This document shows positions 1-64,000 of a stretch of 64,000 bases of DNA, piece by piece. The notes below the pieces were generated by a model, which was not told the DNA's origin, made no database searches, and saw only the letters and a program-made list of their open reading frames with translations. Source of the DNA: Ehretia macrophylla. Lineage: Eukaryota > Streptophyta > Magnoliopsida > Boraginales > Ehretiaceae. Location: contig CM075783.1 in the NCBI GenBank assembly GCA_037974665.1, positions 43,857,818 through 43,921,817 of the forward strand, written 5' to 3'. The position numbers and the translations under genes were made by a program. The first letter of the stretch is position 1. Every line of letters starts with the position of its first letter.

Positions 1-783
1 ACCTTAGATGCTCCTAGACGCTAGGAAAACCTCGTAGAGTGCCTCGGAACCCACCCCGCACAAGCCCACGCGAAGAATCGAAGATTTGAAGTTGAGATTT
101 TCTTTTTTTTCTCCTTATTTTTTTCGGCCTTTCTTGCTTCTGCCCAGCTCTATTTTCAGCCTTTTTATTTTTTTTATTTTTGTGCTATTTTAAGCTATTT
201 TAAAAGAGGGCAACAAGTCAAATTGGTCAAGCTTTGGTCAAACTAACTTAACTTGGTCAAATAGGCTTATTTTAGGCATTTTAGGGCTAAAACATGTAAC
301 ATAATTTTAATTATAGCTAACAACAACTAAAATATTAAAATTAAGATACTAAATACTAGTTTTCACTATTTGTTGAGGACTCGAATTCATTTCCTAACTA
401 TCTCTCTCGATATGCTATGCACTTTGCGTCAATAGAAGAATAACAATTAAATCTCAAAGAATCTAAGAAATATATCATTTTTGGAAAGCATCACAGTTTA
501 AAATTTACTCCGGCTCGGAGCTACTTTTCATTTAAGTGAAATCCGAGCATTTAAGTGCAAGAAAACTAAAATCGATTGACATAAATATAAGATGTAGGTG
601 ATATTCCGTTAAAATAATTAACTCAAGTATTATTTTAATTACTTCCAAAAGAAATATGAAAATAAAGCTACAATTCAATGTTTAACCAAAAATAAACATA
701 TAATTCAATGCTAACATTTAAGATAACACTTAATCAAATGCAATTAAATGTCATTAAATGCATGCCGGGTTCGGGTTATCACA
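1..783 (-). mobile_element. Ty3/gypsy LTR, cut by window edge
   Basis: This is non-coding DNA that matches the right part of the solo LTR at 25809-28496 block by block, for example the shared 'gctaggaaaacc' near its start and 'gcatgccgggttcggg' near its end. It stops in TCACA at 783, which read on the minus strand is the LTR's TGTGA start. The rest lies left of the window. The next five bases, TTAGC, are the candidate target duplication, but its partner cannot be seen. Whether this is a solo LTR or part of a longer element is unknown. Confidence 0.8.
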
Positions 784-1052
784 TTAGCAGCCACTGTTTA
801 TCTTGATTCTGTTCAAACCATCTGGTGTTATTTATGGTCTATGTTTTCATGTTCATCATGGCTTTGCAAATTGCATTAGCCACCACCGTTTCTCTCAATT
901 ATGTTCAGACCATCTGATATTATCTATAGTCTATGTTCACATTTTCATCGTGACTCTGGAAATTGTATTAGCCACTACCATTTATGTTTGTGTTCTTCAT
1001 GGGCTTTGATTAGCCACCATCTTAATTTTTTGTGTTCTTTATGATTTTGTTG
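784..1052. repeat. Degenerate tandem repeat array
   Basis: Four units each open with (C)ATTAGCC or a close variant. They lie at 784-873 and 874-965 (about 91 bp each) and at 966-1008 and 1009-1052 (about 44 bp each, half-units). The long units share 'accatctg.t.ttat.tatggtctatgtt'-like text and end in 'aaattg'. Short reading frames across it are composed of the repeat and are not believed to be genes. Confidence 0.65.
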
Positions 1053-1510
1053 ATCACTCAACCGTCGCTTGATTTTTTATTAACGTTTTCTTACGGATGT
1101 TCTTTTAGCTACTTTGATCAATGCTTCCAAGATACCTTACCAATTCAGTTACCAAACTCAAGTTGGTCTCCATTTGTCCAACTTGACTTTGAGGGGGGTT
1201 GTTATTTTCGAGTTTCAATATAATTCCTTATGTTATGATACAGTTTAGGCAATATTCATGTTTCTTTATTAGAATAGGTTTTAGGTTTTCTTATTAAGTT
1301 ATGTTCCTAATTAGTCTGGTTCTTTATTCTTGTTCTCCAAGTTATGAGACCTACAAATAGGTACTTTCATATTGTATTTCTCAACACATGACTTTATTAT
1401 ATAGTCAATAATTCTTTCTCTCTTCAAGAGTCACTGTTCGTGGTAACTTCTATTATCTTCAATATATATATATTGTCAGCCTATGTTTTCTCTTTTATTT
1501 TTCTTTTAAC
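1053..1510 (+). mobile_element. Probable Ty1/copia 3' end and LTR piece
   Basis: A purine run 'ttgaggggggt' (1189-1199) is followed at once by TGTTATTTTCGAG. That is the usual arrangement at the polypurine tract and 3' LTR start of Ale/Retrofit-type copia elements. The next ~260 bp look LTR-like (a 'tacaaataggtac' stretch, then a run before 'caataattctttctc'). No partner LTR, right border or coding region is visible, so this rests on layout alone. It is a short broken relic if real. Confidence 0.35.
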
Positions 1511-2310
1511 ACGTCAAATTGAAAATCCAATCCATCCACCACCTCAACAAGGAGGGAAAAGAAAAACGTAATTTTCATGGTCGAATGCAATCGACAATAA
1601 CATTACAGTAGAGTCCAATCTCCAAACATTTGCAACAACACTAATTGACCATGTGTGAGTCTCAAGTCTATTCTCCAGACTCATAAGTATTGCTCAAATT
1701 TAATCTTTTGATTTGCTTTTATAACGAGTCGTATCAATTGCCAAACACTCTTTTAATTACCAATTGTCGATCATTCATTAATTACATCACTAGATGGCTC
1801 ATCCTCCTATTGGAATAGCTACATCACTAGATGGCTCACCCTCCTAGTGGAATAGCGAGGGTTTCATTGTGTCTATGTTTTTACCTGCGCATGTATTTTA
1901 ATTTCTCCAACGGTATGTTTAAAATCTATGAAACAATATTTATTTGACTTTGGTGTGTGACCCTTTTTTGTTATTAGTTGGATGTGTTTAATTATTTAGA
2001 GAAGAAGAAAGATCTAGGTATATGGTGGAGGTCGAAGATGGTACAAATAACCATTGTTTTAGAGACAAACGAGTAAATGGCAGGAGAGAAGAAAGGGGAA
2101 TTAACAAGTAGAGGATAAAAAAATAAAAGAGAATGGAGACAGGGAATGAACAGAAAAGGACCTGAGATTTTGATGGTATTTTAGCCTTATATAGTTTGAC
2201 TTTGGATCCAGGGGTTAAGTGGAAATTAATAAATATGAGGGAATTAATTAATTAAGTACCACTTATCCTTATACTTTATGGGTGGAAAGTGAAAATTTTC
2301 AAAGTGTTAC
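1511..2310. other. Intergenic DNA, no gene recognised
   Basis: AT-rich DNA with no convincing reading frame, apart from the 37-bp repeat listed separately. The last 40 bp (from about 2270) resemble the sequence just beyond the far end of the Sirevirus at 16742-16771, so the site held a short duplication or was a tandem repeat before insertion. Confidence 0.6.
1783..1856. repeat. 37-bp direct tandem repeat, two copies
   Basis: Units 1783-1819 and 1820-1856 both read tacatcactagatggctc... and end ggaatagc, with two mismatches. They are perfectly abutted, so this is a local tandem duplication. Confidence 0.9.
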
Positions 2311-3176
2311 TGTTAGGATCTGATTTTAATTAATTTTTATTGGCTGTGTTTTAAGCAAAAAATATGGATATTATTGGTGTGGAGTTTTAGTCTTACAAGT
2401 AAGTGGCTATGCAGTTTTTCCATGCAAGAGACATCCGAGTGTTGTGGAGGTCTAGTGCAAGTAGGATTCAAGTCTTGAAGAGGAGTTTCTACATTTTTGG
2501 AGATAAAGTGATAAAGAGATAAAGTTTCAAGTTATCAAGAACTCTTGTACTAAAGAGATAACATCTAAGACACTCCTACCTATATTCGACATCTGCATCA
2601 AAACTTGATAAATATGCGACTCATTTCTTAGTTGAAGGACGGCGAGTAGTGAGCAGAAAAGTAGCAGCAAAATCATGAGTTAGGTGTAGGCTGTCTGTGT
2701 CAAGTCGTGTTAGAACATGCTATGTAACATAATATACTGAATGTTCTATTTAGTGTTGCAACACAGTCTGTTTTAAGTCATATGTATTGACCAATCCATC
2801 TAGAGTTTCAACACTCTTTTATTTATGTTTTAATATACATTCTTCGGGAGAAGAAGATGTGTCCTCGAGAGAGAACTTTTGTAAGTCGAGGGGAGCTCCC
2901 CAAACTAGAGAATCTACTAAGGGAGTTTTACACCTAGGCGGCAAATGTTAAGAGAGAATCTTCAATTGCGTAAGTTTCCATTGGTGTCTGTAATCTCTTG
3001 AAACTTAGTGGATTGGTTTGTTGGCCAAGAGATGGCCGCGTGGACGTAGACCAAGTTGGTTGAACCACGTTAAAATTTATGTGTCCTTACTTTTGTTGCA
3101 ACAAATTTACTTTCTTGCAAATTTATTTAGTTGATTTGTTTAATTATCAAATTGATTAAAGAGCTAGAAACTAACA
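2311..3176 (+). repeat. Sirevirus 5' LTR
   Basis: 866 bp, starting TGTTAGG and ending CTAACA directly before the primer site. It aligns along its length with 15856-16736, with scattered substitutions and small length differences. Confidence 0.9.
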
Positions 3177-3253
3177 TTTGGTATCAGAGCAGGTTATTGA
3201 ACTAACTCAGTTAGATCTTTGGGAAAGTTTTTTTTTCTGGCTGTTTTGCAGAT

Positions 3254-5192
3254 ATGGACACATTTCGGGATGGAAGTTCAATTACCAAACCACCACTATT
3301 GGATGGATTAAACTACTCATATTGGAAGGCTCGAATGAAAGCATTTATCAAATCCATTGATGAAAAAGCTTGGAGGGCACTTGTGGTAGGATGGGCACAT
3401 CCTACAATGAAGAATGATGAAGGAATTGATGTGCCAAAAACTAAGGATCAGTGGACCGCAAATGAAGATCGTTTGGCTAACAATAATTCTAAGGCTTTAA
3501 ATGCGATTTCCAATGTTGTAGATCTAAATCAATTTAAACTGATTTCAACTTGCGAAACTGCTAAAGATGCTTGGACTATTTTACAGACTGCATATGAAGG
3601 AACAACAACCGTCAAAGTGTCCAAACTTCAAATCCTTGCAACAAGATTTGAGGAATTGAAGATGCAAGAGGATGAAACCATAGCTGATTTCAATGGCAAG
3701 TTATGTGACATTGCAAATGAGGCGTTTGCACTAGGTGAAAAATACTTAGATTCAAAGCTTGTGAGGAAGGTTTTACGATCACTTCCCGAAAATTTGCCAT
3801 TAAGGTTGTTGCCATTGAAGAAGCAAAAGTTGTTGATGACATGAAGATGGATGAATTAATGGGTTCACTTCAGACATTTGAGATAAAATTTAAACAGAAA
3901 AGAAAAGAGAAAAATATTACATTCCAAGTTGAAGTTCAAAGTCAAAATGATCAAAACTTTTACCATGATGAAAATGCAGAAATTACTGAATCTTTAGCAT
4001 TGCTCACGAAGAATTTCAACAAAGTGCTGAAAAAAAGAAGAAGTAGAGAAGTGGATATAGGCCAACAACTTTTGAAAGGAAGCAGACTGTTACAACAAAT
4101 CCTGAGACATTCAGAAGTCAAAATAGAAAATCGTTTGAGGAGAAAAAGAAAAATAAAGGCATTCAGTGCAGGGAGTGCGAAGGTTTTGGCCATATACAGG
4201 CTGAATGTGCAAATACCTTGAAGAAAAGGAACAGAGCCATGAACACCACTTGGAGTGATGAAGATTCAGATGATGTTTCTAAAGGTGATGAAGGATACTC
4301 CAGTAACTATGTTGCTTTCGCTGTTGCAATAGGACAGAATGGTGGAAAGACTGTTTCAGCTAATGTCGCACCATCTGTTGCAACAACATCCACAACAGAA
4401 CATTTGTTATTAGATGACAATAGCACAAATTCTAAAACAGATAGTGATGATGATCTGGATGAAGAAGGAATCATGAAAGCATACAAGGAGATGTATGAAA
4501 AATGGCTGATTGTATGCAAGAAAAATCAAGAGTTAGAAGAAAAGATCAATGAACTGGAGGAACAAAAGGCTGACTTGACAAAATCTATGAGAAACCATCA
4601 GATCCAAGTAGCCAAAAGTCAACTGAAGATTGAATAGTTGCAATGTGAGCTGAAACAAACTCAGCGGAATGTGAAGATGTTGAATTCAGGAACTTTGAAG
4701 CTTGATCATATGTTGTCAATTCAAAAGCCAAATGGAGATCTTACTAGACTTGGGTTCCAAGAAGGTAATTCAACTAGTAAAACTATTTTTGTCAAAGAAA
4801 CTAAGGAGCCAAAGCTGCAAATGCCTGTTGCAACATCTCCTACGACAAAGGCAAAAATTTTAGAAGAAAAGCGAAGGAGATTTATTCCAATCTGTCATTA
4901 TTGCAGCGTTCCTGGACACATCAGACCACGATTCTATAGGTATATTGATGATCTAAAAAGAGGTATGTTTGTCAATCCCTTCTTTTATGATAAGCCTAGG
5001 AAATCACCAAAAGTAAAGGTTGATTTATCGCAACAGAACTTGAAACAGATCTGGGTAAGAAAATATGACACATTTGATGCATCCAAAAATTTGTGCTTAA
5101 GGTTGAAAACAGAGAAAAGTTGCAACATAGGGAAGGTTGTTAGAATAAAAAATGATCATGGTAGGGAATTTGAGAACTTTGCATTTTTTTGA
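3254..5192 (+). pseudogene. Sirevirus gag region, fossil
   Basis: The reading frame opens with MDTFRDGSSITKPPLLDGLN and continues with YWKARMKAFIKSIDEKAW, the typical N-terminus of Sirevirus Gag (UBN2/gag-polypeptide type). Later parts include a lysine-rich stretch with a CCHC-like cluster near 4170-4215, a coiled-coil-like glutamate/lysine segment near 4480-4640 and a second Cys/His cluster near 4895-4940. It is broken in several places and no protein is expected. The track of frames ends near a short integrase-like patch around 5150. It is inside the copia element and is not a host gene. Confidence 0.8.
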
Positions 5193-5767
5193 ATTTTACA
5201 CTGAACAATGAATGACACATTAGTTTTCAGCACCAAAAAATAAAGGGGTAGTTGAAACAAAAAAAAATTGTTCTATAATATGTTGCAATAGAACATCAAC
5301 TAGCAAACATTTTCACTAAGGCACTTGACTCTGTGAGATTTGAAGTTTTGAGAAAAGCTATTGGTATTTGTACCAATTACTGTTGGCACATGTATTGAAA
5401 CATGAAAGTGATAAGTCTCAAGAGATGTGAAAGTTTAATAATTAAATCAACTTGAGATTTATTATTTGAATCATACTTCTTGTGCACACTATATTTTGAT
5501 CTGATTGAGAAACTGATTTTAATGGTTTGCAAATGCAGGAGTTTAAACTTCCTAGTGACTTTGGATATAAAGAGAAGTCTATGTATCCATTTCTGTACTC
5601 TATTCACTCATGAAAAGAAAAAGAAAAAAGAAAGAAAAATAAAAAAAGGGAAAAATAAAACAAAAAGAGGTGAAGACTGGAAAAAAACTACCTAGATCAG
5701 ATTGAAGGGTCTAGAGTGAAAGCTACCAAGTCCAATATTCATGTGAAATTTTTTTGCAGTGTGATTA
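5193..5767 (+). other. Sirevirus pol-tail and 3' non-coding remnant
   Basis: A short stretch near 5285-5370 reads like the end of copia RNase H (HQL-A-FTKALDSVRFE-LRKAIGIC pattern). The rest is AT-rich, with A-runs near 5615-5690. It resumes at 14881 on the other side of the gypsy insertion. Confidence 0.6.
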
Positions 5768-7439
5768 TGTGAAACCCCACTTTCTTGCTTATCTCGTTTT
5801 ACGTGCTATATCTCGTTTTTCGTGCATATGATCTGTTTATGTGCTATAGGACCTAGAAAGTTATAATTTTGATGTCAATACTTCTAATACGTGCTAAATG
5901 TGCATTCATGAAATTTTCATAAAAAACGGAGTCAGAAATTTTATCGTCGATTTTCAGTGAATAGTGTTTTCGAAACACGTCCGCTATAATTTTGATTGCC
6001 GTCGATTTCTAAATACTTGATAATTACGTGTTAGCGCTGTTGTAATGCCGAATTTTCGATTACATTGTTTGTGTGAAAATCCGGAAAATCCAGCCATGAC
6101 ATCTTAGGATTTTAGGGTTATCGGGCATGATTTGGAGGTGTTATGGTGGATTTCCGAGAGGGCTAATGTAGTAGGTTGAATGGGTGAGTGATAGGAACTG
6201 ATTTGGCAATGTTTGGATTAGTAGATTGTAAGTTATGAATTTTAGAAGTTTAGGTTGTCATTCTTTAATTTCTTGAACGATGCCTTTAGATGGTTGGGTA
6301 GTGTTCGAGTGATGAATGGTGAGTTGTTGTTGAGTAATTTAGAGTTTAATTATGTATATTATGCATGTCCGGTTAGATGGCCTACTTTGGCATCTAATTA
6401 CGTTGTTTGTTGTTTAATTTAATATTGATGTTATATTGATGTTATTGATTGATTATTATTGAGTTCGGGAATCGGGCACTTTTGTTGCTGATCTCCCAAT
6501 TGATTGATTGATGATTGATTGATTGATTGATGATTATGGAGTCTTGGTATGTGTGTGCCACCTCTCGGGCAGCGTCGGGCTGTCGGGTTGATAACGGCAT
6601 GACTGCCATAGGCTACCCCCAGCTCGCATGACGGAGGTGTCATGGAGGGAGGGGCTAGTGAGGTACCTCGGGTGCGTGAGTAATGGGGAGTTATAAGAAG
6701 AACGGTTGAGATCGTGATGGCGTTTGGAGCTACACCAAATAGAGTATCCTTTATTGATTGGTTATATAGTTATGTGATGATAGCATTATTTATGTTGTTG
6801 TGTGTTTACTTGCTCAAAGGACTAAATCCAAGGAGCGTAGTGAATACTGTCGAGATCTATCGGATCCTCACTGGGCTTATGTATATAAGCTCACTCTCTA
6901 TTATTGCATGTTTTCAGGTGTACTTTCACAAGATTACGGGTACGTGCCTCCTGAAGAGGAGAATGTGGAAAACGTGCCTTTCGTGGATGAGTCATATGTC
7001 CCTGAGTCTTATCCATGATTCTATGTTATTAAACGTCATGTATATTAGCTTAATGGACTTTTATATGCTTTACGGTTCTTAGTGTAATAGTTGTTGAAAA
7101 GATAATGATCCAAATGATGTTAACTTAGTGGCTTCCTTTTGTCTACGGTTAAGTTGTTAGATGGGTCTCAACTTATTTTTGAAATGTATAATGTAGTTGA
7201 GGTATTGTATGTTATGTTGGAACGGAGGCAGATAACGAAGACTGATTATTGTATACTACGGTTAGGTTGTATGTTGTTATGCTGTTAAGGAGTTGTTGTA
7301 TGTATGGTTATGGAATTTTGAATGTTTAATGTTATTAACGAGGTTGGTTTAGAACCTCGGTAATCTATTTACTGTCGTTACTGCCGAAATTCCGTTGCGT
7401 CCTGACTGATCGTAGGTGGGGTCGAGTTGGGGCGTGACA
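5768..7439 (+). repeat. Gypsy 5' LTR (1672 bp)
   Basis: Starts TGTGAAACCCC and ends GGGGCGTGACA, immediately before the primer site. It is shorter than the 3' LTR but over 99% identical where both exist. It contains runs of 'attgattg' near 6483-6530 and a TATA-bearing inverted repeat (6873-6892). Reading frames of up to 122 codons inside it are repeated in the other LTR and have no gene-like features. Confidence 0.96.
6871..6899 (+). promoter_or_regulatory. LTR TATA box within an inverted repeat
   Basis: The stem GGGCTTAT (6873-6880) pairs with ATAAGCTC (6885-6892) around a GTAT loop, with one G-T wobble. The second arm and loop contain TATATAA (6882-6888), so it is a likely core promoter. 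Flanks are CTCACTG before and CTCACTC after. The same block is at 14314-14333 in the 3' LTR. Function as a promoter is inferred from the TATA box only. Confidence 0.55.
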
Positions 7440-7446
7440 GTTTAAG

Positions 7447-7458
7447 TGGTATCAGAGC
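7447..7458 (+). promoter_or_regulatory. Primer binding site (initiator tRNA-Met)
   Basis: TGGTATCAGAGC lies seven bases after the 5' LTR end and is complementary to the 3' end of plant initiator methionine tRNA, the usual primer of this group. Confidence 0.9.
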
Positions 7459-7710
7459 TCATGTTAGTTGTCAGCCGGGGGTATTCTCGGAATGTGGGTA
7501 ATGGTCTTAGCATGAAATATGTATGAAAGGAAAGAAAAATGAAATATGTATTGGTATGATTAATTGATTAAGTGATTATGTGATTTAAGTGCTTATGTGA
7601 TTATGTGATCAATTTGTTTATGTGTTTTATATGAGTTTGTTATTTATGTGTTAATAGTTGTTTATAACCTGTCTACGTGCTATAACTGTGCTAACTCTTT
7701 GATTAGTAGA

Positions 7711-10700
7711 ATGGCCGGTCGACCGAGAACCAGAGGTAGGCCTGAGATGGCTGATGAGACTCCGAGTAACGTGGCACCGGGCCGTGACGGGGGTGATGAC
7801 CGATTAGGAGCAGCTATGGAGCGGATTGCAGAGTTAGTGGCTAGTCAGGCACAGTTATTAGCAGGGCAGGCTGCCCAGAATCAGGCTATGCAGGCTCAGC
7901 TTCTGAATATTAAGGGTGGTAACCACGGGCGTGGTACCCTGAAGGAGTTTTTAGGATATCACCCACCGAGATTTCAGGGGGAGCCGGATGATAGGAAGGC
8001 GGAGGCATGGATTAGCAAGTTGGAGAAGATTTATGATCCACTTGGCTATACTGATGAGCAGAAAGTCTCTTTTGCCGTGTATTTGTTAGATGACGAGGCA
8101 GAGGAGTGGTGGCGCACGGTAAGGACTAGCTGGGCGGCACAGGGTATTCCTTATGTTTGGGGTACCTTTTTGATGGCTTTCCGAGCAAAGTATGTCCCGA
8201 GGATTTGCAGGGAACGGAGAGAGGCCGAGTTTCTAGCCTTGGTCCAGGGAGATGCTACAGTGGCTCAATATGAGGCCACATTTACTCGATTGTCCCGGTA
8301 TGCACCAGAGTATGTGGCAGACGAGGAGCGAAGGACTCGCAGGTTTATGTTGGGGTTGCGGCCCGAGATTCAGGATGTGATGGCTCTGAATCGATATGAT
8401 ATTTTCACTGAGGCTTTTGAGGCAGCTTCTAGGTTAGAGAAGAGGAAAGGGGATCAGATTGTCTCCAGTCAGCCTAGTAAGAGGCCGTATCAGCCACAGG
8501 GCCAGCAGGTTATATATAGGCCTCCAGTACAGCAGGTTGTCTACAGGCCACCAGCCCAGCAGGGTTCTTATAGGCCACAGGGTCAGCAGAGTTACTATCG
8601 GCCTCAGTTTCAGCAGAGGCCATATCCGGTTCAGACTCAGTATAGGCCAGCCCAGTCTCAGGGTCAGTATAGGCCTAGTGTGGTGAGACCTCAGCAGCAG
8701 GCTGTATCAGCTGCTTCATCAGCTTCTGGTTATTCTAGGGGCAGTGTTAGTGCCACATCATCGCAGTGTAATTACTACAAGCGCCTAGGGCATGTAGAGT
8801 CCGACTGCAGGGTAAAGGCAGGGACATGTTTGGGTTGTGGTAGAAGCGAGCATAGGGCGAAGGATTGCCCTAGATATGCGAGGACTGAGGGTCGGGCAGC
8901 GACTCAGGGTTACCAGGGTAGGCCTACGGGCAGTGTACCACAGCAGCAGCGGGTTCAGGCTCGGGCTTATGCAGTTGACTTAGAGGAGATGCCTGAGGAG
9001 ACTGCAGTTGTGGAAGGTAACTTCCTTATACTTGATCAACTTGTTAAAGTATTGATTGATTCTGGTGCTACGCATTCTTTCATTACTCCTGCTTGTGTGC
9101 AACGTGTTAAAATGCAACCTGAAAGATTGCCTTATGTGGTTGAGATTAGTACCTCTTTGACTGATAAGTATGTTACTGGCTTAGTATGTAAGGATTGTAT
9201 AATACATGTTAAGGGGCATAATTTTCCTTCGGACCTTATTTTATTTCCTATCCGGGGGTATGATGTTATTCTGGGTATGGATTGGCTTTCTAAGTATGAT
9301 GCCCAGTTGAACTGTAGAACCAAGGTAGTACAGTTTCGTTTGCCAGATCAGCCAGTAGTTGAGGTAGCGGGTAACCGGGGTGCTAAGACGAGTTTTGTTA
9401 TCTCAGCATCTAAAGCTGTTAAGTTGGTGAGTAAGGGGTGTTCGGGTTATCTAGCTTATTTGATCAACAAGCCATCTGATAAGCTACAGCTAGAGGAAGT
9501 CCCTATTATCCGGGAATATCCTAATGTATTTCCCGAGGAGTTGCCAGGATTGCCGCCAGAGAGGGATATAGAGTTTGTGATTAATCTTGTTCCCGGTACT
9601 CAACCTATTTCTAAATCGGCGTACCGGATGGCACCAGCTGAGTTGAAAGAGTTGAAGACTCAGTTACAGGAGTTGTTGGAGAAAGGATTTATTCAGCAGA
9701 GTTCTTCACCTTGGGGAGCTCCTGTTTTGTTCGTGAAAAAGAAGGATGGCACCTTGAGGTTATGTATAGATTATCGTGGGTTGAATCAGGTGACTATCAA
9801 GAATAAATATCCTTTGCCACTGATTGATGAGTTGTTTGATCAACTTCAGGGAGCCAAAGTCTATTCTAAATTTGATTTGAGGCAAGGGTATTATCAGCTT
9901 CGGATTCGCACGGAGGATGTTCCGAAGTCTGCCTTCAGGACTCGGTACGGGCATTATGAGTTTGTTGTCATGCCCTTTGGTTTGACTAATGCACCGGCAG
10001 CATTCATGGATCTTATGCATCGAGTCTTTCAGCCGTACTTGGACCAGTTCGTGGTGATTTTTATTGATGATATCTTGGTCTATTCTAAATCTGAATCGGA
10101 GCACGAGCAACATCTACGGCTTGTATTAGAGAAGTTGCAGGAGCATCAGTTGTTTGCCAAGTTCAGCAAATGTGAATTTTGGCTGCAACGGATTTCTTTT
10201 CTTGGCCATGTTATTACACAGAGTGGTATTTCTGTAGATCCCACTAAGATTGAATCGGTGATGTCTTGGAAGCGGCCAGAGAGTGTTACTGATGTCCGTA
10301 GCTTTCTTGGCTTGGCGGGTTATTACCGTAGGTTTGTCAAGGACTTCTCAAAGATTGCGGGGCCACTATCTAAGTTGACTCAGAAACGGACTATCTTTAA
10401 TTGGGACGAGAAGTGTGAGAGTGGATTTCAGGAGTTGAAAAAGAGGTTAACTACCGCTCCAGTACTTGCTCTACCAGAGGGGACCGATAATATGGTCATT
10501 TACAGTGATGCATCAAAGGAGGGCTTGGGATGTGTTCTTATGCAGGATGGCCGAGTTATTGCCTATGCTTCCAGGAAGTTGAAGCCTTATGAGGTGAATT
10601 ATCCGACTCATGATCTTGAGTTGGCAGCAGTTGTCTTCGCACTGAAAAAGTGGCGTCATTATCTGTGGGGCAGTAAGTTCGAGATTTTCACTGATCATAA

Positions 10701-12534
10701 GAGTCTAAAGTATTTATTCTCACAGAAGGAGTTGAATATGCGCCAGCGGAGGTGGATGGAGCTTCTTGGAGATTATAATTGTTCTATCAATTATCTGCCT
10801 GGAAAGGCAAATGTTGTGGCAGATGCTCTCAGCCGGAAGGCTAGTATTTCTTGTTTGGCTGTCAAGAAGTGGGAGGTTCTTGAGGAGTTTAGTTATTGGA
10901 GACCAGAGTTCACTCAGGTTGGGGTGATGTGTTCACATCTCCGTATTCAACCTTTATTGTTGTCTCAGATCAGGGAAGCTCAGCAGCTTGATGTTAACCT
11001 TCAGAAGATCAAGGATCAGATTTCGGATGATCAGTCTGACTTTAAAGTGCATGAGGATGGTATTCTTCGGTTTCGGAACAGGGTTTGTGTTCCCGATGAA
11101 CCGGGCTTGAGACGAGGTATTCTGGAGGAAGCTCATAATTCTAAATATACTATTCATCCCGGTGGAACCAAGATGTATCGGGATTTGAAACAGCATTACT
11201 GGTGGAACAACATGAAGAGGGAGGTTGCTCAGTTTGTGTCTAGATGTTTGACTTGTCAGAGGGTGAAAGCCGAGCATCAACGACCTGCAGGGTTGCTTCA
11301 GCCGTTGGCTATACCAGAGTGGAAATGGGAGCATATTACGATGGACTTCGTCACTGGGTTGCCTAGATCACCGAGGGGTAATGATGCAGTTTGGGTTGTC
11401 GTGGATCGTTTGACGAAGACAGCTCATTTTATCTCGATGAAGATGGGAGATGAGGTTACAAAGCTGACGGATCTCTATCTGGATCAGATTGTTAGACTTC
11501 ACGGGATTCCATCGAGTATTGTCTCTGATCGAGATCCTCGATTTACTTCTCGTTTGTGGGAGAAACTTCAGGAGACTTTGGGTACTCAGTTGAACTTCAG
11601 TACCGCGTATCATCCACAGACCGACGGTCAATCTGAGCGGACTATTCAGATTCTGGAAGATATGCTTAGGGCTTGTGTTCTGGACTTCGGGAAGAACTGG
11701 GAGAAACATCTACCACTTGCCGAGTTTGCCTATAACAATAGTTATCAAGCTACTATTAGGATGGCGCCTTTCGCAGCTCTTTACGGTCGTAAGTGCCGTT
11801 CACCTTTGTATTGGGACGAGGTAGAAGAGATGAAGACTGTTGATCCGACTATTATGCCAGAACTTCTTGAGAAGATTGAGAATGTTCAGTTGATCAGGCA
11901 GAGAATGCTTACAGCGCAGAGTAGATTCAAGAGTTATGCTGATAAGCGTCGTCGAGACTTGGAGTTTGCAGTTGGAGATCGAGTTTTCTTGAGATTGTCT
12001 CCTCGAAAGGGGTTTGTTCGTTATGGTAAAGGTGGTAAGCTGAGTCCGAGATTTGTTGGGCCGTTTGAGATTACTGGCAGGGTTGGTAAGTTGGCATATC
12101 GGTTGGCTTTACCGGAGAACTTCTCTAATGTCCACGATGTGTTTCACGTGTCTAATTTGCGGAAATATAATCCGGATCCTTCTCATATTCTTGAGCCAGA
12201 GCCGTTACAGCTTCGTGAGAATTTGACTTATGACGAGCGTCCGATTCGTATTCTAGATCAGATGGACCGAGAGTTGAGGTCGAAGAGGATTCCGATGGTT
12301 AAGGTGTTGTGGAAGCATCACGGCATTGAGGAAGCTACGTGGGAGAGACGAGATCAGATGCAGCAGCAATACCCAGATCTATTCCGTACATCAAGTAAGA
12401 ATTTCGAGGACGAAATTTCTATAAGGGGGGGAGAATGTGAAACCCCACTTTCTTGCTTATCTCGTTTTACGTGCTATACCTCGTTTTTCGTGCATATGAT
12501 CTGTTTATGTGCTATAGGACCTAGAAAGTTATAA
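7711..12534 (+). CDS. Ty3/gypsy Gag-Pol polyprotein
   Basis: One uninterrupted frame of 1607 codons from the ATG at 7711 ([13 protein letters not shown]). An upstream start at 7648 is in frame but less likely. Domains in order, with approximate residues: retrotransposon Gag 80-260; a Q/R/P-rich linker of repeated YRP units 260-335; CCHC zinc knuckle 372-388; aspartic protease with [10 protein letters not shown] near 447; reverse transcriptase 580-800 with FIDDILVYS near 783; RNase H with YSDAS near 930; integrase with an HHCC zinc region near 1145-1180 and the central catalytic domain 1205-1310; C-terminal chromodomain-like segment 1510-1565. The frame runs through the purine tract and about 33 codons into the 3' LTR before its stop. 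It encodes the particle and enzymes for the element's own copying. It is not a host gene. Confidence 0.95.
12423..12434 (+). promoter_or_regulatory. Polypurine tract
   Basis: AAGGGGGGGAGA ends one base before the 3' LTR. It is the plus-strand primer in this element class. Confidence 0.85.
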
Positions 12535-14880
12535 TTTTGATGTCAATACTTCTAATACGTGCTAAATGTGCATTCATGAAATTTTCATCAAAAACGGAGT
12601 CAGAAATTTTATCGTCGATTTTCAGTGAATAGTGTTTTCGAAACACGTCCGCTATAATTTTGAAACTGGTCTTTTTAACCCTTCTAGACCTAGTCCACGG
12701 ACTTTAATAGACCTGTGTTTGATGAAAATGGTTTTAAAATCGGCTTAAGAATTTATTAGGGTTTTTACACCGACTTTTGCGAAAATCGAGTTTTAAGCCG
12801 ACTCGGGTGAAATTATTGGATTGTAAAACTTCTTGTCACCTAAAAATAATCCACTTGAGATATCTTGGGGGTGGCATAATTATTTTTAACTTGGTGAGCA
12901 CTAAAATGCAATTAAAGTCATTAAAAACACAAAAATACCTATTAAAATTAACTTTGACTTTAATTAATTATTTGACCTTATAAGCTAATGTCCTCAACAC
13001 ACACTCACACAACACAAAAACACCATCACACACACACACAAGGCCGAGAGAAAAGAGGGAGAAAAGAGAAGAGAAAACTCAAGCTTTTCAATCCAATTTT
13101 TCAAAGAAAAACCTAGTTTTTGTCTGTAGAACTTCGCACCGACTTGGATTCTGCTTTTTGGGCACGCATAGCACGCATTTCTAGGCTTATATCGCATCTA
13201 AGGTGAGAGAAAAATTCTAGATCTCAAAATGTCATTTTTGTATTTTTGCGTATAAATGAAGATTGAACCGTTAGAATTGTAATCTGATGTTAGATTATTG
13301 CTCCTTGCATGCTAGGGATCATTATATACTAATACTACGAGTTTCTGTCGGATATAGCATAATTTTTATTTTCCGGGTATTTAATTTTGATTAAAATGTT
13401 CAAGTTGAATTAAATGAGTTGTGTTGATCGAAATCGATTGCCGTCGATTTTTAAATATTTGATAATTACGTGTTAGCGCTGTTGTAATGCCGATTTTTCG
13501 ATTACATTGTTTGTGTGAAAATCCGGAAAATCCAGCCATGACATCTTAGGATTTTAGGGTTATCGGGCATGATTTAGAGGTGTTATGGTGGATTTCCGAG
13601 AGGGCTAATGTAGTAGGTTGAATGGGTGAGTGATAGGAACTGATTTGGCAATGTTTGGATTAGTAGATTGTAAGTTATGAATTTTAGAAGTTTAGGTTGT
13701 CATTCTTTAATTTCTTGAACGATGCCTTAGATGGTTGGGTAGTGTTCGAGTGATGAATGGTGAGTTGTTGTTGAGTAATTTAGAGTTTAATTATGTATAT
13801 TATGCATGTCCGGTTAGATGGCCTACTTTGTCATCTAACTACGTTGTTTGTTGTTTAATTTAATATTGATGTTATATTGATGTTATTGATTGATTATTAT
13901 TGAGTTTGGGAATCGGGCACTTTTGTTGCTGATCTCCCAATTGATTGATTGATGATTGATTGATTGATTGATGATTATGGAGTCTTGGTATGTGTGTGCC
14001 ACCTCTCGGGCAGCGTCGGGCTGTCGGGTTGATAACGGCATGACTGCCATAGGCTACCCCCAGCTCGCATGACGGAGGTGTCATGGAGGGAGGGGCTAGT
14101 GAGGTACCTCGGGTGCGTGAGTAATGGGGAGTTATAAGAAGAACGGTTGAGATCGTGATGGCGTTTGGAGCTACACCAAATAGAGTATCCTTTATTGATT
14201 GGTTATATAGTTATGTGATGATAGCATTATTTATGTTGTTGTGTGTTTACTTGCTCAAAGGACTAAATCCAAGGAGCGTAGTGAATACTGTCGAGATCTA
14301 TCGGATCCTCACTGGGCTTATGTATATAAGCTCACTCTCTATTATTGCATGTTTTCAGGTGTACTTTCACAAGATTACGGGTACGTGCCTCCTGAAGAGG
14401 AGAATGTGGAAAACGTGCCTTTCGTGGATGAGTCATATGTCCCTGAGTCTTATCCATGATTCTATGTTGTTAAACGTCATGTATATTAGCTTAATGGACT
14501 TTTATATGCTTTACGGTTCTTAGTGTAATAGTTGTTGAAAAGATAATGATCCAAATGATGTTAACTTAGTGGCTTCCTTTTGTCTACGGTTAAGTTGTTA
14601 GATGGGTCTCAACTTATTTTTGAAATGTATAATGTAGTTGAGGTATTGTATGTTATGTTGGAACGGAGGCAGATAACGAAGACTGATTATTGTATACTAC
14701 GGTTAGGTTGTATGTTGTTATGCTGTTAAGGAGTTGTTGTATGTATGGTTATGGAATTTTGAATGTTTAATGTTATTAACGAGGTTGGTTTAGAATCTCG
14801 GTAATCTATTTACTGTCGTTACTGCCGAAATTCCATTGCGTCCTGACTGATCGTAGGTGGGGTCGAGTTGGGGCGTGACA
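12436..14880 (+). repeat. Gypsy 3' LTR (2445 bp)
   Basis: Full-length LTR of the young element. It carries the same inverted repeat with TATA at 14314-14333. Its length matches that of the related solo LTR at 47256-49751 (2496 bp), which suggests about 2.45 kb is the family's normal LTR length. A (CA)-rich patch lies near 13000-13040. Confidence 0.96.
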
Positions 14881-15855
14881 GATTAGGTGATCAGGTTGTT
14901 TGAACATGTTGTTTTAAATTCTAAATCTTGCAAAGCCTGATTCTGAGGAATTTCAAGAAAGATCTTTATATAGCTTTCACACACACACACACACATGATC
15001 TTTATATAAATTCTTGTGTGATTTAAGTATTGAATAAATCTTATTTCTTGTTGATGATGTCACAATCAATGTGGATTTTGTGTGACATTCATTGTTTTAT
15101 GTTTGAGAAATAATTCATAAGTTTAAGTGCTTAAGTGACTGATAGGTGAAGCGATGTTGCAACATATACGGAAACAATTTCTCTCACTAAACTTGTGCTG
15201 TAACACAAAAGGAGAAAGGGGAAGATAAGTTGGACCAGCTTCTGCAACAGCTACTGATGCGCTATTACAATAGGTGCAGAAACTTCAGGATGAAGTCTAT
15301 GAGTTACGCAAAAATCAAGCCTCCATTAAGGCCAATCAGCAGAAGATCATGGCTAATCTTGAGAAGTTGATGGAAGGACAATAGATTCTACTTGATTTCA
15401 TCTCCAAATCCGATGTTTGAATGTTCATTTGCTTGATGATTATTGCTATGCTACTTTTCTGGCTTTATTTTTGCTCTGATACTTTGCTATATTTTGCTAT
15501 GTTTACATTCTGCTACTTTGCTCTGGATCCATATTTCTGTTTGATATTTTATGTTATGCTTCTATTGCTTTGATACTCTATTCTACTGCTTTGGTTTCTT
15601 TTGTCAAAGGGGGAGACACAAGACAATGGTTTATGTTTATGTTTTAAAGCTTTTCTTCCATGACAATGGTTGATTCAATGGTTGACCACATGATGATGAT
15701 TGAATTTGGCAGGATGGTTTATAATTATTTGGTTTATGTTTTGAGCTTTGCTCAATTATGAGTTACCTTGCTAAGGGAGAGATTGTTTACATTGCTTATT
15801 TTGATGTTAACCATTTCTTGTGAATTTTTGCCAAAACAAAGCCAAAGAGGGTGAT
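14881..15855 (+). other. Sirevirus 3' internal region, fossil
   Basis: This continues the Sirevirus after the gypsy insertion. A (CA)n run at about 14977-14994 lies between two copies of 'gatctttatata'. A short frame at about 15271-15384 has the heptad-like pattern LQDEVYELRKNQASIKANQQ, i.e. coiled-coil-like, as in the extra 3' reading frame known from Sireviruses. A purine run 'aaagggggaga' (15606-15616) and the tract before 15856 are also typical. Nothing here looks functional. Confidence 0.6.
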
Positions 15856-16736
15856 TGTTAGGATCTGATTTTAATTAATTTTTATTGGCTATGTTTTAAG
15901 CAAAAATTATGGATATTATTGGTGTGGAGTTTTAGCCTTGCAGGTAAGTGGCTATGCAGTTTTTCCATGCAAGAGATATTTGAGTGTTGTGGAGGTCTAG
16001 TACAAGTAGGATTCAAAGTCTTGAAGAGTCTAGGTTGATATGAGGAGTTTCTTTATTTTTGGAGATAAGGTGATAAAGAGATAAAGTTTCAAGCTATCAA
16101 GAACTCTTGTACTAAAGAGATAACATCGAAGACACTCCTACCTATACTCAACATCTGCATCAAAACTTGATAAATATGCGACTCATTTCTCATTTGAAGG
16201 ATGACAAGCAGTGAGCAGAAAAGTAGTAGCAGAATTGTGAGTTAGGTGTAGGCTGTCTGTGTCAAGTCGTGTTGCAACATGCTGTGTAACAGAATGTACT
16301 GAATGTTCTATTTTGTGTGGCAACACAATCTGTTTTTGTCATTTGTATTGACCAATCCATCTAGAGTTTCAAGACTCTTTTATTTATGTTTTAGTATACA
16401 TTCTTCGGGAGAAAAAGGTGTATTCTCAGGAGAGAACTTTGTAAGTCGAGGAGAGCTCGCCAAACTAGAGAATCTACTAAGGAAGTCTTATACCTAGGCG
16501 GCAAGGGTTAAGAGGGAGTCTTCGATTATGTAAGTTTCCATTGGTGTCTGTAATCTCTTGAAACTTAGTGGATTGGTTTGTTGGCCAGGGGATGGCCACT
16601 TGGACGTAGACCAAGTTGGTTGAACCACGTTAAAATTTCTGTGTCCTTACTTTTGTTGCAACAAATTAACTTTCTTGCAAATTTACTTAATTGATTTGTT
16701 TAATTATTAAATTGATTAAAGAGCCAGAAACTAATA
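15856..16736 (+). repeat. Sirevirus 3' LTR
   Basis: 881 bp, starting TGTTAGGATCTG and ending CTAATA, followed by GTTAT. It pairs with 2311-3176. Confidence 0.9.
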
Positions 16737-17573
16737 GTTATATACTTTAGGGGTGCAAAGTGAAAATTTTTCTTAAGAAAATTAACCAATGTACAATCAA
16801 TGGGATAAAATTTATGTTAGGTTCTTCCTCTAGGTCAAGAAATCTAGGAGTTCAAGCAACTATAATGGGGAAATACATACCATACAATGATCTTAGCCTA
16901 TTATCAAGTTGCGCAACAACCTTTAATTCTTTCTTCTCCTAGAAACATGTAAATTTTATGATAAAGGGCTCTGAGACGTGAAGTAACCAGTGTTGGCAAT
17001 TCATTCAGGACGATTTATGGCCTCTATACTAGTTAGAGTATGCCAGGAGGAGAAGTGAGCTTTCACTTGTTTTTTTTTTAGAGTTATTTTGGTTTGTTCA
17101 ACTCTTATTTTAGGTTTTGTCTACCATAATTCTAAGACCAAGATAATTTTGGAAACAAAGCATAATTTTAAATAACCTTTGGGAATCCATATTGATTTTG
17201 ATTTTGACTATCATATTCTTTTTACATTTTGGTGAAAGTTTTCATGGGGCAGTTTTTACATATACATGATTTTAATTGTATTCATAAGACAAACAAAATT
17301 GAAATTAAAATATTCATGAGTAATTTCTCACTGTAATTTATTAAATTTTTTAACCTTGTGATTTGAAAATAAGAGCATTCAATAATTAGTTTTTTTTAAT
17401 CATGTTTTTCAAAGGCCTTATAGTCTAATACAACAAAGATAAATCATCGGTCATACATATATATGCTTGATCTAATGGCGCAAATGAATGAAAATAATAA
17501 AAACTTATAGAATATGTAAGCAATTAAATTGAAGTTCAACTTTTCTTTTCGTTTGAGGCTTATTAATCCTGGA
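16737..17573. other. Intergenic DNA, no gene recognised
   Basis: AT-rich, with no convincing frame on either strand. The first 35 bp (tatactttaggggtgcaaag and on) nearly repeat 2269-2300 on the other side of the Sirevirus. Confidence 0.55.
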
Positions 17574-17593
17574 CCCCTAGGGGAATCTGTAGG
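17574..17593. repeat. 20-bp direct repeat, left of Harbinger element
   Basis: CCCCTAGGGGAATCTGTAGG. It recurs at 22175-22194 with a single difference. It is longer than the 3-bp duplication this superfamily makes. Confidence 0.85.
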
Positions 17594-18603
17594 TTCACGG
17601 AATCTTACAGGATTCCCGGGATTGTTAACATGGGAATATGATATCCTCATGTTTGGTTCGCATAATAAAAAAAGATTTCTAGGAATATCACATTACTGGG
17701 AATGCAATATTTCCATGATTTATCCAATTTTTATTCCCATGTGAGAGGGTGGGAATCTTACATTCCTGAGTTCTGGGAATATTTTTAATAAACTGAAAAG
17801 ACAAAAATACCCATAAAATAACTTTTCCCCTATTTTTCATAAATGTTTTCTTCTTCTCCATCGTTACCCTAGACCTAGTGCCTCCAATTCCAACATCGTT
17901 ATCTTCTTCATCATCACAATCAGGTTTGCCCAATTAGTATTTTTTTGTTGTTGTCAAAGATGAGTTAATTTTATAAAACTAATAAAAGCAAAATATGTTG
18001 TTGAATTAGTTTTATATGAATGTGATTGTTTTTGAAGAATCTGAATCATGAACTTAATGTGAGGCAAAGATCCAAATAGTTAGATTACAACTTTGCTACG
18101 CTCGTTGATGGCATTCTTTTTTGATTTTTATGTTTTTTATTAATTGACTTACATATTTGAGTTGTGTACTTCCATGTAACTTTTTTGATGTTGCACTTTG
18201 TTTGGATTTTATCTTAAATTATAATTAGTAGATTTCGAGAAAAAAATGTTAAACATGGTCCTAATATTAATTTAAATTAACAAGAAGCCAAAAAATGTTT
18301 GGGTTCTCACTGATTAGCTGAGGGTTACTTTGTATAAGATCAAAGGTTTGATTATTAATTTTCCATGAACCTATAATCGAGAATCATCCTTTTCGCTTCT
18401 TGTTAGTTTAATACCATGAACTCAATGATCATGCATGGTGTAAAGCCCTCCATAACTACCATCATAATCATGGTAACAATCATATGTGCATGCAGCTACC
18501 AACATTTTTGCGCAAATCTCATATATAGTATTTATATTAATTTTTCTAATCGTAATATGCATTTCATCTAAATTCATGTAATTTTTTATTGTTTTTTCAC
18601 GGA

Positions 18604-19933
18604 ATGGACAGCTTAATGCAAGTAAAGAAGAACAGAATTTTAGCTATGTTGGTTATGTTTTTGGAGATGTTGAATGATTTCACTTTGATGGTCATTATGG
18701 TTTTTACTGTAATGTTAACTAAAAAATCTAAAAAGCGGAGAATAACATATGATTTATGCGATAGGCATTTGGTGAGGGATCTTAATTTTCATAGGATTGT
18801 GTTCATGTTAGATTTAGCATATATTGAAAATTGTAGAATGGATAGACGTGCTTTCCATAGATTATGTGAGATGGTACATAGGGTTGGTAGGTTAGAGCCA
18901 AGTAGGAACATGTGTGTTGAAGAGATGGTGGCCATGTTTTTTCATATATTGGCACATGATGTGAAGAATAGGATCATAAAAAGACAAGTTATGAGGTCTA
19001 GTGAGACAATAAGTTGGCAGTTTAATAATGTCTTGCATTCTGTTTCAAGATGTCATAAAGAATTACTAAAACTACCAGAGCCAATACCTCAGAATAGCAC
19101 AGATGAAAGATGGAAGTGGTTTAAGGTAACTGTTTTTTTATGCAGAATATTGCTTATATTTTTTCTTTTTTGTCATCAATTAAATTAGTAATTCTACTAT
19201 GTTTTTAGAATTGCTTAGGAGTTTTAGATGGTACATATGTCAAGGTAAATGTTCTTGAGGATGATAAACCTAGATACAGAACCAGAAAGGGTGAGCTAGC
19301 TACCAACGTCTTAGGTGTTTGTGCTCCAGACTTACAATTTATATACGTTTTGGCGAGATCGGAGGGTTCAGTTGCTGACTTTAGGTTTTACGAGATGCGA
19401 TTTCTCATACAAATGGTTTGAAAGTTCCACAAGGTACACATTGTATATTGAATTTAATTAATTAGTACACATTATACATTGCATTTAATTAATTAACTTA
19501 GTTTTCTTACATTGTATACTAATTAAAAAATTACATATTTATGATAGGTTGTTACTATTTGTGTGATGCTGGATACATGAACTATGAAGGATTCCTAATT
19601 CCTTACCTAGGGGAAAGATTCCATTTAAGTCAATGAGGGAATAGACCACTACCTGCCATACCACGAGAGTTTTTAAATATGAAACATTCATCGGCTAGGA
19701 ATATGATAGAAAGATCATTTGGATTGCTCAATGGTCGTTGGGCAATTCTAAGAGGAAAGTCATTTTATTCAGTGAAAACACAGTGTAGGATTATAACTGC
19801 TTGTTGCCTACTACACAACCACATTCGAAGAGAAACGATTGTTGATCCCCAAGAACACAATAATTTTGAGGAGAATAATGATCCTATGTTTGAAGCTGAA
19901 CTGATTACACATGTGGAGGCAACTGATGGTTAG
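18604..19933 (+). pseudogene. Harbinger transposase (HARBI1/DDE_Tnp_4 type)
   Basis: Three exons fit well: about 18604-19125, 19209-19433 and 19548-19933, with GT..AG introns between. Exon 1 has the helical N-terminal region (MDRRAFHRLCEMVHRVGRL). Exon 2 starts CLGVLDGTYVKV, which carries the first catalytic Asp (LDGT), and continues to GVCAPDLQFIYV. Exon 3 has CDAGYMNYEGFL with the second Asp and ARNMIERSFGLLNGRW with the catalytic Glu. This is the DDE triad of a cut-and-paste transposase acting in the nucleus on the element's ends. Exon 2 has lost one base near 19385, which shifts the frame, and exon 3 has a TGA at 19633-19635 where the family has Trp. The gene is dead, although splice sites and catalytic residues remain readable. 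The start codon is a guess; in-frame ATG at 18604 is the first plausible one. Confidence 0.85.
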
Positions 19934-20266
19934 AGTCTGTGGAGGAACGAACTTGCTGAAGATATGTTTAATCAATGGAGATAAGAGCATAATTCACTTC
20001 TTTTAATGTATTGGAATAATATTATAATGACTATGTAATTTATTGTATTGCAAAAGATATTGTGTTCTATTAACTAATTTATTAGATTGCACAATATATT
20101 GATTGTTTGCTCTTTGCTAATTACAAAGATATGCTTAATAACAATTTTCTTTTCTAGTTGATTCGTACCTTTTTTGCTCATTTTAGTCACCTATTTTTGC
20201 CTTCCACATGTGAAGTGAATAAATGTAAACTTGTTTTTCATGTACTTCATAACTATATGAAGGTCG

Positions 20267-21267
20267 ATGGAGGTTAGACAAACAAAAGGGAAAGGTACAA
20301 AGCATCAATGGATAACTCAAGAGGATGCCAAACTTGTGGAGTGTTTGTTGGATTTAGCTAGCAATAACCATTAGAAAGGTGACAATGGTACTTTCAAGTC
20401 TGGATATGCCAAACAATTAGAGAAATGGTTGCATGAAAAGATACCTGGATGTGAATTGAGGGCACAACCACATGTTGAGTCCAGGGTAAAACAACTAAAA
20501 AACAATACTTTGCAATAATGGAGATGTTAGGACCAAAGGGAAGTGGCTTTGGATGGAATGATAAAGACAATATGATTGTGGTGGAGAAAGACATCTTCAA
20601 AGAATGGGTGAAGGTAAATTAAATATTCAAATTTTATATGTTGAGTACTTTAAATTCATTAGTGTATTATTTCTATTTGTTTGTAGTCGCATCCTAATGC
20701 TGCTGGTCTTTATAACAAGCCCTTTCCTCACCTGGTTGACTTGGGACTAGTTTTTGGCAAGGACAGAGCAAATGGTGAAAATGCTGAAGATCCATCAGAT
20801 GCAGTTGAAGATATGGACAAAGAGGCTGGGCAAGATGAAGTGTAAGCCATGGACACACCATTAGAAGGTGTATTTGTTGATTTAGAGGATGATCAATTGC
20901 AGAGACTTAGGCGCCAAAAACTCAAAGAAAAAGGGATACTATGCAAGGCAGTGTGAAAATAAATAGGAAAAGGGGAAGAGATACGAATGTTGTAACGGAG
21001 AAGATGATAGAGACGATAGAAAAATTGGGAAACTTCTATGAGTAAACCAAAGACAACATACATGAACTTGTATCTTGTTTTAAGCATGAGAAAAAAGTAG
21101 CTGAGAGGAGGATGAAAGTGTATGATAACTTGAAATTAGTTGATGAGTTGATTGATGCTGAGAGGATAAAAGCAGGTGTTATAATTACGAAGAACAACAA
21201 CCTCACTGACTATTTCTTTACTGTGAAGCCACATTTGAGGTTGGAATTTGTTTTCCAAATTTTGTAG
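20267..21267 (+). pseudogene. Harbinger Myb/SANT-like protein
   Basis: Second gene of the element. Its product normally binds the terminal repeats and helps bring the transposase into the nucleus. ATG at 20267 gives MEVRQTKGKGTKHQWITQED, the start of a Myb/SANT-like domain of the kind found in plant 'L10-interacting MYB' proteins. WNDKDNMIVVEKDIFKEW follows, then an intron (about 20614-20686) and SHPNAAGLYNKPFPHLVDL. The C-terminus (VYDNLKLVDELIDAERIKAG ... DYFFTVKPHLRLEF) ends at TAG 21265-21267. Breaks: TAG at 20372-20374, a lost base near 20500, TAA at 20843-20845 and further stops between about 20955 and 21045. It is clearly a pseudogene. Confidence 0.8.
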
Positions 21268-22174
21268 ATGACAACCTATATTTGTTAGTTGGTTGTTTAA
21301 TTATGTTGGTCTATTAGTTGGTATGAACCAATAATGAATGTTGCGGATTATGTTATTTATTTTGCTCATATAAATTTTTTAATTGACATTGAGATGGGCA
21401 TCCAAGTTTTTGAGCATGTTTTATGTTTCTAACTCCGACATGTTGGATCCATATATAGTTGTATGGACAATAAGCAAGATGGTGTCTCATATATGATAGA
21501 GAAGATAAAATAAATATAAACAAAAAAGAGTTGTGAGGTAACAACTCATTTATAAAGGCTATTGCAATTTTTTTGTAAAGTTCATGCTGAGTTTGTGCAA
21601 ATTAAAAGAAAATAACGTCAATTTCTAATTTTGTAAATTAAAAGAAATTAACGGCTAATTTGTAATTTTGAATAAAAGGACTTTATAAAATCATCAAGGA
21701 TAATTAACTTTGTTATTTGTTTATGTCATATTATTGGAATTATACGCATTCCAAATGATAGTTATTCCTATCTACTTTAATAATTTCTTCAATATTAAGA
21801 AATTGTTTTTAAGAGATGCTTGTTTGGACAAAAAAAATCAAAAGTGATATTCAATTCAATGAAATTGATATGTTCATTGTGTTGATTAAAATAAGTTTGT
21901 GTTGATTCTAATGTGTAGTAGAGAAATTTGATATGTCATTTTGTTTTGAGTTAGGCGAAAGGGTTATTTAGTTAGTAGTATTTGTGTCTTTTTGTGTTAA
22001 AGGGCAATTTAGAAAAATTGGTTAAAATTCCTACGAATGTTAAGTTTAAACTAAACACAATAATATAACATTCCCAGGAATTTGACAGGATATTCCCAGG
22101 AATATTTTTGAAGTACCAAACAATTTTTATCACATTCCTAGGAATATGAAAAATTATTCCGCGAACCAAACTCC

Positions 22175-22194
22175 CCCCTAAGGGAATCTGTAGG
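22175..22194. repeat. 20-bp direct repeat, right of Harbinger element
   Basis: CCCCTAAGGGAATCTGTAGG overlaps the last bases of the transposon end and its TAA target. It is the partner of 17574-17593. Confidence 0.85.
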
Positions 22195-22740
22195 CCGAAA
22201 GATGTTCCAATACGAATTTTGGTTTCACTTGTTAAAATATGTTTTTTTGGGTAAATGGCATAAAACTCCCATGTGGTTTACCTCAAGTGCACATTTGCCC
22301 CCTAAGTTTTATAAACTAGTTATTAACACCCTATGGTTTATTAAAAAAAAAGAAAAAAAAAGTGCATTGTGCATACGGGTGTGAAGAGGACGAGGCCATA
22401 AAATTATCTATAAATACACAAGTGATTACGAGAGGAACAAGATAAGAGGCACGACTAACATGGTTTTAACATATTTTTGTTTTGTCCTTTTTTGTTTTGT
22501 TTTTTGTTTTGGTAGAGTCAGTTTATTTGCTTCAGGAATGCAAGAAAACAAGATTTCATTACTGGAGTCCTTAGGAAATCCAATGCCCCAAAGAAGTTCC
22601 AAAACCCTATTTCTTAACATATGATTTTATATAACTACTTGTATGATTGAACAAGATTAGATTTGAGTTAGTAGTTATTGTAATGGACTAGTTTTCTTGT
22701 TGACTATTTGAGTTAGTAGTCATTATTGTATTAATGACTT
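22195..22740. other. Non-coding, possible dispersed repeat
   Basis: 22250-22345 reads 'ggcataaaactcccatgtgg' and on, with 'tgccccctaag' and 'accctatggttta'. This wording is common to plant dispersed repeats, but I cannot assign a family. A-rich runs follow. 'tttgagttagtagt' occurs twice (about 22662 and 22708). No gene is seen. Confidence 0.4.
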
Positions 22741-22750
22741 GTATATAAGC
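22741..22750 (+). promoter_or_regulatory. Possible TATA box of the F-box gene
   Basis: GTATATAAGC sits about 190 bp before the F-box coding homology, with an A/C-rich leader between. The position suits a promoter, but the same wording occurs in LTRs, so origin from an old LTR cannot be excluded. Confidence 0.35.
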
Positions 22751-22861
22751 TCCCACCATATTACAATATACATAAAATTCTCACTTCTTGCTTAGCCAAA
22801 AAAAAAAAAAATTCTCGCTTCTTTATTCCATTAAACACACATCTCATCTCAAGCGCAATTG

Positions 22862-23931
22862 TGGCCGACCAGAAGGAAAACTGTGGTCAAAAGCAAGGGG
22901 TTCCAAAAGCAGGACGAGCAAAAAGACTTCTCCGAATTACCTGACGATGTTATCAACCGCATCATGCCTTTCTTTTCACACAGAGATGTATCCGCCATGG
23001 CACTCGGGTGACGTGTCTAAAAGATGGTATGCTCTTCAAGCTGCTTTCCCATGTCCTATTCTTGATCTCAATGAATATGGATTCCGATTTGGCGGGCAAC
23101 ATTCGGGGTTCGCTAACGTCAAGTTTCTGGACTTTTTCAACGAGTCGTTACTGGAATACTTCAGGAAAAAGCCCTACATGGGAACAATAAAGCTTGAGTG
23201 TCATTATGAAACTGATACTTCTCGTCTTAATAGTTGGATAAAATTTACCGTCAAGAATAATATCAGTGAACTACATCTCAAGTATTACAAACTGCTACCA
23301 ACACTTGTATCATCCAAATCGTTGACGATATTACATTTAAGTTGCTATTTTATCGACGATAGCGATCTGGCTGGAAATTTTATGCTTGATTCTTTGCAAG
23401 AATTGTATCTTCAGAGTGTTCGTTTATGTCCGAGAATATTATCACTATTCCTAGGCAGATGCCCCTCACTTAGACCGCTCACACTAAGATATGTCTTCAG
23501 CTATAACGGTATTATCAATCTCTCATGTTAAGCTTAAAAAAATTCATGTAATTCACATAGATAATAAGATAAAGATTGAAGCACGTAATCTGCAAACGAT
23601 TAGTTACACCAGTTATTTGGAAAGACTGGGTGAACTTGATTTACACGATTGTAAAGATCTTGAATTGTTGCAATTTAATTGTAACTCTTTCCCTAGTGGA
23701 ATTTCTGAAAACATATGTTGTGGTTTTTCGAATTTAAGAACTTTGAGGCTTTGGCCCTGTCGTTCAATGAAGAGACTTAAAATCTCAAGTGAGTCGCTGG
23801 AAAATTTAAGTTTATTACAAATGAGGAGCTTGGAGGATGCAGAATTTAATGCTCCCAACTTACATTCATTCGAGTGTGACACTCTGATGGTAGCTCGTGC
23901 AGCTTCAATTACCTCACCCTGGAGGCAATAC
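22862..23931 (+). pseudogene. F-box/LRR protein gene, 5' part (split)
   Basis: Host gene, broken. ELPDDVINRIMPFFSHRDVS at 22934 onward is an F-box, the segment by which such proteins join SKP1 in SCF ubiquitin ligases. It is followed by VSKRWYALQAAFPCPILDL and by irregular leucine-rich repeats (for example LERLGELDLHDCKDLELL and LRTLRLWPCRSMKRLKI) that would bind a substrate. There is no clear ATG; the region 22862-22933 reads like the usual hydrophilic N-terminus. The frame changes near 23010, between F-box and WY motif, and again near 23510. The sequence stops in AATAC at 23927-23931, where a copia element entered; it resumes at 50333. Such genes are numerous in plants and often become pseudogenes. 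The target of this one is unknown. Confidence 0.85.
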
Positions 23932-24435
23932 TATTAGGATTATTTTCAATAATCTATTATGGACTTACACGTAATTAATAATTATATTTAGGCTACTATT
24001 CTAACTAGGATAATTAAGTGATCTAATTCTAGTAAAGATCCTAATAAGACATCTTATCCAATATGGACTCTATAATGTGTGGTATCCAATAGCAACTTGG
24101 TTTAGGATTAGTGGGGTTCCAATCAGGTTGTCTATATAAAGAGGTCTTGGTCCCCAAGACTAAACACATCATATTCTCTGTTTTCTCAAATCCCCACCTT
24201 GAGCAACATACAGCAAGAGAATCTGTTTTCTCAAATCCCCACCATGAGCAACATACAGCAAGAGAATCCTGTTTAGTTTGTGGAAGGTCTTGCACCAAAT
24301 TCTCAAAGGTTTTCCTGCTTTTATGTTATTGTTGTCATGGATTCAGGTACGTTATTCTCATAGCTTTAAATTCTGCATTCCTGATATTCTAAATGAAGTA
24401 TATGATTATGTGAATATATTAATTATGTTCTTACA
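23932..24435 (+). repeat. Copia 5' LTR (504 bp)
   Basis: Starts TATTAGGATTATT (3' LTR: TGTTGGAATTATT) and ends TTCTTACA before AGTGGTATCAGAGCC. It contains a 45-bp tandem duplication (24177-24221 and 24222-24266) that the 3' LTR has only once, which explains the 45-bp length difference. 'tctatataaaga' near 24131 is a likely TATA. Confidence 0.92.
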
Positions 24436-24522
24436 AGTGGTATCAGAGCCACTCTTCTAAATGTATTATTATGTGATTAATATATTAATTATGTTCTTAC
24501 AAGTAGTATCAGAGCCACTCTT
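24402..24522 (+). repeat. Duplicated LTR end plus primer site
   Basis: 24402-24456 covers the last 34 bp of the LTR, the primer site (TGGTATCAGAGCC) and 'actctt'. 24468-24522 repeats it with few changes. The second primer-site copy reads AGTATCAGAGCC. Confidence 0.85.
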
Positions 24523-24688
24523 CGTGTTAGATTATTAGGATTGAATTATGTGATTTCGATTAATGATACTTTTGTATTTATCCATACACATAATTAATTT
24601 TATTAAATCCATATGGTTTTAGGATTTGTAACAGAATTATGTGTAGATTAGATTTTTTATTAATCTTGATCACATGTTTAATCAAGCA

Positions 24689-24990
24689 TAGATTTTTTAT
24701 GGTTTGGTGCATTTGTCCTATTTATAATATGCAATAGTATTTTAGTAACAAGAGTCCAGCTTGGTCTAGTGGTTTAATGCACTTTCTAAGATTAAGAAGT
24801 CTTGGGTTCGAGCCCTCTATGTCAGTTCCTTTAGAATAGGCTTTTTATGGTTCAGCGCGTTTGACCTATTTATAATAACCAGTAGCATCTTAGTAACAAG
24901 AGACCAGCTTGGTCTAGTGGTTTAATGCAATTTCTAAGATTAAGAGGTCTTCGGTTCGAGCCCTCTATATCAGTTTCTTTAATTCTTTTT
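24689..24990 (+). repeat. Two tandem tRNA-like (SINE-type) units, forward
   Basis: Two ~151-bp units, split near 24840. Each contains a tRNA-like body, 24751-24824 and 24899-24970, with GGTCTAGTGG as box A-like sequence and GGTTCGAGCCC as box B. Each is preceded by 'cctatttataat' and 'ttagtaacaagag'. Box spacing of about 34 bp is normal for an internal RNA polymerase III promoter. The acceptor stem does not pair well, so these are tRNA-derived repeats and not tRNA genes. They lie in the copia leader. Confidence 0.6.
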
Positions 24991-25040
24991 TTAAATTTGG
25001 CAACATCGCCTAAAGCAATAAAGTTAAAAGCTTGCAAAAT

Positions 25041-25120
25041 GAGCCTCTATCATGGTTTGAACCTACAAAACCTCACACTTCAGAATAAAGCTCTTAACCA
25101 CCAGGGTCGCACCATTGGCT
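25041..25120 (-). repeat. tRNA-like (SINE-type) unit, reverse
   Basis: On the minus strand it reads TGGTGGTTAAGAGC (box A-like) and then GTAGGTTCAAACC (box B-like), ending in 'catgatagaggc'. It is in the opposite direction to the pair at 24689-24990. Confidence 0.5.
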
Positions 25121-25195
25121 ATATCAAATTGGATTTCTAAAACCATATAGTGGTTAGGTTCAATTCAGTCTTTAAAAAAAAACAAACAAACAGAG

Positions 25196-25264
25196 ACACC
25201 TCTATCATGCTTTGAACCTACGACCTCAACTTAAGAATGTAGCTCCTAACCAGTAGCACTGTGA
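25196..25264 (-). repeat. tRNA-like (SINE-type) unit, second reverse copy
   Basis: On the minus strand: GCTACTGGTTAGGAGCTACA, later GTAGGTTCAAAGCATGATAG. It resembles 25041-25120, sharing 'gtaggttcaaa.catgatagag', so the two are related copies. Confidence 0.5.
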
Positions 25265-25808
25265 AATTAATTGTGTCAATCTAGAACTCCTAAATCCTAT
25301 ATAGCTATTGGTTTAAGTTTCATGCAAGTTTGTCTTTTGTGCAAGTTAATTGTTTTAATATTGGACTGTTGCACATACAATATATGGAACAAATCTGGGT
25401 AACCCATATTTTGATGGGTGCCACGACATTACCCATTGGCGCCGCAACGCCATTCAGGTGCAGAATAATAATAATATATAATATTGAAAATTTTAAGGTT
25501 TTAAATTTTAAATTTTATTTTGCATTTATGTCTTTTATTTTTGAAATAGATTGATTGAAGCTTAACGTTGCTAAAGTAACCCCTTTTGTGTAGATTAATT
25601 TATTTTGAGATAATAAGATACGTGTGTTTGTTATTTATGTGATTAATAACCGGTCCAAAGAAAGGTCATTGATTGGTCAAATAGCAAACACACCTGCGGA
25701 AATAAATGTGTGATAATTAGAAAGTTTCCATGTGAACAACACGTCGACCCAAAGGAAGTCTGTTGTTTGACCGGATTTATTATCAATATTTGATTTATGC
25801 ATGGAGAG
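25265..25808 (+). other. Copia leader, non-coding
   Basis: No gene. It contains two of three copies of a CCCAAAGGAAGGTCG-like motif (25651-25671 and 25745-25765). It is interrupted at 25808 by a solo LTR, with GAGAG duplicated. Confidence 0.7.
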
Positions 25809-28496
25809 TGTAACACCCCGATCCCTCTCGAGACTGGGATTTCTATCAATCAATCTAATTACAACCCAATTCCAAACCCGGACAAAATTTTAGGGAAAGA
25901 CAGACGGAGTCTCCCCTGTTTCTAGGCAAAATGTAACACCTGTAATAGCATATAAGTGGACCAGCACCGTGTCCAACCATACAAACACCTCAAGGCCATC
26001 CGAGCCTTAGTTCTCAACAAGCGAACACAAGTAAGTATACATACATTTCCAGTTTAAAAGCTAACCTATATCTTCTCATCTTTGACAAGTACATTCAAGA
26101 TTGACAATTAAATCATATTAACCTATTGCATAAAATAGACTATCATACCATTCTAACTCTTTTCCTTTGGACATTACAAACAGGCATTGAAGTTAAACTA
26201 TACTATCTGAATACATAAACTAATTTTTCAAATCACTTCAATAACCTAGTAAAACTTAAATTACATTCCTTTTTAACATTAAATACAAGCAACACATGAA
26301 ACATACATCTTTGCATCTTTGACAACTCAAGCCACATAGCACTCAAGACAACTCTTCAAGCACGAACTTTCACGTAATCACGAACTTTCTAGCTAACAAG
26401 GCATTTCCCTGAAATGTGGTGGTAAGAGTGAGTATACTCAACACGTATACTCAGTGAGGGCGAGACAGATATCAAGGTGGAGAGAAAGAAAATCGTGCAA
26501 TGCAAATAAGGCAGTTAAGCAATATAACTGACAAGTAAGCATTCAGTATAGACAATCAATACAATAAACACTTAATAAAAGCATTAACACAACCATGCAA
26601 AGCTATACCACACTCTGAAGGCTATGGTTCACTCAAACGAGCAATGTACCGATCATGATTTCGATGACTTTAACGATGACGCGCTGGCTCACCCACCTTA
26701 TAACTTCCATTAGAGTACTCCAGATATACTCTGTCAATTCTACGACCCAAAACTCCCTGGGCGGCAACCCAAGCGAGAACGGGAATAGGACACGGAGCTA
26801 GAGCAACCAACCCTGGCAGCCCGAGACTACCCAGAGAGGCCCATCACTCACGCGCCTGACACAATGCAATGCAATGCGAAGAATATAACGATAATCGAGC
26901 AAGACACTGAAGTGCAGGTTAGTAATAACATGCGATACAATAAGCATTTACAATTAATAAAATAACAAGAACAACACTAACAAGAATTATCAACAATTGA
27001 TATACAATTCAATCATAATCAAGTATAACGAGCATAATAATCCACAATAAGCATTATATAAGCAAGTATTATAAAAATCAACTAAAACACTAAATGACCC
27101 CAACTTTCTCAATGCTACTACTTCCAAACGAGCTACGAGTTTTGGAAATCGACTTCACCACTCCTCCTAGAACACCATAAGGCACGTCTGAAGACCACGA
27201 AACCCTACTTTACCCTAGAATTCCCGCAAAGCCCCGATTTCCCCCTTTGCTTGTTTGAACTACAGCTACCTCAACCGATCACCCAACCAATGTCATAACT
27301 GCACCAAAAGTGGTTCCATGGCATACTACGACAATGCCTTCAAGCAAATCGAGAAATTTCCAAACTCGACCGAAATGACCCCAACGTATACCGAGCCATT
27401 TTTCTCCGATTTTCTATTACACAATCCTATTAAACCATACATTTAGGTATTCTAGCATATCTAGCACCTTCCTACATCAACAAAATGCAAAACGAAGCAA
27501 CTTTAACGTAACGAGGGTTTACTATTCATAATTTACTATTCAATTCGCATTTTAAATTACAATCGCTATATTTAACCGTAGAAAATGCTAAAAATCTACA
27601 AATACATGTTCTACAATTATCAAGGAACATTCTTTAAGCATCAAAACGAATAAAATAACAATCTACGGCTAAAACCCAAAAATTAAAGTTTATATACAAC
27701 ATTTTCAAATGCGCAAATAAGGATGAAACCCTCACCTTAGACGCTACTAGATGCTAGGAAAACCACGTTGGAAGCTTCGAAAACAACCCCGTGCAAGCTC
27801 TCGCGAAGATTTGAAGTTTTGAAAATTGAAATCTTTTTTTTGCCTCTCTTGAAGTTTCGGCCCTTTGCTTCTTATTTTTTCAGCTTTTGTGTTTATTTTT
27901 ATTTTATTAGCTTATAAAAGATGACAACTAAGTCAAACTAGTCAAGGCTTGGTCAAACTAATTAAAAATTGGTCAAATAAGCTTATTTCTTGCATTTTAA
28001 AGTTAAAACAACTAGCACAAATTATAATTCTAGTCAACAACAACTAAAACACTAAAATTAAAACATTAAATACTAGTTTTCACTATTTGCTGAGGACTAG
28101 AAATCATTTCCTAACTATCGCTCTCGATATGCTATGCACAAAATGAAGAAGAACGAATAAGACGTGAATATTATGGAATAAGAAAAATATAATTTCTGAA
28201 AAGCAACATAGTTCAAAATTTACTCTGGCTCGGAGCTACTTTTGATTTAATTGAAAACCGAGCATTAAGGTGCAAGAAAATAAAATCGAGTAACATAAAA
28301 ATGAAAAGTAGTTGATACTCCATTAAAATTATTAACTCAAGTATTATTTAATTACTTCTAAAAGAAATATGAAAATAATGCTACAAATGAATGTTTAACT
28401 AAAAATAAACACAAAATTCAATGCTAACATTTAAGATGACACTTAATTAAATGCAATTAAATGCCATTAAATGCATGCCGGGTTCGGGGTATCACA
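25809..28496 (-). mobile_element. Solo Ty3/gypsy LTR (2688 bp)
   Basis: On the minus strand it begins TGTGATACCCCGAACCC and ends GGGATCGGGGTGTTACA. The perfect 5-bp duplication GAGAG (25804-25808 and 28497-28501) shows it is a complete solo LTR left by recombination between the two LTRs of one element. It has the inverted repeat GAGTATAC/GTATACTC at 26430-26452. It is from the same family as 1-783. No coding content. Confidence 0.92.
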
Positions 28497-28735
28497 GAGA
28501 GTACCACTTACAAGTTAATGATCGGCCCAAAGGAAGGTCGTTGATGTTGTGCTAGGTATCTTGTTAAATGGGCCCACCACTATAGTCATATGAAATTTAT
28601 GTCATGCATTTACATGTTTATTTTGTTTTAACTTGTACATATATCTTGACATAAATTTATGTTAGTGAGCTTATATTTTTAGTTTGTTTTTTATTTTTAG
28701 TTACATCTACTACTGTTAGTGTCGTTGCCAACATA
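28497..28735 (+). other. Copia leader, continued
   Basis: Non-coding, with a third copy of the leader motif at 28523-28543 (ATCGGCCCAAAGGAAGGTCG). Confidence 0.7.
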
Positions 28736-31700
28736 AATTCAATTCCTGTGCTTAACGGCACAAACTTTAAGAGCTGGAAAAAGAACATTCTATTAGTTCT
28801 CGGTTGCATGGATTTAGACTATGCATTAAGGAAAGAAAAACCCATTTCTCTTACGGATGAAAGTTCATCTGAGGATAAAGTGAACTTTGAGAAGTGGGAT
28901 CGTTCTAATCGCGTTAGTCTAATGATGCTAAAGTGCAGCGTTCTAGAAGCATTAAGGGGCGGCATGTCCGATGAGGTAATTGCTAAGGGTTTCCTTACAG
29001 AAATAGAGAAAACGTTCGCTAAGAATGAAAAAGGGAAGACAAACAAGCTTTTAGCTGACCTTGTCCAAATAAGGTATAAAGAAAAAAGAAACATAAGGGA
29101 GTACATTATGGAGATGTCTAACATCGCTTCTAAACTCAAGGCACTAAAGTTAGAGTTGTCTGACGACTTGCTCGTGCATCTGGTACTTATATCTCTTCCT
29201 GCACACTACAGATAGTTTATTGTGAGTTATAATACTCAAAAGGATAAATGGTCTCTTAATGAGCTCATTTCCCACTGTGTGCAAGAAGAGGATAGATTGA
29301 AGAGAGACAAGATTGAAAGTGCTCATGTGGCAACTACCTCAAAGAACAATAAGCAAAAAAGGAATAATAATAAAGATGCTGCAGTGGGAACTTCACAACC
29401 CAACAAGCAACAAAAGATGCAAGATCAGGAATTCACTTGCTACTTTTGCAAGAAACTTGGGCATGTGAAGAAGGATTGTTCCAAGTTGTCACATGACGTG
29501 CGAAGAAAGGTACATTTCTCACTTTGGTTTGTTCTGAAGTTAATTTAGCTTCTGTACCTGTTAATACTTGGTGGGTAGATTCTTGTGCTACTACTCATAC
29601 AAGTATGTCTTTGCAAGGATGCTTGTGGAGCCAAGCACCAAATGATGCTGAAAGATTCATCTATGTGGGCGATGGCAAAGAAGTTCCAGTTGAAACAATT
29701 GGGACATTTAGATTATTGAGTTAAGAGAGACTTATATTGTATCGTCATTTAGGCGGAATTTGATTTTTATTTCTGCTTTGGACAAATATGGTTATTCTTG
29801 TTCATTTAGAAACAATAAAGTTTCTCTTTTTCTTAATTCTACTCTTGTTGCGTTTGGTTCTTTGATTGATAAACTATATAAGTTAAATACCATTGCTTCA
29901 TTTAATGAATCCTTACAAACAACTTCTAGAGATACAAAGCGTAAATTAACAAATGAGTATTATGTTACTTGATGGCACAAGCGTTTAGGTCATATCTCCG
30001 AAAGGAGAATTCAGAGACTTATGTCAGACGGAATGCTTGAACCCCTTGATTACACAGACTATAAGGTGTGCGTTGAGTGTATCAAAGGGAAACAGACAAA
30101 CATTAAGAAGTTAAGTGCCAAGAGAAGTTCTGGCGTCCTACAGTTGATACATACTGATATATGCGGTCCATTCCCTACTACTTCCTGGAATGGTCAACAG
30201 TATTTTATCACCTTTATAAACGACTATTCTTGTTATGGATACTTATACTTAATTCATTAGAAGTCAAAGTCCTTGGACGTTTTTAAAGCCTTCAAAGCCG
30301 AGGTTGAAAATTGATTGGGCAAAAAGATTAAAGCTGTCAGATCTGACTATGGTGGTGAACACTATGGTAGATATGATGGATTAGGTGAACAACATCTAGA
30401 GCCTTTTGCCAAATTCCTAGAAAAATGTGGAATCATCCCACAATACACAATGCCAGGGTCACATAACATGAATAGTATTGTTGAGCGACGAAACAGGACT
30501 TTTAAGGATATGGTAAGGAGTATGATTAGTCATTCTTCCTTATTACAATCACTCTAGGAAGAGGTACTACAAACTGCAACATATATACTGAACATAGTAC
30601 ATAGTAAAGTGGTCGCTATAACCCCTTATGAACTATGGTTAGGCAGTAAGCCTAGCATAAAACACTTACACATTTGGGGTTGTCCAACTGAGGCAAGACC
30701 TTGTAGGCCACATGAAAGGAAACTGGACTCAAGAATAATTAGCTCTTATTTTGTTAGGTATGCTGAACAGTCGAGGGGTTATAAGTTTTATGATCCCTCA
30801 ACTAGGTCCCTTTTCGAGATGGGAAACGTGAAATTTCTTGAGGATGTTGAGTTTGATAGGGGAGATAAGTTAGGGATGTTGTCTTTGAAGATGAATCTAT
30901 TCCTCTTCCTTTAGTTATTATTGACAATAATCATCCTGCTGACATTGTCCAAGACAACAATGAGGATTTTCCTATGGACCTTCCCACTCAAAATCAAGGT
31001 GTTGTTCCAGAAGAGCAAACCTAACAACCTCAAGAAGAAGTGCCACTTAGGCGATCCACTAGGGAAAGAATAAGTGCAATTTCCAGTGACTGCATTGTAT
31101 TTCTTTAAAAGAATGAGTTTGTCATAAGGACAATGGAGGATGATCCAATCAACTTTCAACAAGTCAAACAAAATGCCAACTGTCAAAAGTGGATTGATGC
31201 CATGAATGAGAAGATGAAGTCCATGAAGGAAAATGACATTTGGGATCTCGTCAAGTTGCCTGAAGGTGCGAAGCCTATTAGTTGTAAATGGATTTTTAAA
31301 ACCAATAGGGATTCAAATGGCAACATTGAAAGGTATAAGATACATCTAGTCGCTAAGGGTTTCACTCAGAAAGAAGGCATTGACTATAAAGAGACTTTCT
31401 CTCCAGTTTCGACGAAAGACTCTTTTAGAACAATAATGACACTTATGGCTCATTTTGATTTAGAGTTACATCAAATGGATGTCAAGACGACTTTTCTCAA
31501 TGGTGACATTGAGGAGACCATATACATGGTGCAGCCAGAAAACTTTGTCTTAGGTGACTCGAAGTCTATGGTTTGCAAACTCAAGAAGAGTGGGAGTACA
31601 TTTATCTTCCTAGTCTCAATCAGCGCCCCAAGGATGAAATTGAAAGAAAATGTGATATTAAAGTTAAGAAAATTCATAAGACCCCTTATGCATCAGTTGT

Positions 31701-32184
31701 AGGGAATCTTAAAAGAAATCAAGTATGTACGGGTCTGTATTGTGAGTACATAATAAGGATGTTAGATAGTAACTAGGGAACCCTATAATGGATCATAAAG
31801 AAATTAGGACACAAATGGGTTATCAAGAATTGGTAAAGAACATAAGGTTACATACAAACCTATTGGAAGTCAAATCAGTTGAAGATCATTAGGTATTCTG
31901 ATTCTTTAGAATTCCAAGACATTGAGAGATCCATCAAGTGTCTAGGTACTTAAGGAAATAGTTCAGAGTAAAATAGTATCAACTGAACATACAGGCATAG
32001 ACTCCATGCTTGTAGATCCGCTTACTAAAGGTTTACTACCCAAGGTCTTTCATGAGCATACTGCTCATATGGGTGTTGTTTTATTTGATGGTATGCAGTT
32101 TTAGTAAGAGTTTGTGTACGTCTTCAGTTCTTTTCCTTGACACTATGTATGTTCCATTTTCTGCAGAATAAAGTTGATAGTTAT
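28736..32184 (+). pseudogene. Copia gag-pol remnants, fossil
   Basis: Successive pieces in order: Gag 28748-29548 with a CCHC knuckle (CYFCKKLGHVKKDC, near 29440); protease piece with WWVDSCATTHTS near 29570; pre-integrase and integrase 29970-30560 (WHKRLGHIS, CGPFPTTSWNGQQYF, VERRNRTFKDM); reverse transcriptase piece 31133-31600 (CKWIFKTNRD, LVAKGFTQKEGIDY, LHQMDVKTTFLNGD); RNase H tail near 31995-32080 (LVDPLTKGL). It is broken in many places and nothing is expected to be made. It stops at GTTAT where a gypsy element entered. Confidence 0.85.
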
Positions 32185-34472
32185 TGTAATGCCCCGATCC
32201 CTCACAAGACCGGAGGCCCCGATTCCATTCCCGAGGTCACAAAAAAAATGAGGGGACACGGACAGAGTCTCCCCTATTTGTAGGACTATTTGATACCTGC
32301 ACATAGGCTATATAACCACAAAACAACTCCCTCACAATTTCTATCCTCCGATATCAACATATACAACAAACTCCTCAAGGCCATCTGAGCATTGGAACTC
32401 AACAAACTCAACAAAAGTACACAAGCAAGCATGCGATCTTATAGGCTATTGAAATACTGGGTTATAAAATCAGTTATCATACCACTCTAATGTTCTCTTA
32501 TTCAATCTATTTAAAGATTAAATCTTTCAACCATTCTCTATCTCATTTCACACGAGCAAACAAGCTACTTAGACAATAAGGTAAATCTTTAAAGTTATTA
32601 CATGTCAGTTTGGAGATTTAAATACAATCCTCTACGATGCAACATAAATACATATAGGGCTTAAACACAAATATATTACAAGAAAAATTCTTCATTTCCT
32701 TTACATAGATTACATATAACATAACTAGCTAAAACAACTTCATTCAAGGAGTCTTCCGGCCTTCTCTTTCTCAATCTCCGAACTTGAAATGGTTAGAAAG
32801 AGGGTTGAGCACACAACAATCATATGCACAGTGAGGGACGGAACATATAATCGGGGAGTTTTCAAAAAACATTTTCGTGGGAATAAAACCAATTATCATA
32901 TTTACGAAACTATAACTAATAACAAGCAATAAAGAATAAGCAAGGTAATGCAATATCCACATAAACTCAATTAACAAGGCGAGACCAATGTAAAATTAAC
33001 AATAAAGCGTCACATAACAAACGAAAGAGAATAACCACATCAAGAAAAGTATATGATATAGCTACAAGATCACAATCCAAGGTAACTCTCCAAGGAACAA
33101 AGGCCCAAGAAAGAGTTACACGATGGATGATCACAAGACGAGTAAGGCAATTAAGACAATGAATTCAAGTATCACTTAGTCAAGCTTGACTCAATCGGGA
33201 GATAAACTCCGGTACATTCTGGCGATACCCTCCGGCATATTCTGGAATTATATTTCGACACTTCACACATTCAGGAGGCATACCTCGGTACATTCAGGTG
33301 ATTTACACCGCACGCCGATTAATCACATAACTGAGATAACATACAAACAAGAATCATCACAACTTAGCATATAATCAAGTAACCTAGTATACAAGCCCCA
33401 ACCAACATCACACAACAACTGCTTAACGAACATTAGGACCATACGATTGAGATATAGGCATTAACCATGAAATAACCACAAGTGCACAAAGGAATCATTA
33501 TCATGCTTTTCACGAAAACATACCAAAAGCTCACATAATCCTTAAAGTTGCAAGTAAACACATAATAACCAATTACAAGCCCATACAAGCTCTACAACAT
33601 ACACTTCCCACATTTTTTCCTTTGTTATCCTAAGCCATTTAACTCTAAAACAAAGACCAAGGTTCCCGATTCTCAAACGAGATATTCTATTCTTCTAATT
33701 ATACATTATGGCACACTTAGGGCACACGAAACCACCCGATAACCCACATTAGCCACAAAAGCCCTGTTTTCCCCTTTATGCGTTATAATTACAAGTACTC
33801 TATTCGATGTTTAATTAAGTGTCACAACCGCACATTTAGCACCTCCTCATCCTAAGAACACTAAATATATCACTCAAATCCACCCGAATTTACATTACAC
33901 CTGAAACCGCTTTATAAACTAAGCCAATTATGCATTTTCACTCAAATTTTGGGCAATCTAAGTTCATAAAATGGTAATTCTATGTTATTTAGCATCTCTA
34001 GTACATAAAGGAGGCATGAAATCAATCTAATTAGCAATTTATAGAAAAACCCTATAATTTTACTATTCATCATCTTCCTCAACATGCATTTCTCCATTTT
34101 CAACCATAACAACTTCAAATAACTATAAAAGATTGTTCTTTAATCATAAATTCGAGCAGTTGAAGCATAGACAAGTATTTATAGGCAATATAACACTAAA
34201 GCTTAAAATTAAAGTTAAGACATATATGAGGAAAATGCATATAAATGCCTAAATCCCTCACCTAAATGCTTGTAGATTCTAGATTAGGACTTGGAGAAGC
34301 TTAAACCACTTGTAGATTGCTTGGAGGATCATACAATAGCAAGAACTAGAGCAATTTTTGAAGAAAGTTACTATTCACGTAGGTCTCATTTTGGCTGATA
34401 TTTTAGGTCTTTTGGCTGAATTTTTATGGTATTTTTGGCTTATATATGGTATATATTAATATGTGGGCTCAA
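32185..34472 (-). repeat. Gypsy 3' LTR, partial
   Basis: Begins TGTAATGCCCCGATCC (plus strand) and follows 44316 onward closely up to about 34472, where similarity stops. The hairpin GTAACTCTC...AGAGTTAC is at 33082-33119. The inverted repeat seen in other LTRs is weak here (32807-32829). Confidence 0.85.
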
Positions 34473-35317
34473 GAGAATCCTCAACAGCTGTAACTAGTCC
34501 AACTAGTCTTGACGCCAAGGAAAAATTAATCTCATAGAATGCTAGCAAGAATACCCTCCATAGTATCATCAAGAAGTCCCATAGAAACATCAGAGAACTC
34601 TGTCGATGAAATATACTATCAAAATACCCACAAAAGGCCTATGATAATGCTACCGAGAACTTAACAAGAATACCAAAAGAATCCCCATGAAAGAAATCCC
34701 TAGCGAGGTAGCCAAATAATGGCTCCCACAAAATACTAGTTAGAAAATACCAAGAATTCACCAAAAGAAAGCCCATATGGAAATACTAAAGATGAAGCTG
34801 AACGGGATCTCAAAAGTGATTTCCGCATACTGATATCACTGATAGACACTCAATAAGGATACCAAAGATTACCATAGATAAAGTACCTAATAACAAATCT
34901 AAATAAGAATAGGAAATCCCAATAAGAAGAACCATTGAGAATCCCAATATACGTGCCCAGTACGAGGTCTGATAAGAATACTATGCAAGAATACCCAAAA
35001 GATATCACGTAGGAATCCTAAAAGAATCCCCAAAAGAATCTCATTCGTAGTTAATAGACCCTGGTAGATCACAAGTCATGCATATTAGTGATTCCAGATG
35101 TCTCAATGCCAGATAGCTAAGTTTAAACACATGTATATACATCAGTTATATTGATATAAAATAATTCATTCTTGTTCTTACCCATTCCATGAAGCAATAT
35201 GACAAGGTAGACTTCGTTTCAAGCCAATTACTGTGGAGGAGCATTATCAGTAGGTCCGCCCTGAGTCCCCCTACTGGAAATCCACTCTCGGATGCTCTGC
35301 CAGTCTTTTACTCTGTG
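34473..35317 (-). other. Gypsy internal DNA, not coding
   Basis: AT-rich, with many loose repeats of 'aagaataccaaaagaatccc' type. Very similar wording occurs in the internal part of the nested element (40020-40380), so the two elements share this internal region. Confidence 0.6.
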
Positions 35318-36327
35318 TCAATTACTACAACCGGTACATTTACTAGATTTCTTCCAACAATCATTCTTAAAATGCCCCTTACGCTTGCAGAAGGTACGAT
35401 GGCGAACTTGATCAATAGTACTTTTCCCAATAGGGTCCAAGGCTAAAGACGCAACAACAAGTCCACTCGACTGGGGTCCCATAACAATCTGTCCAATCTG
35501 TTCTTGAGTCTGAATCGGTGCTTGTTGAGATTCCATAATAATCAATAGATCATGCAACTGAGTATGAAGGTACTCCAACTATGCCACAGGTTGATGGGAT
35601 TGCTGCAACTCAACTACCTAAATCGGGGACCGATAATGGCTCTATTGTCCTTGAGACGGAGGGGATTGCTGTTGATTTGGACTCTGGGATAAGTTCAGCC
35701 TCTTGCTAAGTTGACTACTCTTAGCTACTAAATGCGTCCTGCATTTCTCAAATCTCAACGCCGCCTTAACAGCAGCAGAGTAAGTAGAAAAATCCCGAGA
35801 AGACAAGTTGAGTTGTATATCTGCCTCCAATCCCCGAATAAATCTCTGAATCCTCTGGCTCTCAAGCTGCACTAAAGTAGGTACATATCGGGGAAGTCTA
35901 GTAAATGTGGCCTCATATTAATCAACGGTCATATTTCCCTGTTTCAATGATATAAACTCTTGCCCCGCCTTTCGCGTGCTACCTTAGAAATGTACTTATC
36001 TCGAAACTCCCTAACAAAGTTGACCCACAAGTGTGGTACATCCTCCTCCTCCCACCTTAGCTTTACAGTCCTCCACCATTGATCAACATCTCCTTCAAGC
36101 AAGAACACAGCAAATGAGACTCTTCTCTCGTCAGAATATTCTAAGGCATTGAAGATCTTCTCAATCCGATTTAACCATCGTTCAGCCTGTATATCATCTG
36201 GCTCCCCAAGGAATACAGTTGCCCCGTTTTCAAGAAACTTTTCAAGTTGATTACTATTACTATCACTAGTACCTGCCCGTCTTTGTTCCACGAGTAGTTC
36301 AGTAATTCTGCCTAAAGTGGTCGTCAA
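35318..36327 (-). pseudogene. Gypsy gag remnant, fossil
   Basis: Minus-strand pieces read as retrotransposon Gag: FLGEPDDIQAERWLNRIEKI and VSFAVFLLEGDVDQWWRTVK near 36100-36230, VQLESQ-RFIRGLEADIQL near 35800-35880, and a Cys/His cluster CKRKGHFKNDC near 35360. It matches the Gag layout of the whole element at 7711. Broken. Confidence 0.8.
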
Positions 36328-36811
36328 CCGCTCATTAATAGCTTGTTGTCCCGGATCTACTGCCCTTGTACTCTAACCTGAAGTCTGACTTCTACTTCTA
36401 CTTCCCTTCATATGATAACTAGAATGCAATATGTTATGACAAGTATGCAAAATATGACACAAACATAGGTGCACCACATAATGAAATAACCATATAAGCA
36501 TGTAATAACAATTAAAGCCACATAAGTATTGAACTTCACGTAGAATAAGTTGATCAAGTATTCACATTAATCACAACAAGTACAAATAACCACTAAATTG
36601 CACATACTATACATATTTCATATTCCACACAAACATAACACTTAGGAACACATTGTCATTCAAGTAAGCACATCAATCTTCTCAAGCAGACACTTATAAC
36701 ACAAGTTTCACACATTATGCAGTTAGGACACCTAGGTGCACAAAATTTCCAATGAAGCCACACAAGTATACATAGTTATAAATTTGCACATCCAACACAC
36801 TATGCCTATTC
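36328..36811 (-). other. Gypsy 5' untranslated region
   Basis: Leader between primer site and gag of the outer element, interrupted at 36811 by the nested element and resumed at 44140. It is A/C-rich on the plus strand and has no gene. Confidence 0.65.
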
Positions 36812-39800
36812 TGTAATGCCCCGATCCCTCACTAGACCCGAGGCTCTAATAACCAAGCTATTCTCAACCCCATTTCCAAACTCGGTCACAAAATTTAGGA
36901 AAAACGGACAGAGTCTCCCCTGTACCGTGGACATTCTGAAAACCTGTAAGCATTCAAATAAAACCACAAGGAAAAAGGAACAACATTTCTAATTGAAATC
37001 CTAACTTCAAGGCCATCCAAGCCTTAAGCAACACAAGACAATATAAATACATACAAGCATGCAACAATAGTCTTAAAATCTTTGTCTTCATTCGCTTATC
37101 ATACCATTCTATGTTAGCAATTAAAGCCAACCATACATCCGTTCATTCACACCCAAGCATGCAACATAGCTAGAAGCAGAAGCATAAGTTATTACATGCC
37201 ACAATTTCATAACAATTACAACATCCACTTAGCTTTCAAAACATGCAACTACCCAAATATATACATAAGCCCTTAAGCTCCAAAATAGAACATAAAGTAG
37301 AACAAACAAGGTCTTCCACAGTTTAGCAGGCAATTACTCCAATCTCAAGTAATAGCACATAGCAATCAAAGCAACTCCTTCAACTGCACCACCTGAAACA
37401 TGTTTAGCAAGGTATGAGCAATCACAATTTCCCAGTGAGGGATAAGGTCTACCGAGGACGTGCAATGCAGCAGTTAGTACAAATAAAGCAATTAAACAAT
37501 TAAAATGCGCTTAAGCAATAAGATACCACACATCAAGGAAAGTCAAACAACCACTGAAACATAATCAAAGGTAACTCTCCAAGGAACAAAGGCCTAAGCG
37601 AGAGTTACTCAAAAGGATACACATCATGTAACTCTCCAAGGAACAAAGGCCCAAGCGAGAGTTACACAATAAGGAATACCCGAAGATCTTGAACTCGTAC
37701 CACGAACCACGAACCACGAACCTCGAACCACGAATAGAAATCCTGAAGAATAATGTCACTGATAACAATAAGCCGGCATCCCCTTATAACTCCATGTTTG
37801 GTGTACTCCGAATGTACCTCGAAATCCTACGACCCAACTCTCCCTAGGCGGTATCCCAAGCGAGAGAGGGACTGGGCAACCATGGTAGCCGAGGTATACC
37901 GGCAACCCCGATGCCGCCCGGCTTCTATGACACTACCATGCCCGAATGGTTGCGCAACCACGATGCAATGCACTCAAAATGATAACAATAAGATAAATCA
38001 ATAAATACATGATCGAGGGACAACAAAGTAGGTTGCCCTCACACACAATATATAGACAATAAGTGCACATAATCTAAGTACAAGTAAATAAACTATTATG
38101 CACATAAGGATGAAGTCTCCCTCACCTCTACCAAGCTCCAAAATGCAAGATTGGCTTCAAATTACCCTCAATCACCTTGAACATAAAGTTAAACATTGTT
38201 TCAATTACTCTTTAACTACAACATTCATTAATTGTCCAACTAGGTTAGCTAACTCATAGTTTACTTAATTAACATACAACCAAGTAATCATTCAAGTAAT
38301 ATAATATACAAACAATATAACTAACAAACAATAAAATCATGATATAAGCATGTTCCACAATCATTTAAAAGAGCATTTTAAGCATAGATAACCATATTTA
38401 ATTCCATAATAGTACTATCAATTTATAAAGCCAATAATCCATACTTATTCTCATTATAATTAACTCAATATAACACTCAAGGAAAACACTTAGAACTATG
38501 GCAATACAATTACTATAAACAATGATTATTTTAGAATCTTCAATTTAAGAAAACAATTATGCAAATTACAAAGGGGCATATTCAAGATTCACATAAAACA
38601 ATACCAAAAGCTCCACAACATCTTGAAACCACATTTAAGCTCATTAGGAGTCATGCCAAGGTCTTAGAAGCATGAGACATTCGAATTCCTGCTTTAACCC
38701 CTTTGCAATATAACCCGTCTTCCTTCCAAACACATGTCATTGTTCTAGATTAACAAGTAGCCTATACCATGCTCCTAGCTAACCCCGTAGGCACCCTTAG
38801 GACACTCAAAGTCACGCAATTACCCGCATTTAGTCCGAAAGCCCCAAATTCCCTCTTTTGGCTTTGTACTACACGTACCTCACTCAAGGCTCAAACGGGA
38901 GCTAGCAAAGCATAATTAGGGTCTACTTAGCCTAGGGACATCAAAAGTGAAGGCCAATTTTACCCGGATTCGCGATAAGCCCGAAACCTCTTTCTAAAAG
39001 CCGGCTATTTCCTTCTTTCGTTAGGTTATGAGCAATTAAATCCTACGGGGCATTTACACTACTTTCATTAACACCTAGAGCATCTATTAGAACCATTGAT
39101 TCAAGCTATAAAGTCCGATTCCACAAAACCCTAAAATTCCCATCACTATTCATTCCCTACGATCAACAAGCGATTCCAACCGTTTAAACTACGAAACAAT
39201 AGCTTAAATTAGGTATCTACTACTTATATATAACATATATAAGCATATTTGAGCATTGCAATAGCATTTAAGAGCAAAACAAGAAATTCAAGAAAGTTGT
39301 CACATTTAAAAAATGCAAAAATAGCATGCAAATCTCTCACCTATTGCGCGTAGGAGCTCCTAAGAGGCTAGTAAACACCCTAAACCACTTGCACCTAGCT
39401 TGGCTTGGCTTGGATTGAAGATTTTTTGAGCAAAAATCTCTCCTTTTCCTCCTATGTTAATTTTCGGATTTGCTACTGTGTTTTCAGCTTTTCCTTTTTT
39501 TTTTGTGTTTTGCTAACTTATGAGCTTAGTGTGAGGTGTTGAGCATATATAAGTCTATATGTTTTATTTTAGTGTGAGTATGTTGGTCAAAATATGAATT
39601 AAGCTAGTTTAAAGTAAGTCCTAAGTACAATTTAAATGATAGCCAATCAAAACACATAGTTTTGTTACGTAATACTATTTATTAGTTTCAACAAATCATT
39701 TTCTAAACGGATACTCCTATGGCTTTTAGCTCAAATGCATATTTTTATCATTTCTAAAACAATTAATATGATTTAAGAAAAATGCTAATTCAAATTAATT

Positions 39801-39919
39801 AAGAGGTTGAAAAGCGTGATGAATAGTAACTACATAAGCAACAAGCAATGCATAATGAAAATGCGCAAATAGTAGATGCAACAGTAAATAAATGTACGGT
39901 GAAGTTCTCGGGCGTCACA
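36812..39919 (-). repeat. Derivative element, 3' LTR (3108 bp)
   Basis: Plus strand TGTAATGCCCC ... GGCGTCACA. It contains two tandem hairpins (37571-37608 and 37628-37665), a run of 'accacgaa' repeats at about 37696-37735, and the imperfect inverted repeat GAGCAAT...CCC at 37416-37433. Confidence 0.93.
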
Positions 39920-41024
39920 TCCTCTCCCCCTTAAACAAGTTGCGTCCACGCAATTCTTCTTCCAAGAGAACTCCACATGAACTGAAAACCAACTTCAATT
40001 ACCCTTTATCAGTTGCTGAGCAAGAATGCCGTATATGAATTCTCGTAAGAACCTATTAAGAAATCCCAGTAGTACTCCAGTGAATCCCCAAATAATAAGG
40101 CCAAATAAAGGCTCCAATAGAAATGCTACATAGAAATCCAAATAAGAATCTCGCTGGCACGAACACTATAGAATAATATAATCCCAACTAAAAGTGGCTA
40201 GAAAATACCAATGAAAGATTGGAGCATAAATACTGTAGATAATACTGTAATGGCTGAATAGAATTCCAAATACCGAGTTTTCAGAGAAATGCCAATAAGA
40301 AAATACCAAAAGAATGCTAAATAAGAAAATACCAAAAGAATACCTTAGAGAACAGTCATATAGAAATCCTAAGGGAACCCATTCATTTTTTATTACTGAG
40401 TAAAGAAAAAAACATAGGAAGAAATCCCAATACTTGAGTTCTGCCCACAACACCAACTCCCAAATAAAACGGCTGATCAACCACTTCACGTTCCTACTAA
40501 TCCACATAACCTTGCCACTAATTAGCTCTCTTTAGGGGGAGGAAGAAGTCTTTCTTACCATTTCAACGGGACATGTATGAATGCCAAGATATCACATTTA
40601 CACATATAAGTTTTAAACTATTATGAAAACATGTTTATATAAGAGTTTATAACATAGTTTAATCAACAAGACAATTTAAATATGAGTCACGACATAACCA
40701 ATCCAAATCACCACAAAACTTAATTCAGAAACATTCAAGTACACACATTACAATCAATAATTCAAGCAAATAATGATTCATGAGGTCACTTCGATTATGA
40801 GGTCAATTCGATTCACATTTAGTCACTTCACTTCACTTAACAAGCATTCAACACATAATGCACAACTATATCACACGGATGCACACATTCAAGTCAAGAT
40901 ACCCAACCTCACGTACAAACACACACTTCCAAGAAACACGTAACAAGCACACATTCAAGGCTTACTACCCAACAGACCGAGGACCTTGTCTTGGATGAGA
41001 GCTAACTAAGCTCTGATACCACCT
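39920..41024 (-). other. Internal region of the derivative element
   Basis: Left end: 'tcctctcccccttaaac', the purine tract on the minus strand, then 'ttgcgtccacgcaatt', a palindromic stretch that in coding relatives lies at the end of pol. Right end: 'gctctgataccacc', the primer site. Between them are A-rich repeats of 'aagaaaataccaaaagaat' type. The 113-codon minus-strand frame at 40166-40507 is a by-product of those repeats. Confidence 0.7.
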
Positions 41025-44000
41025 ATAACGCCCTGATCCCTCACGAGACCGGAGGCTCTAATAACCAAGCTATTCTCAACCCCATTTCCAAACCCGGTCA
41101 CAAAATTTAGGAAAAACGAACTGAGTCTCCCCTGTACCGTGCACATTCTGAAAACCTGTAAGTATTCAAATAAAACCACAAGGAAAAAGGATCAACATTT
41201 CTAATTGAATTCCCAACTTCAAGGCCATTTGAGCCTTAAGCAACACAAGACAATATAAATACATACAAGCATGCAACAGTAGTCTTAAAATCTTTGTTTT
41301 CATTCGCTTATCATACCATTCTATGTTAGCCATTAAACATTCTTAGAAATTAAAGCCAACCATACATCCGTTCATTCACACCCAAGCATGCAACATAGCT
41401 AGAAGCAGAAGCATAAGTTATTACATGCCACAATTCCATAACACTTACTACATCCACTTAGCTTTCAAACTTGCAACTACCCAAATATATACATAATCCC
41501 TTAGGCTCCAAAATAGAACATAAAGTAGAACAAGCAAGGTCGTCAACAGTTTAGCAGGGAATCGCTCCAATCTCAAGTAATAGCACATAGCAATCAAGTC
41601 AACTTATCCAACTGCACCACCTGAAACATGTTTAGTGAGGTATGAGCAATCACAATTGCCTAGTGAGGGATAAGGTCTACCGGGGACGTGCAATGCAGCA
41701 GTTAGTACAAATAAAGCAATTAAACAATTAATATGCGCTTAAGCAATAAGATACCACACATCAAGGAAAGTTAAACAACCACGAAAACACAATCAAAGGT
41801 AACTCTCCAAGGAACAAAGGCCCAAACGAGAGTTACTCAAAAGGATACACATCATGTAACTCTCCAAGGAATAAAGGCCCAAGCGAGAGTTATACAATAA
41901 GGAATACCAGAAGATCTTGAACTCGTACCACCAACCACGAACCTCGAACCACGAACAGAAATCCCGAAGAATAATGTTACTGATAACGATAAGCCGACAT
42001 CCCCTTATAACTCCAGGTTGGGTGTACTCCTGATGTACCCCGAAATCCTACGACCCAACTCTCCCTGGGCAGCATCCCAAGCGAGAGAGGGACTGGGCAA
42101 CCATGGTAGCCGAGGTATACTGGCAAGCCCGATGCCGCCCGGCTTCCACGACGCTACCATGCCCAAATGGTTGCGCAACCATGATACAATGTACTCAAAA
42201 TGATAACAATAAGATAAACCAATAAATAGATGATCGAGGAACAACAAAGTAGGTTGCCATCACACACAATATATAGACAATAAGTGCACAAAATCTAAGT
42301 ACAAGTAAATAACTATTATGCACATAAGGATGATGTCTCCCTCACCTATACCATGCTCCAAAATGCAAGATTGGCTTCATATCACCCTCAATCACCTTGA
42401 ACCTCAAGTTAAACATTGTTTCAATTACTCTTTAACTACAACATTCATTAATTATCCAACTAGGTTAGCTAACTCATAGTTTACTTAATTAACATACAAC
42501 CAAGTAATCATTCAAGTAATATAATATACAAACAATATAACTAACAAGCGATAAAATCATGATATAAGCATGTTCCACAATCATTTAAAAGAGCATTTTA
42601 AGCATAGATAACCATGTTCAATTCCATAACAGTACTATCAATTTATAAAACCATTAATCCATACTTATTCTCATTATAATTAACTCAATATAACACTCAA
42701 GGAAAACACTTAGAACTATGGCAATATAATTACTATAAACAAGAATTCACTTAGAATCTTCAATTTAAGAAAGCAATTATACAAATTACAAAAGGGCATA
42801 TTCAGGATTTACATAAAACTATACCAAAAGCTCCAAAACACCTTGAAACCACATTTAAGCACACAAGGAGTCATGCCATGGTCTTAGAAGCGTGAGACAT
42901 TCGGATTCCTACTTTAACCCCTTTGCAATACAACCCGTTTTTCTTCCAAACTCATGTCATTGTTCTAGATTAGCAACTGGCCTATACCATGCTCCTAGTT
43001 AACCCCTTAGGCACCCTTAGGACATTCAAAGTCACGCAATTACTCGCATTTAGCCCAAAAGCCCCAAATTCCCTCTTTTGGATTTGTACTACACGTACCT
43101 CACTCAAGGCTCAAACGGGAGCTAGCAAAGCATAATTAGGGTCTACTTAGCCTAGGGACATCAAAAGTGGAGGCCAATTTTACCCGGATTCACGATAACC
43201 CCGAAACCCCTTTCTAAAAGTCGGCTATTTCCTTCTTTCGTTAGGTTATGAGCAATTAAACCCTACGGGGCCTTTACACTACTTTCATTAACATCTAGAG
43301 CACCTATTAGAACCATTGATTCAAGCTATAAGTCCGATTTCACAAAAATCTAAAATTCCCGTCACTATTCATGCCCTATGATCAACAAGTGATTCCAACC
43401 GTTTAAACTACGAAACAATAGCATAAATTAGGTCTCTACTACTTATATTTAACATAAATAAGCATATTTGAGGATTGCAATAACATTTTAGAGCAAAACA
43501 AGAAATTCAAGAAAGTTGTCACATTTAAAAAATGCAAAAATAGCATACAAATCTCTCACCTATTGCCCGTAGGAGCTCCTAGGAGGCTAGTAAACACCCT
43601 CAACCACTTGCACCTAGCTTGGCTTGGCTTGGATTGAATATTTTTTGAGCAAAAATCTCTCATTCTCCTCATATGTTAATTTTCGGATTTGCTACAGTAT
43701 TTTCAGCTTTTCCTTTCTTTTTTTGTGTTTTGCTAACTTATGAGCTTAGTGTGAGGTGTTGAGCATATATAAGTCTATATGTTTTATTTTAGTGTGAGTA
43801 TGTTGGTCAAAATATTAATTAAGCTAGTTTAAAGTGAGTCCTAAGTGCAATTTAAATGATAGCTAATCAAAACACATAGTTTTGTCATGTAATACTATTC
43901 ATTAGTTTTAACAAATCATTTTCTAAACGGATGCTCCTATTGCTTTTAGCTCAAATGCACATTTTTCTCATTCCTAAAACAATTAACATGATTTAAGAAA

Positions 44001-44139
44001 AATGCTAATTCGAATTAATTAAGGGGTTGAAAAGCGTGATGAATAGTAACAACATAAGCAACAAACAATGCATAGTGAAAATGCGCAAATAGGAGATGCA
44101 ACAGTAAATAAATGTACGGTGAAGTTCTCGGGCGTCACA
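41025..44139 (-). repeat. Derivative element, 5' LTR (3115 bp)
   Basis: Pairs with 36812-39919. Tandem hairpins at 41799-41836 and 41856-41893. Inverted repeat GAGCAAT/ATTGCCT at 41644-41661. Confidence 0.93.
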
Positions 44140-44315
44140 TATTCCACATAAACAATCCCCTAGAAACACATTGACATTCAAGACACACAAGTCTCATATG
44201 CAAGCACACATTTTTTACAAACATATGAAAATCTCATGAACTCACTCGAGGTTCTGCTACCCAACAGACCGAGGACCTTGTCCCAGTTGAGAGCTAACTA
44301 AGCTCTGATATCAAC
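44140..44315 (-). other. Outer gypsy leader with primer site
   Basis: 'gagctaactaagctctgatatcaac' type sequence: the minus strand gives TGATATCAGAGCTTAG, the initiator tRNA-Met primer site, one or two bases inside the LTR end. Confidence 0.75.
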
Positions 44316-46995
44316 TGTAACACCCCGATCCGTCATGAGATTGGAGGCCCCGATTCCATTTCCGAGGTCACAAAAAAAGAGGGGAAATGCACAGAGTCTC
44401 CCCTATTTGTATGACTATCTGATACCTGCACACAAGCTACATAACCACAAAACAACTCCCTCACAATTCTCGTCCTCCGATATCAACACATATAACAAAC
44501 TCCTCAAGGTCATCCGAGCCTTGGAACTCAACAAACTCAACAAAAGTAGACAAGCAAGCATGCGATCTTATAGGCTATTGAAATACTGGGTTATAAAATC
44601 AGTTATCATACCACTCTAATGTTCTTTATTCAATCTATTTAAAGATTAAATCTTTCAACCATTCTCTATCTCATTTCACACAAGCAAACAAGCTACTTAG
44701 ACAATAGGGTAAATCTTTAAAGTTATTACATGCCAGTTGGGAGATTTAAATACAATCCTCTACAATGCAACATAAATACGTACAGGGCTTAACCGGACAC
44801 AAATATATTACAAGACAAATTCTTCATTTGCTTTACGTAGATTACATATAACACAACTAGCTAAAACAACTTCATTCAAGGAGTCTTCCGGCCTTCTCTT
44901 TCTCAATCTCCGAACCTGAAATGGTTAGAAAGAAGGTTGAGCACACAACATTCGTATGCCCAGTGAGGGGGGGAACATATAATCAGGGAGTTTTCAAAAA
45001 ACATTTTTGTGCAATGCATATAAAGCATAAAATCAATTAACAAGTTAAAGCACTCATTCGAGGGAATAAAATCAATTATCATATTTGGGGAACTATAACT
45101 AATAACAAGCAATAAAGAATAAGCAAGGTAATGCAATATCCACATAAACTCAATTAACAAGGTGAGACTAATGTACAATTAACAATTAAGCGTCACATAA
45201 CAAAGGAAAGAGAATAACCACATCAAGATAAGTATATGATATAGCTACAAGATCACAATCCAAGGTAACTTTCCAAGGAAGAAAGGCCCAAGCAAGAGTT
45301 ACACGATGGATGATCACAAGATGAGTAAGGCAATTAAGACAATTAATTCAAGTATCACTTAGTCAAGCTTGACTTAATCAGGAGATAAACTCCGGTACAT
45401 TTTGGCGATAGCCTCCGGCATATTCAGAAATTATATTCTGACACTTCGTACATTTAGGAGGTATACCCTCGTACATTTAGGTGATTTACACCGCACGCCG
45501 ATTAATCACATGTCTGAGATAACATACAAACAGGAATCATCACAACTTAGCATATAATCAAGTAACCTAGTATACAAGCCCTAACCAACATCACACAACA
45601 ACCACTTAACGAACATTAGAACTATACGATTGAGATATAGGCATTAAACATGAAATAACCATAAGTGCACAAAGGAATCATTATCATGTTTTTCACGAAA
45701 ACATACCGAAAGCTCACATAATTCTTAAAGTTGCAAGTAAACACATAATAACCAATTACAAGCCCATACAAGCTCTACAACATACAATTCCCACATTTTC
45801 CCCTTTGTTATCCTAAGCCATTTAACTCTAAAACAAAGACCAAGGTTCCCGATTCTCAAACGAGCTATTATATTCTTCTAATTATACATTATGGCACACT
45901 TAGGGCACACGAAACCACCCGATAGCCCACATTAGCCACAAAAGCCCTGTTTTCCCCTTTATGCGTTATAACTATAAGTACTCTATTCGATGTTTAATTA
46001 AGCATCATAACTGTACATTTAGCACCTTCTCACCCTAAGAACACTAAATATATCACTCAAATTCACCCTGATTTACATTACACCCGAAACCCCTTTATAA
46101 ACTAAGCCAATTATGTATTTTCACTCAAATTTCGGGCAATCCAAGTTCATAAAATGGTAATTCTACATTATTTAGCATCTCTAGTACTTAAAGGAGGCAT
46201 AAAATAAATCTAATTTGCAATTTATTGCAAAACCCTATAATTTTACTATTCATCTTCTTCAACATGCATTTCTCCATTTTCAACCATAACAACTTCAAAT
46301 AACTATAAAAGAGTGTTCTTTAATCATAAATAAGAGGAATTGAAGCATAGACAAGTATTTATAGGCAATATAACACTAAAGCTTAAAATTAAAGTTAAGA
46401 CATATATGTGAAAAATGCATATAAATGCCTAAATCCCTCACCTAAATGCTTGTAGATGCTAGATTAGGACTTGGAGAAGCTTAAACCACTTGTAGATTGC
46501 TTGGAGGATCATACAATAGCAAGAACTAGAGCAATTTTTTAAGAAAGTTACTATTCCCATAGGTCTCATTTTGGCTGATTTTTTAGGGCTTTTGGCTGAA
46601 TTTTTATGGTGTTTTTGGCTTATATATGGTATATATTAATATGTGGGCTAATTTGGGGTAAAAAATAATGCAAGTCCAAGTCAAATTTTAGCTTTAAAAT
46701 GCAATTAAAGTTAACTAGTTTAGTAACTAAATGTTCCCACTATTTTACTATTAATACGATACCTAAACTTATTTTCTAAACGCACACTCCTAACATTGAA
46801 TACACAAAACAACACTTTTTCTCATTCCTCATACAAGTCATATAACAGGGGAAAAATGCAATTTCAGAAAAATAAAGCAGTCGATTTCACTATAAATAGT
46901 GACTTTTACTAAAAAGTGAATAAATGCACATTTTAATGCACAAATAAGATATGCAACAATTAATTATGAATATAAGAAAAGTCTCAGGTGCCACA
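44316..46995 (-). repeat. Outer gypsy 5' LTR (2680 bp)
   Basis: Plus strand TGTAACACCCC ... GTGCCACA, followed by GTTAT. On its sense strand the inverted repeat GGGCATAC/GTGTGCTC (44939-44961) pairs fully if G-T is allowed. Confidence 0.92.
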
Positions 46996-47255
46996 GTTAT
47001 ACTTCCTTTTATTACTCTTGATGTTTTATCTTTCAATTGTGGTTTAACATAAGGTTTGAAAGACTAAGGTTTGATCTCACTACAGAATAAAGTTTGGACC
47101 AATTGGAAATAGGCATGTTTGAGATCACATTGCATGTAATTTCCAAGCCACACATCCATATTTGATCTATGTCATTGAATATATTTGGTATGGTGATCAT
47201 TGATAGGTCCCGTTATGGTGTAATGTAATGAAGGCCGCTTTGGTCTCATGCTGGT
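46996..47255 (+). other. Copia 3' internal region
   Basis: Continues the copia element after the gypsy. It is non-coding and stops at CTGGT, where the next LTR entered. Confidence 0.65.
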
Positions 47256-49751
47256 TGTGAGACCCCATATTTTGCTTTATCTTGTTTTGCGTACTTTACC
47301 TCGTTTTGCGTGAATTGACCTGTTTATGTGATATATGACTTAGAATGTGCTAAATATGTGATTAATACACCTAATACATGCTAAGTGTGCATTCATGAAA
47401 TTTTCATAAAAAACGGAATCAGAAATTTTATCACCGGTTTTGGTGAATAGTATTTTTGAACACATGTCCGCTAAAATTTTTACCGGTGTATTTTAAAAAT
47501 TTTAAAACGTAGTCCTCGAGTATTAATAGACCCGTGTTTGATTAAAACAGATTTGGAATTGGTTTTGAAATTTTAAAGATTTTTACACTTTCTTTTGCAA
47601 GAAAACGAGTTTTAAGCCGATTCAGGTGAAACTATTTTAATGCAACCTTCTTTGTTACCTAAAATATAATGTCTAGAATTTATTTAAGTGCTAATTTAAT
47701 AGTTGAGCAAGAAATACTCAAGAAATGAATTAAAGGACTAAATAACTAACTTTGACTTTGCAATTTTTTTAATTGACCAAGCTTTTATTTGCATAATATC
47801 ATCAACACACACTAAACACAACACAAAACATACTCCTCAACACACACAAAGGGCCGAGAGTTTCAAGGGAGAAAAAGAGAAAGGATTTTCAAGGTTTTCA
47901 AAGCAAATTTTCATAGAAAAACCTAGTTTTTATCCGTAGCACTTCATGCCGAGTTGGATTCCGCTTGTTGGGCATGCATTGCACGCATATCTAGGCTTAT
48001 ATCAAATCAAAGGTGAGAAAAATTATAAATCTCAAAACTCATTTTTTATGTTTTTGCTTATAACTACATTTTGAACCGTTAGAATGTTAATTTGAAGTTA
48101 TATTATTGATCAGTGTGTGCTAGGGATCGTTTATGTGTATTACTACAAGATTTGATCCATTGTAGCAAAATTATTTATTTTCGGATATTTAAAGTTGATA
48201 GATTGGCTATTTGAGGATTATCTTGATGTGTTGTGGTTGGAATCGATTGCCGTCGATTTCTAAAAGTTTGTTAATTATGTGGTAACGCCGTTATAATTCC
48301 AAATTTTTGATTGCGATGTTTGGGTGAAAATCCAAAAATTTCAGCCTAGGCGCATTGAGGTTTTAGGGCTGTTGGGTCTGATTTTGATATGTCTTGGTTG
48401 GTTTCCGAGAGGGATAATGTAGTTGATTGAATGGGTGAGTGTTTGAAACTGATTTGGAGTTGTTTGGATTAGTAGAATGTAAGATATGATTATTTGAAGT
48501 TTAGGTTGTCTTTCTTTAAATTGTTGATTAGAGCCTTTAGATGATTGGGTGGTGTTTGAGTGATTGAATAGTGAGTTGTTGATGGTTAGATTAGGGTTAG
48601 ATTACGTGTCTTATGCATGTTAAGTTGGATGACCTACTTTGTCATCTAACTTAGTTATTTGTTTAATTGATTACTTGATGTTATATTGATGTTATATTGA
48701 TGTTATATTGATGATTATTGATATTACATTGATGGAAATGGATGATTATTGATGATTATTGATTGATGATTGATGAATCGGGAAATAGGCAGTTCTACTA
48801 GACTGTCCTCCTGTGAATGATGTTTATTATTATTGTTGAGTCTTGGTGTGTGTGTGCCACCTCTCGGGCAGCGTCGGGCTGTCGGGTTGATAATGGTATG
48901 ACTACCAGAGACTACCTTTAGCTCACATGACGGAGGTGTCATGGAGGGAAAGGCTAGTGAGGTACATCGGGTACGTGAGTAATGGGGAGTTATAAGAAGA
49001 ATGGTTGAGATCGTGATGGCGTGTGGAGCTACACCAAATTGAGTATCCTTTATTGATTGGTCATTATAGTTATGTGTTTATATTATATTGATGTTTATTT
49101 GTGTGTTTACTTGCTCAAAGGATCATTTCCAAGGAGTTTAGTAAATACTGTAAGAGATCTATCAGATTCTCACTGAGCTTGTTTATATAAGCTCACTCTC
49201 TTTTATTACATGCATACAGGTATCCTTTCGCAAGATTTCGGGTACGTGCCTCCAGAAGCGGATAATGTGCCATATGTGGATGAGTCCTATGTGCCAGAGT
49301 CTTGTCCTTGATGCTTGAGATGTTGTATACTCTATTATCATGTATATTAAACTAGTTGTCTTTTATTTTTCCTTGTAATTTATGATGTATAAGTTGTAGT
49401 AAAGATAATGAACTAAATGATGCTCACTTAGTAGTCTTTCTTTTGTTAAGATCTAGGTTGCTAAGTTGGTTTATAATATATTTTGATATGTATGTTAAAG
49501 TTAAGGTATTATGTTGGAACGGAGGCATATAACTATGAATGGATCGTCTAAGAGTGATTGTTGTATAATATGGTTATGTTGTATGTTGTTAATAGTTTTA
49601 AGGAATTGATTGTTGTTTGGTTGAGGAGTTTGATTGTATAATGTTCTGAGAGGTTGGTTTAGAGCCTCGGTGTCTTGATTACTATCGTTATACTGCCGAA
49701 ATTCCGTTGCGTCCTGACTGATCGTAGGTGGGATCGAGTTGGGGCGTGACA
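47256..49751 (+). mobile_element. Solo Ty3/gypsy LTR (2496 bp)
   Basis: TGTGAGACCCC ... GGGGCGTGACA with a perfect duplication CTGGT (47251-47255 and 49752-49756). It is related to, but clearly diverged from, the LTRs of the whole element at 5768-14880, and has the same layout including 'gtgccacctctcgggcagcg' near 48853. No internal sequence is present. Confidence 0.93.
49171..49200 (+). promoter_or_regulatory. LTR TATA box within an inverted repeat
   Basis: GAGCTT (49175-49180) and AAGCTC (49189-49194) flank a loop with TATATAA. CTCACT lies before and CTCACTC after, as at 6871-6899. Confidence 0.5.
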
Positions 49752-49873
49752 CTGGTATAAGAGATGAACCGGATTGTTTCAGAAGATGTTTTAAGAGTAT
49801 GTAACAATTTTGTGCACATAAAGTTATGAAATATAATTGTCTTCGGTATTAATGTGTAGCCCAAGTGAGAGAT
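49752..49873 (+). other. Copia 3' end with polypurine tract
   Basis: Short non-coding tail; 'caagtgagagat' directly before the 3' LTR is the likely purine tract. Confidence 0.6.
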
Positions 49874-50332
49874 TGTTGGAATTATTTTCAATAATCTATT
49901 TTGGGCTTACACGTAATTAACAATTTTATTTGGGCTACTATTCTAATTAGGATAATTAAGTGATCTAATTCTAGTAAAGATCCTAATAAGACATCTTATC
50001 CAATATGGACTATGTAATGTATGGTATCCAATAGCAACTTGGTTTAGGATTATTGGGGTTCTAATCAGGTTGTCTATAAAAAGAGGTCTTAGTCCCCAAG
50101 GCTAAAGACACCATATTCTCTGTTTTCTCAAATTCCCACCTTAAGCAACATACAGCAAGAGAATCCTATTTAGTCTGTGAAAGGCCTTGCAACAAATTCT
50201 CAAAGGTTTTCCTGCTTTTATGTTATTGTTGTCATGGATTTAGGTATGCTATTCTCATAACTTTAAATTTTGCAATCCTGATATTCTGAACGAAGTGTAT
50301 GATTATATGAATATATTAATTATGTTCTTACA
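49874..50332 (+). repeat. Copia 3' LTR (459 bp)
   Basis: TGTTGGAATTATT ... GTTCTTACA, followed by AATAC. It pairs with 23932-24435. Confidence 0.92.
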
Positions 50333-50707
50333 AATACATGTTTCGTTCCATTACTCATTTTGTTTGTTTCACTTGACATGAGATAATGACCAAAATAAAC
50401 AAAAAGAATTCAATAATATTGGATACTCTTTGGTTCTTAACATTGAAAACTCTTCTTGGAAAGCTAAGCCAAAAGGTTGATTTGACATTGTACATAGATC
50501 CATGCAATCAGGTATTATTCTTTATTTTGAACAAGTTTTCATTTCATAAATGTTATTTCCAAGAAAAGATCATACATGTTATGATTTTGACTAATGTAGG
50601 TTAAGTTCTGAGTGGATGAACTTAGTGTTTTGACCCTCCCTTCTGCCATGTTAAGCACTTGAAGTTGAGAGTATTCACGCTCATATCTAATTATTTCCAA
50701 GAAAAGA
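50333..50707 (+). pseudogene. F-box/LRR protein gene, 3' part (split)
   Basis: Continuation of the gene broken at 23931. After the duplicated AATAC the same frame runs on but meets TGA near 50380. Then ILDTLWFLTLKTLLGKLSQK and VDLTLYIDPCNQ are recognisable, ending at a GT donor (50512). The likely intron is 50512-50599. The next exon carries FDPPFCHVKHLKLRVFTLIS (50625-50692), a region typical of this family near the FBD-type C-terminus, in a shifted frame. At 50708 a gypsy LTR cuts the gene again. The true 3' end is not seen in the window. Confidence 0.75.
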
Positions 50708-53181
50708 TGTAATGCCCCGAACCCAACCCCACGTATAGGTTAAGTCCGGACCGGGTACACGGACAGAGTTTCTCGGTACCGTGAATTAACTGTTAACCTG
50801 CAACAACCACAAACAATCACCAAACCACAAACTAACTTCTTATACATTCCCATCCTTCTTGACAATACATACAACAAACTCCTCAAGGCCATCCGAGCTT
50901 TGAAACTGAACAAAAGCATATCATACAAGAATACAAGACATAACTTTAGAATTCTAAGCTACAAGTTTACTTATATATCAAGTCCGTCTATCAACTATTC
51001 TCACACAAGCATGGAACTGAAAGTAGTAAAGTCTATCATTATTTATTACATAACAACTAAGCTATCAAGCCATACAAGATTTCAACTTTTGTTACATCTG
51101 CCAAAACTAACACCAATACAAATAAGACTACAAAGGTTTCAAAAAGATTCAATAAGCAACAACTTCACGTAATCTGCACATAACATCCAACCTCAGCATA
51201 CAACCAATCAAGGAAGCTGATCTATTTGAACTTCTTCTTCTTTTTCTATAGCTACAAGCTGGGGATTCACCTCAGCTTCTCTTGAAACATGTTAAAAGAG
51301 GAGTGAGCAACAAAGTTGCCTAGCGAGGGAGGGGTACAATAAACCGGGGTATTTTCGCAAAAGATTTTGTGCAATGCTAGCACAAGTAATACAACATAAC
51401 AAACTAACTTAATAACAGTAAACACATTAAACATGATACATTTCATCTTCTTGTCCACGATCTCAAACCACGAACCATGATCTTCATGTAAATGCCATCA
51501 AACCCCTTATTCCTCCAATGGGATACTCCGGATGTACCTCGATCCAACGACCCATTCTCCCAAAGTAGGTCCGTATGCCCCAACGAGGTGAACCACGCCT
51601 CTGGGGTATGGGAGTATGCCTTAGCGAGAATGGGAATAGGAACCATAGTAGCCGAGCTAGACCAACAGCCCAATGTTGCATGGAGTTTCTCGATACTACC
51701 ATGTCCGAGAAGGTTGCGCAACCCTGAATTATGATCACGAGAACCAAGAGTACCAATAATCATATTTGAGGGACAACAAAGTAGGCCGCCCTCGTAATTA
51801 GTCACAATATAAGCTTTTACACATGAAATAACCAAATAAGTACAAAGGGGCAATTAATATACTTTTCCACAAAACTCTACAAATAGCTTGAATATGCTTT
51901 AGACATGCATGTAGACATACAATAGGCATCTATATGTTAATACAAGCACTAATGCATCTAATTACTACATTTTCCCTTTTGACAACTATGCAATTTTACT
52001 TCCAAACGAGATTCAAGGTTCCAATTCTACAAACCGACTATACTTCATCTCTAAGGATACTCAAAGACACCTATCCAAGCCCTAAAAATCCGCTTTGGAG
52101 ACAAAAGCTCGGGAAGGCCCCGAGTTGATTTTAACTACAACTACTCTAAGTGCCCTTCAAACCAATGCAACGAAAGCACCAAAAGTGCTTCCATGCTTAG
52201 TAGATACCTAATCTAAGGTTCAATTGTGCCCGGATTATGTTTTACGAAAAAACCCCTTTTAAATTTTATCTAAATTCATATTTTAACTCAATTCCGGGAA
52301 AATTAATTACACACAAGCATTTATCTATGTTCAATAACATCTAAAGCACTTATATGAAGCACAAGATTGATCTAATTAGCCATTTATAGCAAAACCCTAG
52401 AATTGAGCACTATTCATCATCTCTTTCATGTGATCTAAGCTTTCAACCATGTAATAAGCCATTAAGCTAAGCAAGCAAGGTCTATATAGCATGTAGAGCA
52501 TGTATATCACAATATTCAAGCAATACAATAGCTATAATTAACAAATCTCAAAATCTCAAAAGTTGACATAAACTTTAAAATGATACAAATGCAAACTCCC
52601 TCACTTGTACAAGGTTTAGGCAAGTAGCAGTAGCTCCTAGATGCTCCAAACAACCTTCAAAGCCAAGCCAAGTGACCAATTGCAAGGATTGAAGTTGAAG
52701 TTTTTTTTTCTTTTCTTCTATGGCGGTTGGGTAAGGGGGACTTTTTGGGCATTTTCTCAATTGTTTTGTGTGTAATTGCTATGTATGTATGTTGTAGTAT
52801 ATGTGTATTTTATGTATATGGTTTAATTTGAGGTCAAATGCTTGCACAACTGAGTCAAATGTAGGCCAAAAATCCAATTAAAAGACTAACTACTAGTTAA
52901 CTATGTTATATTTCTAATGTTTCACTATTCATGCGAACCGGAAATTATTTCCCAAATGTTCGTTCCCAACACCCAAAGATCAAAATCCCATGTTTTCGAT
53001 TCTTTTTATAAGTTATACTATCTAGGAAAAATATTAATTTGAACAAATTAGACAGTCAGTTTTCTTATGAATAGTAACCGTCAAGTAATGCATATTTAAA
53101 CTAAAACTAAAGCACATTAAAATGCACAAAGGAATATGCAACAGTTATTTATGAATACGATGCAAAGTCTTGGGCGTCACA
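50708..53181 (-). repeat. Ty3/gypsy 3' LTR (2474 bp)
   Basis: Plus strand TGTAATGCCCCGAACCC ... GGGCGTCACA. It is preceded by AAAGA; the partner duplication is not found. A purine tract and pol tail follow on the right, so on the minus strand this is a 3' LTR. Inverted repeat GAGCAAC/GTTGCCT at 51305-51321. Confidence 0.88.
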
Positions 53182-53567
53182 TCCTCTTTCCCTTAAACTA
53201 ATTGCGTCCACGCAATTCTTACATGATTCAGGAAACAGCTCGGGATATCTATCTCTCATCTGCTCCTCCCACTCCCAAGTGGCATCCTCTATTCCTTGAT
53301 GATCCAAAGAGCCTTCACCATCGGAATGCTTTTAGTTTTGAGATCTTGAACCTTTCTATCCACAACCCAAGGAGGTTTCTCTACATAGGTCAAAGTCTCA
53401 CTGATCTCTAACAGTTTCAGCTCTAGAATGTGCGAATGATATGGCTAATACTTCATCAACATTGACACATGGAACACATCATGCAATTTGCCCAAACTCA
53501 AAGGTAATGCTAATCAGTAAGCCAAATCACCAACTTTCTCAATAATCTCAAACAGTCCCAAATATTG
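53182..53567 (-). pseudogene. Gypsy pol C-terminal remnant, fossil
   Basis: The minus strand gives chromodomain-like wording (WEEQMRDRYPELF; ETLTYVEKPPWVVDRKVQDL) comparable with the tail of the protein at 7711-12534. The purine tract is next to the LTR. Broken. Confidence 0.75.
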
Positions 53568-53756
53568 CTCAAATGCACATTTTTCTCATTCCTATAACAG
53601 TTAATATGATTTAAGAAAAATACTATTTCATGGTAATTATGCAGTTGAAAAACAAAAGGAATAGTAGCTAAAGAAGACATAAATTAAAGTATAAAAGAAA
53701 TGCGCACATAGTGGATGCAACAATAATCTAGAAGTACGACAAAATCTTGGGTGTCA
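53568..53756 (-). repeat. LTR fragment, family of 36812-44139
   Basis: Matches 43948-44139 (for example 'gctcaaatgcacatttttct', 'atgatttaagaaaaat') and ends 'gggtgtcata'. It is joined directly to a piece of a different LTR family. Confidence 0.75.
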
Positions 53757-54822
53757 TACTACATATGGGTTAAGTCCGGACTCGGTACACGGACAAAGTC
53801 ACCTCTGTACCGTGGACTAACTGTTAACCTGCAACAACCATAAACAACCACCAAACCATAAACTAACTTCTCATACACTCCCATCCTTCTTGACAATACA
53901 TACAACAAACTCCTCAAGGCCATCCGAGCCTTGGAACTCAACAAAAGCATATCACACAAGCATACAAGACATAACTTTGGAATTCTAAGCTAAAGGTTTA
54001 CTTATATATCAAGTCCGTCTATCAACTATTTTCACACAAGCATGCAATTGAAAGTAGTAAAGTCTATCATTAGTTATTACATAATAACTAATCTATCAAG
54101 CCATACAAGATTTCAACTTTTGTTACAACTACAAAAACTAACACCAATACATACAAGGCCACAAAGGTCTCAAAAAAATTTAATTAGCAACAACTTCACG
54201 TAGTCTGCACATAACATCCAACCTCAGCACACACGCAATCAAGGAAGCTGATCTATTTGAACTTCTTCTTCTTCTTCTACAGCTACAAGCTAGGGATTCA
54301 CCTCAGCTTCTCTTAAAACATGTTAAAAGATGAGTGAGCAACAAAGTTGCCCAGCGAGGGAGAGGTACAGTAAACTGGGGTATTTTCGCAAACGATTTCG
54401 TGCAATGTGACATGGAGAATAACACAAGTAATACAATATAACAAACTAATTGAATAACAATAAAAACATTAAAAATGATACGGTTCATCTTCTTGTCCTC
54501 GATCTCAAACCATGAACCATGATCTTCAAGCAAATGCCGGTAAACCCCTTATTCATCTAATGTGGGATTCCGGATGTACCCCGATCCTACAACCCATTCT
54601 TCTGAGATAGGTCCATATGACCCAATGAGGTGAACCACGCATCTGGGGTATAGGAGTATGCCTCAGTGAGAATGGGAATAGGAACCATGGTAGCCGAGCT
54701 AGACCGACAGCCTGATGCTGCCTAGAGTTTCTCGACACTACCATATTTGAGAAGGTTGCACAACCCCAAATCATGATCACGAGAACCAAGAATACCAATA
54801 ATCACATTTGAGAGATGACAAA
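53757..54822 (-). repeat. LTR fragment, family of 50708-53181
   Basis: Follows 50735-51770 closely ('ggttaagtccgga', 'cgaaccatgatcttca'-like). Inverted repeat GAGCAAC/GTTGCCC at 54336-54352. The CACTA transposon begins where it stops. Confidence 0.85.
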
Positions 54823-54837
54823 CACTACAAAAAAGAA

Positions 54838-55250
54838 GGTGATTTGTGACGAAATTTTGTGACGAAACTAAAATCGTCACAAATTGGGACAAATTGCTAA
54901 GAAACTTTTTGGTCCTCAAATTTCATGAAAAATGAGATGAAACAGTGACGAACTTTACAATGTGTCACAAATTCGTCATATCTTGTGACAATTTGGCCAC
55001 GACGGGCAAATTTCGGTGACGAATCGGTGACGACTCTAAAAATTAGATTTTTCGTCACAAGTTTGTGGCAATATGCTATGATTTTGTGATGAAATTAATT
55101 TAGCCGCGGGAATAAATATTTTGTCACAAATTTGACGCGAATATTATGACGAACAGGTGACGAAATGCTTTTTTATTTGCTACATTTTGGTGACGACTTC
55201 TTTATTGTGACGAAAATATGACTAATTGCGTGGGTTTGTTACAATTTTAT
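54838..55250. repeat. CACTA subterminal repeats
   Basis: At least ten copies of GTGACGAA/TTCGTCAC-like words in both directions (for example 54848, 54863, 54878, 54944, 55018, 55028, 55189). In En/Spm such arrays are bound by the TNPA-type protein; that role here is inferred. Confidence 0.75.
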
Positions 55251-55653
55251 GACAACTCTAATATTTAACTAAAAAAAATTATATTGCTAAAAAGGGACCA
55301 TTTAACCTAGCTTTTTCACCCATACAATTTTTGACAGCCACTCCCCCCCACACATATATACTACCACCACCACTACCTTGCATCTCCGCCACCTTGTACC
55401 ACCGTACCTCGCACCACCGCCGCCTGGCACCATCACATTTGGAACTTCTAAAAGGTATTTTTTTCTTTCTTCTCCAACCAGCAAGAGAGTCAGCTTTTTG
55501 AGATAGAACTTAATTTTTTATCACACACACACAGCATCAGCGACTTCTTTATGGATTTGAAGGTTAAATTACAACCCACAAAAATAGAGAAACAACTTCA
55601 GATCTACGATTACTAATACTAATCAAACCACCTAAACTCATCAGCTTCACAAT
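55251..55653. other. CACTA internal DNA, CCACC-rich stretch
   Basis: 55340-55440 is rich in CCACC/CCGCC and (CA) repeats; its minus strand gives a Gly/Val-rich frame that is not gene-like. A (CA) run lies near 55523-55533. No gene is recognised. Confidence 0.5.
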
Positions 55654-55905
55654 TTAACCTCCAAAACCATAGAGAGTCCTGCCCTACCTCTTCAGAGAAT
55701 AGACGATATCCATAGCGGTCACAGTCTTCTTCCTTGCGTGCTCAATGTAGGTAACAACATCACAGACAACGTTTTCCAAAAAGATCTTGAGCACACCACA
55801 GAGTTTCTTCATAGATGAGACCGGAGATACGCTTTACACCACCTTTACGAGCAAGACGCCTGATGGTTGGCTTCGTGATGCCTTGAATATTATTGCGGAT
55901 GACCA
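55654..55905 (-). pseudogene. Histone H4 gene fragment captured in CACTA
   Basis: The minus strand encodes [20 protein letters not shown] followed by [10 protein letters not shown], i.e. histone H4 from about residue 21. It then runs to the very end of H4 (TLYGFGG and a TAA stop at 55654-55656) after changes of frame. H4 is one of the most conserved proteins known, so the identity is safe. An extra base near 55800 shifts the frame after YEET, and the codon after KR near the end is TAG (55684-55686). The first ~20 residues (the acetylated tail) are absent. It is antisense to the transposase genes. Best read as a host gene piece picked up by the transposon (transduplication) and now decayed; it cannot make H4. 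Confidence 0.88.
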
Positions 55906-56233
55906 TACTTTTAGTTTGATTAGGTTGTTTGCGTATGTATTCCTGCTGAACATGATAACAAATTTGTTGCAATTCTTTTCACAGCAAGAAGCCATTTAAC
56001 TAATACCATTTAATATATTTTTATGTTTTATTGTTGTTGATGTTATACACACCAATTGTTTGTTTTCTAATATCAAAAGTTTCTTTCCACACACCGCTCC
56101 TCCTAGTTATGTGCGTCCCGCTTGTTCCACTCTGGTATGTGTTATTTAAATAACCTGCACAAGCTTAGTTTATTAAATTATATGATTTTGGTGCATTAAA
56201 CATTCTGGTGGGTACTGCCTTTGTTTTTCTTTT

Positions 56234-56299
56234 GGACTTTAGTTGCCAAATGTAGCTTCTGATTTATGGACTTTAGTTGCCAAATGTTACTTCTGATTT
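56234..56299. repeat. 34-bp tandem repeat, two copies
   Basis: 'ggactttagttgccaaatg' and 't.cttctgattt' occur at 56234-56267 and 56268-56299. Confidence 0.85.
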
Positions 56300-56364
56300 C
56301 AATTGAGGCATGCATATAACAGATCTTAGAGAAAAGACGATAGAAACCTTGATCAATGTTGCGC

Positions 56365-56537
56365 AGAGATTCCTTGCCAAATGTTGTCCTATAGACTTAT
56401 TAATTCTAAAATTGTGGCTGTCAAATAAAGCTGAAGTTATCAATGCTCAGAAGAGATTCCTTGCCAAATGTTGTCTTATGGACTTATTAATTCTAAAATT
56501 GTGGCTATCAAATAAAGCTAAAGGTGTCAATGCTCAG
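56365..56537. repeat. 86/87-bp tandem repeat, two copies
   Basis: Units 56365-56450 and 56451-56537 both run from 'agagattccttgccaaatg' to 'caatgctcag' with about 8 differences. The 'ttgccaaatgtt' core also occurs in the neighbouring 34-bp repeat. Confidence 0.9.
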
Positions 56538-59366
56538 TAGGTCCATATTGGTTCGTCGATGCTTGTCCTTTTGAGTCAAAAGTAAATATAAGCCTGTGTC
56601 ATGCGATTACCAGAACACATGTTGTGTCCTAGATGGTGTACATACTCTGTGTGTAATAATGGGCTATGGGAGGGTAAAAGAAGCATCAGAAACCACTTTT
56701 GGCTTATGATAATCTCAATAATGCATAAGAGAACAGTAGCATTATATTACATTCTATTTATCTATGCATTTGAGCTCTTTCTGTATTGTTTATCGATGAA
56801 TCCAAACTCCTTTTGTGTATCTCTACTGTTAATTTCTCTTTTCATCCCTAGTAAGAGAAATCTTTTCTTTTCCCTTCTTAGCGCACTCTTCCCCAATAGC
56901 ATTAAACTCAATGTTACTTATTGTTACATTGCAAGACAATAAGGTGGATTCTATCTCCAGCATGGCTGCTATGGTTAATTCTACTAAAAGAGATCCTGTT
57001 ATGGTTAACCACTTCCATGTAGTATAATTAAGCTTTTTATTTCTTCAATTTTCAATTACTTCAAGCTAGCTTGTTCAGTTGCTTCTTTGAACAAGCACGA
57101 AGCTCATAGTTTTCTTTGGTTATTTCTTGGCCTAAGCAAATGAAAAGATGGTACTTTTGTTATGAAATGAGAACAACAAGCAGTGCATTTTGTCTTCAAA
57201 ACTTTGGTCTTTTGGCAATATAGGACACCAATTGTTAATGGGTCTAGGCGCAATGTGGTGCAGTCAGGCATGCTTTAAAGTAACTGGAGTAACAGGAACA
57301 TTTACCTAAGAAAAGAAATGAGTGATTGGATCTTGAGAAAGAGACAAATTGCTCTTATATACTTATTTAACAGCGAGGTCTTCACTTAGAATTTCAGACT
57401 GGACTAAGGCTTGCTTCCTTACATGCATCTTATTTATACAATGGAAGATGTGAATGAGTACTCTATGGAAATCCTATTAATTTTCATTTATCAGTTCGTG
57501 TAAATACATAACTGTAACAACAAAATATGCAACTCTTGAACCTAACTCATGTTTATTTTCATGCAATTGGAATGATTCAAATTAATTTTCTACTTGTTTC
57601 TTATTGCTTTGGAATGATTTGAGAACTCATTACTGACCTAAATTAATGTTTTTGCAAAATTGAGCCCGCAAGACTTAACATTACTATCTGACGTTATTAA
57701 GGAAATTCGACATTGCTTCTACATCTTAACACATCATGGCCTGCGTTATGAGTGCTCCAGTGTATCCAAAGTAGAGGTACTTGTTATTGTTGGATTCCTA
57801 TACTGCTAGATTAACAACTAGAATTTTGTGAGATGATTCTTTGGGTTTCTCAGATTTTATTATTGGTAGCTTGCTTATGGTTGATGATGTCTATTCAATA
57901 ACGCATGTGGGCTATATTATTTTTTGGGATCTTCTCATTTATTCTTTTACCTGTGCAAAACTATAAAGATAGATGCTTCTTGTCTACCGTTTTCGTAGTT
58001 TTTTCAATTGATTTCGATATGCTGTTTTCTGTTGCAGGATTATTCAAACTTCAACTGTAAAATTAAATATTTGTGTGATAGATGCAGATATTATTTGATT
58101 ATTTTATAGGGTTTAGTACTAGAAGCTTTTAATAGCATTTGAGGATTTCTTGGTGGTATGAATCTTTAAGATTTAATAGTTTATATTTTAAGGAAAAGAG
58201 TAAAGAAACTGAGAAATCAGAGCTAAGAAAGAGAGAAAAATGGATAAATGTCCAAGAGTTGGGTGGAATAGTCGGTTGACAACATGTCATAATCAGAGTT
58301 CTTAGTTCGAAATGTACTAAAAAAAAGGGAAAAGAAATAAAAGGGAGGGTGGTGGGTTGAATTTCTTGTGTCTTTGTTTCATAAAGATTTTCTTGCAGTA
58401 ATCAAATTGGTTTTGAATTAAAACAAAATGATAAAATAAATATTTGTTGATATTATTACAAATGGTTGGTTTTAAAGTCAATAGAAGGCTTCGGTTAGTA
58501 ATTACATATAAACGAATTTTTATGATAACATATTTCTCAAAAAACTATTGATTTCAAAATCAATATCATATCCAAAATTCTAAACCAAATACTCACAACT
58601 CTGTTTTCTTCTACTGAAAGTTTATACTAAATATTACAAAACTCTTCCCTGTTAGAAGGTGAAATCGAAGAGGACGACATTAATTTCCATTTCCTTTTTC
58701 TCATAGCTTAGTAGAAGATATCCATTTTCCTTTTGTACACTTGTCTTTTTCTTTTTGTTATTTTCTCTTTCTTACCTCTTACTTGTTTTTCTGTTCCTTT
58801 ATCAGTTCATGCTATATCTTTTCCTTTCATTTTCTTTCACTAGTTTTTTGCTTAGAGAAATGAGCTTGGTCATTTGGCAGTTGGTTTAGAGCTATAACCA
58901 ACTTGATCAAATTTGTTAAAATTATATTGTGTGTAATATTCTATCTATAGTTAGTAGGTTGGCTAAAGATGATAATAGAAAACTGAAAAATGTAAAGATC
59001 TCATGAATTTAAAGAGTTAACTATGTAATTTTCAAAACAACTACTATGCCCTCGTTAAATATAAATGAGCATCATGTATATGTACTAATGAAAAAGTGTA
59101 TTTCAAGCCTTTTACTGTTTTTTCTATTTCTTTATCAGTTCATGTTAACTAGTCTGAATTTGGCCCAATACCTTTAGTTGGGACCTACAAATTAATTAGG
59201 CCCAACAACTGTAGTAGGGCCCATTAACCTATTGTGCCATGAGTTTAGGATTTATATTTATTACAATTCAGACCATTAATTTTTGTTTTTTGAAATTAGT
59301 GCAATTCATACTCTTAAATATGCAATCCATATTCTAAGTGTTTGCTATAATACAGTACTTAACCAA

Positions 59367-62300
59367 ATGGATATCGATCGTGAATGGATGAACCACCATT
59401 TGGAACCCGACAGGCAGCTTAGTAATACGTTCATTAGAGGTGTACATGAATTTGTTGCATTTGCAAGTAGTCAACAACATTACATGAATGGTGATAAGAT
59501 AAGATGTCCATGTCCTAAATGCAAAAATTGTAAGTTCTTGGATCCTGACAATGTAAACGCCCATCTTTATCAGCAGGGTTTCATGCCGTATTATTACGAA
59601 TGGACTTCACATGGGGAACAAATTCATAATTATGGTAATACATCTCAGGAGAACTTTACTCATAATTATAATTACCCTGGGTTTGATGAAAGAAATTCCT
59701 ATAGGACAATAGTATTTGATGTTGTTCGTTTGGAGTTCGTTATGGATCACGATCAACCACGTGAACCACCTAACACAGAAGCATCACAATTTTTTAATCT
59801 CTTGAAGGCTGCTAATAAACCTTTATGGGATAGTTGTGAAATTCTAACTCATTTGTCTGCTATGTCTCATTTCATGAATATCAAGTATGAAGAAAATATG
59901 AGTGAACAATGCTTTAATAGAATGATCGAGACAGTGAGGGAAGCGTTGCCAAAAATTCATAATTTACTTGAAAAAGTTTACAACTTCAAACAGGAAATGA
60001 GGCCTTTAGGATTGGGATATAAAAAGATAGACGTCTGCAAAAATAGATGCACATTGTTTTACAATGATAGAAGTGACATGGACTATTGTCCATGTTGCTA
60101 TGAGCCACGTTACAAGACATCAAGACGGGGTAAGCTCATAGCTCAGAAGAAGTTGCGATATTTTTCGCTAACTCCGAGGTTGCAAAGGCTATACATGTCA
60201 AAGGTTACAACTGAACTTATGCAATGGCATAAGAAGCACCAAGTTGAAGATAGGAAGATATGTCACCCGTCTGACACTGAGGCATAGAAATACTTTGATA
60301 GAGTATATCCTAGTTTTGCCGTCGAGCCAAGAAATATTCATCTTGGGCTGTGTTCAGATGGGTTTAATCCATACAACTCAAGTTCTAAACCTTATTCTTG
60401 TTGGCCAGTGATTATGACACCATACAATTTGCCACCATGGATGTGTATGAAGACCCCCGTCATGTTCTTAACTCTTCTTATTCCTGGCCCAAAAAATCCC
60501 GGTAAGAACGTTTATATATACTTAGAACCTCTAATCGAAGAATTGAAAGATTTATGGGAAGTAGGGGCACGTTGTTATGATGTATCAACAGAAATAAATT
60601 TTCAATTGAGGGCAGCTCTATTGTGGACAATAAATGACTTTCCGGCATATGGTATGTTATCTAGTTGGAGTACACATGGGAAGTTGTCGTGTCTGTATTG
60701 CATGGAACATTCAAAGGTTTTCCAATTGACCGCTGGTAGAAAAAATTGCTTCTTTGATTGTCATCGTCAGTTCTTACCACCAAGTAGTTCGTTACGGTGA
60801 GACAAGAAGAATTTTGTTAAGGGTAGAGTTGAAAGTTCTAATCATCCTCCTATATAAGATGGTGAAAAAATTTGGGAACGTGTAAAAGACTTCCTTACAG
60901 CAAATGAATTGTCAACAAGCAAGATCGTTGGCTTTGGGAAGGAGCATAATTGGACGAAAATAAGTATTTTTTGGGATTTGTGCTATTGGCGTTCACATCT
61001 TGTGCGTCAGATGTGATGCATATTGAGAAGAATGTATTTGATAATATTTTCAACATTGTGATAATGTCAAGGGTAAGACAAAAGATAATCTGAAAGCGAG
61101 AATGGATGTTTCTAACTTTTGTGACCGTCCTGAATTATGTGTTCAGAGCAAACCGGGTGGTGGTTATAAACTGAATATGGGTGTGTACACATTGCCTGTG
61201 GCCGAGAGAAAAATAATTCTAGATTGGGTTAAGGACTTACGACTCCCCGATGGATATGCATCCAATTTAGGAAGATGTGTTGACATGAAAGATCTGAAGT
61301 TGTCGCATATGAAGAGTCATGATTGTCATGTATTTATGGAGAGATTGCTTCCTATAGCTTTACGTGAGGTATTTCTTAAACATGTTTGGGAAGCTTTTAC
61401 GGAACTAAGTTTGTTCTTCAAAGATATATGTTATACATTTCTTCATAGAGAAGATCTAGCAAGGATGCAAGAAAATGTTGTCGTGACTCTTTGCAACCTG
61501 GAGAAGATATTACCGCCTGTCTTCTTCGATTCGATGGAGCGTTTACCAGTGCACTTGGTGTATGAAGCAATATGCGGTGGTCCTGTACAATATCGACAGA
61601 TGTATCCTTTTGAAAGGTAATTATATCTTTTTCCCAAATTTATATGCAAACACTTGCATTAAACAATACTTAAATGTACATATCAATACTCATGTAGATT
61701 CTTACATTGTTTGAAGAGGGGAGTAAAGTAAAGCTAGGGTTGAGGGTTCTATATGTGAAGCCTATCTTTCTTTGGAAACATCAACCTTTTGTTCATATTA
61801 CTTCGAACCTCATGTGAGAAGTAAAACAAGAAATATTGGTCGAAATAACCAATATAGCGATGTGGACTACCCTGATGGATGCTTAGCTTTATTTACTTAC
61901 CCGGGTTGTCCAATGGGGAAAGTAAAGTACCAAATGCTAGATGATCAAGAGTTATATGCTGCATACCTATATGTACTAATGAATTGCCAAGAGGTTCACC
62001 CTTATATCCGGTAAGGTGATGACATTTTGTACATTTTTTGTACACCAATACATCTCTAATATGAACCCCATATATTGCTCATAGGATGTTTGAGGAATAT
62101 CTTTCCCGAAATTATCCACCATTAACAGTGACACAACTTTAGAATAAGATTGACAATCTTTTCCCAAAATGGTTATAGGACCATGTAAGTACACATCTAA
62201 TTAATGGTTATTTGCATTGAAGTTAGCACTCAACTCTTGTGCTTCCGGTTAATTCCTTATTTTACAGTTCGCCTGCAGTAATGATATTGATGATCGTGTA

Positions 62301-63091
62301 AAATGTCTTTCTATGTGGCCAAGTAAGAGAGTGCGTACATGGTCAAGCTATTTGGTTAATGGATACCGATTTGACACCTTGGAATACAGGTCTTCCAAGT
62401 CCATAATGAATAGTGGAGTATCCGTCAAGGGGACATATGATGGTACTACCGAGTACGGTGACTACTATGGAATGTTGGAGGACATTGTTGAATTGGAGTA
62501 CCATAATCCAACACAGAAACATACAAGAGTTGTTATTTTTAAGTGCAAATGGTATGATATGCAAAAGGGCAGAGGTGTTAAGAAACATCCTAAGTATCGA
62601 ATTGTTGAGGTCAATGTGAAGAGGGGATTTCCAAAATGTGAACCGTTTGTATTAGTAGAACAAGCACATCAAGTCTATTACTGCAAATACCATGATACTA
62701 AAAGAGATCGCGTAGACTGGTGGGTTGTATGCAAAATCAAACCGAGGAATTACTATGATGTGCCCCGAAAGGAGTATGAAATAGAAGAGGAAATACTTTT
62801 CAATCAGATAAAATAGATGTGCATGTAATACTACCAGATGATGAAGAGATGCCTCAACGTGTTCATGAATCAGTTGAAAATATTGAGGTATTGCAAGAGG
62901 AATTGAATGAGTTACAATATCAACAACAACAAGTTGAAGGTGAAGGTGAAGATGAAGATAAAGATAAATGTGAAGATGAATACGAAGACGAAGACGAAGA
63001 CGAAGATGAAGATGAAGACGAAGACGAAGATGAAGATGAGGATGAAAATAAAAATAGAGATGACGATGGAGATAATGATAATGATTAGTGC
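59367..63091 (+). pseudogene. CACTA transposase (TNP2 type)
   Basis: ATG at 59367 (MDIDREWMNHHLEPDRQLSN) fits the start of the transposase-associated domain, with CPCPKCKN near 59510. Transposase_21 homology follows (MSHFMNIKYEENMSEQCFNR; CCYEPRYK; PYSCWPVIMTPYNLPPWMCM). The DUF4218 domain is at 61102-61620 (LPIALREVFLKHVWEAFTEL), with an intron at about 61617-61697. CSYYFEPHVRSK lies near 61785. The DUF4216 domain is at about 62390-62680 (YYGMLEDIVELEY; VVIFKCKWYDM), and a very acidic Glu/Asp tail ends at 63091. The enzyme would cut the transposon ends in the nucleus. Breaks: TAG at 60285-60287 where Trp is expected, TGA near 60799, frame loss between 60840 and 61100, and a frame change near 62810. 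A dead copy, but long and recognisable. Confidence 0.88.
62929..63087 (+). repeat. GAA/GAC trinucleotide-rich run (acidic tail)
   Basis: Runs of GAAGAT and GAAGAC give the Glu-Asp tail of the transposase region. It is a low-complexity repeat likely to vary in length. Confidence 0.8.
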
Positions 63092-63221
63092 TAATTACAT
63101 TTAATGGATTATTTTAATGTATTTATACTACTTATAAACATTTAATATGATTGTAATGTATTCAAATTGCATGTGTAGATCTACATTCTTTAATGATAGT
63201 TGGATTTTGTCCAAAACAGAT

Positions 63222-63950
63222 ATGTCTTCAAATAAAAATAAAGGTAAAGGTATGACTAGAAAATATATGCCTCTTGGGATGTTGCAGCGCTCTATTGCAC
63301 GTTCTGGTAGTGCACAAACATCCCACTCATCCTCCAATGCTGGGCAAACATCTACTTCATCCACTTCAATACCATTGAGTACTCCAGGGTTGATCTCACA
63401 GATTGGCAGACCCACAGATGATCAATCTCCGGCAACTACTTCATCCACTTTACCCACCAATAATCAATCTCCGGCAACTACTTCATCCACGGGCTTACCA
63501 CAACACTTAGATAGTTTGCACGTTGACTCTAAAGACTTGCATATGGCCCGTTCCACACCAGCTACTAACTAGCCGGAGTCTTCAGTTGCTGCCCAGCGAC
63601 AGGCTGCTGAATACATTTAGAGGTTTGGCAAGAATATGGATTCCCATCTTTGGAGGCGTACACTATATGGCAAATTGATCGATGCACACACATGATGATA
63701 AATTCAGGCGGGTATGAGAACATTAAGTACAATTTTATCTAATATGTACATTATTTTGTTTATTTTTTTCATTACAATTATTAGTATACTTTTGTATCTT
63801 TTACTAATTGCAGATCGATACCGGTCGGGGCGGCACGAGAGGTCACCAATATATTAAATGCCGGGTTCAACGAGCCTTGGACGAGATGGGGTGCGATTCC
63901 AGTTGATATTAAAGAGAGATGGTTCATCTCTTTTCAAGTACTAAAGTATA
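63222..63950 (+). pseudogene. CACTA TNPA-like protein (Transposase_24 type), 5' part
   Basis: ATG at 63222 gives MSSNKNKGKGMTRKYMPLG, then a long Ser/Thr/Gln-rich region with a repeated 'QSPATTSST' (near 63425 and 63467). After a stop at 63570-63572 the homology goes on with several more stops up to about 63710 (RFGKNMDSHLWRRTLYGKLI), then an intron. The next exon, near 63813-63938, ends in ERWFISFQ, wording like the WFxxF region of Transposase_24/TNPA-type proteins. These bind the subterminal repeats. The gene is broken and runs off the window. Confidence 0.65.
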
Positions 63951-64000
63951 TGAAATTAATTTCATATATATATTTTAGTTTCATATACCATGTCAATATA

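Follow-up and report, generated by a model that had tools for sequence, protein, structure and literature searches.

Many Ty3/gypsy families carry in their long terminal repeats (LTRs) a short hairpin kept by matched base changes, a conclusion supported by compensatory changes, by GU intermediates between C-G and T-A, and by shuffle and slide controls, all within this genome. The result upholds the proposal, made in a first-pass annotation of the window (the whole 64 kb stretch analysed here, from an apparently plant host genome searched as 1.58 Gb in 20 contigs), that selection acts on a base-paired structure across families. Our preferred reading, held tentatively at a little under an even chance, is that this would be a hairpin acting in cis, as RNA, where an intron-like LTR module of many Ty3/gypsy families has its 3′ end, tuning use of the acceptor.

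Ten stem-loops had been claimed in the window, and all ten lie at the coordinates and on the strands given for them, flanked by CTC[A/G]CT and CTCA (Table 1). The expression CTC[AG]CT[GA].{10,24}CTCA, run over both strands of the 64 kb, returns exactly those ten places and none besides. Families entered our analysis solely through the motif, which bears on the annotation's wording that the hairpin occurs in all gypsy families here. The copies fold unequally: in 33-nt windows, 7/10 fall within the lowest 5.6% of their own surroundings, the exceptions being those at 37416 (57%), 41644 (29%) and 51305 (15%), and two of the stretches as originally delimited fold poorly (0 kcal/mol for 37416-37433 and -4.4 kcal/mol for 41644-41661). 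Mismatches include a T.T at pair 2 in the copy at 32807-32829, while an A.C mismatch comes first in those at 51305-51321 and 41644-41661. Rfam matches at gathering score in the 64 kb window number zero.

The family A element carries the hairpin about 1.9 kb into a 2.4 kb LTR, and its Pfam domains stand in gypsy order; a chromodomain match (this element only) has an E value of 0.0045 and a score of 17.3 bits, under the cut-off of 25.1. Its 5′ LTR is about 770 nt shorter than the 3′ LTR, the absent part corresponding to 12664-13435, and the remainder is 99% identical. The window also holds LTR pairs of families B, C and D, one related A2 LTR and one E LTR. The family C element (36811-44140, minus strand) has 3.1 kb LTRs with just 1.1 kb between them and lies inside a family B element, flanked by the LTRs of the latter. 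Domain searches of window ORFs also returned a copia-type gag fragment (3215-3844), an F-box/LRR-like ORF (22776-23531) and an ORF with a transposase-associated domain (59280-60287). Directly ahead of the polypurine tract there is another small inverted repeat, which reads AATTTCG/CGAAATT in the family A element and AATTGCG/CGCAATT elsewhere, families C and D included, again a paired change. It occurs in the window at 12395-12435 (plus strand), at 53222 (minus strand) and in family C, as well as at L071:704, at L072:837 and on the minus strand of L021, L025 and L026; at four places ending a pol-like frame it is preceded by GTAAG, and at the remaining places by GAAG.

Table 1. Positions within the 64 kb window of the hairpin copies, the parts of the family A element, and the putative intron and downstream frame features
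Feature	Position	Strand	Details	Basis
Hairpin, family A, 5′ LTR copy	6873..6892	+	arms GGGCTTAT/ATAAGCTC	sequence and folding
Hairpin, family A, 3′ LTR copy	14314..14333	+		sequence and folding
Hairpin, family A2	49175..49194	+	arms GAGCTTGT/ATAAGCTC	sequence and folding
Hairpin, family E	26430..26452	-	arms GAGTATAC/GTATACTC	sequence and folding
Hairpin, family B copy 2	44939..44961	-		sequence and folding
Hairpin, family B copy 1	32807..32829	-	outer stem weak; TTTCAAG in place of the TTTCAGG of other copies	
Hairpin, family C copy 2	41644..41661	-		sequence and folding
Hairpin, family C copy 1	37416..37433	-	mismatch; no fold alone	sequence and folding
Hairpin, family D copy 2	54336..54352	-	without CAGG downstream	
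Hairpin, family D copy 1	51305..51321	-	A.C at foot; without CAGG downstream	
Family A 5′ LTR	5768..7439	+		borders from repeats and TG...CA
Family A 3′ LTR	12436..14880	+		end inferred from repeat offset
Family A gag-pol ORF (stop to stop)	7609..12534	+	gag, protease, RT, RNase H, integrase	Pfam search in three pieces
Putative LTR intron, family A 5′ LTR	6744..6917	+	174 nt, GTATCCTTT...CAG, hairpin inside	
Putative LTR intron, family A 3′ LTR	14185..14358	+		
Putative LTR intron, family A2	49043..49219	+		
GTATCCTTT word, family C copy 2	41840..41848	-	181 nt before motif	
GTATCCTTT word, family C copy 1	37612..37620	-		
Exon-like reading frame, family A	6918..7018	+	...VLSQDYGYVPPEEENVENVPFVDESYVPESYP, then stop (TGA)	
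Exon-like reading frame, family A2	49220..49311	+	...ILSQDFGYVPPEADNVPYVDESYVPESCP, then stop	
Short acidic frame, family A 3′ LTR	14359-14459	+		

Genome-wide, the pattern CCCTCRCTGN{11,21}CTCACYCT matches 17,744 places (8902+8842) and its reversed control one; CCTCRCTN{36,64}TTTCAGG matches 18,832 (9446+9386), against 108+91 when reversed, and GTATCCTTN{85,114}CCTCRCTG matches 18,121 (9078+9043), against 13+24. The three patterns overlap one another, and the individual places inspected were the first 100 matches listed for each. Among the matches listed for CCTCRCTN{36,64}TTTCAGG, 9/100 were judged by eye not to be this motif, mostly a repeat of the form CCTCGCT.TGCCC...TTTCAGG. An apparently unrelated dispersed repeat, CCTCGCTRTGCCC...TTTTTGGAGCCC...TTTCAGG, fits the loose pattern at many places (e.g., G000:C1:2866582). 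The hairpin with its flanking words can serve as a marker by which LTRs that are hard to align in other ways are located and aligned.

Matched changes in the stem were assessed in 132 distinct hairpin cores, hand-sorted into 18 groups and drawn from the pattern matches listed, the window and fetched loci; omitted were off-motif rows judged by eye and at least two listed variants (C1:74309513 and C1:81991377). With each group represented by a single head and identical arms merged, 13 distinct arm pairs remained, in which 73/78 positions are standard pairs compared with 59.3 ± 2.9 when the right arms are shuffled (0/20,000 shuffles reach 73). The inner three pairs alone give 36/39 standard pairs against 22.3 shuffled. 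Both partners change at pair 4 (C-G, T-A and the intermediate T.G), pair 5 (A-T, T-A) and pair 6 (T-A, A-T, C-G). Among group C cores with near-identical downstream sequence, the seventh pair varies between C-G, T.G and T-A, and from D to J the fourth pair passes through a similar series of C-G, T.G and T-A. Group G runs counter to this, its pairs 3 and 4 being A.C and C.A. In a 24-row alignment, whose rows were hand-chosen from related families so that the shuffle figures are not probabilities, 94.1% of cells are paired, cells changed on both sides number 19 against 7.4 shuffled, and the covariation score is 0.399 against 0.203. When the right arm is slid by one to three columns, paired cells in this alignment drop to 29–58%. 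Two of five measures on the 24 rows are no better than shuffles: the number of pairs in which both sides change is 3 (2.6 shuffled), and that of further pair types is 6 (5.5 shuffled). Within this genome, the larger set proposed as a check on the original claim shows covariation beyond both shuffled and slid controls, and the claim stands.

The stem also keeps a fixed place. Windows of 30 nt, slid in 5-nt steps along 23 hand-chosen representatives aligned on CTC(A/G)CT, have a mean minimum free energy (MFE) of -8.4 at the hairpin offset, compared with a mean of -2.6 (sd 0.98, lowest -4.9) over 92 other offsets between -330 and +190. A fold at -4 or better is found in 91% of representatives at the hairpin offset; at the other offsets this share averages 23% and peaks at 61%. 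At this resolution, none of the 92 offsets holds equally good stems in the same LTRs, the other check suggested with the first annotation.

The hairpin occupies a fixed place in a longer module, which runs from the donor word RTATCCTTT (in most copies) through a T-rich stretch, CTC(A/G)CT, a hairpin mostly of 6–8 pairs, CTCA and a pyrimidine-rich stretch to CAG/G. The 3′ arm of the hairpin runs straight into the branch-point-like CTCA, usually 20–25 nt before CAG/G. Over 40 copies the branch-like A lies 18–34 nt from the AG, with some picks inside the stem partly giving the largest distances, and 29/40 picks fall in the CTCA right after the stem. The word on the other side of the hairpin, CTC(A/G)CT, was rejected as a branch point because its A is replaced by G in several families. 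No CAGG is found downstream in B1, D1 and D2.

We searched for the donor word in 45 copies that had been picked by the hairpin motif, independently of that word. RTATCCTTT, the U12-type 5′ splice word, occurs exactly 60–350 nt upstream in 27/45 copies against 0.21 shuffled, in agreement with what is expected of U12 donors, and with one mismatch in 11/45 against 5.07; no word within one mismatch is present in 7/45 (L033, L038, L055, L068, B2, D1 and E). Two of the 27 exact words are the A-form donor ATATCCTTT, the other accepted U12 form, and the putative introns that they open close with AG rather than AC. Among upstream 9-mers GTATCCTTT is the most frequent (12/24 family representatives), followed by TGCATTGCA (9/24), and, since it is not alone in being conserved there, it could be a promoter element. 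The recurring word TGCATTGCAC, to which the 9/24 count for TGCATTGCA belongs, lies upstream of the hairpin in the LTRs of B, C, D, E and several fetched loci.

Base composition steps at both ends of the putative intron. Across the RTATCCTTT word, T-G rises within one 12–15 nt bin from -0.04 to +0.39 (for T alone, from 0.23 to 0.45 once the word itself is removed), and at CAG/G it falls from +0.27 to -0.13, a step also present in the 19/40 copies that have no acidic frame downstream. The interior, 152–340 nt long in 25 copies, has T 0.41 and G 0.17, compared with T of 0.27 and 0.28 and G of about 0.32 on its two sides; interior T exceeds upstream T in 24/25 copies and downstream T in 25/25. A1b, C1, D1 and B1 were excluded from the composition and 9-mer counts as second copies.

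On the acceptor side, the branch site of the U12 class is TTCCTTRAY. In some of the families YTRAY precedes the AG by 10–13 nt, and at distances of 9–16 nt it is found in 11/27 representatives, against 2.7 expected (0/2000 shuffles as high), and is absent in 16/27. In two 15-nt bins leading up to CAG, C+T reaches 0.73 and 0.60, a pyrimidine tract where U12 introns are expected to have no distinct one. U12 introns with GTATCCTTT donors have been described, with an optimal branch-to-AG distance of 11–13 nt (PMC7367187, PMC3584512); a pyrimidine tract is atypical of U12 introns, which make up <0.5% of introns in any genome (PMC3584512). A DNA search for spliced retrocopies of family A, which scored just 22 candidates, found none, and a genome search for the family A 21-mer junction gave one 2-mismatch match, the same as the control. 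Retrotransposed genomic RNA should be unspliced anyway.

The frame downstream of CAG/G is under selection in part of the families. It is open for 14–33 codons to a stop and D/E-rich in 21/40 copies (e.g., GEAELEQVPEENVLVDEPLE, GEAEVNPQLIEEEEVYVDQNP and GVLSQDYGYVPPEEENVENVPFVDESYVPESYP), by a cut-off set by us at ≥14 residues and ≥18% D+E, with the first G codon taking the G of AG. Six hand-chosen groups give a pooled pN/pS of 0.36. For family A the in-frame value is 0.23, versus 2.8 and 1.2 in the shifted frames, and a 9-nt indel there keeps the frame; F has 0.39 (shifted 0.69 and 1.48) and C 0.33 (shifted 1.73 and 1.15). Weak cases are D (0.52 versus 0.58 and 1.05) and MI (0.53 versus 0.80 and 0.63), and group Q goes the opposite way, with 0.63 in frame and lower values of 0.31 and 0.35 shifted. 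Copies from families with same-strand neighbours about 3.5–4.8 kb apart (E, J and part of C) keep the hairpin and have no acidic frame. Such families with short LTR spacing are presumably non-autonomous, and since they keep the hairpin without the frame, the hairpin's job cannot be solely to join that peptide.

Among the candidates tried, the stretch before GTATCC and pol GTAAGAATT, we found no upstream exon for the acidic frame. The stretch upstream of GTATCC was rejected as coding, since stops interrupt most copies in most phases and indel lengths are not multiples of three; as an exception, phase 1 is open for 28–37 codons in L032, L046 and L048. GTAAGAATT occurs in phase 1 at the pol 3′ ends of families A, C and D and of one window element, and seemed to fit the phase of the acidic frame. 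It was rejected as a general donor because the junction codon would be TGA with the exon starts of L043, L046 and L047 (C and part of D), whose LTRs belong to the same subfamilies as the tested pol ends, not to the same elements; for family A and L045 the junction would give no stop.

Taken together, the donor word, the T-rich interior, the branch-like A, CAG/G, the composition steps and the selected downstream frame are what lead us to favour a hairpin at the 3′ end of an intron-like module. Pairing in the stem would hold the branch-site region, making the acceptor weak or switchable. Part of the transcripts would then be spliced and the rest would stay full length as genomic RNA, with the module spliced by U12 or U2 factors and the hairpin modulating the outcome. 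Points that tell against such an intron are the lack of a U12 branch word in 16/27 representatives, the pyrimidine tract, the copies without a donor word and the lack of a family A spliced retrocopy. A bolder version, which we regard as somewhat doubtful, would see here a gypsy lineage with a U12-type LTR intron in more than ten thousand copies, a covarying branch-site hairpin as its switch and an LTR-encoded acidic peptide as its downstream exon.

The structure likely acts as RNA rather than as a cruciform; we lean toward RNA because the arms vary between families and G.T is tolerated at pair 2. The first-pass annotation had held that the leftover imperfect pairs are G-T on the sense strand, and this is true of pair 2, which is A-T or G.T in 130/132 cores and never A.C, but not of pairs 1, 3, 4 and 5, where A.C or C.A occurs in 23, 8, 7 and 3 of the 132 cores, respectively. 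Over pairs 2–6 of these cores, G.T outnumbers A.C by 120 to 18 (41 to 18 without pair 2), an excess that is not a clean test since three further patterns from which cores were drawn fix letters at pairs 2 and 4; the stem is left free only by CCTCRCTN{36,64}TTTCAGG, and CCCTCRCTGN{11,21}CTCACYCT fixes the outer arms. The arms are also inverted repeats in DNA, and the hairpin might work in double-stranded form, as a cruciform or a palindromic host-protein site. Single copies of family E with equal local context would agree with this, having at pair 3 G.T at 70 places and A.C at 71, with no RNA-strand bias there; we take this near-equality to mean that single copies drift without strand bias and that the paired changes belong to lineages. 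We nevertheless consider a DNA structure very improbable: the arms change between families and so offer no fixed binding sequence, stems of 6–8 pairs are short for cruciforms, and G.T at pair 2 in 8/24 alignment rows, with A.C in none, would weaken a cruciform but not an RNA.

The first-pass annotation placed the structure near the transcription start; its surroundings look instead like the close of an intron. A serious alternative, and the chief rival of the intron, is nevertheless that the RNA has its 5′ end at the hairpin. The CTC(A/G)CT purine would be where transcription starts, with the stem-loop as the first structure of the R region, like the retroviral R-region stem-loop TAR of HIV, acting in transcription, translation, packaging or first strand transfer. 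Families differ at the fourth base of the left word, some having A and some G (the patterns fixed A/G, and other letters are invisible to them), either of which the plant YR start rule would allow; the 15-nt bin around this word is C-rich (0.42), and the hairpin is kept in the short-spacing families without an acidic frame, as a replication signal would be. The available text of PMC3601003, which discusses conserved LTR motifs and R-region stem-loops and in which the word stem ‘splic’ is absent, links stem-loops to conservation in long retroviral R regions; that of PMC2832683 contains no start-site data. We nonetheless judge a 5′-end hairpin rather unlikely, as it leaves unexplained the donor word, the composition steps at GTATCC and CAG/G and the frame beginning at CAG/G, and no recurring TATA-like word is seen about 30 nt upstream (by eye, uncounted). 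It is also conceivable, if improbable, that the hairpin is a packaging, dimerisation or polyadenylation signal and that its intron-like surroundings are unrelated leftovers of an ancestral LTR. This would suit the hairpin being the most constant element, with the donor word and the acidic frame each absent from part of the copies, but not its short and narrow distance before CAGG where CAGG exists, as measured from the branch-like A in the 40 copies.

The putative LTR intron resembles several known systems in part. With U12-type GT-AG introns (PMC7367187, PMC3584512) it shares exact GTATCCTTT/ATATCCTTT words in 27/45 copies, YTRAY in 11/27, the CAG/G end and a sharp-bordered T-rich interior, whereas the module is mostly without the branch word, has a pyrimidine tract and a 3′-end hairpin, lies in an LTR and has more than ten thousand matches. 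Plant LTR elements are described as generally without introns, the exceptions being Ogre and EVADE, plus a spliced gag message of BARE1 (PMC12786077; for Ogre also PMC6317226). Partial splicing that spares full-length RNA for replication would be a strategy common to these elements and our module, but their introns lie in the internal region and the module lies within the LTR. LTR sequence also encodes protein in CRM and some Reina chromoviruses, where the gag-pol ORF extends into the 3′ LTR (PMC3059260, PMC3605345); that ORF is continuous with pol, unlike the short acidic frame here, which starts from a splice-acceptor-like site about 1.9 kb into the family A LTR. Retroviral R-region stem-loops are likewise small LTR stem-loops kept by pairing (PMC3601003), while the surroundings here look intronic. 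In the open-licence literature, mostly titles and the beginnings of abstracts, we recognised no description of this hairpin or of a U12 intron in an LTR.

The way in which LTR elements apportion transcripts to messenger and genome roles is an open question. A selected, structured and intron-like LTR module would, if true, be such a switch in repeats that are very abundant here, and could seed thousands of splice acceptors into the genome.
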